Below are positions 1 through 64,000 of a DNA stretch of 64,000 nucleotides, piece by piece. Each line of letters starts with the position of its first letter. Position 1 is the stretch's first letter. The position numbers and the translations under genes were made by a program. A model generated the notes under the pieces. That model was not told where the DNA came from, did no database searches, and was given only the letters and a program-made list of their open reading frames with translations. The DNA comes from Prorocentrum cordatum. Taxonomy: Eukaryota > Sar > Dinophyceae > Prorocentrales > Prorocentraceae. The stretch lies in assembly GCA_963575745.1 (NCBI GenBank), contig CAUYUJ010015826.1, positions 230,001 through 294,000 on the forward strand, given 5' to 3'.

Positions 1-175
1 CTCCCTCCTCCTCCTCGTCCTCCTCCTCCTCCTCCTCCTTTCCTCCTCCTCCTCCTCCTTTCCTCCTCCTCCTCCTCCTCCTTTTCTCCTCCTCCTCCTC
101 CTCCTCCTCCTCCCCATCCCCATCCCTATCCCCATCCCTATCCCCATCCCCATCCCCTTCGAGACCCCCGCCAAC
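1..175. repeat. CCT-rich low-complexity tract
   Basis: Polypyrimidine run of CCT/CTC triplets followed by a CCCATC hexamer tract (about 112-160). No gene is visible. Confidence 0.9.
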
Positions 176-945
176 TTACCACCCCAGTTGGGGATACACC
201 CTTTGAAACCCGAAGGGAGCGACCTGTATCCCCATCTGGGGGGGTAAATCGGCCAGTGGGGCCCAGGCCACGCCGCTGGGGATGGGGATCGGGTAAACGA
301 TGCAAATTTTGGGCCGTACGAAAAAGCCGTCGTCTGCGCCGACATTGGCGCGCAAGCTGCCCGCGTAAGGCCGCGCGTGAGCGCCGTCGTCTCCAATGCA
401 GCGTGCCGCGCAGGCGGCCCGCGCAAGAGTTGCGGCATGAACTCGCTGCGTCATCTCGCGTAATAGCCTTTTCGTTGTTCTTCTTCGTTGGCCCCAGAGC
501 ACGTCAGCAAGGGCGCTCTCGAGGGCGCGGAGTTATTCGCGCTTCGCGGTTCGGCTCCGGTTCCTCCTCATCCTCCTCTTCTCTCCTGGCAGGCGGCGCG
601 AGAGCGCGAAGTCATTCGCACTTCTCGCTTCGCGCAGCGCGAAGCGCGAAGTTGGGAGCCCTTGGTCAGACGGCCTCCGGATTCGAGCCTCGGCGTTGTC
701 GGAACGCGCCACGGATGCACGGCTGCGAGTCCCGAGGGCTTTGCTGGCCAGCCGGGAGCCCACAGCGCGCTTGCACTCTGGATTCCCGCACGCCGCGGTG
801 GCCTCTCGAAGGGCCTCCGGTAGCCCGTCTTGCCTTGGGGAGAGCCCCCTTTGTGCAGCCTAGACGTTATCAGAGTGAGGGGGCCGAACGGTCATGCACA
901 GTCCCCGGGTGCGTTGCTGAAGTGATCATCCGTGGTGTGGATTAA
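176..945. other. GC-rich stretch with no supported gene
   Basis: Several overlapping reading frames are open on both strands, but none has a recognisable domain. The stretch 530-660 is built from shuffled copies of 'CGCGAAG', so the open frames look like a by-product of high GC and repetition. Confidence 0.5.
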
Positions 946-949
946 GATT

Positions 950-3639
<2,690 letters not shown>

Positions 3640-3640
<1 letters not shown>

Positions 3641-3872
3641 CCCCCGCGACCCACCCGCGACCCACCCCACAACCCACCATGCGACACACCCCGCGACTCA
3701 CCCCGCGACCCACCCGCGACCCAACCCGCGATCCACCCCGCGACCCACCCCGCGACCCACCCGCGACCCACCCCGCGACCCATCCGCGACCCACCCGCGA
3801 CCCATCCGCGACCCACTTGCGACCAACCCGCGACCCACCCCGCGACCCACCCGCGACCCACCCGCGACGGAT
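3640..3872. repeat. CGCGACCCACC minisatellite
   Basis: About 20 copies of a 10-12-bp unit 'CCGCGACCCAC' directly follow the third GTT array. Confidence 0.9.
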
Positions 3873-4309
3873 CCACATTGGTTCGAAGAGAAGATCGGCA
3901 CCTGCGGAGGGCTCGTTGTGTAATTTGTAAAACTTTGGCGCCTGCGGCGGGCATCTCCGCAGTCTCGCAGACTGCCGACGTCCCCACCGCCCCCGCACTC
4001 TTATCCGCATCAGCAGGGTGCTACGTATTCTCAGCACTTCTCGGAATCCTACCTTCCCAGTGTCCCGGGAGGCCTCTGGGGTCCACCGCGGCATGCCTGC
4101 CGCACTCGTTGCAAACCCACAGGAACAACTTCTATATATCCAGTGCATTCGGTGGGAGGGATGAACACGCTCTGCCATGGCGCTCTCCGGCGCCGTTCGG
4201 GCGGAACGTTTTCCTCCTGTCGCAGCAGGAGGAATCGGAGGCGGAAACGGGGGAGGAATATGAGGAGCATGAGGAGAATGAGGAACGGGAGAAAGCTCTA
4301 GGAGTACGA

Positions 4310-4455
4310 AGAAGAGGAGGAGGAGGAGGAGGAGGAGGAGGAGGAGGAGGAGGAGGAGGATTAAGAGGCTGGGGAGGAGGAGGAGGAGGAGGAGGAGGAG
4401 GAGGAGGAGGAGGAGGAGGAGGGGGAGGCCTAGGAGGCGGAGGAAGAGGAACAGC
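4310..4455. repeat. GGA trinucleotide array
   Basis: Two long GGA runs split by 'TTAAGAGGCTG'. A similar GGA array (5600-5652) directly precedes the perfect spliced leader; this one precedes a degenerate SL-like sequence. Confidence 0.9.
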
Positions 4456-4508
4456 AGCATCATCTCATCAGACTCCGTGCAACGCTGGGAGGAGGACCAG
4501 AAGGAGGC

Positions 4509-4530
4509 CCGTGAGCCACTTTGGCTTGAG
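4509..4530 (+). other. Degenerate spliced-leader-like sequence
   Basis: The stretch reads like DinoSL with one inserted G (CCGT-G-AGCC) and three substitutions, ending 'TTTGGCTTGAG'. It lies 25 bp before an ATG that opens a signal-peptide-like ORF, the arrangement expected of an old retroposed mRNA. The number of changes makes chance possible. Confidence 0.35.
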
Positions 4531-4554
4531 GGGGGAGGGGTCGGAGCGCCCTCG

Positions 4555-4700
4555 ATGCAGCTTGCGACATTGGCCGCCGCCTCTGGCGTGGCGCTGGTGG
4601 CGTCCCTTGCTGCTGCAGCGCTCGCCGCTGCGCTGGGACCGCCGCGTCGGGCGCGCCTGGTGGGCGGCACGGGGCCCGCGTGCCAGGCCGTCGTTTCGTC
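4555..4700 (+). CDS. Possible first exon with signal peptide; unknown protein
   Basis: From the ATG at 4555 the frame encodes a hydrophobic, alanine/leucine-rich start (MQLATLAAASGVALVASLAA...), followed by 'GPPRRARLVGGTG'. It resembles an N-terminal signal peptide or membrane anchor, and most third codon positions are G or C. The frame continues to about 5139 but loses coding character after about 4700, so the 3' limit is a guess (an intron start or the decayed end of a retrocopy). No family is recognised. Confidence 0.3.
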
Positions 4701-4883
4701 ATACGAAAGGGTTGGAACAAAGACGACGATCGCTTTTTCGCCGCTTTCGGCATCTGTCAGGCGATCGCAAACATGGATCAAGGGGCCTTGGATTAGTTGC
4801 GGGTCCCGTTTCTATGAGAAATCGCGCACTTCCGCCGCCGAGCGAGGCAACCCCGGCCGCATTTTGGGGAGGGCACCTCCCCC

Positions 4884-4923
4884 GATCCATGGATTTGGCG
4901 ACTGCCCGCCAAATCCATGGATC
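4884..4923. repeat. Perfect 17-bp palindromic hairpin
   Basis: Arms 4884-4900 and 4907-4923 are exact reverse complements (arm GATCCATGGATTTGGCG) around a 6-base loop. No gene context is clear. Confidence 0.9.
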
Positions 4924-5249
4924 GCTAATCCATGTTTGCGCGCCCCCGAAGCTGGGGGTCCTCTCCAGGCCCCGGGAGCGTCAGCAAAATCATCCAGGAC
5001 GGAAATCCGGTCCCGGTCCGCGTTGCTACGAGGTCGGACGCCAGAAGATACGACAAAGTGGGACGGACGTCTCCGCTTCAGAAAAACGGAGGGCGGGTAT
5101 TTCCGCAACAATGTGGCAGAAACAGCGGCCGCAAAGTAGGGCGGACATCGACATCGAAGGAGCCTGCAACGCATGGCCGAAATTTCCGCTCATCGCCAGG
5201 TCCGGAGTCAGGGTGCGAAATGTGCCGCATGTAGCTAGTTTCGGCCCAG

Positions 5250-5400
5250 AATTTCTCGGAGGTCTGCGCGGATTCCTTGGATCGGCGCTGGGCCCCTTGG
5301 CGGCGCCTCCGGCGCCGCCCCTGGTGCGCTCCGCGCGCCAGGGAGGGGATCCAGCGCCAATCCGAGAAGTCCGCGCGGACCTCCGAGGTGTTCTGTTTTT
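5250..5400. mobile_element. Inverted-repeat element, introner-like family copy 1
   Basis: The ends carry inverted copies of 'GGAGGTCYGCGCGGATT', and the centre has 'GGCGGCGCCTCCGGCGCCGCC' in two pieces with 'CGCGCCAGGGAGG'. The same parts occur in the elements at 10265-10460 and 10958-11151. The outer TIR with ACATAAAC-type bases seen in those two is not obvious here, and no target duplication was found, so this copy is probably older. Confidence 0.75.
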
Positions 5401-5599
5401 GCAATTTGTCGTTCCTGTAGTATCCCTCTCTATCGAAGACGCATACGGCGAATCACGCCGCCCCCTGCCTTTTGGAAGTGCCTATTGATGTGGCCGAACG
5501 TTGTGGCCAGAATTCGGACACGCTATCGGACGGTGTGTTCCCCAAGCCGTTGTGGGAAACCTTTTGGGAACACTCGGGGGAGGAAGAGGAAGAGGACGA

Positions 5600-5652
5600 G
5601 AGGGAGGAACACGGAATACGAGGAGGAGGAGGAGGAGGAGGAGGAGGAGGAT
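5600..5652. repeat. GGA array before the spliced leader
   Basis: GGA run ending 7 bp before the DinoSL. Confidence 0.9.
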
Positions 5653-5658
5653 GAATAG

Positions 5659-5680
5659 TCCGTAGCCATTTTGGCTCAAG
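5659..5680 (+). other. Perfect dinoflagellate spliced-leader sequence (DinoSL)
   Basis: All 22 nt match the dinoflagellate trans-spliced leader (T-CCGTAGCC...GGCTCAAG). A genuine SL RNA gene would have a GT splice donor right after the final AAG; here 'ACAATATTTG' follows. This is therefore better explained as a leader carried back into the genome on a retroposed mRNA, a known dinoflagellate process. Sequence from 5681 onward would be the 5' UTR of that mRNA. Confidence 0.9.
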
Positions 5681-5856
5681 ACAATATTTGTGGATTCCCC
5701 CGTACGCGACGTGGCGACCAGACGCAACAGGCGCTTCCCTTTAGACGGCTTTCCAGCCAGGGGAGTGCATCCATTTCAGGCGTGTGAGGGCCTTCTCTCT
5801 CACACATTCCCCTTATTGTGCGGCGGCATCGCAGGGCCCTCACTTCTGCTTCCCTT

Positions 5857-6340
5857 CGATGGGACGCGGTGGAGGCAAGCCGTGGTCCGCCACGTGGACT
5901 TGCCGCCGAGACAAGCGCTGCCTGCGGGTTCCAAAACAGTTTCCCCAGGAGGACGTCGTGCTGGGCACGTGGCAAGGCCACACGCGTGGGACCTGCTGCT
6001 GCTCAACCTCGGCCTCCTCACGGTGCTTGGGCACGGCCTCCTCGGCTGCAGCCCCACGGAGGCGCACGCGCTGCAGGCACCGGCTCAGGGCAAGATGGTG
6101 GTGGTGGTGGCAAGCTCACGCCCGAGCGCCAGGATGCCCTGCTCGCCACGTCCGTCGAGCACGTCGAGGCCTGCAGCACCTGGCTCTCGCAGGGGCAGAA
6201 GGCTCACCTCCGCCCGCTTCGTGCCGCGCGGGATGGGGATCCGCTCGCCGTCGGCCGCCGGGCGAAGCAGAAGCACGGCACGCCCAAGGAGCAAGTGCAC
6301 ACGGCCAAGCCAGCCCGGCACGTCCCCGCACGCGCCCGCG
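5857..6340 (+). CDS. Coding-like segment downstream of the DinoSL; unknown protein
   Basis: The first ATG after the leader is at 5857 and opens 'MGRGGGKPWSATWTCRRDK'. A second frame, about 6110-6325, encodes 'KLTPERQDALLATSVEHVE' and onward with nearly every third codon position G or C, which is strong coding character. The two frames differ, so an intron or frameshift lies between them. The downstream limit is the CACGCC repeat at 6350. I do not recognise either segment. With the SL, the region may be a retrocopy that has decayed or gained an intron. Confidence 0.3.
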
Positions 6341-6349
6341 CCCGCTGCC

Positions 6350-6545
6350 ACGCCCACGCTCACGCCCACACCCACGCCCACGCCCACACCAACGCCCACG
6401 CCCACGCCCACGCCCAGGTGTGCGGTCCGTAGCGTGTCCCCTTGGCATGTCCCGCGGTGCGTCCCCACGGCGCGTCCCCTGGCACGTCCCCTGGCGCGTC
6501 CCTTGGAACGTTCCGCGGCGCGTCCCCCTGGCCCTGGCATCCCCC
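6350..6545. repeat. CACGCC hexamers, then GCGTCCCTTGGCA-type minisatellite
   Basis: CACGCC repeats (6352-6415) run into 'CGTCCCYTGGCACGTCC' repeats. The latter family recurs at 14535-14690 and 16925-17150, and inverted at 49560-49740. Confidence 0.8.
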
Positions 6546-6554
6546 CCCCCCCCT

Positions 6555-6665
6555 TAGCATCGCCCATTTGCATCTGCAATTGAGGTCCTTAGAAGCCGTT
6601 CCATGCCTCGCAGTTCTCACTTCCTTTCCGGGCTCGTGGGTCTGAGTCAGTCATGTTCGATTTCG
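6555..6665 (+). repeat. Dispersed repeat E, short copy
   Basis: Segment with 'CAATTGAGGT', 'ATGCCTCGCAG' and 'TCATGTTCG', matching 17200-17325 and 14985-15085 and, inverted, 49190-49300. In all four loci it adjoins the GCGTCCC minisatellite, so the two form one dispersed unit. Confidence 0.7.
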
Positions 6666-6753
6666 GTTTGGTTGGATCGCTCGAGTGGGAGGGCCCAGGG
6701 AAAGGGGGGGAGTGGCGACGGCGACGACGACTCAGAAGAGAGTAAGAAAGGGA

Positions 6754-6754
<1 letters not shown>

Positions 6755-6815
<61 letters not shown>
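6755..6815. repeat. CGA trinucleotide array
   Basis: Uninterrupted (CGA)n. A second array of the same kind lies at 7372-7430. Confidence 0.95.
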
Positions 6816-6899
6816 TGGAACTGCAAAGCGTCTCACGCACGCTGGCAGGGTCGGCGGATTCAGACGTTGCCCCTTCGGCCCCCGTCCTGGGGTGGGGCT

Positions 6900-7200
6900 T
6901 GACTCCCCCCGGTCCACAGGGGGAACTTGCTGGGACCCTCAACGGGGGGATGGCATTTGGACCGGGGGCCCCCCCCTTTACCCCTCAATCCCCAGCCTCC
7001 GCCCCCACTCCTCCTTGTCCACAGGGGAGAGGGGCGGGGGCGGGAGTCTTGAGTTCTCCTTGTGCACAGGGCAGACCCCCCCTTCCCTCCCGTGTCCACA
7101 GGGGCGACCAGGGGGGAGGGAAGGGTGGGTTTCAGTTCGCCATGTCCACGGTGAGGGATGGGGGGGGGCCTTGATTTCCCCCTGTCCACAGGCAGGGACC
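6900..7200. repeat. Interspersed 'TGTCCACAGGGG' motif region
   Basis: The 10-12-base motif 'TGTCCACAGG(GG)' or the variant 'TGTGCACAGG' appears about six times (near 6912, 7016, 7062, 7093, 7141 and 7186) at irregular spacing in GC-rich sequence. No coding signal. Confidence 0.6.
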
Positions 7201-7369
7201 ACCCCCAGGACCCCTGGGGGAGACAGTACAGTGACCCAGGGCCTCCCGCCCCCTACCACTCTCGGGACACCCCCGCTCCCGGCGGGGGAGGGATGAGCAA
7301 CGGGACGGGATTCGCTTAGAGTGAAGTAGGGCTGTTGTGACTTTCCTGGGAAGGTGGTCTTTCACTCGG

Positions 7370-7371
<2 letters not shown>

Positions 7372-7429
<58 letters not shown>

Positions 7430-7430
7430 A
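7372..7430. repeat. CGA trinucleotide array
   Basis: Uninterrupted (CGA)n. Confidence 0.95.
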
Positions 7431-7949
7431 CGGTCGGCTCACATCCATTCGGCCCCCGCCCCCTCCGCTCGGAGTAAACCGTCGCCAGCGCCCCGGCCCG
7501 ACCCCTCGCCGGCCCACGGCCCGCCCGCGCTGCCCTCGCGGGGCCGGTCCGTCGGACGGACCGACGGGGCGCGCTCGCTCTCGCTCCTCGAGTGGGGCTG
7601 ACTCGAGGGGGGGGCTGACCCAAGCAGGGGGGTGAAGACAAGGGCCCTCCAGGGGCCCTGTCGTAGGGCCCCTTATGGAGCCAGCAGGGCCCAAGAAGGG
7701 CCCTATACGGTGCCCCTGTCGGGCCTTTCTCTGCGCCCCCCCGCTCGGGTTAGGCCCCCACTGCCGGCCGCCCGATCGCCCCTTCTCGTCTGGCCCAGCA
7801 GGCCATTGTGCAGCGCATATCAATCCTGGCGTCCTGCCCCCGCGGCCCGCTCGACTGGTCCAGCGTGCTGCAGCTGGTGGTCTTCGCGCTGCAGATCACC
7901 CTGCAGGAGTGGCGGTTCAGCAGGCGCCGGGCGGCGGGGGCTGTGCATG

Positions 7950-8035
7950 TGCCTCCTCCTCCTCCTCCTCCTCCTCCTCCTCCTCCTCCTCCTTGTTCCC
8001 TCCTCCTCCTCCTTCCCTCCTCCTCCTCCTTCCCT
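7950..8035. repeat. CCT trinucleotide array
   Basis: CCT run with short interruptions, ending just before a MITE-like element. Confidence 0.9.
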
Positions 8036-8073
8036 CCTCCCGACCCCGCCTGGGCCTCCCAGATGGTCTGCAC

Positions 8074-8275
8074 GGACGAAATGGGCACGGAAATAATGGG
8101 TACGATGCCCAACAGCGGGTCTTGTTCATTTGGAACAGGACTCGCTGTCCACGCCGCCGCGGCCTGTGTTCATTCGAGACAGAAGGCCGCTTGCCCAACA
8201 GCGGCCGCTGTTGGTTTGGGACAAAATTTGTTGTTGGGCATTGTACCCATTCTTTCCGTACCCATTTCGGGCGTC
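8074..8275. mobile_element. MITE-like element with ~42-bp inverted ends
   Basis: The left end (from 8074, 'GGACGAAATGGGCACGGAA') is repeated inverted at the right end (8231-8275, reading 'GGACGCCCGAAATGGGTACGG' in two parts on the minus strand). The inverted match continues through 'AATGGGTACRATGCCCAACA'. The element is about 202 bp with no coding capacity. No clear target duplication was seen. Confidence 0.7.
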
Positions 8276-8329
8276 CAAAGATGGGGTCCGAGTAGATGGG
8301 GCAAGATGATCGCGCCGCATCGCCGATGC

Positions 8330-8440
8330 GGCTCGATGTGGAGCCCGAATTTCTCCGCGCCAACGGCGCCGATGCATCACCAGCGTGGCCGATGCGTTGC
8401 CGATGCATCGGCGCTGCGTCGCCGATACTCCAACTCCATC
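8330..8440. repeat. GCCGATGC-rich palindromic cluster
   Basis: Repeated GCCGATGC/GCATCGGC words in both orientations. No gene is seen. Confidence 0.6.
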
Positions 8441-8551
8441 TACTCGGATCTTCTTCAGGAGGCCTGTAGCATGTGCACTCACCCCGACCGGGCGGATCCA
8501 GGGCCCCTGGATCTCGGGCGTTGCATCATGTGGTGGCGGCTTTAAGAATTA

Positions 8552-8785
8552 CACCAGAGAAAAACCACAAACAGTGGATGGTTTGAAATGGGATCGATAA
8601 GGAGATCGACCCGGAACCTGGGAACCCAGAACCCACCGAAATCCGACCAGAACCAATGACCAGGAGCTGGGGAACCCAGAACCTGGAGCCCGGGAACCCA
8701 GCCGGTCACCAACATCGGCGGGAAATGTTCGCCAGATCTTTCAATACCCGCTAGGACCCCTTCAGTGCAAGCGCTGACCGGGGAA
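8552..8785 (+). repeat. Dispersed repeat F, forward copy
   Basis: Contains 'AGAGAAAAACCACAAAC', GGGAACCCAGAACC repeats and 'GGACCCCTTCAGTGCAAGC'. A full inverted copy is at 15258-15493. No coding capacity. Confidence 0.8.
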
Positions 8786-8813
8786 ACGTAAGGGTGAAGG
8801 TCGCAGGCCTAGA

Positions 8814-8990
8814 GGTTGACACCAACACCAATATCGGCGGTGTTCCTCCACCGAGGGAAGAAGATCCCGATCTCGGTGATGGTGGTAATATTCTTGCTTC
8901 CAAGTTGACCGAAATATTACCACCAACACCGAAATCTAGGATCACCTCCCCCCTGAGGAAGCAGCCCCCTGTCTTGGTGTTGATGCCCAT
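8814..8990. mobile_element. Hairpin MITE, imperfect ~75-bp arms
   Basis: The left arm (from 'TTGACACCAACACCAATA') and right arm (ending 'CTTGGTGTTGATG') are imperfect reverse complements, meeting at the exact inner pair 'GGTGGTAATATT' / 'AATATTACCACC' around an 18-base centre. No ORF. Confidence 0.65.
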
Positions 8991-9289
8991 TTCCAGGCCT
9001 CCAAGAAGGGAGGTGCACCTTTCGCGCACCTCAGGGGCGCAAGAGGGGCACGAAGGGTGCACGCTTCTTCGTCCCCCCCCATTTACCGAGCATCTTCTTT
9101 TTGGGGTGGAGGGCAGAGGGTGACATCTGAAATGCCGTTTCGATTGATTTTCGATGCTGGAATCTGCACAAGGCGAATCACAAGGCGGATTGATTTTCGA
9201 GGTGCAAAAGCCCATATATGGATTTCACCCTGAGGCCTCCACCCCAAGAAAATGATCAGACGTATGCCTCCCAGACCAACCCAGGAGAG

Positions 9290-9440
9290 CGTACCTGCCT
9301 CCTTGGCCAAGCTGGGAGGGCGCACACACCCCTCTCAGGAGGGGGAAAAACACACCGACACAATTCATCGCCGATTCTCCATGCAATACGGGGAAATATG
9401 GGAAGTGGGGGGGGAAGACGAACATCCGACAATCATGGCA
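9290..9440 (+). repeat. Dispersed repeat B, copy 1
   Basis: Shares an ordered set of words with 18890-19025 and 42135-42270: 'CAGGAGGG', 'CACACYGACACAATT', 'CGATTCYCCA', 'GGGAAGTGGGGGG' and 'AAGACGAA'. About 130 bp, non-coding. Confidence 0.75.
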
Positions 9441-9730
9441 AAAAAAAATGAAATCCTGGAAACTGTGTGTTCATTTGTGTGTGTGTGTCCCTGGCCCCTT
9501 GGACATCCCGGGCCCAGGATCGGCCTGGCAAGGCAGGGCCGTGGTAGTTACACGTGTGTGCAGCTGACGCCCTCCCCAGGCAGTACGAGACCGAGGTCGA
9601 GGCGTTCGACGTGCAGTCTCCCTGCCCTGGCCGGGTGTCCATCTCGGCGGCGAGCGAGGGGGGAAGTGAGAAGGAGAGGGCCTCTTCGGAAGGTTCGGAA
9701 GCCTCCCGGCCTTTCGAGAAGCTTTTGTTG

Positions 9731-9731
<1 letters not shown>

Positions 9732-9824
<93 letters not shown>
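9732..9824. repeat. GT dinucleotide microsatellite
   Basis: Roughly 45 GT dimers. Confidence 0.98.
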
Positions 9825-9826
<2 letters not shown>

Positions 9827-9827
9827 C

Positions 9828-10000
9828 TCGGAGCCTTCTTCGAAGACAGAAACAGCTTCTCTGAAGGCGCGAGGGCTTCTGAGAAGTCCCCAGGCCTTCT
9901 GAGAAGTTGTCTGAGCCTTCTTCGAAGACAGAAGACAACTTCTCAGAAGGCGCGAGGGCTTCTGAGAAGTCCCACCGCCTTCCGAGAAGGCCTTCTCCGT
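9828..10000. repeat. CTTCTGAGAAG palindrome cluster
   Basis: Self-complementary 'CTTCTGAGAAG' and 'CTTCTCAGAAGGC' words repeat about eight times with 'GCGCGAGGGCTTC'. Related words occur at 18640-18740. A polypyrimidine stretch follows (10005-10125), as before a 3' splice site of the next gene. Confidence 0.75.
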
Positions 10001-10127
10001 CTCACTCGCTTCCTTCTCCCCGTGCCTCCCTTCCTCCCCTCTCCCTCCCTTCCTCCTCCTCCCTCCCTCCCTCCTCCTTCCCTTCCTCCCTTCCTTCCTC
10101 CCTCCTCCTTCCCTCCCCTCGCCCGTC

Positions 10128-11370
10128 GCCGCCGACCATCGTTTGGGTGCTGGGCACCCGGGGCGCCCCGGCGCGCGACCTGCCCGACGACGCGCCCATC
10201 GCGCTGCTGTGCCCCGGGCTGAACTGCTACGCGGCGAGCCTTCCCGGCACCAGCCCCTACTCGTCAGAGGCACGGAAAGTGGCATAAACATGAAAACTCG
10301 GAGGTCCGCGCGGATTTCTCGGATCGGCGCTGGGGCCCCCTGGCGGCGCCTCCGGCGCCGCCCTTGGCGCGCTCCGCGCGCCAGGGAGGGGGGTCCAGCG
10401 CGGATCCGAGAAATCCGCGCGGACCTCCGAGTTTTTATGTTTATGCCACTTTTTGTGCTTCTACTCGTACCTGCTGCGGCGGCCCTGGCGCGTGGGGGCC
10501 TTCGAAAAGCGCGGCGTGGGCCCGGCCGATGGCAAGGCCCGGCGCCAGCTGCGCTCGCCGGTCTTCCACTTGTTCGGCCACCCGTCGGACCTGCACGCCG
10601 CGCTGCTGCGCGTCCAGGCCAGGTGGCCGAGGGCTCCGATCCACCTCGTGGGCTTCTCGAGCGGCAACGGCCTGGTGGGCAGCTACGTGAGCTTGCACGG
10701 CAGAGAGTTGCCGTCCCTGCGGTCCGCTCTGCTGCTGGTCGGCGGGGAGGACTACAACCTCGCGTTCGCCCCCCCGAGGCGCAACTGGCTGACGACACTG
10801 CTCTTCGACGTGGTCCTGCTGCAGGCGACGAAGACCCGTTACCTTTTCAGGAACGAGCCCCTGCTGCGGCAGCGGGACGAGGATGCGTACCGCGCGGCGC
10901 AGCAGGCGGGAACGCTGCAGGAGCTTTACGACGTATGCATGCGCAGCTTCAGCTCGAGGAGCAGCAAATGACATACACACCAACTGTCGGAGGTCCGCGC
11001 GGATTTCTTGGATCGGCGCTGGACCCCCCCCCTCCTTGGCGGGCGGATCGCGCCAGGGGCGGCCCCGAAGCCACCGCCCAGGGGGCTCCAGCGCCGATCG
11101 AAGAAATCAGCGCGGACCTCCAGAAGTGTATGTTTATGTAATGTGTTGTTCCTCGATCAGCGGGTACCCGTGTGCGGCGGAGGCAGAGCGGCGCATCAAC
11201 GCTTTCTCCGGCGGTTGCGAGCGCCTCCAGGCCGTGCCCGTGCCTTTCCTTGTCGTGTTCACGGAGGACGATCCGGTCGCGCCGGGAGGGCCGCGGCCGG
11301 GCTGGGTGTCCGTCCTCCAGGGCTGCGAGAGCGCCATTCTCGCTTGGGGGGGCACGGGGTTCAGCATCAT
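10128..11370 (+). CDS. EMB8/ABHD1-3-type alpha/beta-hydrolase, partial, interrupted by two elements
   Basis: Three coding segments (about 10128-10264, 10465-10957 and 11157-11370) read as one protein if two inverted-repeat elements are removed leaving one copy of each flanking direct repeat. Visible motifs in order: 'IALLCPGLNCY' (oxyanion strand and turn), 'HLVGFSSGNGLVGSYV' with the nucleophile Ser in GFSSGN, and 'PVPFLVVFTEDDPVAP' with the acid Asp. This order matches the embryogenesis-associated EMB8/ABHD1/ABHD3 family of membrane-linked esterases or lipases. The catalytic His is not visible: after 'ESAILAWGGTG' the match stops, so a 3' exon is missing or the gene is truncated. The N-terminus is also undefined; the segment is preceded by a long polypyrimidine tract. 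Third codon positions are strongly G/C. Substrate unknown. Confidence 0.75.
10257..10468. mobile_element. Introner-like inverted-repeat element A with 8-bp direct repeats
   Basis: The element proper is 10265-10460 (196 bp), flanked by CTACTCGT at 10257-10264 and 10461-10468. Its ends are inverted copies running GCAC-RRAAAGTGGCATAAACAT and then the conserved inner block 'GGAGGTCCGCGCGGATTTCT'; the centre is GC-rich. Removing element plus one repeat joins ...PGTSPYS to YLLRRPW... in frame. The element has an in-frame stop, so the host gene needs its removal. No GT-AG or GC-AG boundary fits at the repeats. Confidence 0.85.
10953..11156. mobile_element. Introner-like inverted-repeat element B with 5-bp direct repeats
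   Basis: The element proper is 10958-11151 (194 bp), flanked by CTCGA at 10953-10957 and 11152-11156. Ends: GGARCARCA then ACATAMACA and the inner block 'GGAGGTCCGCGCGGATTTCT', inverted at the other side with a few changes. Removing element plus one repeat (199 bp) shifts frame by one, exactly as needed to join ...CMRSFSS to ISGYPCAAE.... Same family as element A. Confidence 0.85.
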
Positions 11371-11379
11371 TCCAGTTGG

Positions 11380-11715
11380 CGTTGCAAAGATGGCGTGCGA
11401 TGTGGGGCCACCGGCCCGCTCAGGACACGTTGTCCACCACCTACTTTGGGGATAACGTGCACCGAAGAAGCCCTGGCAGGGGGATAGCCCACAAAGAAGG
11501 GGCCCTCGCGGTGGGATCGCCTCTTGGGGATAGCGTGCGGTTCGGAAATCGATGTTGCACGCTACCTGTGCAACGCCAGCCGCAACCGATCCGCATCCCG
11601 ACCTGGCCATGGTACCTCAGCCCAACCAGCCCACCCCCCAAGGTGGGGATACGTAGGTCCCGCGAGACTCGAAGGGATCAGCATATGTCACCATCCAGGG
11701 GTCTAAGCCCAAGAG
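11380..11715. other. No supported gene
   Basis: Sequence after the hydrolase. Short open frames on both strands lack recognisable motifs. Confidence 0.4.
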
Positions 11716-11880
11716 TTAAATCGGGCCTGTCCCTCTTACAGGAAGAATGTTCAAAAATTGTCAAAAAATAGTCTGAGGACGATTTGTTTTATGGTATTGT
11801 TTTGACTATTTGGGGGCATTCCTTGAGTATTTGTAGCTTCTCGCCCAAAGTCCGTCTGTAGGGGGACATGCCCGACCTAA
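11716..11880. mobile_element. TTAA-ended MITE, copy 1
   Basis: TIR 'TTAAATCGGGCCTGTCCC' at the left and, inverted, 'GGGACATGCCCGACCTAA' at the right; AT-rich interior with 'ATTGTCAAAAAATAGTC'. Copies 2 (12005-12154) and 3 (46218-46377) share ends and interior words. Confidence 0.85.
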
Positions 11881-12004
11881 ACCAAGAGCTGTGATGCTCC
11901 GTGGGGCGTGCCTCTCCAGGACGGGGGCCGTCGTCGTGCCTGGGCTCTCTGCCTCGCTCTCTCCCCACCCTCTCTCCTACTGTTGCACATGCTGAGTACT
12001 TTTT

Positions 12005-12154
12005 TTAAGTCGGGCCTGTCCCTCTACAGGGAGGAATATTCAACAATAGTCAGAAAATTGTATGTTTGAGTTTTGTTTGAGAATTTTTGTTTGACTATAT
12101 ACATGTATACATATTTCTTGCAAAATCCGCCTGTAGGGGGACATGCCCGACCTC
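12005..12154. mobile_element. TTAA-ended MITE, copy 2
   Basis: Left TIR 'TTAAGTCGGGCCTGTCCC', right 'GGGACATGCCCGACCT'. It lies 125 bp after copy 1 in the same orientation. No coding capacity. Confidence 0.85.
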
Positions 12155-12330
12155 AGAGTACTTCTCTCTTCTCTCTCCCTGACCCTCTCTGGAAGATGCT
12201 CCGCCCTCAGCGCTCGTCACTTCCTCCTGGAGAGTGCGCGGGCCCAGGGTGCTACTTCCCGGGAAAGGGCGTGGGCCCAGGGTTCTCTTTTGGAGGTTTC
12301 TTTTTGGAGTTTTCCGCTCGATGAATAACG

Positions 12331-12800
12331 TGATGAAGTCCCATTTTGCTGTTGAAGAGTACGTTTCGCGCATGCCCGCTCGAGGAAATTGCGCCGCCCA
12401 TCTCGGATCCTCGATAGATAACAGTGTCCGCAGATCACCGTTTTCCTTTGCAAGAAAGAGGGTGCGAAGCGTTGTGCGCAGAGTCTTCGATCGATATCGA
12501 AATTTGGAGGCCCTTCAAGTTTGCAGAAAATGTTCAAATGTTAATTTTTGCGTGCCCTCTCGAGGATGAAGCCGTCCTGCGCGAAGAACTTTCGAGGATG
12601 TCTCGAGCGAAACGCCTGTTCTGCAAGACTCGAGGGGCTTCGGCGCCCCAGGATGCCCAGGTGCACGGTAAAGTCAATGTTTTCGTTTGCTGCGGATGTC
12701 TCGAGCGGAGCGCCTGTTTCATCTTACAGATTGTTCCTCCCCGGGTGGCCAGAATTCAGAGGATGCATCAGGCGAAATGCTTGTTTTCCCGTGCACAGGG
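12331..12800 (+). repeat. Dispersed repeat G, copy 1
   Basis: Contains 'ATCTCGGATCCTCGATAGAT' followed by 'CCGCAG' and 'TTCCTTTGC', then 'CGTGCCCTCTCGAGGATG'. The same order occurs at 44806-45060, and the latter part at 15519-15620. Non-coding. Confidence 0.75.
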
Positions 12801-12837
12801 TTCAGGGGGGTATCTACATGATGGTTTTTGCAACGTG

Positions 12838-12965
12838 TTTTCACGTGTCCAGGCCACGGAGGGGGGTATCTAAGATGGTGGTCCCGCGCTGGAACCATTG
12901 GCTTTCACGTGTCCAGGCCGCCCAGGGCGGTATCGAAGACGGTGGTCCCGAGTTGGAACCATAAA
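12838..12965 (+). repeat. ~63-bp minisatellite, first block
   Basis: About two copies of a unit with 'TTTCACGTGTCCAGGCC' and 'GGTGGTCCCG...TGGAACCA'. The main block is at 14038-14385. Confidence 0.85.
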
Positions 12966-13104
12966 TTATACGACCACCCTTCAGGTGATAATGAGGTTGG
13001 TGGGGGGAGAAGAACCAATTGACGGCAACTGCGATGGCGGTGATGATGCCGATGCTGGTGATACGCCCTCGAGTTGGCAACGACGCGTGGTGACGATGCT
13101 GCGT

Positions 13105-13640
13105 CGAGATCAGATTATCGATTCCATTATCGATTTCGCTATCGGTCTCACTCGATCGATCCCACCATCGCTCTCACTCGATCAATCTCACTTTTGGTCT
13201 AACTCTAGATCTCAATGGTGATCCCACTATCGATCTCACTATTGATCTCACTATCGATATCACTATCGGTCTCACTATCGATCTCACCACGAGAAACCGA
13301 CGGGACACCATCGGGACACCAATCGATCTCAATTTCGATCTCACTATCGATCTCACTATCGATCTCACTATCTCTCTCACGACCGATCTCACTATCTGTC
13401 TCACTATCGATCTCACCATCGGCCTCACTATCGATCTCACCACGGGACACTGACGGAACACCGACGGGATATCCGGGGGACACGGACGGGACACCGACGG
13501 GACACCACGGGACACCATCGGGACACCATCGGGGCACCGGTCGATCTCATTTTCGATCTCATTATCGATCTCACCATCGGTCTTACTATCGATCTCACTC
13601 TCGATATCATTATCGATCTCACAACGGGACATCGACGGGA
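13105..13640. repeat. 12-bp 'TCGATCTCACTA' satellite
   Basis: Dozens of copies of a 12-bp unit, interrupted at 13290-13320 and 13440-13530 by the GGGACACCGACG unit of the adjoining array. Confidence 0.9.
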
Positions 13641-13895
13641 CACCAACGGGACGTCGACGGGACACCGATGAGACATCGACGGGACACCAATGGTACACCA
13701 ACGGAACACCAATGGGACACCGACGGGACAGCGACGGGGCAGCCACGGAACACCAACGGGACACCGACGGGACACCGACGGGACACTACGGCGGGACAAC
13801 CCGGCCACCGCCCGCCCACCGCTTGGGAGAGGCGGACAGCGACGGGACACCACGGCGGGACAACCCGGCCACCGCCCGCCCACCGGAGAGGGAGG
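13440..13895. repeat. 12-bp 'GGGACACCGACG' satellite and tandem 60-bp tail
   Basis: A second 12-bp unit intermingled with, then replacing, TCGATCTCACTA. The tail 13787-13890 has two copies of 'CGGGACAACCCGGCCACCGC'. Confidence 0.9.
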
Positions 13896-14037
13896 AGGGG
13901 CGGTCAACGGTGGCCGTCTGCCCCCCCCACCAGCAGGGGGGCCCATAAGAGCAAGACAAAGTCAATAAAGCTACACCAGACGTGTAATGACTTGACACCG
14001 TTTCTTCGGCTGGTGATTTTCCAGGTTTCCACCGCGG

Positions 14038-14385
14038 GGTACTAACATGGTGGTCCCGAGCTGGAACCATGTGTTTCACGTGTCCAGGACACCCAGGTGG
14101 ATATCTAACATGGTGGTCCCTCGCTGGAACCACGTGTTGTCACGTGTCCAGGCCAACCAGGTGGACATCTAACATGTGGTCCCGAGCTGGAACCACGTAG
14201 TTTTACATGTTCAGGCCACTCAGGGCGATATCTAAAATGGTTGCCCCGAGCTGGAACCACGTGTTTTCGCGTGTCCTGGCCACCCAGAGGGGTATCTAGC
14301 GTGATGGTCCCGAGCCGGAACCACGTGTTTTCACGTGTCCAGGCCACCCAGGGCCGTATTTAGCACGGTTGCCCCGAGCTGGCAC
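14038..14385 (+). repeat. ~63-bp minisatellite, main block
   Basis: About six copies of 'GTGTCCAGGCCACCCAGG...GGTATCTAACATGGTGGTC...CCGAGCTGGAACCA'. Confidence 0.9.
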
Positions 14386-14439
14386 TTGTGTGTTTTCACG
14401 ACCACATGTTCGATTTCTGCACTTTGGTGGCATGTGTAC

Positions 14440-15120
14440 GTGAAAACACGCGGGTTCCTAACGCCCCAGAGCGGGGCAAGCGTGACAACACATGGGTTCC
14501 TAACGCCCCAGAGCGGGACGGCGAATGCCCCTCCCCGCTCGGCGCGTCCCTTGGCTCGTCCTCTGTCGTGTTCTTTGGTTTGTCCCTGGCGTTTTCCCTG
14601 CCCGTTCTGCGGCGCGTCGCTTGCCACGCCCCCTGACACGTCCCTTGGCGCATCCCCTAGTGCGCCCCTGGCAAATTCCGTGGCGCGTCCATGCGCCCTG
14701 CGCCCCGTGTCGTCTCGTCCCGATTCGGAATTGAGTCGGATCTTGAGCTCGAGCTGATTGAGCGTCCCACACGTTTCGACTGCAACCATGCAGGTCTGGA
14801 CCAGCTATGCGCTCAGGCAGCTCGAGCTTAAGATCCAGATAGCTCGGTCAGAATTCGGATGCCAAGGGCGACTTGATCCACAACACGCAGAGCACAACGC
14901 CATTCATTGCGGCATAACACATATCATTTCAGCACGGCACAGCAAAGCACAATCCTTGGCACGGTACATTACGATCGATACCTTCAGCATTGCAGTTGCT
15001 TGTCGCCCAATCAGGTGCCTTCAGAACATAACCATGCTTCGCGTTTCTAAATTCCTTCCGGTTTCGTGGGTCGATCATGTTCCCGAGATGGGCGCCAGCC
15101 CAGGGTCCTTGTTTAGTGGG
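14440..15120 (+). repeat. Dispersed repeat E, long copy
   Basis: Composite of GCGTCCC minisatellite (14535-14690), 'CGTCTCGTCCCGATTCGGA', an A/C-rich part with 'CAGCACGGCACAGCAAAGCA' and the terminal part ending 'TCGTGGGTCGATCATGTT'. An inverted copy with all parts in reverse order is at 49190-49720. No gene is seen. Confidence 0.75.
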
Positions 15121-15257
15121 TAACCATGTCGCCCCCTGGTGCCATACTCGAAGAGGGCCAGCGAATTAATGTTCGACAGCTAACGAGGTGAGGTCACATT
15201 TTGGACCCCTGCTCTCCACAGAAAAAAAAAAAGAGTGCGGAGCGCTTCGCGCAGAAG

Positions 15258-15493
15258 TTTTCTTCCCCAATCAGTGCTTGCACTGAAGGGGTCCTGGCGG
15301 AAATTGAAAGATTTGGCGAAAGTTTCCCACCGATTTTGGTGGCCGGCTGGGTTCCCGGGTTCCCGCTTCCGGGTTCCCGGGTTCCTGGTTATTGGTTCCG
15401 GGCCGAATTCGGTGGGTTCCGGGTTCCCGGGTTCCGAGTCGATCTCCTTATCGATCAAAACATCCATTGATTGGGGTTTTTCTCTGGTGTTGT
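15258..15493 (-). repeat. Dispersed repeat F, inverted copy
   Basis: Reverse complement of 8552-8785, including GGGTTCCCGGGTTCC repeats and the terminal 'GGGGTTTTTCTCTGGTG'. Confidence 0.8.
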
Positions 15494-15518
15494 GAAAAAA
15501 TGCAATTGTATTTAATTT

Positions 15519-15720
15519 TCGCGTGCCCGCTCGAGGATGGCGCGCCCTCTGCGCAGGTGGTTTCTCGAGGACGTCTCAAACCCACCGCGCCTGTTTTGCA
15601 GAGCTCGAGCCGTTTCGGTGTTTTTTGCATTGACAGGAATCCACGCAAAAGTCTGCTGCAGCACGTCTGCAAGGTCGGCGCAAATTTACAAGGGATTGGC
15701 TCGAGTCGCGGACGCATCGT
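15519..15720 (+). repeat. Dispersed repeat G, partial copy
   Basis: 'CGTGCCCGCTCGAGGATGGC' followed by 'TTTTGCAGAGCTCGAG', matching 12551-12650 and 44985-45080. Confidence 0.65.
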
Positions 15721-16200
15721 GATTTACGAGGTATCGTGGCCTGGGGGGGCGGACACAGTGTAATTTATGAAAGGTCCTGACCCTGGTCTCGCGGACGCAT
15801 CGTTATTTGAAAGGGATCGTGGCCCTGGGAGGGCAGATGCCGCGTAATTCACGAGTGAATGTGACCCTGAGAGCGCGGACGCCGTGTAATTGACCAGGGA
15901 TCGTGTCCTTGGGGGTGCGCGCAGCACAATTTAAAATGGATCATGGCGCTGGGAGCGCGGGCGCAGCTTAATTTGCGATGTATCTTTGCCCTTGGAGCGC
16001 ACAAGCATTGTTATTTTCGATGGATCGTGGCGCTGGGAGCGCGTGCGCAGCGCAATGTACGAGGGAGCGCGGCCCTGAGAGCGTGACACCAGCGTACTTT
16101 ACGAAGGAACGCAGCCCTGGGAGCGCGAAGCCACCGTAATTCACCAGGGATCTTGGCACCGAGAGCGCGGACGCAGCGCAATGTACGAGGATTCGCGCCT
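15720..16200 (+). repeat. ~48-bp minisatellite D, block 1
   Basis: Units of 'GGATCGTGGCCCTGGGAGCGC', 'GGACGCAGCGTAATTTACGA' and variants. Further blocks at 16570-16930, 45300-45870, 46620-47790 and, more diverged, 58450-59110. Confidence 0.9.
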
Positions 16201-16384
16201 GCCGTCCCAGCGCAGAATGTTTCAGGAAACGGAGAAGGGGGGGTGGGGGGCGAGTGGCGCCCCCCGAACCCATGTCGCAAACCAGGAACGCATCGTTCTC
16301 TGCTCTGGAGAGGGGTGGAGGGGGGCTCTTTTGTCCCTAAGGGCTTGTCGACTTTTCGCCGATCGACTTGTGGGGAGCGAGCCA

Positions 16385-16470
16385 GAAAAATCCAGGTAAA
16401 TGCAGATAAATCGAGGTAAATCCAGATAAATCCAGGCAAATCGAAACAAATCCGGGTAAATCCAAAGATC
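16385..16470 (+). repeat. 12-bp 'AAATCCAGATAA' satellite
   Basis: About seven copies. Confidence 0.85.
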
Positions 16471-16569
16471 TCCGAGGAAAGGTGAAGCATCTCGCGGCCG
16501 CTCCAGCGCGAGTCGAAGGACGGCAGAAGTCGTTAAGCCTTTAACGATTTTGGGCAACCTCCGCGGAGC

Positions 16570-17325
16570 GCTCCGTGGCCTGGGGGCACGGGCGCGCGCA
16601 GCAATTCACGAGGGACTGGCCCTGGCAGCGCGGGCGCAGCGCCATCCATCCTCGCGGCCCCTGGCAGCGCGGACGCGGCGTAAGCCGACGAGGGATCGTT
16701 GCCATTGGAGCGTGTGAACCCAGTGCAACGAGCCAGTGGTCGTGCCCCTGGAAGCGCGGACGCAGCACGGTCTGCGAGGGGCCGGGGCCCGGGGAGCGTA
16801 TAGCGTGGCTCCCGTGCAATTTGTCAGGTACCGCGGCCCCCGGGAGCGCGAATCCAGTGTGCTGTGCGACGGTTCTTCGCCTTGGGAGCGCGGACGCGGC
16901 GTAATTTCAGAGGGATCGTGACCCTCGGACGCGTTCCTTGGCACGTTCCCTTGCGCCCCCCCTGAGCGCGTCGCGCGGCGCGTCTCCTGGCACGTTCCTT
17001 GGCACGTCCCCTGGCGTCCGCTGGTGCGTCCCCTGGCACGTCCCCTGGCACGTTCCGTGGCGCGTCCCCCTGGCACGTCCCGTGGCGCGTCCCGTGGCGC
17101 GTCTTCCCGGCGCATCGCGCGGCGAGTCCCCGGGCACGTCCCTTGGCATGCCAGTGCGCGGCGCGGCACTGCGCAAAGAAGCACAACACAGCTTGATGGC
17201 ACAGTAGCATCGCCACTGATATCTTCAGCGTTGCCACTGCCTATCGCCCAATTGAGGTGCTTAGAACGTGCCCAGGCCTCGCAGTCCGAAATCCGTTTCC
17301 AGGTTCGCGGGTCGATCATGTTTTA
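16570..17325 (+). repeat. Minisatellite D block 2, GCGTCCC minisatellite and repeat E tail
   Basis: Minisatellite D (16570-16925), then 'CGTCCCYTGGCACGTTCC' units (16925-17150), then the conserved repeat E tail (17200-17325) ending 'GTCGATCATGTT'. Confidence 0.85.
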
Positions 17326-17329
17326 GAGT

Positions 17330-17940
17330 CACTCCGCATCTTCGCACAGAGTCCCACGGGTGCATTTAACCGTGATCGGTGCACTTACCGTCTCGGTCCT
17401 TTCCCCTTTCCGGCAGAAATGCGTTCCCACTACAACATAGTATGGGTTGTGGTGTGGTCCAATATGGCCGAATTGTGCCCCCCTACGCGTTCGAGAGATT
17501 ATCCAAAGCATACAGATTGGAGCTTCAACGCCGATGTTGAACTTGTAGCCCTGTGGTGGTTTCTCAGACTTCGAAGCTGAGGGGGGACACCTTTCAACCC
17601 TTACCCACACATCCCCCTTCCCTTCCTGTTTCGCCGCATTTCGATTGTCGGATTCGGGGAGGGGGGGGGGTAAAGCGGGGACCCTATTGTCTATCAGTGT
17701 GAGGTATCCTCTCAGGGCGGCGGCATGTTGAATACTCCTTTCTATGCTTTCTAGCCTCTCCGATGCTGGCGATTTATCCATGCGGGAGCCACCTCGGCTG
17801 CTACGACAGTTGGTGTCTGACGCGCTGGGTGGACAGGCTGCCAGGGGGTCAGCCTTTTCTGCACCTGCACGCAATGGGGGGGGGACTGGGAGAAGGGGGA
17901 GTGGGACGGCAGGGTGGAGTAGGAGTGATTAGAGGCGGGA
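17330..17940. other. No supported gene
   Basis: No recognisable protein, RNA or repeat structure was seen. Confidence 0.4.
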
Positions 17941-17944
17941 GGAG

Positions 17945-18115
17945 AATCTCTCTCTCTCTCTCTTTGTGTTCTCTCTCTCTCTCTAAATCACTCTCTCTCT
18001 CTCTCTCTCTTTCTCTCCCTCTCCCTCTCTCTTTTCATATATACGTGTGTATATTATGTATTATGTGTATCTCTCTCTCTCTCTCTAGACGAGAGAGAGA
18101 GAGAGAGAGAAAGAA
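17945..18115. repeat. CT microsatellite facing GA microsatellite
   Basis: (CT)n runs from 17948, then 'CTCTCTAGACGAGAGAG' at the centre near 18090 and (GA)n: a long potential hairpin. Confidence 0.9.
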
Positions 18116-18119
18116 AGCC

Positions 18120-18600
18120 ATGTTGTTGTGGCCATAGTGGGCGGCAACCGAACCACAACAGTGTCCGAGGCGTTTAAGCCAGGTGCGCGTCTTGTGAGAG
18201 CCTGGCGATGGCCTGGTCATCGCGCTGGTAGAACTAGGCGCTGCGCTTTGTTATGGCGTCAGCCCCGCCGATGCACGTGGCTCAGAAGATGCCCTCGAAA
18301 CTTAGCCTGTACATTGGCATATCGTCTCGTGGGCTCCAACGTTGCAAACCTGCATGGCACAGCTCCCGATGTGATTGCGCTGGCGAACGCATGCTGTCGG
18401 ACCAGATGCATCTGTATCACATGCCCGTCGGGGCCGCGGATGCAGTTCCGCCGCTGGGACGCGCTGCGTGGTCAGCGGCAGGGATCCGCGCGCAGCAGTG
18501 TGCTCTTGACAGCCCCCGGCTTCGAGTCGAGAGCCACACTTCCCCGGCCACACTTGGCCGCGGGGCGGTGCGAGGGTCAGCATTCGGCGGCGAGCGAGGG
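18120..18600. other. No supported gene
   Basis: Mixed-composition stretch. Open frames are short and lack motifs. Confidence 0.35.
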
Positions 18601-19030
18601 GGGCAAGTGAGGAGGAGAAGGCCTTCTCAGAGGGCGGCGAAACTTCACAGAGAAGGCCTCCGGCCTTGGCTTCCTGTGTCTTCGGGGAAGGCTCAGAACA
18701 TGTCTCAGAAGTTTGAGGATTTTCGGAGCCTTCTGAGAATCACCACCCACCAGAACACCCCAACCCAACCCGACGGCCTCAACTTGCCCTCTTCCAGTGG
18801 GGGGTGGTCGGGGAACGCTGAAAAAGTACAGATGGATCCCGTACCCCCTCCAACCCGAAATTCGAATCTTCGGGTTGGGTTGGGGTGGTCTGGTAGGCAG
18901 TTGCTCATCAGGAGGGAAAGAAACACACAGACACAATTAAACGTCGACTCCCAGGAAAACATGGGAAAACAGGGGAAGTGGGGGGGAAGACGAAAACCGA
19001 AAAAGTACGGGGAATCCGGTAATTAGTGTT
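18600..19030 (+). repeat. Dispersed repeat B, copy 2 with CTTCTGAGAAG flank
   Basis: CTTCTCAGAGG-type palindromes (18635-18740), then repeat B words (18900-19020), as in the same order at 9290-9980 and 42135-42270. It ends just before the transposon's insertion site. Confidence 0.7.
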
Positions 19031-19055
19031 TATTACCTAACAGCGTAGACTGATA

Positions 19056-19094
19056 CTTTGATCGTCGGGTGGGTGTAAGTGCGGTAAGAGCGTT
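19056..19094 (+). repeat. Left terminal inverted repeat
   Basis: 39 bp beginning CTTTGATCGTCGGGTGG, matched by 33230-33268 on the minus strand with one difference at base 18. A subterminal word 'GCTAAGTCGATG-GGGCTG' (19344-19362) also recurs inverted at 33085-33102. Confidence 0.92.
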
Positions 19095-19480
19095 GTACAT
19101 CCGATGAAATCGTTTCAACGAAGATGTATGTAGGTTCATGCTAGTTGACCTCACATATTCAACATATATAAAATATCGAACTTCGCATTCATCTACTTAA
19201 CGTTTTGTTAGATAAGTATATTCAACAACATACCATACATACTACTCACAGAACCATCCATCTTATCAACTGAGCTATCGGGTACCACTGCCAAGATATA
19301 TCGATACATACACCTCAACATACCCAACTTAGTAGCTAAGTCAGCTAAGTCGATGTGGGCTGTCCGATTCGGTTAACCCGAAATTTGCATAACTTTCTAT
19401 GTTTTGCATGTTTGTTCTTGATATTGCTATGTTTCGGGAAAAAACCACAAAAAACGTTTTAACAACTACAACACAACAGT
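19095..19480. other. AT-rich left subterminal region
   Basis: Conspicuously AT-richer than the rest of the window, with no ORF. It is likely to hold transposase-binding or end-structure sequence, matching the AT-rich right end (33000-33230). Confidence 0.6.
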
Positions 19481-19804
19481 TTTTCAGGACAGGGCGCCGC
19501 AGGTCGACGCGCCGAGCCGCCCTCAGGACGCCTGCGGGGCGCGGAGGGGAAGGGGGGAGAGGGAGAGGGGGGGGGATCAACTATTCTTCAAACTGCCTCC
19601 CCTCGGCGGCCATCACCGCCTCCCCTCTCCTCTCCTCGTTGTCGGCGGCCAGCCCGCCCCCGCTCCCTCCTGCCGCCTTCCCTCCCCGAGCCCGCCTTCC
19701 TTCTTCGGCGGCATATCCGCCCCTCCCTCCTGCACCTCTCTATCGAAGGGCGGCGCATCCGCCAGCGGCATATCCGCTCTCGCATGCGCTCGTTTTTTCC
19801 TTTT

Positions 19805-22217
19805 TCACGTGATGGCGAGCACATAGCCATCGTCCTGTAGTCGCCGATAAGCCGCCCAGGCTGGCGGGATCAGCTCGGCGGGCATCACGGCGACGTCGCC
19901 GCGCGGCCGCCACAGGGACGCGCCTGGGCATGGCGCGCGCACCCATTCCAGGGTCTCCACCAGCAGGTAGCTGGCGGCGCCAGCCTGCGCGCAGCAATGC
20001 ACGATGTACGCCTCGCCGTCGCCCAGGAGAAAATCCTGAGGGCAGCAACGCCTCGATTTTTGGGGGGGCACACGCATGTGCACCCCTAAATACCAAGGTT
20101 GGTTGCGCCGTCTGTCCTGGCTGCCGTACGTCTGGCCGTCGATCGACGCCTCTCTGCTGGTCCACGTTTCAGCCCTGCGGAGGGGTTCCTCCTCCTCCTC
20201 CTCCTCCTCCTCCTCCTCCTCCTCCTCCTCCTGGCGGCGAGCCGCCTCGGCGGCAAACCGCCTTCCCCTCTCCCAGCCCATCTTCCTCCACAAAGGGCAT
20301 GCAAGGTTGCGCCCCGAGTGCCCGAACGTACTGTCCAGCTCTGGCGTGCGCCACGCTTTGGCGCGGGAGCGCGGCGCCTCCTTCGCTTCCTCCAGGAAGC
20401 AGGCGAGCATCGCCGTCAAGGCCGACCGCTCGAAATTCTCAGGGTTGTCGATCTCCTGCGACCTGGACCGAAGCAGGTTGTGCTTCCGCTCGAGTACGAA
20501 GGCGTCCAACCAGATGCCGTCCTCCGCAGGCTGGTCGGGGACGTGCCACAAATAATGATGCTTCGGCTTGATCAGGGCTGGCCCGTGCGCGGCTTTGTGC
20601 AGCGCCAAGGAAATCGAAACGGCCTTGGTCCAGACAGCTATCAAATTCGGCACGGCGCCGATCCTCAGGACGTAGCCGAACCGCCTGCCACCTAAGCGCT
20701 CGAGGATGCGCGCGGGCCGACGCGGTGCATCCTCGAACGCGCAGGCCAGCGTTTGCGTTTCAGCTGCGGCCGCATGTCCTTTTGCCCTGCATGTACAATT
20801 CGAGCATCTTCGCCATCGCCTCGAACGACCGCGCCGCAGCGTTCGCCATGCCGCTGGGACGCAGCTCTGTGTGCACCCAATGACGAATCAAAGGGAGCAC
20901 GGCCAAGCAATCCGACGCCTTGCCCACGAAGTGCGACGCCTTGCAGGTCGCTTTCTTCCGAGCCACGCTGAACAGAAACGCTGGCGGTTTCCTGCCGCGT
21001 CTGCCAGTCCGCCACGCCGAGCAGCGATCCCGCCACGTTCCCCACGCGTCGGGGATGACATCCCTCACCGCCTTGAGGAGCGCAAAGATTTCGACCTGCA
21101 AGGTCCCGCCGCTGGCCAGCATGGTATGCATGGGGTCCCTCACGTATGTGCTCGGCGGCGCCACCGTCCGCAACGCCTGGCACGCCACCAGAGAACGGTC
21201 ATCCAGAGTGATGCCCATTGCCGTCTCCTTCGGGGGCCGGAACATCAGAAGGGAAGGAAGGGGGGGACATCAGAAGGGGATCGATGGAAATGTTTTCCTC
21301 CCTGGCTCCAGTCTCTCGATGTTCGCTCTGGTTGTCGTGTCCCGCAGCGACGCCAAATCATCATATTGCTGCAAAAACTCGTCTGACGACAGCGGGTCAA
21401 AGCGCGACGAGTCAGCGCACCAGAGAGGCACGAGGTAATCATCGTCGTCGTAGTCTGCAAGACATTCCGCCTGATCCAGCACAACGTTCTTGCATTGCAA
21501 GCACGGTCTCAGACCTGCAGCGCCCTTGGTGCAGAATGTCTCTTTTCCAGCCGCCTCGTCTGCAATCAAGCGGTGGAACTTGGCGAAAAAGTGCACGCCG
21601 CCGATTGGCGCACCGTGCTCCGACAGACTCTCTGGGCCCAGGAACAGCGCGCGAAGCAATGCCCGCGCCACGGCCGAGCCGCCGATGCTCTTCTTCACGA
21701 CGACGCGCAAGGTGCCGATCGGCAGCCACGCAACCTCCTTCTGCAAGAAGGATCCGAACTCGAGGAAACTCGCATACACCGCGAGCTGATTCCGACGATT
21801 ATCTATCTTCAAGGCGTTGCCCACGCCAATGTCGTCGTAGTACAGCAAAAGCCTCCACGGCCGATCGCGCGACACAGGGAAACGGCGCATCGCTTCCCAA
21901 AACATTGAACTCCAGAGAGGGCAGTCCGACAGGAGCCTCGGCATCAGCCGATGCGGCAGCGCCACGCTCCATCGGAAAGGCGTGCCGATCTTGGGCTGCA
22001 GCCGCACTGCGCTGATGAGATCGGCCACGGATGCCGTCTGCGATCGCTGCATGGCCCGAGCGCTCACGTCTATAGCATCGCCCGCGTCGTCGCCATGGCC
22101 AAGCGCAGTCACGATTCGCTCGAGCAAAGCCGCGGACACGCCGCGCAGGGCCAGACACTGTTGCAGTCGAGCCCGCTGCTCCACCTGCTTGTCCACCTGC
22201 AGGGCGCGTTTCCCCAT
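19805..22217 (-). CDS. DDE-transposase-like protein (Tnp2/CMC- or KDZ-like), three exons
   Basis: Model: exons 22217-21327, 21227-20786 and 20691-19805, joined by two GC-AG introns (21228-21326, 99 bp; 20692-20785, 94 bp), giving 739 aa. Motifs in order: 'LLYYDDIGVGN' (126-129 YYDD, candidate first acidic residue), 'RLIADEAAG' (~216), 'GLRPCLQCKNVV' with CxxC at 239-242, 'RDPMHTMLASGG' (Asp328, His331), 'IKPKHHYLWHVPDQ' (~484) and 'DAFVLERKHN' (Asp506, Glu511). The D..D-MH..E order resembles Tnp2-type transposases. A Glu run near 575 comes from a CCT microsatellite. I chose the ATG at 22217 because the frame upstream only translates GGCGG hairpins and Ala/Arg-rich DNA. Without the introns the frame has a TGA at 21270, so decay is the alternative. 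The protein probably moves the element. Confidence 0.65.
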
Positions 22218-22764
22218 TGCGCCGACGCCCGCGCGCGGGAGGGGCGGGGGCGGGGGGCAGCGCGAGGCCCAGCGCGGTTGAGAAAAACGAATTGCAGCCA
22301 GAGAGACGGAAGTGGAGGCGGGAATGGATCGCGGGGCGGAGTAGCCGCCGAAGGGCATGGCGGTGTAGCCGCCTGAAGGGTCGGGAGGGGCGGCGTAGCC
22401 GCCGAAGAGCGTGGGGGCGAGGGGGCATGGGGGGAGGGGGGAGGGGGGAGGGGGGTGGGTGGGGGAGATTGCGGAGGCGCGAAGTGAGCGTAGCAACGGA
22501 ACTTGCAAGGGAGATTTCTTTTTCTCGCACGCAATTTCGAGCTTGAGTTTCAAGCTCGGGTTCCAAGCCGCCAGCGCTCGGAGACGGGCGCGGCTGGCGG
22601 CTCGAGCTCGGGGCGGGCGCAGCGCGGGACGGGCGCGGCGGCGGCTGGCGGCTCTTAGTGCGGGTGCGCGTGCTGCCTCCAACTCCTCATCCACCTCCTC
22701 CTCCTCTCCTCATCCTGCCTCCTCTTCCTCCTTATCCTCCTCTATCGGCCCAGCCGATCGCCGC

Positions 22765-23061
22765 TCAGCTCTCCTGGTGCGGCTGGCGGCAGAAGAACCG
22801 AATGCCGCCTGGGATGTCCTGCACCATCTGCTTCGACATCTGGCACAGCATCTTGCCGCGCTCCTCGGTGCGGCGCGCCTCCTCCATCATGCGCCGCGCC
22901 TTGTCGATGAGCATCTGGCCCTTGATGCCAACGGCGCGTGCATGGCGGCAACGATTGCGCCACTCGATGAAGCGCACCACGATGGTCGCCCAGCTCCACG
23001 CACTGCCACCCGTGATGAGCTCGAAGTCATCGACGTCGTACTTGTCCGCGATGCTCGCCAT
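22765..23061 (-). CDS. Small helical ORF, 98 aa, preceded by a spliced-leader relic
   Basis: ATG at 23061 opens 'MASIADKYDVDDFELITGG', followed by a Trp/Arg segment, a charged helix 'KARRMMEEARRTEERGK' and the end 'FFCRQPHQES'. It is intronless with strong G/C third positions. A DinoSL-like sequence ends 44 nt upstream on the same strand. No family is recognised; the middle could form an amphipathic helix. It lies between the transposase gene and a repeated non-coding block. Confidence 0.45.
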   Translation of the reverse strand: MASIADKYDVDDFELITGGSAWSWATIVVRFIEWRNRCRHARAVGIKGQMLIDKARRMMEEARRTEERGKMLCQMSKQMVQDIPGGIRFFCRQPHQES

Positions 23062-23104
23062 GGCGGCGCAAGACCGCGAAGGGGCACGACCTCGAGCGGC
23101 TCCA

Positions 23105-23125
23105 CTTGAGCCACAAAGACTACGG
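23105..23125 (-). other. Degenerate DinoSL relic (18 of 21 matches)
   Basis: On the minus strand it reads CCGTAGTCTTTG-TGGCTCAAG, differing from the leader at three positions without gaps. It sits 44 nt before the ATG of the 98-aa ORF, the distance expected of a 5' UTR. It suggests that this part of the transposon came from a trans-spliced mRNA. Confidence 0.55.
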
Positions 23126-23183
23126 ATGAGGGGTGGGACGGTGGCAGATCATGTCATTGGGAAACGCGAGAGAACGGTGCGAG

Positions 23184-23800
23184 CGCGGTGGGCAGCAAAG
23201 GCGGCATCTCCGCCAAATGAAGGCAAGGCGGCATGTCCGCCAAGGGCTTGCGAGAGTGGAAAGGCGGCATCCCCGCCAAACGAAGGGCTGCGGTGGTAAC
23301 GAGTGGGGTGGCGATGGCAACGAAGAAATGTTTTTTTTTTTTTCAACAACAATAACAATTGTACGAAATCACACACCTCGTCATGAGCGGCCCAACTGCC
23401 GCCCCTGCCAAGGAGCTGCTTCGCCTCTGCTTCGTCTCCGACCGCCAATCGATGGGATTCCCAACGGTGTCGCTGGCCTTCGCGAGCCACAGCTCGCGCG
23501 GTAGGGTCTCGGGCAGGACGCGCTCGAGCAGGAGGGAGTTATGCAAGCGCTTCGCCTCGCCAAGTGAGGCATCGGAGCGCGATGAGCAGCAAAGGCGGCA
23601 TCTCCGCCAAATGAAGGCAAGGCGGCATGTCCGCCAAGGGCTTGCGAGAGTGGAAAGGCGGCATCCCCGCCAAACGAAGGGCTGCGGTGGTAACGAGTGG
23701 GGTGGCGGTGGAAATGTTGTTTCACCAACAATAACAATTGTACGAAATCACACACCTCGTCAGGAGCGGCCCAACTGCCGCCCCTGCTCACGAGCGGCCC
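23184..23800. repeat. Direct duplication, two ~210-bp copies with three hairpins each
   Basis: The block 23190-23405 recurs at 23584-23790: the same three GGCGG-CCGCC hairpins with identical spacing, then 'CAACAATAACAATTGTACG' and 'CACACCTCGTCA-GAGCGGCCC'. Between the copies lies a fragment like the 'GNPIDWRSE' gene. Confidence 0.85.
23409..23590 (-). pseudogene. Fragment of a GNPIDWRSE-type protein
   Basis: Minus-strand frame reading '...LLLERVLPETLPREL...' then 'GNPIDWRSE', the same nine residues as in the intact gene at 28182-29226 (DNA around 23446 matches 28687 closely). The flanking parts of that gene are absent, and the frame ends in the duplicated hairpin block. Either an exon of an unmodelled gene or a truncated paralogue. 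Confidence 0.5.
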
Positions 23801-23878
23801 AGCGGCCGCGGCTTATTCGGGTCCTTCTCCACCTTTTTCAGGCCGTACTTCATGATGTACTGGGCCACCATGGGGCGC

Positions 23879-25817
23879 TCAGGTGCTGTGCTTCTGCGCC
23901 TCCTTGAGCATCCCCGCGATGGCCCTCGCCGCCGAGCTCGCATCCTTCTGGATGCTGATGGCCTCGTCCTGCGTGATCGTCAACGCCACGCCGCTGTGCA
24001 CGCGCTTCTGCGCCACCGCCTTCATGACTGCCACAGACTTCCTCGCCGCCTTCGCGTTCTTCACAGCCCATGACGGCACCTTGTCCGCCTTCTCATGCTC
24101 GAGGTACCCGTCCAGCTCTGTCTCGAGCCTCGTTGCGGTGCCGATCCACTTCAGCGCCAGGTTTTTCTCCTGCGTCTCCTTCTTGGCCTGCTCGGCCTTC
24201 TCCCTCGCTTCCTGTCGCCTCCGCTCCTTCTCAGCGTCCTTATCCCTGCGGAGCCTTCGGGGTTGTCCGAAAATGACAACACTTCGAGCCGAGCGAAATC
24301 AATAACCCGATCCGAACCTGAAGAGTTGAACGGAAACCGAAAACGAATGCGAAGCCCAGGCGACACCCCTGCGTTGAACCCCCAAACGGCCTGCTCTTGC
24401 TCCTGTCCTTGCTCTTGCCGCGGCTCTTGCTCCTGCCCTTGCGGCGGCTCTTGCTCCTGTCGCGGTCGCCGCGCGAGCGGCTCCTGCTGCGGTTGGTGTC
24501 GCGACGTCTGTCGCGGCGTCTGCTCCTGCTGTCGCGCCTGCCCCTGCTGTCGCGCCTGCTCATGCTGCGCCTCCTCCTCCTGCGGCTGTCAGACCTGCGC
24601 CTGCGGCGCCGCCTGGATCTGGACATGTCGCTCTCGTCGCTTCTGTCGCCCTTGTCGCCGCCGTGCTCTGCGACGCCCGTCGAGGCCGCTGCCCGCGGGC
24701 CGCTCTGCTTCGCCTGCGTCCTCTTATCGGTGTACAGCTCGTTGCGCACTGCGGCCTCCACTGTCTCGCTCCAGGCCGCCTCCAATTGCGGCCTGTACGT
24801 CCACTCCCCGAGATCAGGGTTCCACCTCTTATCCTGCACATTATCTTCAATCTTTTTCGCGTCGAAGCCGTCGTGCGCCCACTTCCTCAGCGGAAGGTAC
24901 TTGCCACCCTTGCGGACGCGCTCCTCCTCCATCCGTTGGACAGTGATTGAGCTGACCACGAAGGCTTCAATGCGATCGAGGTTCGACAGCCCAGGATCTT
25001 CTGCCAGATCCTTGTAGAACTGCTGCTTGAACTCACTCTTCATTTTGGCGAAACACTTTGGCGGCCACTGTCCGAACCTCCGAGAAAGGCGCACCCCGTT
25101 CGTGTTGCACGCGTCGCACTGGTAAGTCGACTGGCCCTTCGCCCTGATCCTGTAGTTGCACTCCTTTGCCGTGCGACAGCAGCGGTTGCAACGCACGATG
25201 CTATGCCCGATGCCATGCACATCCACGAACTCCCCTACCTGGGGAGCGCCTGCTGGCGGATCGTCCTGAGCTGCCTCCTCCTCCTCCGCCTGCGGCGCTG
25301 CCGCCTCGGGCGAGCGCTCCTCATTCTCAACCTTGGCTACCGCGCCCTGCGGTGGAGCCTCTTCCTCCTCAAGCTCACGCTTGGCACTCTCAAGCTCATC
25401 CTGTTTGACGCCGAGCTCGGAACCAATCTCGTCGCCGCGCTCCTCGGAGCCCGATGCCGCCTCTGACGCTGCGTCGTCCGGCTCTGGTGGCAAAGCCGCT
25501 GCGCCCTGAGGAGGCAGTTCTTCGGCGGGAGCTGCGGCTGACGCAGCTTTGCGAGCCGTCCTCAACGCTGCGGGGTGCTTACCTTTGCCCTTGCCTTTGC
25601 TTTTCCCGCGTGCCTTCGGCGGCCCTGCGTCGGTCAATGCGAGCGGCGGCACAAGCTGTCCAGTCAGTGTCATCTGCGTCCCCGATAGCTTAGCTTTCCC
25701 ACGGGGCTTCGCTGCGGGCGCCTTGGTCATCACTCCCTTGTTTTTCGGCCTGGCTGCTCCGAACATCACTGCCAGAGAATGCTGCTGGTGATCTTCAGCG
25801 GGCGGCGTCCCCGCCAT
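23879..25817 (-). CDS. RS-rich zinc-finger-like protein of a dinoflagellate-expanded family, two exons
   Basis: Exons 25817-24391 and 24245-23879, GC-AG intron of 145 bp (24246-24390) flanked by GCAGG repeats; 597 aa. In order: start MAGTPPAEDHQQHSLAVMFG, Lys/Gly-rich stretch (70-80), acidic coiled region (100-190), Cys motif C210..C213/C214..C220...C234xxC237, 'LSRRFGQWPP' (244-253), a helical region, an Arg/Ser-rich segment (~400-478) and, after the intron, a charged helix-rich tail ending KEAQKHST. Splicing keeps '...KSR|DKDAEKERRR' in frame. The Cys block plus 'FGxWP' plus RS arrangement is one I recall as very common in dinoflagellate predicted proteomes, function unknown. RS-rich tails often mean nuclear RNA-linked proteins; that is inference. 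The ATG at 25817 follows a GGCGG hairpin in the 5' UTR. Confidence 0.7.
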
Positions 25818-26154
25818 GGCGGCGTGACCGCCTTGGCACGCGAGAAGCCGCGCGTCGCGCGCGGCCCTGATGCCAAGATGAGCTGGACGCGAAGCGATGA
25901 CGAAGAAAACGCGCGGTAAGTGAGGCGGGATAGCCGCCAGCGGAATAGCCGCTTCAAAGGTGGAGGGAGGGGTGGAGTGAGGTATGAAGGGGGCGGCATA
26001 TCCGCCAGCGGACTCGCCGCTTGAGAGGGTGCAGGGGCGCGGCGAGGGAGGCGGATTGGCCGCCAGCGGACTAGCCGCTCGAAGCGTGGCGGACGCACGA
26101 GGTGATACGGATACTGAAATGAATTGCGCGCAACATGACAACCACACAAAATTG

Positions 26155-26310
26155 ACATCATGTTATCATATGTTATCATATGTTATCAGGCGTGTGATAA
26201 CACCATGCTAACACATGATAACACCTGATAACATGTTATCAGGTGTTATCAGGTGTTATCAGGTGTTATCAGGCGCGTGATAACATATGCTAACATATGA
26301 TAACAGCCAA
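26155..26310. promoter_or_regulatory. Array of TGTTATCA/TGATAACA motifs
   Basis: About 16 copies of the octamer TGTTATCA or its reverse complement in 150 bp, in blocks that fold back on each other. It lies about 340 bp upstream of the start of the RS-rich gene and about 680 bp after the end of the GKW gene. It could be a binding-site cluster, an origin-like cruciform or a simple satellite; no factor is implied by sequence alone. Confidence 0.5.
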
Positions 26311-26389
26311 CGTTTTTTTGCCAGTGCATGGCGGCGGCGTAGCGGCACGTCCGCCGAGTTAGTTAAGCGGAGCAGCAGGGGCGGAGCGG

Positions 26390-26550
26390 CGCCCTGCGCT
26401 ACCGACCGCGGACGGCGCCGCGTGCTTCAAACCGCTGCCTGAGCGGCAGCGAAAAGACGGGCGAGCGCGGAAGCGAGGCGCGCTGCCTGAGCGGCAGCGA
26501 AGAGACGGGCGAGCGCGCGCAATCGGGGCGCGCTGCCTGAGCGTCATCAT
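26390..26550. repeat. ~65-bp tandem repeat, 2.5 copies
   Basis: Unit 'CGCTGCCTGAGCGGCAGCGAA' (in two parts) plus 'AGACGGGCGAGCGCG'; the first part is itself palindromic. Confidence 0.85.
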
Positions 26551-26554
26551 ATGC

Positions 26555-26985
26555 AAGGCGATGGGGGGGTGGGCGGACATGGCGATGCAGCACATCCAGA
26601 AAATAGCCGCACTCATTCTTATGCGGATGCAGTTTTCTCCACCCAGCCCTTTTGCCAAATCCCATCCAACCGCCCACCTGTCTTATCCGCCGAAGTTCCC
26701 TCACCTTCCTCCCGCTCCGCTCGTCCACTCGCCCCCATATCGCCTTGCATTGGGGGACGGCTACTCGGCCGCCTGCGTGGCCAAAATTCACCTCGGCGTG
26801 GCGGCCTTCACGAATTGAGTGCGGATGGAGTGTGTGGGGGTGTCCTAATTTGTTCTGACACAGGGGTGTGGATTGAAATTGCGTTGGAGGAGTGGGAGGG
26901 GGGCGTGTAGGGCCGACGCGTCGCGCCGCCTGCGCGAATGAGGCTACTGATGCTGAGGCGACATCAGTGCTGCCAGCCGTGCACC
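26555..26985. other. Intergenic, no convincing gene
   Basis: Open frames exist on both strands (plus 26561-26818; minus 26399-26791), but neither has motifs or a consistent third-position bias. Confidence 0.4.
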
Positions 26986-26990
26986 TGCAC

Positions 26991-27629
26991 CTACGAGGTC
27001 GCGTTGCGCACCAGCCAGCTCGCGAGCACGTCCTCGCACTCGGCGATGCATTGCTCCTCTTGGCGGAAAGCGTTCACCGCGCGCTCCGCTATCTGGGCGC
27101 ACATCTGCGTCGCAGTACGCGCGCGGCGCAACGAGTCGAGCACAGCCTGGCACTGGGTGCCGTTGAGCACCACGATGCTATCGGGCGACATCTGGCTGGC
27201 CAACGCCGTGGACATCCTCATGCCCGCCGTGGCTGACGAAGCTGCGCCTGACGATCCGCTGCCCTCCGAGAACGCGTCCTTCAGCTGGTGCGAGCGCTCC
27301 ACGCGGGATTGTGGAGGGATTGGCGCCAGCTCGACCTTCGGCGCCCCCTTGCGCCTTTTGGCGGAGCCCCAGTTGGCCTTCTCCTCCTCCCATTGGCGCC
27401 ACTCCGCGAGGTCGACTTCCCACGAGTCGGCCTCGAGTGCGACAGCAGCTACCTCCGCTTCGTCCTCGCTCAAGTCGTGGTACGGCGACACGCGAAGGTG
27501 GTTCACCAGCTTGTTCCTGGCCTCCTCCACTGTCTCTCCCTGGAACCACTTGCCGCCCCTTTTGCAGCTGCTGCTCTGTGGGCACTTGAAGCCGAACATG
27601 ACGGTCTTCTCGCCCTGCTGGCCTGCCAT
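26991..27629 (-). CDS. Cys/His 'GKW...HL...YH' protein of a dinoflagellate-expanded family, single exon
   Basis: 212 aa from ATG at 27629 to TAG at 26991. The N-terminal domain has C16, C22, GGKWF (25-29), 'EEARNKLVNHL' and 'SPYHDLSEDEA' (H44, H51), a CxnCx3GKW...HL...YH layout resembling a small zinc-binding fold. A Trp-rich acidic middle (WEVDLAEWRQWEEE) and a basic KRRK patch (91-95) follow. The C-terminal half 'LNGTQCQAVLDSLRRARTA' and onward is predicted helical. I recall this two-part architecture as recurrent in dinoflagellate hypothetical proteins. Function unknown; the basic patch suggests nuclear location (inference). GGCGG hairpins crowd its upstream region. Confidence 0.65.
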   Translation of the reverse strand: MAGQQGEKTVMFGFKCPQSSSCKRGGKWFQGETVEEARNKLVNHLRVSPYHDLSEDEAEVAAVALEADSWEVDLAEWRQWEEEKANWGSAKRRKGAPKVELAPIPPQSRVERSHQLKDAFSEGSGSSGAASSATAGMRMSTALASQMSPDSIVVLNGTQCQAVLDSLRRARTATQMCAQIAERAVNAFRQEEQCIAECEDVLASWLVRNATS

Positions 27630-27774
27630 GGCGGCAGGGCGAGAAGTGCACGGCTAGCGCAGGGGCGGCGTGGGGCGCGAGCCTGTGCGCGCCTAGATTC
27701 GAGCCGATACAGCGTCCCAACAACAAAAACATACATGTGTAAGAGGCGCGGTGGCATCGCACATTTCGGGATGC

Positions 27775-28025
27775 CAGCAGGCGGCGGCGGCGGTTTAGCC
27801 GCCAATGGAGGGCTCAGGGCGGCGTGGCCGCCAATGGGCGGTTTAGCCGCCAATGGGCGGCGTGGCCGCCAATGGAGGCTTCAGGGCGGTTTAGCCGCCA
27901 ATGGGTGGCTCAGGGAAGGACTGGTGTTTTTTTCCAACCGCATAGAACAAACCCGATGCGCCGATGCTCGTATCTGAACGGCGGTTGTCCGCCAGGCGGG
28001 GGGAGGCGGCGCGTCCGCCAATGAG
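27775..28025. repeat. Dense cluster of GGCGG-CCGCC hairpins upstream of the GKW gene
   Basis: About seven hairpins joined by 'AATGG' spacers, forming an imperfect 'GGCGGTTTAGCCGCCAATG' tandem. It covers the region 150-400 bp upstream of the start at 27629. Confidence 0.85.
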
Positions 28026-28181
28026 ATAGATCGGCAACGAAGAGAGGGGAGGAGAGATGAGATGAGACGAGGCGGGGAGAGGCGGCGCGTCATGACGCGT
28101 CAGCGCGGATAGCTGCAACTATCCGCGCTCGAATTACGGAAGCTATGCACCCCAGCCCGCTTGCAGGTCCACGCGATCACC

Positions 28182-29226
28182 CTACAAGAAGACATCTCCG
28201 CGGGCGGGCGGGCGCGGCTTCGCTGGCGGTGGTGCCATCTTGCTTGTCGGCTGCAGCCGACGCCCTGCCCTCGGCTGCACCATGCTGGGCTTCCCTGCTG
28301 GCGGCTGCCTGGTCTTCGGCGGCGGCGGCCCCATGGTCTTCGGCGGCGGAGGCGGAGCTGGAGGGTTCATATTGCCAGTCCTCCACGGCGCTTGCTGAGG
28401 CATCGTCTTGGGCAAGTTCGGCGCCATGGGCTCCCGATGCATCAGCTGAGGCTTGGGGACGTGCGCCTCGCGCACCCGCGGCGCTGCCTTGTTGCCGTGC
28501 AGCTTCGCGTACATCTCGCGCTTTGCGCCACCTCGGTTCCCCCAGCGCTTCGCATTGGCGCGCCACGCCTGGCCCTGCCACGTCTGCGGCCCGCCCATGG
28601 CGGGGCCAGGCGGGCCGCGGTCGCGGAACTTCTTGTAGTCGTACTTCATCTGGTACTCCTTGAGCACGGCGAGCACGGTCTCCGACCGCCAGTCGATGGG
28701 ATTCCCAACGGGGTCGCTCAGCCAGGCTCGCAGCTGCGTCCTGAACGCCTCCACCGCGCTGGGATGCGCCTCCACCGCCTCGGGGGGCTCTTCCACCACA
28801 GGCGTCGCGCCCCGCATGTGCGACGCGAGCTCCTTCACGAGAGCCGAGGGCGGGAAAGGCCGCTGCCGCGGGTCCCGCGGCGGTGACGTCGGCCCCCGCC
28901 TGCGCGGCGGCGTCGACGGTGCCCGCGGGTGGCGCGGGCTGCGCGATCGCGCTGGCTGCGCCGCCAACGTGGGCGCGCTGGCTGGCCGACTGCCGCTGGC
29001 GGAGGAAGACCGATCCCCTGCGTTGTTGTCCACGCCCGCAAGGTCGGAGAGCAACTGCATCGCTGGCCCGAACATCTCCTGCGCCGAATCGCCAAAACAG
29101 TTCGACCGAGAGCGGCCAGCCAGTTTCGCGCGCGATGCGCGCGTCCCTGGCTACCGCACGCGGGGCCACTTGTTTTGGCGATGCAGCTGCCTCCAACGCG
29201 TCGAACGCGCTGCCGCTGTCTGCCAT
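28182..29226 (-). CDS. Proline-rich GNPIDWRSE protein, two exons
   Basis: Exon 1 29226-29191 (12 codons, MADSGSAFDALE), GC-AG intron 29079-29190 (112 bp), exon 2 29078-28182; 310 aa. Exon 2 opens 'EMFGPAMQLLSDLAGVDNN', then a Ser/Arg/Pro-rich linker ('ARSRSPRHPRAPSTPPRRR'), a compact domain 'AVEAFRTQLRAWLSDPVGN' + 'PIDWRSETVLAVLKEYQMK', a basic Gly-rich region and a long Pro/Lys-rich tail (PPPPPKTMGPPPPKTRQ). The WL..GNPIDW..E core is a sequence I associate with dinoflagellate hypothetical proteins. The composition suggests an RNA- or nucleus-linked role (inference only). The intron carries a perfect 12-bp inverted repeat near its ends. A fragment of a related gene lies at 23409-23590. Confidence 0.65.
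29079..29190 (-). other. GC-AG intron with perfect 12-bp inverted repeat (introner-like)
   Basis: ATCGCCAAAACA at 29088-29099 and TGTTTTGGCGAT at 29171-29182 pair exactly, 9 bp inside each intron end. The splice donor is GCAGCT and the acceptor GCGCAG. An intron bounded by short TIRs is the signature of introners, introns derived from MITE-type elements. Confidence 0.6.
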
Positions 29227-29229
29227 GGC

Positions 29230-29985
29230 CGCGGCCGCAGTGCGAGGCGCCGAGCGCGACGCGGTGGCTGCGGCGCAGCCTCGGCGCGCGGGCCCCAGCC
29301 CACGCGTCGGCGCGAAAGGGGGGGGCCGACCCCGCGCGGGCTCGCGGGCACCCGCGGGCCGCGGGCTTGAACCGAAATGGAATCGGACGCGGAAGCGAGA
29401 CTTCGGGAGGAGGGGGAGGGGGTTGCCCATGGACCCATTGAAGTCTTGGAGCTCCTCGAGCCCTCGGGGGCCTCTCAGAAGGGCCCCGCTGGTTCTTGCG
29501 ACGGGGTCTCGGGGGAGGGGGCAGAGTGAGGGTGGCATTGGGAACCAGAAATATAAGTGAACTGGTGTCCCTTTGAATGTGCAGGTCTTGGTTCACTTGT
29601 TTTCGTCGTTGAACGGGCGGTGGCAACGTCGGTGCCTTCGCGCGCGCCCATGCCATTCTGGGTGAACGCCTTCGCCGTTCGAGCAGTGGGCGTCTCCCCG
29701 ACGTTAGTTGGCGTGGGATCCAGTGCCTGACAGCGGAGAGGGGGGCGCAGGGACGTGGCGCGGGGGCGCGGAGTGGGCCGATTAGGGGAGGGGGGCGGCG
29801 GCATGTCCGCCTGAAGGGCGGAGGAGCGCAAAGGGGTGGGGCGGGGGCGGCATGTCCGCCACGAGTTGGAAGGCGAGAAGGCTGCGCTACAAGGCGGCAT
29901 ATCCGCCACGAGGCGGCATATCCGCCACGACCTTTTTGTTATCCCGAGGCCGCCCCGTTGGCCTGGAGAGTTGAAGAGTCGTAGC
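29230..29985. other. Intergenic with four GGCGG hairpins
   Basis: Upstream DNA of the GNPIDW gene. Hairpins near 29797, 29847, 29894 and 29914. Long Pro/Arg frames are by-products of GC-rich sequence. Confidence 0.45.
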
Positions 29986-29990
29986 GCGAA

Positions 29991-30943
29991 TTACTCGCCG
30001 CGCGCCCTGGCGGCGAGCTCCTTCTTGACCAGCTCCTCCGCCTCCGCGATGGCCCTGGCCTCGGAGCGATCGGGCGCAACGAGGCAGCAGGGGGCGGAGG
30101 GGGCGTCGAGGCAGGGGCGAAAATGAAGAGAGCGCGGAGGAGGGCGTCGAGAAGGGCGTCGGTGAGAATCTGGCCTTGTCGGCCTCATCGCCCGCGATGT
30201 ACTTCAGGCTGACGTTGCTGCCAGGGACGCCGACCCTGCCGCTGCGGAACTGCACCTGGGGGGCGGAGCAACGATGAACAGTCGCCTGAAAGGCGGCGGG
30301 CGCGCAAACTGCGACCCCAGCGGGGCTGCTGGGAATCGCCGCGCGCGCCCGACGCCTCATCGGTGGGAGGTTCAACCCCGCTCGCCAAGTTGCGTGTGGT
30401 CTGCATCTCCCACCTCGGCTTCGCCCACTTGCGCTGCTTGTCCTTCCCAGCCGCGCCGTCCGTCTTCTTGCCCGTGGGGAGCGGCGTCTTCTTAGCCACG
30501 TTGCCCGTGGCAGGCGGCGTCGTCTTCTTTGCCGCGTTGTCATTGCCAGGCGGCGTCGTCTTCTTAGCAGCATTGCCCGTGGCAAGCGTGGGGGCCTTCA
30601 CCGCCTCGGCGTTCTTTTTCGTCTTGACCGCCTTCGTCCTCTTATCCATGGCCGCGACCATGGCCAGAGCCGCCTCCGTCGGGGTCTTCTTCAGAGAGCC
30701 TGCGGCGATGCCGACCTTCTCAGCCTTGGGCGGCGGCGTCACGGCGACGATGCCGAAGTCGGAGTCGGAGTCGAGCTCGATCGGCAGCTCATGCTTCTTC
30801 TGCTTCTTCGCCGCGCGGCTCTTGCTGATCGAGGCCGTTTGGGCGGCGGCGGTGCTCGATAACGGCTGACAGTCGGCGGGTTTGCCGCCATCGTGTGCCG
30901 CCAGTTGCTGCGTCGACGGCGCATCCGAACTCCCCGCCGCCAT
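29991..30943 (-). CDS. Lys/Ala-rich protein with C-terminal 'RSG...G..VSLKY' domain, three exons
   Basis: Exons 30943-30386, 30255-30175 and 30059-29991, with GC-AG introns of 130 bp (30256-30385) and 115 bp (30060-30174); 235 aa. It begins MAAGSSDAPSTQQLAAHDGG; 'AAKKQKKHELPIELDSDSD' is a nuclear-localisation-like stretch; 'AAKKTTPP' and 'GNxAKKT' repeats follow; then 'WAKPRWEMQTTRNL' joins across intron 1 to 'VQFRSGRVGVPGSNVSLKY', and across intron 2 to 'ADKARAIAEAEELVKKELAA'. Both joins keep frame and rebuild a W..E.TR...R.G..GPG....KY domain I recall from many dinoflagellate predicted proteins. Intron 2 is flanked by GCCAG direct repeats. ATG 30943 was chosen because the upstream frame only has a GTG. 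Confidence 0.7.
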
Positions 30944-31095
30944 CGAAAGCTGGTGGTTCGAACCTGCTCGTTCTTGCAACGGCTCCTGCGGCTGCTGCGT
31001 CTGCGAGCGGTCGATCAGCTGGATGGCTGGGTTGGGCCAGCGGCCGCCGCTGCGCGAAAGCCCCACCTGAAATCAGGCGGATCACCGCCGAACGA

Positions 31096-31147
31096 AAATA
31101 TTCCCCCCCCCCCCATCCCCCTAGGGGGATGGGGGGGGGGAATATTT
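31096..31147. terminator. Long near-perfect palindrome overlapping a stop codon
   Basis: AAATATT + C12 + ATCCCCCTAGGGGGAT + G10 + AATATTT: an inverted repeat of about 50 nt whose right edge overlaps the TGA (31147-31149) of the gene to its right. It could act as a transcript-end hairpin or be an inserted foldback. Only the structure is certain. Confidence 0.55.
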
Positions 31148-32089
31148 CACAACACGCCCTCCATCCAGGCATCCAGAAACGTACCCCGCGCCGATCCAGG
31201 AACCCACCCCTCGACCCAATACCAGGTGTCCCGCGGGGGAATGCGTTCTGTTATTCCCCGTGGAGCCGTCGGCCAGCGCCCAGAGAACGAATCGGCCGCC
31301 GCGATGGGGAGGTGCTGCTGAGGAGAGCCGCCGCCTGGGCCGTGGGATGGCTGCAGCCCGCCGCGGGCGGGCGCAGGCGCGGGCAGCGCGAGGTGGCCGC
31401 TCTTCTTCCCTGCACGGAGATTAATCAGCTTCGCAATCGTCACCATCTCGACGGGATTTATCTGCGGCGCCGTCGCTCCAACACCTGGCGGGAAGGCGTC
31501 GACGTACGTGATGGGGTACTGAGACTGGAGCCTCCCAGGCGTGATGGGGAGAGCCTGGATGCCATCCCTGGGCGGCGGCATCGTCGCCACGAGATTCTTG
31601 AACGAGGATTTCACTGTGGCCAGATATGACTGCAACAGCTCCCTCGTGATCTCGCCCGTCTCCACGCCTGTCTGCTTGCACACCAGCAACAAGAATGCTG
31701 CCATATTGGCGGCCGTCGGGCAGCTCGGATGCCTCAGGCCAAGCGCCCCGAGGTGCTCTGAGAACGCCGCCATCTTGGCAGTGAAGCCCGAATGCGGCGA
31801 GAGCACGAACTCCCACAACTGAGGCGTCAGAAATTCAATGAACCCCTCGTAGTTCTGGAGCTTCCCCCCCCTGCAGGCTGCCCGACGACAGAGCCTGCAA
31901 GAAGTCTCCCAGCTCGGACTGCGCCCACCCCACGCCGCCGCCCAAAGCAGCAAACTGCGCACTCTGGAGCTGCGACCAGCGCTGGGACGTCGCCGCCTGG
32001 ATGCAGGCAGGAAGGTGCTCCGTCGCACTGCCGCGCGCTACGAACGCCGCCCGCGCCTCCTCCAGGCGGCCTCGAAGGATGCCCTCCAT
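31147..32089 (-). pseudogene. Helical protein of a dinoflagellate-expanded family, with one frameshift
   Basis: From ATG 32089 ('MEGILRGRLEEARAAFVAR') the frame runs to '...QALSSGSLQGG'; the continuing homologous-looking frame 'KLQNYEGFIEFLTPQLWEF' starts right after a run of eight G (minus strand; 31864-31871). Seven G would give one uninterrupted protein of about 313 aa. Later parts: 'GLRHPSCPTAANMAAFLLL', 'YLATVKSSFKNL', 'PPGVGATAPQINPVEM', then a Pro/Gly-rich tail. I recall similar 'W....SP......LGLRHPSE.T' proteins in dinoflagellates. A sequencing indel is as likely as a real mutation. An upstream ATG at 32214 is out of frame and would need an intron. Confidence 0.5.
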
Positions 32090-32214
32090 GGCAGCGATGC
32101 GGCGCGACCGCGCGCCGAGCGGAGTGCGCGACTCCCCGCGCGCGCACGCCGCCCGAAGCCCTCGGAGGAGGGCTCGCCAAAAACGGATCGAGCCAACGCG
32201 CGTGCGACGGACAT

Positions 32215-32370
32215 ATCCTACTCCTGCTCTTCCTGCTCCTCCTCCTCCTCCCCCTCCTCCTCCTCCTCCTCCTCCTCCCCCTCCTCCCCCTCCTCCCCCT
32301 CCTCCTCCTCCTCCTTCTCCTCTTCCTCCTCTCCCTCCTCCTCCTCCTCCTCCTGGGTGAGGGGGGGCGC
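32215..32370. repeat. CTC/CCT microsatellite
   Basis: Imperfect CCT/CTC run upstream of the helical-protein gene. Confidence 0.9.
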
Positions 32371-33000
32371 AGGGGGGAGAGGGTGTCGAAGGGGGGGCGG
32401 GGGAGGGGGTGCCGAAGGGTGCGCGGGGGGGAAGAAGAGAGCTATGGGGGAGGGTGGGTCAAGGAGAGGCCAGGGAGGGGAGGGGGGAAAGGGGTGGGCG
32501 GCTTGCCGCCGAGGGGGTGGAAGGAGGCGGCAAAGCAAGCCGCCGATAGGGCGGTTGGGAAGAAGCGGTTTCCCGCCACGAGGAGGAGAAGGCGGTTTGC
32601 CGCCAGAGGAGGAGTAGGCGGTTTGCCCCCAGAAGGGGTAGGCGGTTTGCCGCCAGAGGAGGAGAAGGCGGTTTGCCGCCAGAAGGGGTAGGCGGTTTGC
32701 CGCCAAAGGAGGAGAAAGCGGTTTGCCGCCAGAAGGGCGGTTTGCCGCCACGGAGGGGGAGAAGGCGGATTGCCGCCATGGGGGGGGGAGAAGGCGGATT
32801 ACCGCCGACGGAGGACGAGGCGACGGAGGAGAAGGCGGTGCGCCGCCTAAGGAAAGGGGGGATAAGGGAGGGCCGAAGACACATGGATAAACATTTTCCT
32901 CCTTCCCTCCCCCCTCCCCGCGGGCATGCGCGCAGCCCGCAGCGCCGCGGCCGCGAGGTACAGCAAGTACCTGCGGCGCCTCGGTCCTGAACAACTGAAC
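32370..33000. repeat. GGCGGTTTGCCGCC hairpin array
   Basis: About ten hairpins between 32490 and 32850, mostly GGCGG-TTTG-CCGCC joined by 'AGAAGGGGTA' or 'AGAGGAGGAGAA', so the hairpin has expanded as a tandem array here. No gene. Confidence 0.85.
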
Positions 33001-33229
33001 AACAACAACAACGGAAATTCAATGGATTTCAAAAAAGTTAAGAATAAAAAATACGCAAATGATTAGCAAAAACACGAATATGTTCAGCCCCATCGACTTA
33101 GCAGAGATATCTAACTTAGTATATTACTTACATCTACACTTACAAACACCATAAGTATTGCATATGCACACATGAGATGCGCGATCAACAAGTGTACGTT
33201 CTATGGCTTAACTAAGATTATGTAAGATG

Positions 33230-33268
33230 AACGCTCTTACCGCACTTACAGCCACCCGACGATCAAAG
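33230..33268 (-). repeat. Right terminal inverted repeat
   Basis: Inverted copy of 19056-19094 with one difference. TA follows at 33269-33270. Confidence 0.92.
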
Positions 33269-33384
33269 TAGGTTTCTAGTTGACTCAAAAGAGCTCACAG
33301 ATCACTCCACAGGGGGGTCCGGGCAGGCGTTGGGAGTTGCCGGCCGGCAGGGTGCCGGGCCTGTGCCGGGCTCGTTTTTCACGA

Positions 33385-33830
33385 ACAGTCACACACTTCG
33401 TGCTCGTCGACCTCTCAGAACCCCATTCCCAGGCCACATTCTGAATAACCGGATGCAACAGTCACACACTTGGTGCTCCTTGACCTCCCAGAACGCCATT
33501 CCCGGGCCACATTCGGAATAGCCGGACGCAACAGTTAAACAATTCCTCGTACTTTTGACACCCCAGAACTCCATTCCCGGGCCACATTCTGATTAACGGG
33601 ATGCAACAGTCACACATTTCGAGCTCTTTGGCATCCCAGAACCCCATTCCCAGGCCACATTCGGAATAACAGGATGCAAGAGTCACACACTTCGTGCTCC
33701 GAGACCTCCCAGAACGCCATTCCCAGGCTACATTTGGAAAAATCGCACACAACAGGTATACACGCCGGGCTATCTGGCTGTCTGGAACGGCAATCCCGGG
33801 ATACATTCAGAATGATCCCACGCGACAGTC
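33385..33830. repeat. ~73-bp minisatellite, block 1
   Basis: About six copies of a unit with 'AACAGTCACACACTTCGTGC', 'CCTCCCAGAACKCCATTCCC' and 'GGCCACATTCTGAAT'. Confidence 0.9.
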
Positions 33831-33831
33831 A

Positions 33832-33906
33832 TATTACCTAACAGCGAAGACTGATAGGTTTCTAGTGGTGTCAAAAGAGAGCAGCAGATGACTCCACAGG
33901 GGGGTC
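33832..33906 (+). other. Empty insertion site matching the transposon flanks
   Basis: 33832-33856 matches the transposon's left flank 19031-19055 with one difference over 25 bp, and 33857-33906 matches its right flank 33271-33320 with a few differences. Only one TA (33855-33856) is present. This is what the target looked like before insertion. Confidence 0.85.
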
Positions 33907-33984
33907 TGGGCAGCCGTTGGGGAGGTGTTGGGGGGCCGTTGGGGGGCCGTTGGGGATTGCCGGGGAACCTCGTTTTTCGCAAAC

Positions 33985-34436
33985 AGTCACACACTTCGTG
34001 CTCTTCGACCTCCCAGAACTCCATTCTTCGACCTCCCAGAACTCCATTCCCGGGCCACATTCTGAATGCCCGGAGCCAACTGTAGGCCACTTCGTGGTCT
34101 TCGAGTTCCCAGAACTCCATTCCCGGGCCACATTTTGAATGCCCGGAGCCAACTGTAGGCCACTTCGTGGTCTTCGAGTTCCCAGAACTCCATTCCCGGG
34201 CCACATTTTGAATGCCCGGAGCCAACTGTAGGCCACTTCGTGGTCTTCGAGTTCCCAGAACTCCATTCCCGGGCCACATTTTGGATGCCCGGAGCCAACT
34301 GTAGGCCACTTCGTGCTCTTGGACTTCCCAGAACTCCATTCCTGGGTATGATTTTGAATGCCCGGAGCAAACTGTAGGCCACTTCGTGTTCTTCGAGTTC
34401 CCAGAATTCCATTCCCTGGCCACATTTTGAATGCTG
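33985..34436. repeat. ~73-bp minisatellite, block 2
   Basis: Same family as block 1, variant unit with 'GAGCCAACTGTAGGCCACTT' and 'GGTCTTCGAGTTCCCAGAAC'. Together with 33271-33900 it shows that the neighbourhood is a duplicated repeat segment. Confidence 0.9.
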
Positions 34437-36160
34437 AGGCAGGCTGATGCTGAGGCTGAGGCAGGCTGAGGCAGGCTGAGGCTGAGGCCGAAGCTGAAGG
34501 CAGACTCAGGCTGAGGCTGATGCAGGCTGAGGCTGAGGCTGAAGCAGGCTGAGGCTGATGCAGGCTGAGGCTGAGGCAGGCTGAGGCTGAGGCTGAGGCT
34601 GATGCAGGCTGAGGCTGAGGCAGGCTGAGACTGAAGCCGAGGCTGAAGGCACTGAGGCTGAAGGCAGATTGAGGCTGAGGCTGAAGCAGGCCGAGGCTGA
34701 GGCTGAGGCTGAGGCAGGCTGAGGCTGAGGCTGAGGCAGGCTGATGCTGAGGCAGGCTGAGGCTGAGGCTGATGCAGGCTGAGGCTGAGGCAGGCTGAGG
34801 CCGAGGCCGAGGCTGAAGGCAGACTGAGGCTGAGGCTGAAGCAGGCTGAGGCTGAGGCTGAGGCAGGCTGAGGCTGAGGCTGAGGCTGAGGCAGGCTGAG
34901 GCTGAGGCAGGCTGAGGCTGAGGCTGATGCAGGCTGAGGCAGAGGCAGGCTGAGACTGAAGCCGAGGCTGAAGGCAGATTGAGGCTGAGGCTGAGGCAGA
35001 GGCAGGCTGAGGCTGCGGCTGAGGCAGGCTGATGCTGAGGCAGGCTGAGGCTGAGGCTGAGGCTGATGCAGGCCGAGGCTGAGGCAGCCTGAGGCTGAGG
35101 CCGAGGCTGAAGGCAGACTGAGGCTGAGGCTGAAGCAGGCTGAGGCTGAGGCTGAGGCAGGCTGAGGCTGAGGCTGAGGCAGGCTGATGCTGAGGCAGGC
35201 TGAGGCTGAGGCTGAGGCTGATGCAGGCTGAGGCTGAGGCAGGCTGAGGCTGAGGCCGAGGCTGAAGGCAGACTGATGCTGAGGCTGAAGCAGGCTGAGG
35301 CTGAGGCTGAGGCAGGCTGAGGCTGAGGCAGGCTGAGGCTGAGGCTGAGGCAGGCTGAGGCTGAGGCAGGCTGAGGCTGAGGCTGAGGCTGATGAGGCAG
35401 GCTGAGGCTGAGGCTGAGGCTGGCCGAGGCTGAAGGCAGACTGAGGCTGGCTGAAGCAGGCTGAGGCTGAGGCTGAGGAGGCTGAGGCTGAGGCTGAGGC
35501 AGGCTGATGCTGCAGGCTGAGGCTGAGGCTGAGGCTGATGCAGGCTGAGGCTGAGGCAGGCTGAGGCTGAGGCCGAGGCTGAAGGCAGACTGAGGCTGAG
35601 GCTGAAGCAGGCTGAGGCTGAGGCTGAGGCAGGCTGAGGCTGAGGCTGAGGCAGGCTGATGCTGAGGCAGGCTGAGGCTGAGGCTGAGGCTGATGCAGGC
35701 TGAGGCTGAGGCAGGCTGAGGCTGAGGCCGAGGCTGAAGGCAGACTGAGGCTGAGGCTGAAGCAGGCTGAGGCTGAGGCTGAGGCAGGCTGAGGCTGAGG
35801 CTGAGGCAGGCTGATGCTGAGGCAGGCTGAGGCTGAGGCTGAGGCTGATGCAGGCTGAGGCTGAGGCAGGCTGAGGCTGAGGCCGAGGCTGAAGGCAGAC
35901 TGAGGCTGAGGCTGAAGCAGGCTGAGGCTGAGGCTGAGGCAGGCTGAGGCTGAGGCTGAGGCAGGCTGAGGCTGAGGCAGGCTGAGGCTGAGGCTGAGGC
36001 TGAGGCAGGCTGAGGCTGAGGCAGGCTGAGGCTGAGGCCGAGGCTGCAGGCAGACTGAGGCTGATGCAGGAGCAGGCTGAGGCTGAGGCTGAGGCAGGCT
36101 GAAGCTGAGGCTGAGGCTGAGGCTGAGCTGAGGCAGGCTGAGGCTGAGGCTAATGCAGGC
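34436..36160. repeat. GCTGAG hexamer array, 1.7 kb, with ~140-bp higher-order units
   Basis: Built of GAGGCT/GAGGCA hexamers. Landmarks 'GCCGAGGCTGAAGGCAGACT' and 'GGCTGATGC' recur about every 140 bp. The long Ser/Ala/Pro/Gln frame on the minus strand reflects the repeat. Confidence 0.95.
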
Positions 36161-36239
36161 CACTGCGACTGTCATCGCGAATGCGACTACGACTGCGAGA
36201 ACAGCAGAACTCTACAACTGGATTCTCATCTGAATCTTA

Positions 36240-37990
36240 AGGGGGATGCTTCCAGATATGCTCCTACACATCGCTGTTAGGTTGCTTTGCCGGGATAATT
36301 TATTTGTATGTCCCTGGGCCCCTTCTTCAGAGAAGGCACGCCCCTTCTCACTTCCCCCCCGGGCTCCCTGCCGAATCGTGGCCAGGGTGGTCGTGGATAG
36401 CAGAAGTCGCGAGCGAGGCCACGGGTCACCCTGGGGTTTCGTGATGGCCCGTTCGGCATGGGATTCGAGGGTGGGGGAGGAGGCGGAGGAGAGAAGTATC
36501 CGATGTCCAGGGCAGCGGTCTAGGCTCACAACACATTAATCGCATGACCCCCCCAAACGTGAAACAACCGCTCCCAGCGATTTCTTGCTTGCAACACCGC
36601 GCGGATGCCGACTGGAGCGCGAAGGCAAGAAGGACCACATCTTGCAACCGAGCAGCTCTTCATTATATCGTGGGTGCCTACTTGCACGCATGCGGGCAAT
36701 GCGTCGCGACCTCGCGCCACAGGGTGTCTGGCGGGGTGTCCGGCGGTCACAGGGCAGTCATAGGTGATACGACCTCGGTGGCGGTGATGGGACTCAAACA
36801 GGGCCTCGACTTCTACCATGCGAATGACGCAGCCTCGGAGACCAAACTTGCGACCGTTTGATACATATATATATATGCATATACATATGCAAAGTGGGTT
36901 CCCAACTTTCAGATTCAGGGAGCGATGAATTTCGCACAGCTGGTCAAATCCACGTACACCTTATGAGGTATTCCTCTCGCAGTGGCTCCAGCTCATGGTC
37001 CACGATGCCCCTGCTGAAGGGCTTTGGACTATGGTCCTACTGTCTGTCGGCCTATCCGCTGGTTCTCTGGCCTTGTGTTCGTTTGTCTGTGTCTGGCGGC
37101 GTCTGCGTCTCGTTTTGGCGGGGGCCACGGCTACACGGGCACGCGCTCGGTCGCGATTTACGTTGCAGCGCAAGAAGTGAGGCGTCACAATCGCGTCATC
37201 AGCCCGAGAGAGCTGCACAAACTGCGCCATGCCCTTCTGAGCCCGCTGACCCATCCTTGAGAGGGGTGAGTGGGAACGGGCGGCCCTGCTGGTCTGGCCG
37301 TTGAGTGTTCGACCAGGGCCCTGCCCAGCAGCGCCGCTTCGCCCTTGCCCACTGCGTGCCGAAGAACGGCCTTCCGAGAATGTTCGCACGTGCGCGCCTC
37401 CATTTCCAATGTTCTGCATCCGTGGAGACAGGGGTCGCGACGTCGCGGCCAGCGGCAGTACCAGCCGTCGTGCTCGCCCTCGTTACCACAGTACCTATGG
37501 CGGCAACGATGGCACAGTCCACGAGGGAACGAGGATGCACAAGAAGGGTGTCGGGCCGAGCAGCATCGTCAGAATAGTTGCGATACGGCGACGTGAGTGT
37601 TCTTATCAGACAGGCAGCCGTGCTGACGTTCGGATATGGCCCACGATGACCGCAGCAGCCTCACCGGTTTTGCGCCGGCAAGGGCGGGCAGAGTCGACCC
37701 TTAGCGCTCAAGTTATACCTAGAGCTGGCTCAACATGCAAGGACCTTGGTCTGCGCTCGACGATGTGGTTTTCCAGCAGGGCCCTAATACAACTTCTGGT
37801 TAGCGAGTGTGCACCCAGCACCGATCACCAGCCATCCATGTAGGCTTGCCGGGGATTTTGTTGAGCACGACGAAAGTACGCGGGCAGCTGTACGATCCCA
37901 GGAGGACGTGACACCGCCAGGCACTGGCACCTCAGTCGACATTGCACCGTGCAAGTGCAGGTTAAGGCAAAATGCGCAACCCTTGGGAAA
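36240..37990. other. Unique-looking DNA, no firm gene
   Basis: A possible plus-strand exon at 36966-37180 follows 'TTATGAG' and encodes 'VFLSQWLQLMVHDAPAEGL' and then a hydrophobic segment 'MVLLSVGLSAGSLALCSFV' with basic residues after it, as in a membrane protein. Nothing ties it to a family. Confidence 0.3.
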
Positions 37991-37992
37991 AC

Positions 37993-38137
37993 TCAAGCTA
38001 TGGTGATCAGGACCCCAGTCTCTTCAGCCAAGACATGCCCCTTCGCAAGCGGGTAATTCTCCAAACCGACTGCATACGGAATACGGCACACTGCGTTCGC
38101 CACAACGTAAACGGAGAGCTTGCGCTTGTCCTGGGAT
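37993..38137 (-). CDS. Possible terminal exon, unknown protein
   Basis: After an acceptor-like 'CATCCCAG' the minus strand encodes 'DKRKLSVYVVANAVCRIPY' and 'AVGLENYPLAKGHVLAEE' then 'TGVLITIA' and a stop. The sequence has a protein-like residue mix, unlike the repeats around it, but no family is recognised and no upstream exon was found. Confidence 0.3.
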
Positions 38138-38408
38138 GACGTCCTGTCTGGACTTCGCCGGGGCCAGCTGGTCATCTTCCGAGCGCCAGCATCGGCACCA
38201 GGGATGCGTGCAAGTAAAGCGAACGGAAATGTCGCAGAGAGTTCGCAATGGCCGCAAGAGGAGAATGGTAAAGAGCGGGATGATCAGAAGGATGTGGAGG
38301 ATGAGTTGGAGGTCTTGGAGGAGGAGGAGGAGGATAAAGAGGAGGAGGGGGGCTAGGAGGAGAAGCGCGGGGAGGAGGGGGACGAGCAGGAGGAGGAGAG
38401 GGATGAAT

Positions 38409-39672
38409 TCTTTACGCTTCGCGTATCCCCACCAGCCCATCTCACAACAGCAACTCTTGCGAAGCATGCCGACAGTCGTGTTTTTCAGGCGTGTGTCCGC
38501 TTGCCCCCGCATATCTCCCCTGCTCCTCCTTCCTCCCGCCTCCTTGTACATCCTCCTTGTGGGGGGAGCGGGAGAAGGACGAGGCGGAGGAGGAGGGAGA
38601 GAAAGCGCTCCTCGTGGTTTGAGTCGTTTGGGGTTTCTCGTCCTGGTGTGAGTCGTTCGGGCCCTTCTTCCTGGTGTGAGTCGTTCGGGCTCTTCGTGGT
38701 GTGAGTCGTTCGGGCTCTTCGTCCTGGTGTGAGTCGTTCGGGCTTCTCGTGGTGTGAGTTGTTCGGGCCCCTCGTCCTGGTGTGAGTCGTTCGGGCCCCT
38801 CCTCCTGGTGTGACTCGTTCGGGCTCCTCGTGGTGTGAGTCGTTCGGGGCCCTCGTCGTGGTGTGAGTCGTTCGGGCTCCTCGTGGTGTGAGTCGTTCGG
38901 GCGCCTCGTCCTGGTGTGAGTCGTTCGGGCCCCTCCTTGTGTGAGTCGTTCGGGATGCCCCTCCTTGTGGTGTGAGTCGTTCGGGCTCTTCGTGGTGCGA
39001 GTCGTTCGGGCCCCTCGTCCTGGTGTGAGTCGTTCGGGCTCCTCGTGGGCCCTCTTGGGGGCCTCTTAGAGCCTCTTGGGGCCTCTTGGGGGCCTCTTGG
39101 GGGCCTCTTGGGGGCCTCTTGGGGGCCTCGTGGGGCCTCTGGGGGCCTCTTGGGGGCCTCTTGGGGGCCTCTTGGGGGCCTCCTGGGGCTTCTTGGGGGC
39201 CTCTTGGGGGCCTCTTGGAGGCCTCTTGGGAGGCTCCTGGGGGCCTCGTGGGGCCATCTTGGGGCCTCTTGCGACCTCCTCTGAAGCGCAAAGGAGCGCT
39301 GCCCCCTGAGAAGGACAAAATGAGCCCACAACCTTAGTAAAATCAATGATTTTGCTATGAAGGCAGATGAGCGCGGCCCCCTCAGGAGGCCAAAATGGGA
39401 CCCAAACCGTAGTAAACTCAATGATTTTGGCTTCAAAGAAGAGGAGAGGGGCATATCTCCGTCCCCCCTCGGGGCCAGAATCCTCGTGAGGGTCGTCGTT
39501 TTTTAGCCCTCCCAGGAGTCGGAAAAGACCCCTCCAACGACCCGCGACACCACCTCTCCAGGTCCAGGGGGAGGGGGTAGGGGGAGGGGTAAACCCCTCC
39601 CCGAAGGGGAAGAAGGGGGGTTGAGAACAGAGAGAGCTCGCTAAACCACTCACGCACAAAGGGCTGGTGGGA
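38409..39672 (+). repeat. Dispersed element C, copy 1
   Basis: Conserved head (38412-38610, starting AATTCTTTACGCTTCGCG and 'CCCACCAGCCCATCTCA'), a variable middle of ~29-bp GTGTGAGTCGTTCGGG repeats (38610-39050) and CCTCTTGGGGG repeats (39050-39260), and a conserved tail (39450-39672) ending GGGCTGGTGGGA. The CCCACCAGCCC / GGGCTGGTGGG pair forms inverted ends. Copies 2 and 3 share head and/or tail. Confidence 0.75.
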
Positions 39673-39679
39673 TTCTAGG

Positions 39680-40575
<896 letters not shown>

Positions 40576-40589
40576 CTGATGATGCTGAT

Positions 40590-40710
40590 CAGGAGGAGGA
40601 GGCAGAGGAGGAGGAGGAAGAGGAGGAGGAGGAGGAGGAGGAGGAGGAGGAGGAGGAGGAGGGAGAGGAGGAGGAGGAGGAGGACGACGACGACGACGGC
40701 GGGGGCACGG
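40590..40710. repeat. GGA and CGA arrays
   Basis: GGA run followed by a short (CGA)n. Confidence 0.95.
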
Positions 40711-40714
40711 GGCA

Positions 40715-42130
40715 GAGCGAGGAGGACAGGAGCAGGAGGAGGTTCTCAGGCTGATGGTCCAGTGGATCGACGCGTTCGCGGACTGAAGGACGCCTTCTCG
40801 TTGCGCACCAAGGGCGCCCCGCGGCGGTTCCAGGCGGAGCGGCACGGGTCTGGGGGCTCCCGTGTCGGACTCGGCGGCGCGCAGAGTGGGGCAGGAACAC
40901 AGGGGCGGCCTTCTGAGAAGGCGGGGGGCTTCTTAGAATCCGTCTTGCCTTCTTGTGTCGCTTTCACATTTTCCTTCCTCCCCCCTTCTCTCCTCATCTC
41001 CCCTTTCCCCTCCTCTTGTGGCTGGTGCTTGTTCACTTCTGGCTTGGGCCGGGGTTGAAGCAGCCGATGCGCGCGACGGCCGCTTTCGGCAACCGCGCTG
41101 CCCTCTCTGCCTCCTCCTCTCCCTCCTCGTGGTGCTCACAGTTAGCGATAATCTGTGGCCCGGACATCGGCCGCGCGGCAGGACAGGAACTGTCCGCGTA
41201 AGTCCGAGGCCGCTCTCCGCCGGCCGCTGCCGCCGGGGCTCCTCCGCCCTTTTTTTTTTTCTCCCTGCCCGCGGGCCCGTCGGAGGCGGCGGGTCCGGGG
41301 GCCCCAGACTTCGGAGTCCGGTCAGGCAGCAAAAATCTGCGGTCGGGCCGGAGGTATCATGGGGGGCGGCCAGGAGGGGGGGTGATGGCTAGGGGGGGGG
41401 GGGATCTCATGGCTGAGGCCATGATGTCTCCCCAGATTTCATGGCGCCTCTTCTTATTTCAATGCGTCCCCGCCCCCCCCCCCTGGGCCGCGCTGGGTGC
41501 TCCTGTGCATCCTGGGGAGGGTGCCCTCGAACATGCTCTTCGGCTTGGACGGCGGAGGGCCTCGTGCTCTTGGGGGACGTTCTTCTGTCCCAGGTCCGAC
41601 TGTATGCGGAAAGGTTCCGTCGCAATCGGCTCCGGTCAAAAACCTTACGAGAAGAGAAGCTGGCCCCTGGGAAACGGTCGGGACGTCCAGGGACCCAGTG
41701 TCGAAAAACGTTCAATTGGAGGTCTGGGGTGGCAGCCTCCTCCTGCTCTTCTTCCTCTCTCTCCCTCCTCGCCCCTGCCTCCCGTCATCCTTCTCAATGG
41801 CCATCGCAAGGGCGGTCACAGACGGCACGCAGAAGTACAGTATTCCATCCGTTAGAGTGGCCAAGCGGCTGGGGCAGGATGTGCGTCTCGGTCGTTGTGG
41901 TGGTAGACCCGTACACTCACAAACGGATCATCCGTGTTCGCGATGGGCCGTGTCGACACCGACGCCTCGCGCAAGGATGGAGAGGCCTCTGGCCAAGCTC
42001 TGTCGGGGAGGATGCTTGGCGGCGGCCATCTGCGGCGTCAGTCTCAACGGAACTCCGGCGCCCGCGTTCTTGCAATGGGGACGGCCGTTGCTTTTTTCTC
42101 GCCCGCGGGAGCAGATCGGGGTCGCTGCCG
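40715..42130. other. No firmly supported gene
   Basis: Several open frames (for example plus 41441-42262) have no motif I recognise. A poly-C/poly-G tract is at 41390-41400 and 41470-41485. Confidence 0.4.
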
Positions 42131-42134
42131 CACA

Positions 42135-42270
42135 TTTCAGGAGGGAAAAGCACACAGGCACAATTAATCGTCGATTCCCCAGAAAATATAGGAAAACGTG
42201 GGAAGTGGGGGGAAGACAGAAACCCAGAAAATATAAGAAAATACTGGGAATCCTGTTATTAGTGACAATT
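42135..42270 (+). repeat. Dispersed repeat B, copy 3
   Basis: 'CAGGAGGGAAAAGCACACAGG', in two parts, with 'CAATTAATCGTCGATTCCCC' and 'GTGGGAAGTGGGGGGAAGAC'. It directly precedes an acceptor-like site. Confidence 0.8.
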
Positions 42271-42286
42271 TGTTTGTGTTTCTCAG

Positions 42287-42589
42287 GGCCCCTTTAACAT
42301 TGCAGTTCATCCTGTCCAGAATGCCCGAGGCAGACCCGACCTGTACCTGCAATGCCACCCAGTTAGCCTGATGGGCCTGCGGAATCTACTAAAAGTAAGC
42401 CAGGTTGTACGCCAAGAAGATCTCTATCGACAGGGCACTGCTGAGAGATACGTATTCAGTAGTTTGACCAGCGAGGGTGGTTGTGTGCACCATGTATGTA
42501 TCAGTTGGACAGCTGAGTCCTGGTGCATCTGGCACATGGGCTACGAGGCCGTCTTGACGTTAACAGTATGGGACAACCAAGATGGCTAA
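42287..42589 (+). CDS. Possible exon, unknown protein
   Basis: After a T-rich tract and 'TTTCTCAG' the frame is open for 100 codons: 'GPFNIAVHPVQNARGRPDL', 'LRNLLKVSQVVRQEDLY', 'WTAESWCIWHMGYEAVLTL'. The residue mix is protein-like. Another frame stays open after 42582 ('FHWSTDERGSAKSSVYIPA'), so more exons may follow. No family is recognised. Confidence 0.35.
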   Translation, partial: GPFNIAVHPVQNARGRPDLYLQCHPVSLMGLRNLLKVSQVVRQEDLYRQGTAERYVFSSLTSEGGCVHHVCISWTAESWCIWHMGYEAVLTLTVWDNQDG

Positions 42590-43684
42590 CCTCGAAGGCA
42601 GGATTCCTCACCACTTTGGGGAGGTGTCGCACAGACGCCAAAGGTCCGAGTCCAACCAGGTGACGCGATTCCATTGGAGCACAGACGAGAGAGGTTCTGC
42701 GAAGTCCAGCGTGTATATACCAGCAGCGTCCCACATCTACCAACTTCAGAGGGAAATCGATCACTGGCACTGGCCAGCCCCTCTGGACTTTTTCGGCGTG
42801 GTCCGGAACATCGCACCGAGCGGCAGCCACATCACGGGCGTCGTGTGTGCCTGTTGGAGCGGTCGCGCCCCTCGGTTGAGTGCTTGCTCGTGCGAAGCCC
42901 CCTCCAGCACGGTGCTGGATGGGGCTTCGTGGCCGTGGACCTTGCAGGCAGCATCGCGGCGTCTGCCCACGGCGCTGCGCCCCCGTTGTGGAGCGAGGCG
43001 ATCGAGGCCAGCAGGAGTCGAGGGCCGGGCCGCCTCACCCTGACCACCGGCCTGCCACGCGGTCGCCAAGGGCCCGGCGGGCGGGTCTTGGGCATGGCTC
43101 CGCGCTGTCGCACAAGAGGCGCGATGCGTGGCTGGCGTCGTGGGGGGACGGCGGGCGGGCCCATTTCCGCAGGGGTGGGCCTCCCATCGCAGCAGGACGC
43201 ATCGGCTGGCCGGTAGCATTCGCCGGCGGTGGTGGCTCGGCAGTGGGCGGGGCCGACGCGGCGGCGCGCCAAGGCGCCCAGCTCCACCCCGAGGGCATAT
43301 TGGGCGAGGGAATCGCGAGAGGGCCCAGGCTGTGGCGAGCGTGATCTGCGGCAAGGTTCGACGGCCAGATGCGCAGCAGGACCAGGACCATGTCGCCGGG
43401 TTGGCGAGGCGGTCTCGGGCACCAGCGTTCAGACTCGTGGGCCACCATGGGGCGCGACGTCGTCCACCGTCGCGGGAAGCACTTGTTCATCAGGTGCGGC
43501 CGATTGGAGAAGGCGATCAAAGGGAGTGCGTGCCGGCGTCGTGATTTTTCCGGTAGATGGATTGGGAACAGGTTTATCTTTTAGTTCCCCACATGCTTCG
43601 TGGGGTTCTGGTTTTCTTCCTTGCCGCGCCGCACCCGCGACACTCACACCTCACCTCTCTCTCCTTCTCACACAGCGCAGCACA

Positions 43685-44790
43685 GCACAGCACAGCAACA
43701 GCAGGCATGGTATGTTCTCGACACCATAGGGGGGGCGCAGGGGGTGGTCTCTTACCGCGGCCGCTATCCGTGACGGTCGTCCAGGGCACAGCAGGCATGG
43801 CATATTCTCGACACCATAGGGGGTGCGCAGGGGGTGGTCTCTCACCGCGGCCGCTATCCGTGACGGTCGTCCAGGGCACAGCAGGCATGGCATATTCTCG
43901 ACACCATAGGGGGTGCGCAGGGGGTGGTCTCTCACCGCGGCCGCTATCCGTGACAGTCGTCCAGGGCACAGCAGGCATGGCATATTCTCGACAGCGTAGG
44001 GGGTGCGCAGGGGGTGGTCTCTCACCGCGGCCGCTATCCGTGACGGTCGTCCAGGGCACAGCAGGCATGGCATATTCTCGACACCATAGGGGGTGCGCAG
44101 GGGGTGGTCTCTCACCGCGGCCGCTATCCGTGACGGTCGTCCAGGGCACAGCAGGCATGGCATATTCTCGACACCATAGGGGGTGCGCAGGGGGTGGTCT
44201 CTCACCGCGGCCGCTATCCGTGACGGTCGTCCAGGGCACAGCAGGCATGGCATATTCTCGACACCATAAGGGGGTGCGCAGGGGGTGGTCTCTCACCGCG
44301 GCCGCTATCCGTGACGGTCGTCCAGGGCACAGCAGGCATGGCATATTCTCGACACCATCGGGGGTGCGCAAGGGGTGGTCTCTCACCGCGGCCGCTATCC
44401 GTGACGGTCGTCCAGCGCACAGCAGGCATGGCATATTCTCGACACCATAGGGGGTGCGCAGGGGGTGGTCTCTCACCGCGGCCGCTATCTGTGACGGTCG
44501 TCCATGGCACAGCAGGCATGGCATATTCTCGACACCAAAGGGGGGTGCGCAAGGGGTGGTCTCTCACCGCGGCCGCTATCCGTGACGGTCGCCCATGGCA
44601 CAGCAGGCATGGCATATTCTCGACACCGTTGGGGGTGCGCAGGGGTGGTCTCTCACCGCGGCTATCCGTGACGGTCGTCCAGGGCACAGCAGGCATGGCA
44701 TATTCTCGACACCATAAGGGGGTGCGCAGGGGGTGGTCTCTCACCGCGGCCGTTATCCGTGACGGTCGTCCAGGGCACAGCGGTATCGGA
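43685..44790 (+). repeat. 90-bp satellite, ~12 copies, each with a NotI-type GCGGCCGC
   Basis: Unit: 'CACAGCAGGCATGGCATATT', 'CTCGACACCATAGGGGGTGC', 'GGTGGTCTCTCACCGCGGCC', 'GCTATCCGTGACGGTCGTCC'. Because 90 is a multiple of three, frames on both strands stay open over most of the array. Later copies have 1-2-bp indels. Confidence 0.97.
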
Positions 44791-44805
44791 GGGGCAACGG
44801 CCACC

Positions 44806-45110
44806 AACATCGTGCCCGCTCAAGGAAAATCCACCCCCATCTCGGATCCTCGATAGATAACGGGGTCCGCAGTCCATTGTCTTCCTTTGCGAAAAAGACA
44901 GGAACGCTCGCGCAGAACCCTTCATAAGCAACCATGTCTGGAGGCTTTGAGATTCCATAGAACATGAGGCACTGAACTGTTTGCGTGCCCGCTCGAGGCG
45001 ATGACGCGCCCTGCGCGCCGAGTCTCCGAGGATGCCTCAAGTCGAAGCGCTGGCTTTTTGCAGAGCTTCGGGGGCCCGGGCGTCCCAGGCTGCCCATGGG
45101 TGGGTCCCGG
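44806..45110 (+). repeat. Dispersed repeat G, copy 2
   Basis: Matches 12375-12660: 'CATCTCGGATCCTCGATAGA', 'TCCTTTGCGAAAAAGA', 'GCGTGCCCGCTCGAGG' in order. Confidence 0.75.
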
Positions 45111-45147
45111 GAGCGCGTGCACGAGCACAAGTTCACAGGGGATCGCT

Positions 45148-45287
45148 CCTCCTCCTCCTCCTCCTCCTCCTCCTCCTCCTCCTCCTCCTCCTCCTCCTCC
45201 TCTTCCTCCTCCTCCTCCTCCTCCTCCTCCTCCTCCTCCTCCTCCTCCTCCTCCTCCTCCTCCTCCTCCTCCTCCTCCTCCTCCTCT
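45148..45287. repeat. CCT trinucleotide array
   Basis: About 45 CCT triplets with one CTT. Confidence 0.98.
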
Positions 45288-45299
45288 CTCCTGGATCGC

Positions 45300-45870
45300 G
45301 GCCCTCGGGGAGCGGACGCAGCGTGTTCTAGGAGCGATCGCGGCCCTCGGGGCGAGCGGCCGCATCATGATCTGCGAGGCCTGCGCGCAGCTGCAAGCGT
45401 ATGATTTGCGAGGGGTCGGTGCCCCGAGGCCGCGGGCACGAGTCTTTGGGAGGGGCCATGGCCCTGGGGGGGGGGTGTCGGACACAGCGCGACTCAGTAG
45501 GGGTCGGGGCCCTCGGAGCGCGAAGCCTGCGTGGTTTTTCTCCAAGGGATCGTGGCCTCGGGGTCGCGGCCCGGGGAGCGAGGACGAGTCGTAATTTACG
45601 AAGGGGCCGTGGCCGGGGCGCGAAGCTGCGAGGGACCATGGCCTTGACAACGCGGAAGCAGCACAATGCACAAGGGATCGCTGTTTTGGGAGCGCGGACG
45701 CAGCGTAATGTACGAGGCATCGTGGCCGTGGAAGGGTGGATCCTGTTGTAATTTGCGAGGGATCGTGGCCCTGTGAGCGCGAACCCAGAGCGTGTTTTAC
45801 TAGGGATCGTAGCCCTGAGAGCGCGAACCCGGCGTGATGTAAAATGGATCGTGGCCCAGGGCGCGCGGAC
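45300..45870 (+). repeat. Minisatellite D, block 3
   Basis: Diverged units of 'GGGATCGTGGCCCTGNGAGCGCG' type (in parts) with 'GCGTAATTTACGA'. Confidence 0.85.
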
Positions 45871-46217
45871 ACAGCGTACAACCCCCTGGATTAAAAAGTC
45901 CGGTCCTCAGAAGTCGGGGAATAAGCTTTGATGTTCGGCTCCCGTTAGGCCCCGGGGCCCCGGTACAATGTTGCAGATGCATCCTCACCCCCTTTAACAT
46001 TATAATCGCCAAATGGGGAGAAGACCAGAAATTCGCATTCCGCCCAATGCTTCCACCCAAAAAATGTCCGGTCGCTTTTCAGACGACCGGAAATTTTCAG
46101 AGGCCACCAGATCTTGGCGATTCCGCTCAGGATTTCCTCGCCCAAAAAATGTGGTCCCATTTTTTCTGTTGCCTGAAAGGTGTGCTTCTGCATGGGACGT
46201 CCTGCAAGTCAGTAGGG

Positions 46218-46377
46218 TTAAGTCCGGCGTGTCCCCCCACAGGGGGATTTTGGGCGAAAAATCCAAAGTACCCAAAAAATACCCCCCCAAAGGGGAAACA
46301 ACATCAAAAGATCGTCCCCAGACTATTTTTTGACTATCTTTGAGTATTCCTCCTGTAGAGGGACAGGCCCGACTTAA
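46218..46377. mobile_element. TTAA-ended MITE, copy 3
   Basis: Left 'TTAAGTCCGGCGTGTCCC', right 'GGGACAGGCCCGACTTAA', with TTAA at both edges. The interior shares 'GACTATTTTTTGACTATCTT'-type words with copies 1 and 2. About 160 bp, non-coding. Confidence 0.85.
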
Positions 46378-46619
46378 CAGTATGACTACCTCCCGGCGTG
46401 GGCGATTCTAGACAGCACTTGTCGTTTCCGGTGCTCGGCGCCTTGCGGTGCCTTTCCGTTGCTCGGCGCGCGGGCCTGTCGCGGGGTCATCTCGGAGGCC
46501 ACGGTCCAGAATCGAAGGTCCAGGAACGATCGAGGGTCGAAGCTCCCGGCCCCAAATGATAGCGACGATGCAAGGGGGCCTGCAGTGCCGATCCGGACCT
46601 CTTAATCCAGGGGCTGGTA

Positions 46620-47790
46620 ACCTACGAGGGATCGTGGCCCTGGGAGCCTGAATCAAGTCTAGTGTACGAAGGACCGTGGCCCTGGGAGCGCGAACCCAGC
46701 GTAATGTACGAGGGATCGCGGCACTAGGAGCGCGGACGCAGCGCAATTCATGAGGGATCGCTGCCTTGGCAGCGCGGGCGCAGCGTAATTTACGAGGGAC
46801 CGGGGCCCTGGGAGCGTGAACGCAGTGTAATTTACAAGGGGCCATGGCCCTGGGAGTGCGAACCCAGCGTACTTTACCAGGGATCGTTGCGCTGGAAGCG
46901 CGAGCCCAGTCATTTACGATCGTTGCCCTGACATGCGCGGGCGCGGCATAATTTACCAGGGATCGTGGCACTTGGAGCGCGAATTGAATGCTATTAGCCC
47001 AGGGTCGTGGCACTCGGAGCGTGGACGCGGCGTAATTTACGATGGATCGTTGTCCGGGGGGGAGCGGACGCAGTGTAATTTACGAAGGATGGTGGCTTCG
47101 GGAGCGCGTACGGGGCGTGATAGACTAGGGGGTATCGGCCGTGGGAACGCGGGCGCAGCGCGATTTACAAGTGATCACGGCTCTGGGAGCGCTGCCCTGT
47201 CGTGGCGCGTTTGTGTTTGAGGTGCGTCGCGCGCAGCCCCTTTTCTAGGTCCGCGGGGCCTGGGGGAGCGACGGTCTGGGGGAGTGAGTGGGGGGTCTCT
47301 ACTCTCTCCCCCCCCGCTCCTGTCTACCTTCGGCGTGCCTTCAGGGTACTTTCGCTGCTTTGGATGCGCGTACCTCCATCATACTTTCGGCGTGCCTTCA
47401 GTAACGCTTCTTATGTTCAAAGCGATGCAGACACAGCGTGCCTTCAGCGTAACTTCCTCGTACCGTCAACGACTGTGCCCGACGTACCTTCAGAGTATCT
47501 TCGGCATACCTTCGGCATACTTGCGTAATTTACCCGGAATCGAGCCTAAATGTACACGAGGCATCTTGGCACTGCGAGCGCGACTCCAGCGTAAATTACG
47601 ATGGGTCGTGGCCCTGGGAGCGCGGACGCTGCGTAATTTACATGGGATCGTGGCCTTGGGTTAGCGGACACATCATGATTCATTATTTAGTGATCGTGGC
47701 AGTGGGAGTGCGGGCCCACCAGAATTTGCATTGCATCGTAGCTCAGGGAACGCGGACGCAGCGTAATTTACGAAGGATCGCGTGGGCCAG
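46620..47790 (+). repeat. Minisatellite D, block 4
   Basis: Longest block of the 48-bp family, interrupted at 47215-47560 by a stretch with 'CCTTCGGCGTGCCTTCAGGG'-type repeats. Confidence 0.85.
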
Positions 47791-48190
47791 GCGGCTGGGG
47801 AGTTCCGCGGGGTGGCAGCCCGCGAAGTGATCATCAGCACGCCCAGGCAGCTATGGAAAAAGGGCCCCCCCGCCTTGGAAGCAGGTACAGGCGGACGACC
47901 CGAGCGGGGTCCAGGCGGCGCTTGGGCCCCGCGGCTCGTTCCCTGACGCGCAGCCATTCCTGAAGTTCGGGGAGTCCCACCCGAGGACGACCCTCAAGAT
48001 GAGGGGGCCGGCGGATAGCTTGAAGGGCGCCTTGGCAATATCCAGGTCCAAGCCGAACGCGCGGACGTGGGCTGTCCTCTTCGCCGAGCTCTTGGACGAC
48101 GGGGCCCTCGCGAGGTGGCGTCGTGGCTACCAGGCGAAAGGGCCAGGGGGCGGACGACCTCGGCTACTCGAAAAAAACAGACTTCGATGA
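47783..48190 (+). CDS. Exon-like ORF with a frame break, unknown protein
   Basis: Frame 1: 'GEFRGVAAREVIISTPRQLW' then 'KKGPP'; after the C7 run at 47865-47871 a second frame continues 'KQVQADDPSGVQAALGPRG', 'FLKFGESHPRTTLK', 'ARTWAVLFAELLDDG' to a stop at 48190. Third positions are strongly G/C in both parts, so one indel in the C-run may separate what was one frame. A further coding-like bit 'KTDFDEYLGIRAVAADVRE' lies at 48170-48270. Not recognised. Confidence 0.35.
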
Positions 48191-48289
48191 ATATCTCGGG
48201 ATCCGCGCCGTGGCTGCGGACGTGAGGGAGCACGTGCTCGACGTGGCGATGCTGGCCACCAAGAGAACACCGCGACTCGGCCGCCGAGG

Positions 48290-48890
48290 ACGGCAGCACG
48301 CCGCAGACGAGGCCGCGCAGACAGAGCTGGCGCAGCTGCGGCAGCGCCCCGGCAGGACGGGGCCCCTTCGGCGGCCCGCGCGCAGCTCGGGAGGCGGCGC
48401 CCGCGCACCGCGCTGCTGCCTCGAGGGCGCATCACACCTCCCCGCGCGCGGGGGGGGCCCCCCCTCGCGACCCGGCCGTCCCCGCCTGGGAACTCTGCGG
48501 CCGCCTCGGTGGGCGAGGGCCTCCCCTCGGCGGGAGCGGCGGCCGGGCCTCGGGGGGGGCCCCACAGAGGGCCGAGGAGGGGCCCTCGCGCCGCCCTCCC
48601 GCGCGCCTTCGGAGCGGTCTCCGCCCCCCCGCCCTCCCGGTGGGTCCCGCCGCGGCGGGGGGGGTCCCGTCCTCTCGGAGCCCTCGCCCCCCCGCCGCGG
48701 GCGGGGGCGGGGTCTTGGCGGGGGAGGGGTCCTCGACCGCGGGGGGCCCCGTGGAGGCGGGGCCGCGCTCGAGGCCGCGCCTTTCGGCCGCCGGGCGCGC
48801 GCGAGCGGCAGACGGCGGGAGCGGCGTCGCAAGGAAGAGGGAGCTCCGGGGCGGGGTGAGAAGGCGGCCTGGGCCCCCCGACGCTAGCAG
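48290..48890. other. Extremely GC-rich stretch, no gene
   Basis: Almost pure G/C with long frames open in all directions; none is supported. Confidence 0.5.
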
Positions 48891-49189
48891 TGTCCTGCGC
48901 AGGGGGGCCTGGCAACCGAACCCCAGGGCAATCTATGGGGCAGAACAAGCGCCTCGCTCGAGACACATCGTCCACAATTTCGGCAGAATGCGCTAGTCGC
49001 ATGAGACATCAGCAACATACGAACTACGAACATGTTTACCTCTTTTCCAATGCTGACTGGAATGTAAAAACCAATGCTTCGCTAGGGACATCTTCAAATA
49101 TAATCCGCGAGCCCACATTTCTTTTCGAAGACAGGCCGGCCCACCCACAACATAGCACCCGGGAGAGCTCACCATCGAAAAGAGAGCCT

Positions 49190-49720
49190 TAGGCCCAGGC
49201 ATTTTCCAGGACACGATCGACCACGAACCCCGAATGAAATTTAGAAATGCGAGGCATAGCAACGTTCAAGGTTCCCGATTGGGCGACGGGAAATTGCAAT
49301 GCTGATGGTATCGATCGTGATGTACGGTGCCAAAGGAGTGTGCTGTGCTCTGCTGTACGGAAACTATGCGTGTCATGCCGCGATGAGCTACGCTGTTCTT
49401 TTATGCCATTGTGGATCAATTCGCCCTCGGCATCCCTCGGCATCCGAATCCTGACCGAATTGATTTGGATTTTCAGTGTACCTGACTGGCCGCATATCTG
49501 ACGCTCAACCAGCTCGAGCTCATGATCCGATCCTGTTCCGAATCAAGACGAGACGACACGGGGCGCAGGGCGCAGGGACGCGCCACGGGATGCGCCAGGA
49601 GCGCATTGGGGCATGCGCCAGGGGACGAGAGAGGAGACGTGGCAAGGCACGCGCCACAGAACGCGCAGGGAAAACGCCAGGGGACAAGCGCGACAACGGA
49701 CGAGCCAGGGCACGCGCCCC
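49190..49720 (-). repeat. Dispersed repeat E, inverted copy
   Basis: Reverse complement order of 14500-15090: 'ACACGATCGACCACGAACCC', 'GCGAGGCATAGCAACGTT', 'GATTGGGCGACGGGAAATTG', then 'GCGCCAGGGACG'-type units. Confidence 0.75.
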
Positions 49721-50655
49721 TTGGACGCGCCGTGGGCAGCGTGGCGGGACCCCCGCCCGCCCGATGCACAGCAGGGCTCCCTGGCCCGATGAGTGCCTGC
49801 GCGGCACGTTGCGCAACCGGCGCCCACCGCATCGACTGCCTGTGCCCGCCGGGCGGCCGCTGCGGTCGGGCCTGGCAGAAAGTGCGGTGCCTGAAACGGG
49901 GCCGCGGCAGCAGCGGCCGCGACGTTTTTTGGCGCCTGCCCAACGCCGCCCGGCTGAGTGCAGTGGGGGGGGGGGGGGGGATCGCCATTTTCTGTTGTTT
50001 TTTCTAGCTGGGGCACCGTGCCCCGCCAGCAGCATCGCGGCTATGACCGCATCGTCGCCCGCCTGGCCCCACGTCGTCGAAAAATTGTCCTCTCCTTTTC
50101 CCATGTCCCCAATGCATCCTTATTCTACCTCGTTTCTCCTTGCCCCTCCTCCCCCATCCGTTTCGCTCTTCCTCCTCCATCCTACCTCTTGTTTCCTCCT
50201 TCCTCCTTCCTCGCATCTCCATCCTCCTCCTCGTCCACCCCGTCCGTCCCGTAATCCTCCTTCCATTCGTTCGCCGACGACCGCGACCAGGTCCACACGG
50301 CAATCTCGAGGAGAGTGAACATATTGAGTGACGACGACAACGACGACGGGGAAGGAGGCGGTGGCGGAAGAAGTGTCGCAGGGAGATGCACAGGCAAAGG
50401 ATGTGTAACTTAGTCGCATTCGGCCCATGCTTGAGACCCTGTCGGAAGGCTCGGGAGCTGTCTGGGAGCGGCCTTGGGGGCCTTTTGGGCCGTCTTGAGT
50501 GCTCTGCAGGCAGAGTGGGCGATAATGCAACACTGTGTTCAGAGCATGAATGCTTAAATCCTCCTGACGATCATGGCATCGGGCTGGCCCCGAGAGCGCC
50601 CGAAATCCCAGATGTTCCTGGAACCTGGACCCTCGATCCCGCGGAGCGCGCCAGC
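49720..50655. other. No supported gene
   Basis: Mixed sequence with a G13 homopolymer (49967-49979) and pyrimidine-rich DNA (50090-50250). Confidence 0.4.
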
Positions 50656-50660
50656 AGCAG

Positions 50661-50735
50661 GAGAACTTCAGCATCGTGTTCGGGGCCATGGGCGTGAACA
50701 GGGAGACCGCCACCTTCTTCAAGCGCGACTTCGAG
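50661..50735 (+). CDS. Isolated exon of V-type H+-ATPase subunit B
   Basis: The 25 codons read ENFSIVFGAMGVNRETATFF + KRDFE, matching the highly conserved '(E)NFAIVFAAMGVNMETA-FFK-DFE' stretch of V-ATPase B subunits, the non-catalytic nucleotide-binding subunit of the V1 ring that powers acidification of vacuoles and endomembranes. It is preceded by an acceptor-like AGCAG and followed directly by GC, so GC-AG splicing would give exactly this exon. Met to Arg at the position after GVN is unusual. Neither the preceding nor the following conserved exon was found within about 1 kb, so introns are long or this is a stranded fragment. Confidence 0.7.
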
Positions 50736-51239
50736 GCGCGGCCGTCTCCCCTGCGACCCCGCGGGGGATGGAGGCGCGGGGCTGCAGGAATCATCGGACC
50801 TTACCTGACAGTTATTGTTTTCGGTGCTTCTGTATCGGAGGTGGATAGATCTCCTACCCTGACACGTCGATTCAGGAATTGGCCGTTTTCGGCTCGCGAG
50901 AGGGCGTCGCAGCCGTGACTTTTGCGGGTCCAGGGCCGTCGGTTTCGGTCCCAGGCCGTTTTCACTAAGGGGAGGTTTACTAAAGGGAGGTTTGTCCACC
51001 GCCGACTGTGGTCGGCGCTACGTAGCGCGCTTTCTGACAAGTGTTCCAACAAAAGAGCGCCAGAAATTTTGCACGGCGTGTCAGTGTATGTTTGACGATG
51101 CTCGTAGGACATTGATAGATCGGTTCAGAGCGTTCCAGAACGCTCTCAGAGCGTTCCAGGGCGCTCTGGTGCGGCCGCGGCGCCCGATACTCCTCCAGAG
51201 CCGCTGGATCTCAGAGACCCTCGACTTGTCCGGGTCTGA

Positions 51240-51432
51240 TGCTGTCCCTGCCCGAGAGCGAGCAAAAGAGAGCGAGAGAGAGCGAGCGAGCGAAAGCGAG
51301 AGCGCAAAAGAAAAAGCGAGAGGGAGAGAGAGAGAGAGAGAGGCAGAGAGAGAGAGAGACAGAGAGACGGACTCTGTTCGAGAGCCCTTCCTTGCAAATG
51401 GGCCTATACCTCGTGCAGAAGAAAGTTGCAGT

Positions 51433-51478
<46 letters not shown>

Positions 51479-51495
51479 GAGAGAAAACACAACAC
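51240..51495. repeat. GA microsatellite
   Basis: GA dimers with AGCGAGAG interruptions in two blocks. An inverted pair 'GAGCGTTCCAGAACGCTC' lies just upstream (51127-51144). Confidence 0.95.
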
Positions 51496-51626
51496 TTAGA
51501 GAGAGAGAGGTCGGAATTACCCTGGGCCGCAACATGTGGCAACGTCGACGGGTTCATCCAATATGAACAATCATTTTAAAGGACGCGTTGTCCTTTCATC
51601 GAGCTACACGGAGAACACCCACAGAA

Positions 51627-51940
51627 ATTCTTTACGCTTCGCGTATCCCCACCAGCCCATCTCAAAACAGCAACTCTTGCGAAGCATGCCGACAGTCGTG
51701 TTTTTCAGGCGTGTGTCCGCTTGCCCCCGCATATCTCCCCTGTTCCTCCTTCCTCTCGCCTCCTTGTACATCCTCCTTGTGGTGGGAGCGGGAGAAGGAC
51801 GAGGCGGAGGAGGAGGGAGAGAAAGCGGTGGGAGGCAAGAGGGATTTAGCGGAGACGACGACCACAGCGATGATCCTAACAACGACGACGCACCCGACGA
51901 CGACGACGATATAGTAGTAGTAATAGTCGTAGTCGTAGTC

Positions 51941-52038
<98 letters not shown>

Positions 52039-52612
52039 CTTTTGGGAGCCTCTTGGAGGCCTTTTGGGGCGTCTTGGGGGCCTCTTGGCGGCCCCAGGGG
52101 CTTCTAGGAGCGTCTTGGGTGCCTTGGGGGAGCCTCTTCGGGCCTCTTGGGAGCCTCTTGGAGGCCGTTTGGGGCGTCTTGGGGGCCTCTTGGCGGCTCC
52201 AGGGGCTTCCAGGAGCGTCTTGGGTGCCTCGGGGGAGCCTCTTGGGGCCTCTTGGGGGCCTCTTGGGGGCATCTTGGGGGCCTCTTGGAGGCCTCTTGGG
52301 GCCTCTTGGGGCCTCTTGGGGCTCTTTGGGAGGGGTCTGGGAGGAATCTTGGGGCCATCTGTCGGGCGATCGATCACAGATGGGGCGAGCACTTTTCTTC
52401 CCCCCCCGTCGGGGCCAGAATCCTCGTGAGGGGTGTCGAATTTTAGCCCTCCCAGGAGTCGAAAAAGACCCCTCCAACGACCCGCGGAACGCCCTCTCCA
52501 GGCCCAGGGGGAGGGGGTAGGGGGAGGGGTAAACCCCTCCCCGAAAGGGAAGAAGGGGGTTGAGAACAGAGCGGACTCCCTAAACCACTCACGCCCAAAG
52601 GGCTGGTGGGAC
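51627..52612 (+). repeat. Dispersed element C, copy 2
   Basis: Head 51627-51826 is nearly identical to 38409-38608; the middle is replaced by a (GTA)n array (51920-52035) and CCTCTTGGGGG repeats (52035-52340); tail 52400-52612 is nearly identical to 39460-39672. The repeat in the middle therefore differs between otherwise matching copies. Confidence 0.8.
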
Positions 52613-52674
52613 TACAACTGACCTCTCTGCAATATTTGGTGGGAAACAATCTATGTTGTTTGGTTCTCAGTTCG

Positions 52675-52945
52675 AGCTGTAGCCTGCTCCTTCTCCTTCT
52701 CCTTCCTGCCCCGCTTTCTTCCTTTTCCTGCTGCTCCTAACCCTCCTCGTTCTTCTCCTCCTCCTTCGCCTCCTTCTCCTCCGCCTCCTCCTTCTCCTCT
52801 ACTTCTTCTTCCTCTCCCCTTCTCTTCCTCCTCCTGCTCCTCCTCCTCCCTTTCCTTCTCCTCCTCCTCTTCCTCTTCCTCCTCCATCTGTTCCTTCTCC
52901 TCTTTCTCCTGCTCCTTCTTCTCTTCCTCCTCCTTATCCTCCTGC

Positions 52946-53001
<56 letters not shown>

Positions 53002-53165
53002 GTCCCCTTCTCCCCCTCCACCCTTCCCCCTCGTGCTCGTCATCCTTCTCTTCCTCCTCCCTCTCCTTCTCGTCCTCCTGCTCCTTCTCCTCCTCCTCCT
53101 CCGTATCTTACTCAGCCTCCTCCACCTCCTTCTCCTCCTCACTCCTCCTTCTCCTCCACGTCCTC
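52675..53165. repeat. CTC/CTT-rich tract with (ATC)n
   Basis: Pyrimidine-rich imperfect repeats; pure (ATC)n at 52947-53001. Confidence 0.9.
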
Positions 53166-53244
53166 CTCCATGACACCGCGCCCTCGCGCGCGCGGAATTC
53201 GAGATTGCCGCGCCCGCATCCCATTCATGTATATCGCAAGGAAG

Positions 53245-55780
53245 CTCTACGACTTCCAGGCGGTAGCCAAGGTTGACTGTCTACCGCCGGCTCCCAGTTG
53301 GCCCACCCGGCCCGGGTGGACAATATGTTTTTTGTTGTTGTTGTTTTGTTTTTGTTTTTGTGTGTGGGATTTGTGAGAGATTTGAAAGTTCGTTTTGGAA
53401 ATTTTGATTTTTGTAAGGTGAAGTGGGTTGTGCCGCGTCTGCGTGTGAAATCCTTAGGTTTGTAGCTCCAATATCTCTGCCAAAAAAGTGGAGGAACCAT
53501 CGGCCGTCGGGATGCATTTTCCGAGATGAGAATGGTCTCGTGCAGTTAACTCAAGCAGGAAGCTACGCATCTCCAGTATTTTCTGTACCTGTAGTAGGTT
53601 CTGGCGCGCCAGCCTGTGAAATTGTCAGCTCTGTAGCTGTAATATTATTATTATTTGCACACTTGACTGAACCAACTCATATAACACCGAGAAATAAATT
53701 CTCGAGTTTTTAAGCCGATACTGCAGTGAGCTCTCTCGTCGTACTCTGAGCATTAATTCGCGTTTCAAGAGCTCTACGAGGGTCCCGGCGGTAACCTGGT
53801 TGACGGTTTTACCGCCAGCTCCCAGTTGGCCCACCCTGCCTGGGCGGACAATGTGATGACATGGGGTCGGCTTCTTGGAGATTGTGAGAGATTTGAAAGT
53901 TCGTTTTGGAAATCTGGATTTTTTTGTAACGTGAAGTGGGTTGTGCCGCGTCTGCGTGTGAAATCTTCAGGTTTGTAGCTCCAATATTACTGCCACAAAA
54001 GTGGAGGAACCATCGGCCGTCGGGATGCATTTTCCGAGATGAGAATGGTCTCGTGCACTTATCTCAAGCAGGGAGCAAGCTACACATCTCCAGTGTTTTC
54101 TGTACCTGTAGTAGGTTGTGGCGCGTCAGCCTGTGAAATTGTCAGCTCTGTAGCTGTCATATTACCATTAGCGCACGTGACGGAACCAACTCGTATAACA
54201 GCGAAAGATATATATTTTCGAGTTTTTAAGCTGATACTGAAGTAAGCTCTCTCGTCGTACTCTGAGCACTAATTCGCGTTTCAAGGGCTCTACGAGGGTC
54301 CCGTCGGTAACCTGGTTGACGGCTTACCGCCGGCTCCCAGTTGGCCCGCCCAGCTCGGGTGGACAATGTGTCAACCTGGGGTCGTTTTTTCGAAGATTGT
54401 GCGAGATTTGACAGTTCGTTATGGAAATCCAGATTTTTATTTTTGGTAGTCGATCATGGCGCGTTTGATGGTGAAATCCTTAGGGCTGTAGTTGCAGCGC
54501 AGCTCTCGAAAATTAGGGGGAAGCGTCGGCGATCGGGATGTATTTCCCAGATCAAAATGGACTCGTGAACTCAAATGAAGCAGAAAGGCAGCTACACAGC
54601 TTCAGTATTTCCTGCACCGGTAGCATATTAAGGCGCGTCAGCCTGTCGAATTCTCAGGTCCGTAGCTGAAGTATTAGTGTTAAACACTTGGCGGAACCAA
54701 CTTCGTGTAACACTAAGAATATACATGTTTGCAGTTTTGAACTGATATTCAAGTGAGATTTCTTGTCGTATTCTGAGCACTACTTCGCGCGTTAAGAGCT
54801 CTACGAGGGTCCCGGCGGTAACCTGGTTGACGGTGCACCGCCGGCTCCCACTCGATGAGCTATAGGAATTTCGGCGCGGGGTGGAGCTAGGTGGCCCACC
54901 CGGCCCGGGCGGGCAATGTGTCGACCTGTGGTCGTTTTTGGGAAGATTGTGAGAGATTTGACGCTTCGTTTTGAGAACCAGTATTTTTCCCACGTGTAGT
55001 GGGTTATGCCGTGTCTGCCTGTTCAATTCTCAGGTCTGTAGCTGGAATCCACGTCGTATAAAATCAGAAAAAAAAACTATTTTGCGAGTTTTCAAGCTGA
55101 CATCCGAGAACACTCTCTCCTCGTAATATACGTTTTTTTTTTGCGTATTAAGAGCTCTACGAGGGTCCCGGCGGTAACCTGGGTGACGGTTTACCGCGGG
55201 CTCCCAGTTGGCCCACCCGGCTCGGGCGGACAATGTGTCAACCTGGGGTCGTTTTTTTTTCGAAGATTGTGAGAGATTTGAAAGTTCGTTTTGGAAACCA
55301 GTACTCTTCTCACGTGTAGTGGATTATGCCGCGTCTGCGTGTAAGATTCTCAGGCCTGTAGCTGCAATATTATTGTCGAAAGACGTGGAGGAACCGACGT
55401 CGTAGAGAACCCGAAAGAAATGTTTGCGAGTTTTCAAGAAACTGGTATTCGAGAACACGCTCCCCTCGTAATCTGAGCACTGATCTGCGTGTTCAGAGCT
55501 CCACGAGGGTTCCGACGGTAACCTGGTTGACGGTTTACCGCCGGCTCCCAGTTGGCCCACCCAGCCCGGGCAGACAATGAGGTGACCTGGGGTCGGATAG
55601 ACAGACACTCTGAGAGATTTGGAAGTTCGTTTTGGAAGCCAGTATTTTTCTCACGTGTAGTGGATTATGCCGCGTCTGCGTGTAAAATTCTCAGGTCCGT
55701 AACTGCAGTGTTACTATTAAAAACGCTTGGCGGAACCGATTTCGCACAAAACCGAAACAAAGCATTCTTTCAGTGACTCG
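53245..55780 (+). repeat. Six-copy satellite, 520-bp units shortening to 350 bp
   Basis: Each unit starts 'GAGCTCTACGAGGGTCCCGG' then 'CGGTAACCTGGTTGACGG' and 'CCGGCTCCCAGTTGGCCCAC' (starts near 53247, 53769, 54286, 54790, 55148 and 55495). The last three units lack about 150 bp. No conserved frame is kept across copies. Confidence 0.9.
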
Positions 55781-56069
55781 TAGAGCTTTCCCATGGGCAA
55801 AGCTGTGAAGCTCGAGAGTAATTCCACGGCGCCTCCGAGCTAGTTGATTCGAAAAATCTCGACAGACTTTTTGGTGACTTTGGGTCAGTTGAAAATGATG
55901 TTTTCGGAATTTGAGCATTCGTTAGAGTTCTAGTATTTTTCTATTGAATTCGATATCACTCGTGCTCGCCATCTCGATTTCAGGTCCATATCATCATTAC
56001 TTGCAATTAAAGCATCCGGGCGGGATCTCATCTTCGGAGTTGTTTTGACAGGTGATGACGGCTCGCTCA

Positions 56070-57140
56070 ACATAACTTGAGCTGCGGGGCTTTCGGTGGA
56101 GCTCCCTATGGGGCCATGAAGCGCTGTACTGAGTGGGGGGGGGCGCATGTGGGCGGTGGCACTTCGGCCTTCGGTGGAGCTCCCTATGGGGCCACGAAGC
56201 GCTGTGCTGAGTGTGTGTGGGGGGGGCGCATGTGGACGGTGGCACTGGGGCCTCCGGTGGAGCTCCCTATGGGGCCACGAAACGCTGTATTGAGTGGGTG
56301 GGGCGCATGTGGACGGTGGCACTGGGGCCTTCGGTGGAGCTCCCTATGGGGCCACGAGGCGCTGTCCTGAGGGGGGGGGGCGCATGTGGACGGTGGCACT
56401 GGGGCCTTCGGTAGAGCTCCCTATGGGGCCACGAAGCGCTGTCCTGGGTACGGGGGACGCAAGTGGACACCGTCAATGGGGCCTTCGGTGGAGCTCCCTA
56501 TGGGGCCACGAAGCGCTGTCCTGGGCGTGGGGGATGCATGCGAGCACACTCGCTGGGGCCTTCGGTGGGGCTCCCTGTGGGCCACGTTACGCTGTCCTGG
56601 GCGTGGGGGACGCATGCGGGCACCCCCACTGGGGCCTTCGGTGGAGCCCCCTATGGGGCCACCCCTATGGGGCTACGAAGCGCTGTCCTGAACGTGGGGG
56701 ACGCATGTGGGCACCCCCAGTGGGGCCTTCGGTGGAGCTCCCTATGGGGCTACGAAGCGCTGTCCTGGGCGTGGGGGACGCATGCGGGCACCCCCACTGG
56801 GGCCTTCGGTGGAGCTCCCTATGGGGCCACGAAGCGCTGTGCTGGGCGTGGGGGACGCATGCGGGCACCCCCACGTGGGGCCTTCGGTGGAGCTCCCTAT
56901 TGGGCCACGAAGCGCTGTCCTGGGCGTGGGGGACGCAGTCGGGCACCCCCACTGGGGCCTTCGGTGGAGCTCCCTATGGGGCCACGAAGCGCTGTCCTGG
57001 GCGTGGGGGACGCATGCGGGCACCCCCACTGGGGCCTTCGGTGGAGCTCCCTGTGGGGCCACGAAACGCTGTGCTGGGCGTGGGGGGCGCATGCGGGCAC
57101 CCCCACTGGGACCTTCGGTGGAGCTCCCTATGAGGCTACG
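56070..57140 (+). repeat. ~78-bp minisatellite, ~13 copies
   Basis: Unit: 'GGGGCCTTCGGTGGAGCTCC', 'CTATGGGGCCACGAAGCGCT', 'GTCCTGGGCGTGGGGGACGC', 'ATGCGGGCACCCCCACT'. Confidence 0.97.
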
Positions 57141-57279
57141 AAACGTGTGAGGGGTGTACCGAGAGCAGAGGCAATGAGGGGGAGGAGGGAGGAAGGGGAG
57201 GGAGAAGCGGGATGAGGAAGGAACGCGGGGCGCTGTCTTTGCAAAATGAGGACCCAACACCACAGGATGGTTGGGAACC

Positions 57280-58265
57280 AATTTCCCCACCAGCCCATCC
57301 AGAAACGATGCCCATGAGAGCTGACGGGGGAGAGAGGAAAAGATATACAGTCAAGCAGCGCGGGCAACAAGAGTGAACTTGGGTGCCTCGGGGATCCTCT
57401 TGAGGCCTGTTGGGGGCCTTTGTGGGGCCTAGTGGGAGCCTCTTGGAGGGCTCTTGGAACCGTCTGGGCGCCTCTTGAGGCCGCCTGGGCGCATTTTTGG
57501 GCCCTTCTTGGGGCGCTCTCGGGAGCCTTCGGGGCGCTCTTGGGGCCATCTTGGAGAAGATCGATCAAAGAAGGGGGGGTCCCCAATTAAGAGGCACCCC
57601 TTCGGGAGCATCGAACATGGCTTCTTAATTGGGCCCCTCCTGGCGCGCTCTTGTAGCGCTCTTGGGCGCTCTTGAGGCCGTCTTGGGGCTCTCTTGGGCC
57701 CCGAAGGGGGGGGTCACAATTAGCGTTGCCCTTCGGGAGCCCCCCAAGTCGCCTCTTGGAGCGCTCTTGGGGCGCTTTTGGAGCGCTCTTGGGCGCTCTT
57801 GGGGCCGTCTTGGGTCTCTCTTGGGCCCCTGTAGGGGCTATCTTGGGACATCTTGGAGCTAGGTTGAGGCTTCGGATGGGCATTGGAAGCGCAAAGGCGA
57901 GAACGCCAAACACATTGATTTTCCTTCGGGTTTTGAAGCATTTTGGCCTGTTGGGGACATCCTTGGGGAGCTCTTTTGGCCACTTGGAGCCGTTTTGTTG
58001 CGGTCTTGGAGCATCTTGGGGCATCTTGGGAGCTATCTCGAGGCATCTTGCGCTATCTTGAGCCATCTTGGAGGTCATCTTGGGCTGTCTGAAGCCCTCT
58101 TGGAGCCAACTTGGGCGAAAACTAACCTCTGACACCTCGCGGCGCCCCCCGTCCAGGTCTAGGGGAGGGGGTAATGGGGGAGGGGTAAACCCCTTCCCGA
58201 AGGGGAATAACGAGGGTGGAAGAGGAAACGCTCTAAACCACCGACGGCCAGAGGTCTGGTGGGAT
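57280..58265 (+). repeat. Dispersed element C, copy 3 (diverged)
   Basis: Head word CCCCACCAGCCCATCC at 57286, middle of CTTGGGGCG repeats in two blocks (57380-57560 and 57640-58090), and tail with 'GGGGTAAACCCCTTCCCGAA' and terminal CTGGTGGGA. Two internal segments 57575-57720 repeat 'GGGGTCMCAATTARG' and 'CCCTTCGGGAGC'. Confidence 0.65.
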
Positions 58266-58449
58266 TTTTGGTTCCGGGCACCTGAAAGAGTCTTCAAGAC
58301 TGAGGACTGAGACTCGGGGTATTTGGCAAATGACTTGAGGACGCGCCCACTCCGTGCCCAGAGGCACGGTGGCGGATTATTGAACACTTGGTTACGTATT
58401 CAGACCTTTCTCCTCATACTGTGCATAAGCGGCTCTTCGGTACGACTGG

Positions 58450-59110
58450 GGCACGAATCTGGAACAATGTACAATGTGGTTTCGGGAGCGCGAATCTGGT
58501 GCAAATTACGGGCTGGCGTAATTTACGACAGATATGGCCTCGAGCGGAGACCTGGTGTAACTCGCCAGGGGGCATGGCGTCGGGGGCGCGAATCTGGCGC
58601 ATTTTACTAGGGATTACTGTTCAGGGAGCGCGAATCTGGAGTAGTTTGCGCTGTGTTTTGGCTTCGGGGGCACGAATCTGGCATTTCTTACGTGGGAGTC
58701 CGGGCTCGGGAGCAGGACCCTGGTGTAATTTATACAGGGTTCTACGTTCGGGGGCGCGAATTGGGCGCGTAGTACAGAGAGGGCGTCTGGCTTCGGGAGC
58801 GCGAATCTGGCGTAACTTATGTGGAGTTCTGGCTTCGGGAGCGCGAATCTGTCGTTGTTTACGCTGGGTTGTGGCCGTTGGAACGCAATTCTAGCATCCT
58901 TAAATCGGGACTCGAATCTGGGTCAAACTGCAAGGAGTTGAGTTTGGCGTCGGGGGGGCGAGTGCGGCGTACATTAGGACGGGATCTGGGTTCGGGGGCG
59001 CAGATCTAGCGTATTTCAATTGGGTTCTGGCCTTGGGAGCGCGAATCTTGTGTATGTATATATTGCGAGGGATTCTGGCCTCGGGAGCGCGAACCTGGCG
59101 CAATTATTTG
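58450..59110 (+). repeat. Diverged minisatellite D, block 5
   Basis: Units with 'TTCGGGAGCGCGAATCTGG' and 'GTAATTTACG', related to blocks 1-4 through the shared GGGAGCGCG and GTAATTTACG words. Confidence 0.75.
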
Positions 59111-59178
59111 GCACACCAAGCGTACGTTACTGCAGATTCTGGCTTTGGGGACACGAAGTTGACGTTACTCGGGGGCAT

Positions 59179-59192
59179 CATTTTGGCTCAAG
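59179..59192 (+). other. Spliced-leader remnant upstream of a retroposed gene
   Basis: CATTTTGGCTCAAG is identical to the last 14 nt of DinoSL. The base before it breaks the match. DinoSL has an internal AG whose use as an acceptor in a later round of trans-splicing leaves a 15-nt relic of just this part. The ATG of an intronless 3-kb gene follows 66 nt later. Confidence 0.75.
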
Positions 59193-59258
59193 CTATTTTT
59201 GGTCACAACTGCATACACAGACACTCGATTGTCCCCAGCAGCAGGCCCTGCGGCGACG

Positions 59259-62200
59259 ATGACCCACATGCCTTCCATCATGCGCGGACGCCACCGCGCA
59301 TTCCTTATCCATAACGTGCTGAATTGTTATGTGTGTGGCCAAGTATTGTGGGAAGATCGCGCCCAGCAAGGTGACAACGTCAGTGCGCAGGACATGCAAC
59401 TTTTCCAGGTTCTCCTTCTCTCGCGCCAGGAGGCCACCGATAGTTGCAGCGCGTTCCGATTCGCCAAGGCTGCCCCGTCTGCGTGCTATCCAAGGGATGG
59501 CGGAGCTTCTGACAGCCTCGCTGACACCGCCGCCGTGAGCGTCCGTGGCTTCGATAACGACCAGGTCCAGCGCGCAGTGTCCTACTTGGGAGATAACGCT
59601 TCGTTTGCGCACCTTGCGGCGGATCTGGCCTTCGATACGAACGCCGCGTACAGGCCGACGCACGCGGACGACGCGGACGCAGCAGACCAGGCCCGGTTCT
59701 GGAATGAGTTCGAGGATGTGGTGACGGCCCAACTTCTGAGGAGGAACGGGGCCCTCACTCAGGATATCATGTCCGTGCATCCGCTCTTCGCCGGGGACAC
59801 AATGGAGCAGTCCGCCCAGCGCGTCCGTGCGGACTTCCCCACGCAGTTTCCTACGGAGCAGATCATGAGCTACTTGGGCAGCATGGCGCTCACAATGGAC
59901 CCGGAAATCTTTGGCCAGGCCAGTTGCGCGAGCACGGTCGAGTTTGTGAACGGCCCAGTGGCTTTGGGGAGGATTATCGGCTGGGCGATCGCAGAGGTGT
60001 CGCCCGCCGCCTTCGCTTGCAAGTGGTACGTCGGCCGCGCGCGGCCCGAGGAGGTTGCGTACAACCTCAGCCAGGGGGGGTTGAGCCAGGCCCCGGCCAA
60101 CGTCAGGGCGATGGTGGACGGCATGGGCTTGACCACGCGCGAGTCTTTCACCGCCTATTCAGAAGGGTGCCCCGTGCACCCAGCTTGGCCGGCTATGCAT
60201 TCGGCGGCCTCCTCTCTGTCGACTTGGCTTGACGTCGTGGCCCTCCTGACCCCAGCGCAGCGCAATGAGGTGCGACTCCTGGATTACTCTGTTGCTTATT
60301 TCCGCACGTTCGCAGGCGTTCACTACGATTCTGACAACCGTGCCGGCCTGGCACTCGGCCAGAAGATCGTGAGGGAGAAGTTGCCGGACTACCTCTCGGA
60401 GAAGTACGGCTGCGACGCCGCCAGCAAGGCCACGATCAGGTCGCGCGTTCAGGCCAAGATCGCGTCGCTGGAGGTTCTGGATTGGGCAACTTGGACGCCC
60501 GATCATTGGATTCGCCCCTCCGCGTACTACTCCTCTTTCCGACGCCGACAAGCGGATCGCGTCCTGCCCCAGAGCCAGAGCGGAGCATCCATGTCTTCCA
60601 CAGATACGACTGCGGCTATCGTGAAGCCGTCTGTGGCGCTGTGGGCCGGAGGATCCCACGGCAGCCCGCGAGCCGCCCAACGGAGGGCGCTGGCGGGCAA
60701 CGACGGGTGCACCGAGTATCGTTTTGGAAAAGCTGCTGAAGGCGCATGTTACCCGCGGAGCGGTGGGGCCTCCGACAGCTTGAGGGAGACCGCCGCCGTC
60801 AGCGTCCGCGGGTTTCACGGTAACGACCAGGTCCAGGCTGCTTTGTCCCACTTGGGCGCGAACGTTTCGTTTGCACTAGTCGCTGCCGACTTGGGTTTCG
60901 ACGCGAATGTTGCGCTCAAGCCGACGCACGTAGACGACGCAGACGCCGCCGACAAGAGTAGATTTTGGGCGGAGTTCGAGGAGGTGGCGGCAGCCCAGCT
61001 TCTGAGGATTCAAAACCGCAGAACAGAAGAAATCATGTCTGTGCATCCACTCTTCGACGGGGATACGATGGAACAGTCCGCCCAGCGCGTCCGAGCTGAC
61101 TTCCCCCCGTTCTTTCCGACGGAGCAGGTCATGGATTATTTGCAGAGCATGTCGCTGACGCTGGACCCGGACATCTTCAACCAGCCCAGCTGCACAAGCC
61201 GTGTCGAGTTTGTTAACGGCCCGGTGGCATTGGGAAGGATTATCGGTTGGGCGATCGCCGAGGTGTCGCCCGCCTGCTTCGCTTGCAAGTGGGCCGTCGG
61301 TCGCGCGCGACCCGAGGAGGTCGCTTACGGAGTCATCCAGGGCGAGCTTCCCGATGCCCCCATGCGGGTCAAGAAGATGATGGCCGACTTCGTGGCCGCC
61401 AAGCCTGTGAACAGCGCCGAAGACTTCACCGCGTACACCGAGGGCTGCCCTGTGCACCCGGCCTGGCCCGCCATGCACTCCGCCGCCTCCAGCTTGTCCT
61501 CGTGGTTGGACGTCGTTGCCATCCTCACCCCCGCGCAGCGCGAGGAGGTGCGGCTCCTGGACTTCTCTGTCGCGTTCTTCCGCACCTTCGCGGGCGTTCA
61601 CTATGCGACGGATAACCGCGCTGGCTTGGCGCTTGGGCGGAAAATCGTGGAGTCGAAGTTGCCCGACTTCTTGGCCGAGACGTACGGCTGCGACGCGGCG
61701 TCCGCATCCGCGATCAGGGCGCGCGCCGCAGCCAAGATCCAGTCATTCAATTCGGACACCCTGAGCGGGCACCCCTTCAGCTGGGCCACTTGGACACCCG
61801 AGAAGTGGATCAGCCCAACGCAGTTCTTTGACGCATCCGGCAGCGCCATCGGTGACCCACACATGCGGAACATGTTTGGTCAGAGCTTTGACATCGCACG
61901 GACTGGCGAGCACGTGCTCATCAATATTCCACAAAAATGTGGCCCAGATGAGATTCTTCTTCGCGTGGGTGCGGAGGTGCGAAGCGACCGACATGCACAT
62001 TGCGCGACCGACATGTACATCAAGGCGCTCAACATCACTGGTGCGTGGGCCAATAAGCAGCAGACGAATGGCTTCAGGTACTTGGCGAGCCATCGTGATC
62101 AGCGCCAGCCATGGAGGTGGTTCGGCAAGGTTGAGCTGAAGGTGGCGTGGGGCCGCACGCGCGACGGGGAAGATTACCTTAATTTCTATGTCCGCCACTT

Positions 62201-62315
62201 GAGCACTGTTGGTCACGCGGTCGGGGGTATCCTCGGCATCGACGATCATTCAGAGGCATCATCCCCGGACGAGAGGTGCAAACGCTCCCTCACGCTCGCA
62301 GAATACGCGGATTGA
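59259..62315 (+). CDS. Tandem PAP2/vanadium-haloperoxidase-like protein with vWD-like C-terminus
   Basis: 1018 aa, intronless. ATG 59259 is the first ATG after the SL remnant. Two homologous domains (about 45-450 and 490-850) each carry the PAP2/vanadium-haloperoxidase triad: K255-x6-R262P / K677-x6-R684P, 'HPAWPAMHSAASS' with H314 / H740 in place of PSGH, and R349-x5-H355-x3-D359 / R775-x5-H781-x3-D785. H355/H781 would bind vanadate or act as the phosphatase nucleophile. Ser-Gly of PSGH is Ala-Met in both domains, so a vanadate ligand is lost and activity may be altered. The last ~150 residues (from 865, 'GDPHMRNMFGQSFDI', 'VLINIP', later 'VGGILGIDDHSEA') look like a von Willebrand type-D-like domain I recall from dinoflagellate proteins. 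No clear signal peptide. With the SL relic it is a processed retrocopy, still fully open. Confidence 0.75.
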   Translation: MTHMPSIMRGRHRAFLIHNVLNCYVCGQVLWEDRAQQGDNVSAQDMQLFQVLLLSRQEATDSCSAFRFAKAAPSACYPRDGGASDSLADTAAVSVRGFDNDQVQRAVSYLGDNASFAHLAADLAFDTNAAYRPTHADDADAADQARFWNEFEDVVTAQLLRRNGALTQDIMSVHPLFAGDTMEQSAQRVRADFPTQFPTEQIMSYLGSMALTMDPEIFGQASCASTVEFVNGPVALGRIIGWAIAEVSPAAFACKWYVGRARPEEVAYNLSQGGLSQAPANVRAMVDGMGLTTRESFTAYSEGCPVHPAWPAMHSAASSLSTWLDVVALLTPAQRNEVRLLDYSVAYFRTFAGVHYDSDNRAGLALGQKIVREKLPDYLSEKYGCDAASKATIRSRVQAKIASLEVLDWATWTPDHWIRPSAYYSSFRRRQADRVLPQSQSGASMSSTDTTAAIVKPSVALWAGGSHGSPRAAQRRALAGNDGCTEYRFGKAAEGACYPRSGGASDSLRETAAVSVRGFHGNDQVQAALSHLGANVSFALVAADLGFDANVALKPTHVDDADAADKSRFWAEFEEVAAAQLLRIQNRRTEEIMSVHPLFDGDTMEQSAQRVRADFPPFFPTEQVMDYLQSMSLTLDPDIFNQPSCTSRVEFVNGPVALGRIIGWAIAEVSPACFACKWAVGRARPEEVAYGVIQGELPDAPMRVKKMMADFVAAKPVNSAEDFTAYTEGCPVHPAWPAMHSAASSLSSWLDVVAILTPAQREEVRLLDFSVAFFRTFAGVHYATDNRAGLALGRKIVESKLPDFLAETYGCDAASASAIRARAAAKIQSFNSDTLSGHPFSWATWTPEKWISPTQFFDASGSAIGDPHMRNMFGQSFDIARTGEHVLINIPQKCGPDEILLRVGAEVRSDRHAHCATDMYIKALNITGAWANKQQTNGFRYLASHRDQRQPWRWFGKVELKVAWGRTRDGEDYLNFYVRHLSTVGHAVGGILGIDDHSEASSPDERCKRSLTLAEYAD

Positions 62316-62319
62316 GTCG

Positions 62320-62785
62320 GATGCTCGTGCTGCGCTTGCGAGCTAACACTAAGAGCTCGTGTAGACTCTGTATGCCTCATAAATTGGTTGTATGCCTGTG
62401 TGGAGTAGTGTCGTATGAGGGCATCAAGAGGGCCCCAAAGGGCCCGAATCGAGCCCCAATATGACCCCCAGGATCGCCCTCGAGACGACCCCAAAATGTG
62501 ATTTCGCCTGAGACATCCTCACCAAATCGATATGTTCGTAACGTCGATCTTATATCAAACATAAGCGTTTCGCCAGAGACATCCCCCAACACATGGGAAG
62601 CCGCGAATTTGACATATGTTCAGAAACTGGTGTATCGCCTGAGACATCCTCACACCAATGATATGTTGGAGAGGCGGTTTTATTACCTCTCATGTAAAAA
62701 TTGCGTTTTCGCTGCAGACATCCTTAGAACATCGGGCGGAGCACGGCAGACGAAAAAACAACACGGCAGAGAATGAGTATTTCTG
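62320..62785. other. 3' flank with short 'CGCCTGAGACATCCTC' repeats
   Basis: The phrase 'TCGCCTGAGACATCC' or close variants appears four times (near 62505, 62569, 62635 and 62711) about 65-75 bp apart in AT-richer DNA. No gene. Confidence 0.55.
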
Positions 62786-64000
62786 CCGTGTTCCTTCATT
62801 TTTGGGGTCTATCTGCCGTTCTCTTTAGCGCTTGGGGTATACTCTGCCGTGCTTCTGGTCTTCTTCTGCCGTACTCCTTCGCTCTTCGGGCCTGTTCTGC
62901 CGTGCTCCTGGTCTTTTTCTGCCGTGCTCCTTAGCTCTTGGGGTCTACTCTGCCGTGCTCCTGTTTTTTTTGCCGTTCTCCTTCGCTCTTCGGGCCTCTT
63001 CTGCCGTGCTCCTTAGCTCTTCGGGTCTATTCTGCCGTGCTCCTGGTCATTTTCTGCCGTGCTCCTTCGCTCTTGGGGCCCATTCTGCCGTGCTCCTCAG
63101 CTCTTGGGGTCTATTCTGCCGTGCTCCAATTTTTTTTCCGCCATGCTCCTTCGCTCATGGGGCCTATTCTGCCGTGCTCCTGGTCGTTTTTCTGCCGCGC
63201 TCCTTAGCTCTTGGGGTCTATTCTGCCGTGGTCCGGGTCTTTTTCTGCCGTGCCCCTGAGCTCCCGGGGTCTATTCTGCAGTGTTCCTGGTCTTTTTCTG
63301 CCGTGTTCCTTCGCACTTGGGGCATCTTCTGCCGTGCTCCTTGTCTCTTGGGTTCCATTCTGCCGTGCTCCTCGTCTTTTTCTGGTTTGCTCCTTCGCTC
63401 TTCGGGCCTATTCTGCCGTTCTCATGGTCTTTTTCTGCCGTGCCCCTGAGCTCTGGGGGTCTACTCTGCCGTGCTCCTGGTTTTTTTCTGTCGTGCTCCT
63501 TCGCTCTTGGGGTCCATTCTGCCGTGCTCCTTCACTCTTCGGGTCTATTCTGCCATGCTCCTGGTCTTTTCTGTCGTACTCCTTGGCTCCTCGGGCCTTT
63601 TCTGCTCTGCTTCGGTCTTTTCTGCCGTCGTCCTTAGCTCTTGGGGCATCTTCTGCCGTGCTCCTGGTCTTTTTCTGGCGTCTTTTTCGCTCTTGGGGCC
63701 TATTCTGCCGTGCTCCTTCGCTCTTGGGCTCTATTCTGCCGTGCTCCTGTTTTTTTTCTGCCGTGCTCCTTAGCTCTTGGGGTCTACTCTGCCGTGCTCT
63801 TGGTTTGTTTCCGACGTGCTCCTTCGCTCATGGGGCCTATTCTGCTGTGCTCCTGGTCTTTTTCTGCCGTGCTCCTTCGCTCATGGGGCCGATTCTGCCG
63901 TGCTCCTGTTTTTTTTCTGTCGTGCTCCTTCGCACTTGGGGCATATTCTGCCGTGTTCCTTGTCTTTTGGGTTCTATTCTGCTGTGCTCCTCGTCTTTTT
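62785..64000. repeat. ~54-bp minisatellite running off the window end
   Basis: More than 20 imperfect copies of 'TCTGCCGTGCTCCTTCGCTC', 'TTGGGGTCTATTCTGCCGTG', 'CTCCTGGTCTTTT'. The array is still going at base 64000. The Ser/Leu/Cys-rich frame is a by-product. Confidence 0.97.

Follow-up and report, generated by a model that had tools for sequence, protein, structure and literature searches.

A large, probably autonomous DNA transposon with two-base-pair target duplications in the dinoflagellate Prorocentrum cordatum

Is a 14.2-kb segment of the Prorocentrum cordatum genome with inverted ends a complete transposon and, if so, of what kind? A sequence-only reading of the 64-kb stretch analysed here (the window) had taken it for a multi-gene transposon with 39-bp inverted ends and an empty site in the same window. 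The inverted ends were borne out, as arms with one mismatch were found at both edges (19054–19094 and 33230–33270; 41 nt, with the edge TA counted on both sides), and two copies of the 26-nt terminal pattern (up to three mismatches) are present in the window, against none in 100 shuffles. Since the TA belongs to a 2-bp target duplication and lies outside the element, the element proper spans positions 19056–33268.

19056..33268, no strand: whole element, 14,213 bp long and flanked by the 2-bp target duplications (ten other copies, 14,183–14,230 bp)
19054..19055, no strand: left target duplication, 2 bp, TA at the window locus
33269..33270, no strand: right target duplication, 2 bp, TA at the window locus
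19056..19094, plus strand: left terminal inverted repeat (TIR), 39 bp
33230..33268, minus strand: right TIR, 39 bp, one mismatch
33832..34342, plus strand: paralogous empty site, to which the joined flanks align, with a single TA

When joined in a script, the flanks of the element are identical to positions 33832–34342 in 375 of 513 alignment columns; across the joint, 24 of the 25 left-flank bases are identical and one TA is present. This match is a diverged unit of a local repeat and not an allele, and the claim of an empty site stands in that form, as a paralogous site.

A genome search with the terminal 17-mer (up to two mismatches) returned 461 + 439 places, against 178 + 162 for the reversed control. 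At least 29 facing end pairs are found among the 100 exact ends listed, and 25 of the 29 span 14,183–14,575 bp; no short non-autonomous derivative occurs among these 29 pairs of exact ends, none of which is shorter than 14 kb. The absence of further TIR pairs had been named in advance as grounds for abandoning the transposon reading; such pairs exist, and they strongly support a complete multi-gene transposon inserted with target duplication. The termini are CTTTG..CAAAG in all 30 end pairs inspected (pairs selected by exact 17-mer). An exact 2-bp duplication borders 24 of the 30 (CA in eight, CG in seven, TG in six, TA in two and TT in one), and 23 of these 24 are pyrimidine–purine (YR) steps; six pairs lack an exact 2-bp duplication and, in one of the 30 (C6130), the duplication is readable as 3 bp. 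TA as the target, proposed earlier, was not borne out, and TA as a required target is rejected, the duplication being mostly CA, CG or TG. The window copy and ten others that were retrieved (11 copies in all) differ pairwise by 15–61 substitutions per 14.2 kb, and all 88 scored transposase matches (the best 88 of 2,854 candidates) are at least 99% identical. Elsewhere in the 64-kb window, blastn found no related repeats.

Near-identical copies could instead be segmental duplications or assembly duplicates and not transpositions; the richness of the window in repeats and the six pairs without an exact duplication are consistent with this. However, flanking sequence varies from copy to copy while homology begins and ends at the TIR, 24 of the 30 pairs have matching 2-bp repeats, and the empty site reveals a precise insertion. 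Duplication of this kind is thus largely refuted and very improbable. The sequences of the copies suggest that the element has recently burst to dozens of near-identical copies in its host genome. The genomes of dinoflagellates are very large and difficult to engineer; with its intact ends, a known target preference and many near-identical copies, the element lends itself directly to tests of how transposition, silencing and gene capture proceed in dinoflagellates. A search of open-access literature listings found no complete DNA transposon described from a dinoflagellate.

The candidate for the enzyme is the gene nearest the left end, described earlier as a Tnp2-like DDE protein.

19806..22217, minus strand: G6, putative DDE transposase in several pieces, motifs read by eye
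21836–21831, 21560–21558, 21503–21492, 20560–20543 and 20491–20489, minus strand: G6 motif residues D, D, CxxC, HHxxxH and E, by eye
21231..21311, minus strand: possible GA–AG intron in G6, about 81 nt, containing an in-frame TGA

The in-frame TGA is common to all 88 scored matches (again the best 88 of 2,854) and to the diverged copy C259. The catalytic residues were assigned by eye and not from an alignment or a structure; so read, CLQC (21503–21492) and HHYLWH (20560–20543) lie between the D at 21560 and the E at 20491, and the order D-D-CxxC-HHxxxH-E equals the published signature of the CMCT clade. This clade comprises EnSpm/CACTA, Mirage, Chapaev, Transib, Plavaka, ESTA and Lanisha, and its transposases carry C(2)C and H(3–4)H between the second D and the last E and make 2–5 bp duplications (PMC12730594, in part). 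The earlier description is only partly supported: the motif order of the clade can be read by eye, but Pfam gave no match at E up to 1 for the three ORF pieces of G6. A sequence match in the PDB was likewise not found, and the single-sequence predicted model has a pLDDT of 35, too low to be informative. No relatives of the pieces were found in viral and prokaryote collections, and three exact terminal 17-mers in viral contigs are, by estimate, at about chance level. Against C259, dN/dS is 0.69 for G6 as a whole (p 0.11), 0.32 for its first piece, which was picked post hoc, and 1.0–2.2 for the others; that first piece gives the only sign of purifying selection on the genes.

The element resembles the CMCT clade in both by-eye motifs and in a 2-bp duplication (24 of 30 pairs) within the 2–5 bp of the clade; it differs in ending CTTTG..CAAAG where most, though not all, members end CA..TG, and in its dinoflagellate host, with no detectable sequence match. 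Neither the CAC..GTG ends nor the 3-bp duplication of EnSpm/CACTA proper is present (PMC12730594, in part). Among fungal elements, the 2-bp duplication is shared by ESTA, where it is TA, as in only two of the 24 here, and by PlavakaA, whose ends are TGT..ACA; unlike in either, almost any YR step serves the element as target. The KDZ group (Zisupton/Kyakuja/Dileera) duplicates 7–8 bp, against 2 bp here (same source, in part). The Tc1/mariner group duplicates TA, found here in only two of the 24, which sets the element apart from that group as well. The most satisfactory account, which we consider highly probable, is that of a full-length, probably autonomous cut-and-paste dinoflagellate DNA transposon of the CMCT kind or a close outgroup, recently burst to dozens of copies; it draws on the 39-bp TIRs, the exact and mostly YR 2-bp duplications, and the near-identical 14.2-kb copies with differing flanks. 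G6 would bind and cut the TIRs and join them to a staggered YR step.

Tc1/mariner-type elements duplicate a TA target and are ordinarily far smaller than 14.2 kb. The element had been called far larger than ordinary, which is true against these, but not against large EnSpm/CACTA elements, on record at 16–20 kb and 20.5 kb. The former are the EnSpm families of Chondrus crispus, with four to five ORFs (PMC6431247, in part), which are also large multi-ORF algal DNA transposons, from another host and compared here by description only.

The size of 14 kb, the several genes and the TIRs are also compatible with an endogenous polinton-like virus or virophage. Polintons, however, duplicate about 6 bp of target, against the 2 bp of the element. 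Elements of the polinton-like virus or virophage type have been reported from a dinoflagellate (PMC12721341, in part); yet scans of 10 + 5 ORF pieces and two whole minus-strand frames gave no Pfam match of viral kind, including capsid and PolB, by which polintons are recognised, and a viral origin is very improbable.

The transposon carries about six genes, and all those drawn lie on one strand.

30031..32089, minus strand: G1, start ATG at 32089; 9 of 11 copies have a 313-codon ORF reaching about 31,148
28177..29226, minus strand: G2, start ATG at 29226, open for 349–352 codons in 11 of 11 copies
26991..27629, minus strand: G3, ORF of 212 codons with a weak C2H2-like match that falls short of the curated cut-off (E 0.05)
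23882..25817, minus strand: G4, in at least two pieces, with an Arg/Ser-rich tail and CxxC pairs read by eye
22765..23061, minus strand: G5, intronless ORF of 98 codons that stays open in all 11 copies
23105..23125, minus strand: DinoSL relic (18 of 21 bases), upstream of G5
22418..23416, minus strand: module of G5 and relic, replaced in C259 and C5224 by a common, unrelated segment with open frames

In the window copy, the G1 frame is interrupted near 31,860, and the ORF downstream (31072–30326, on to about 30031), whose joining to G1 we infer, could be either a 3' exon or a gene of its own. A second frame overlapping G2 (29150–28182) has the higher score in its middle part, which leaves room for an intron or a different frame there; a possible weak DinoSL relic lies upstream (29386–29366, 5 of 21 mismatched, not significant by itself). 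G3 and G4, zinc-finger-like and RS-rich, could be accessory DNA- or RNA-binding proteins.

DinoSL, or its relic, upstream of a coding sequence is the mark of a dinoflagellate retrogene, in the parts of the literature covered, and G5 has such a relic 43 nt before its ATG; when one strand of the window was shuffled 20 times, no DinoSL-like match at up to four mismatches arose. The 98-aa gene stands behind the relic in all 11 near-identical copies, and the diverged C259 and C5224 share an unrelated gene there. The 150 matches scored, of 463 genome candidates, are all 94–100% identical, and no parental gene was found among them. By sequence, G5 probably originated from a spliced-leader-bearing mRNA, at a site that holds another gene in two diverged relatives, which raises the testable question of whether gene exchange preceded the burst.

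This exchange bears on whether only the TIRs and G6 make up the transposon, G1–G5 and the palindromes described below being captured passengers with no role in transposition. No purifying selection was detectable among the 11 near-identical copies (pN/pS 0.79, p 0.35), dN/dS of G1–G4 against C259 is about 1 or above, C259 has one stop each in G1 and G4 (frames as drawn here), and the G5 site, with its retrogene mark, is occupied by different genes across copies. On the other hand, the G1–G4 regions are alignable in C259, palindrome stems are conserved, and the 29 pairs of exact ends include none below 14 kb. Passenger status is possible, though we doubt it.

The spacers of the transposon hold a recurrent motif.

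19605..32847, no strand: GGCGG-N-CCGCC palindrome, 45 matches (two overlap another)
About 19605–19763, 22335–22403, 23200–23277, 23594–23671, 25801–26064, 27786–28019, 29794–29926 and 32497–32847: palindrome clusters

Exact matches number 45 in the element and one in the remaining 49.8 kb of the window; the N4–6 form occurs 42 times, where shuffles average 0.53. The clusters sit between genes, with four of the 45 in sequence counted as coding and none in the outer 420–550 bp. In the diverged C259, C5224 and C4539 (two of the three read partly), stems are conserved and loops variable, the stems having changed less than the loops, the flanking sequence or a control matched for GC. In dinoflagellates, introners place inverted repeats in introns (PMC10666404, PMC9860276, in part); these are intron-making and non-autonomous, whereas the element is coding and 14 kb long. 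Debris of introner-like mini-elements, which abound in dinoflagellate introns, is suggested by the enrichment of inverted-repeat-ended introns in P. cordatum (PMC10666404, in part) and by site 31076, directly before an AG that could serve as splice acceptor. It is unlikely as a source of the palindromes, given the constrained stems, the single exact site outside the element in the window and the one in 4,444 flank bases of the 11 copies. Alternatively, the palindromes may work at the RNA level and not as DNA-binding sites, marking where a polycistronic transcript made in one direction is processed or spliced. This reading is less likely than not but plausible: the clusters lie between genes of one strand, the spacer varies from 4 to 6, and 25 of 28 sites, read on the gene strand, have A at the centre of the 5-nt loop. 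Folding energies, however, give no preference for the RNA strand, the other strand being more stable in five of seven clusters.

Most simply, the palindrome would be a functional, element-specific site bound by an element-encoded protein, by analogy with the TNPA sites of CACTA elements. The 20.5-kb soybean CACTA element Tgmt* has many stem-loop-forming repeats, proposed as TNPA-like binding sites (PMC2613891, in part), which are subterminal, whereas those here are in spacers. More speculatively, and with rather less confidence than doubt, the element may work as a compact set of genes under a regulatory code of its own, in which the palindrome in every spacer is read by an element-encoded protein and controls all genes (or transposition), and of which a lineage that swapped one gene for a spliced-leader-mRNA retrogene later burst through the genome. 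The constrained palindrome opens to testing the question of how several genes are regulated in a large DNA transposon. The motif is less exclusive once one mismatch is tolerated (55 matches inside and 24 outside the element), and the near-matches at 53.8–55.5 kb are part of a tandem repeat of about 500 bp that is unrelated.

The element is a genuine dinoflagellate DNA transposon, which carries several genes and has multiplied recently. Its inverted repeat (19054-19094 against 33230-33270) spans 41 nt including the TA, with one mismatch, so that the inverted ends and bordering TA of the sequence-only reading are borne out, and the 26-nt terminal pattern occurs within the window at the element's two ends only (0 in 100 shuffles). 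That reading had also called for a genome search for further pairs of ends; run on the assembly (4,128,499,153 bp in 21,875 contigs), it placed the terminal 17-mer, with up to two mismatches, at 461 + 439 positions (reversed control, 178 + 162). The 100 listed places, all exact, yield 29 facing pairs and 42 unpaired places. Twenty-five pairs span 14,183-14,575 bp and four are longer (15.8-30.8 kb); among these 29 pairs from 100 listed exact ends, none is shorter than 14,183 bp. Ten pairs were retrieved whole and, with the window, give 11 copies of 14,183-14,230 bp each, which differ pairwise by 15-61 substitutions, plus 43 blocks differing in length. The putative transposase, G6, has at least 88 matches, window included (the best 88 of 2,854 candidates scored), all at least 99% identical. 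When 20 of the 42 unpaired ends were screened against the window end, 15 matched at 98.5-100% over 362-403 nt, four at 90.5-95.8%, and one aligned over 56 nt only. Three end pairs (C3198, C5446 and C6714; L064-L069) span 21.9-30.8 kb, each with an exact 2-bp duplication; they are probably copies carrying nested insertions, one of them perhaps a copy within another copy.

Target duplications were read for 30 end pairs, the window and all 29 facing pairs. An exact 2-bp duplication is present in 24 (CA 8, CG 7, TG 6, TA 2, TT 1; the pairs were read in mixed orientations, and CA and TG are therefore partly equivalent), with C before the step in 16/24 and G after it in 13/24. A longer duplication is possible in three of the 24 (C3187, C3280, C6714). 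Six pairs have no 2-bp match (C6130, with a 3-bp match instead; C9613b, whose flank contains N; C6417, C8779a, C8779b and C10202). Since the exact duplications are mostly non-TA, the TA rule proposed earlier is a property of this one locus. For the empty site proposed at 33832, the joined outer flanks match 33832-34342 at 375 of 513 columns, with a single TA at the joint and 24/25 left-flank bases identical, which shows the insertion point; the site is a diverged copy of a local repeat, however, and gives no date. Window GC is 60.4%, and the P. cordatum genome is described as 4.15 Gb with 59.7% GC in 22,724 scaffolds (PMC10666404). EnSpm proper, ESTA, KDZ and Tc1/mariner were rejected by target duplication and, where known, termini.

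The six minus-strand start codons all lie in an ATGG context, five directly preceded by CC, and codon-usage scores favour the minus strand in every unit, although the G6 score is partly circular, the training set being the window's 1038-codon ORF and two G6 pieces. Each examined ORF is open in some of the 11 near-identical copies compared.

Reading frames of the element (minus strand) in 11 copies
G1: 313 codons, open in 9/11; the window copy and C2592 are shorter
G2: 349-352 codons, open in 11/11; overlapped by a second frame
G3: 212 codons, open in 8/11; two copies shorter, one with no start motif found
G4, first ORF: 525 or 528 codons in 7/11; three copies shorter, one with no start motif found
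G5 (22765-23061): open in 11/11
G6 (19806-22217), first piece: 315 codons, open in 10/11; altered in one

Read by eye, G6 carries D, D, CxxC, HHxxxH and E in that order, and by these motifs the element looks like a member of the CMCT clade (CACTA/EnSpm-Mirage-Chapaev-Transib). No family exceeded its Pfam cut-off for the element's ORFs, G3 giving a sub-threshold C2H2 match; a PDB sequence search with G6 returned no match, and its single-sequence structure model was uninformative (pLDDT 35). An in-frame TGA in G6 is common to 88/88 scored matches and to C259, a diverged copy; several GC-AG or GA-AG introns would excise it in frame, one of 81 nt with repeated bases at its borders, and the TGA likely lies within a predicted intron. 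The element is like CACTA-type elements in make-up, with a large transposase, numerous stem-loop repeats and predicted binding-like accessory proteins. In size and ORF number it has precedents in an EnSpm of Chondrus crispus (reported as 16-20 kb with 4-5 ORFs; PMC6431247) and a soybean element (reported as 20.5 kb with subterminal stem-loops; PMC2613891).

Comparison of the copies does not demonstrate selection on the accessory genes: the 11 copies carry 55 nonsynonymous and 22 synonymous changes (pN/pS 0.79, p 0.35) and are too young for this ratio to reveal it, and against C259 (about 91% identical, compared without its left end) dN/dS is 0.95 for G1, 1.24 for G2, 1.38 for G3 and 1.18 for G4. 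Purifying selection on these genes was detected neither among the 11 copies nor against C259. G6 gives 0.69 (p 0.11), its first piece alone being low (0.32) and the others 1.0-2.2; G5 has no counterpart in C259, which makes its ratio meaningless. C259 has one stop in the drawn frame of G1, one in G4 and none in G6, and diverges by 5.6% in coding and 7.3% in noncoding sequence.

The palindrome GGCGG-N2-10-CCGCC has 45 matches (two overlapping another) in the 14,217-base interval first delimited and a single match in the remaining 49,783 bases; restricted to N4-6 it has 42, where 200 shuffles average 0.53 and reach at most 3, and with one mismatch allowed there are 55 inside the element and 24 outside. 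The 11 copies have 41-42 per body and one in 4,444 bases of flank. Only 4/45 fall in coding sequence as drawn, though this makes up 55% of the element (p 8e-11), and clusters lie upstream of every drawn gene start and also after G6. Excluding gapped or overlapping sites and those in the swapped G5 module or poorly aligned blocks, C259 differs at 3/370 stem, 27/173 loop and 45/703 10-nt flank positions; C5224 (9 kb read) at 4/220 stem and 17/108 loop positions (other noncoding, 10.1%); and C4539 (6.2 kb read) at 0/140 and 3/65 (7.6%). The tests in C259 and C5224 are partly dependent, through shared ancestry at least in the module. The sites were picked for having intact stems in the window copy, a choice that lowers the expected number of stem changes about twofold; with sites defined on C259 instead, the counts are 2/360 for stems and 25/166 for loops, and GC-matched control arms changed at 22/540 positions (p 0.003). 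The centre of 5-nt loops is A on the gene strand in 25/28 sites. We take the stems to be functional, whether they would act in DNA or in RNA; such a constrained palindrome is a part that specialists would not expect. Inside the element, between G3 and G4, 26161-26305 is a near-perfect 145-bp dyad of TGTTATCAGG-like decamers.

Nor would specialists expect retrogene exchange. G5 is intronless and lies 43 nt downstream of a relic (3/21 mismatches) of the spliced leader DinoSL, as defined in PMC6050394; none of 20 one-strand window shuffles went below 5 mismatches. In C259 the segment 22418-23416, G5 with its relic, is replaced by about 1.5 kb, and likewise in C5224, whose substitute is 92% identical to that of C259 over 864 nt. 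The alternative gene in C5224 (L092:4823-5444) comprises two open frames, 126 and 97 codons long, meeting at a strong inverted repeat, which could be an introner-like intron. The site thus has two states, G5 in the 11 near-identical copies and the other segment in C259 and C5224; read in two diverged copies, either state could be ancestral. The genome holds at least 150 G5 matches, window included (150 of 463 candidates scored), 149 of the 150 without a stop. Because these are 94-100% identical, the lower values suggest that the element gained G5 long before its latest burst, and the exchange is not shown to be linked directly to that burst. Part of the G2 coding region (41 nt, 28678-28718) recurs with 95% identity at 23434-23474, upstream of G5, where a copy of a 239-bp direct repeat lies on either side of it.

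Elsewhere in the window, the genomic sequence matches all 21 nt of DinoSL exactly at 5660-5680, which marks a retroposed mRNA and identifies the host as a dinoflagellate. The intronless 1038-codon ORF (59172-62315) is preceded by a DinoSL-like relic with 6/21 mismatches, a level that chance also gives, and its protein has, by eye, two similar halves. A tandem array of roughly 500-bp units, lower in GC, occupies 53260-55700. At 8551-15490, an inverted pair of about 194 nt, 6.9 kb apart, and a second of 36 nt have almost the same symmetry and possibly mark another element.
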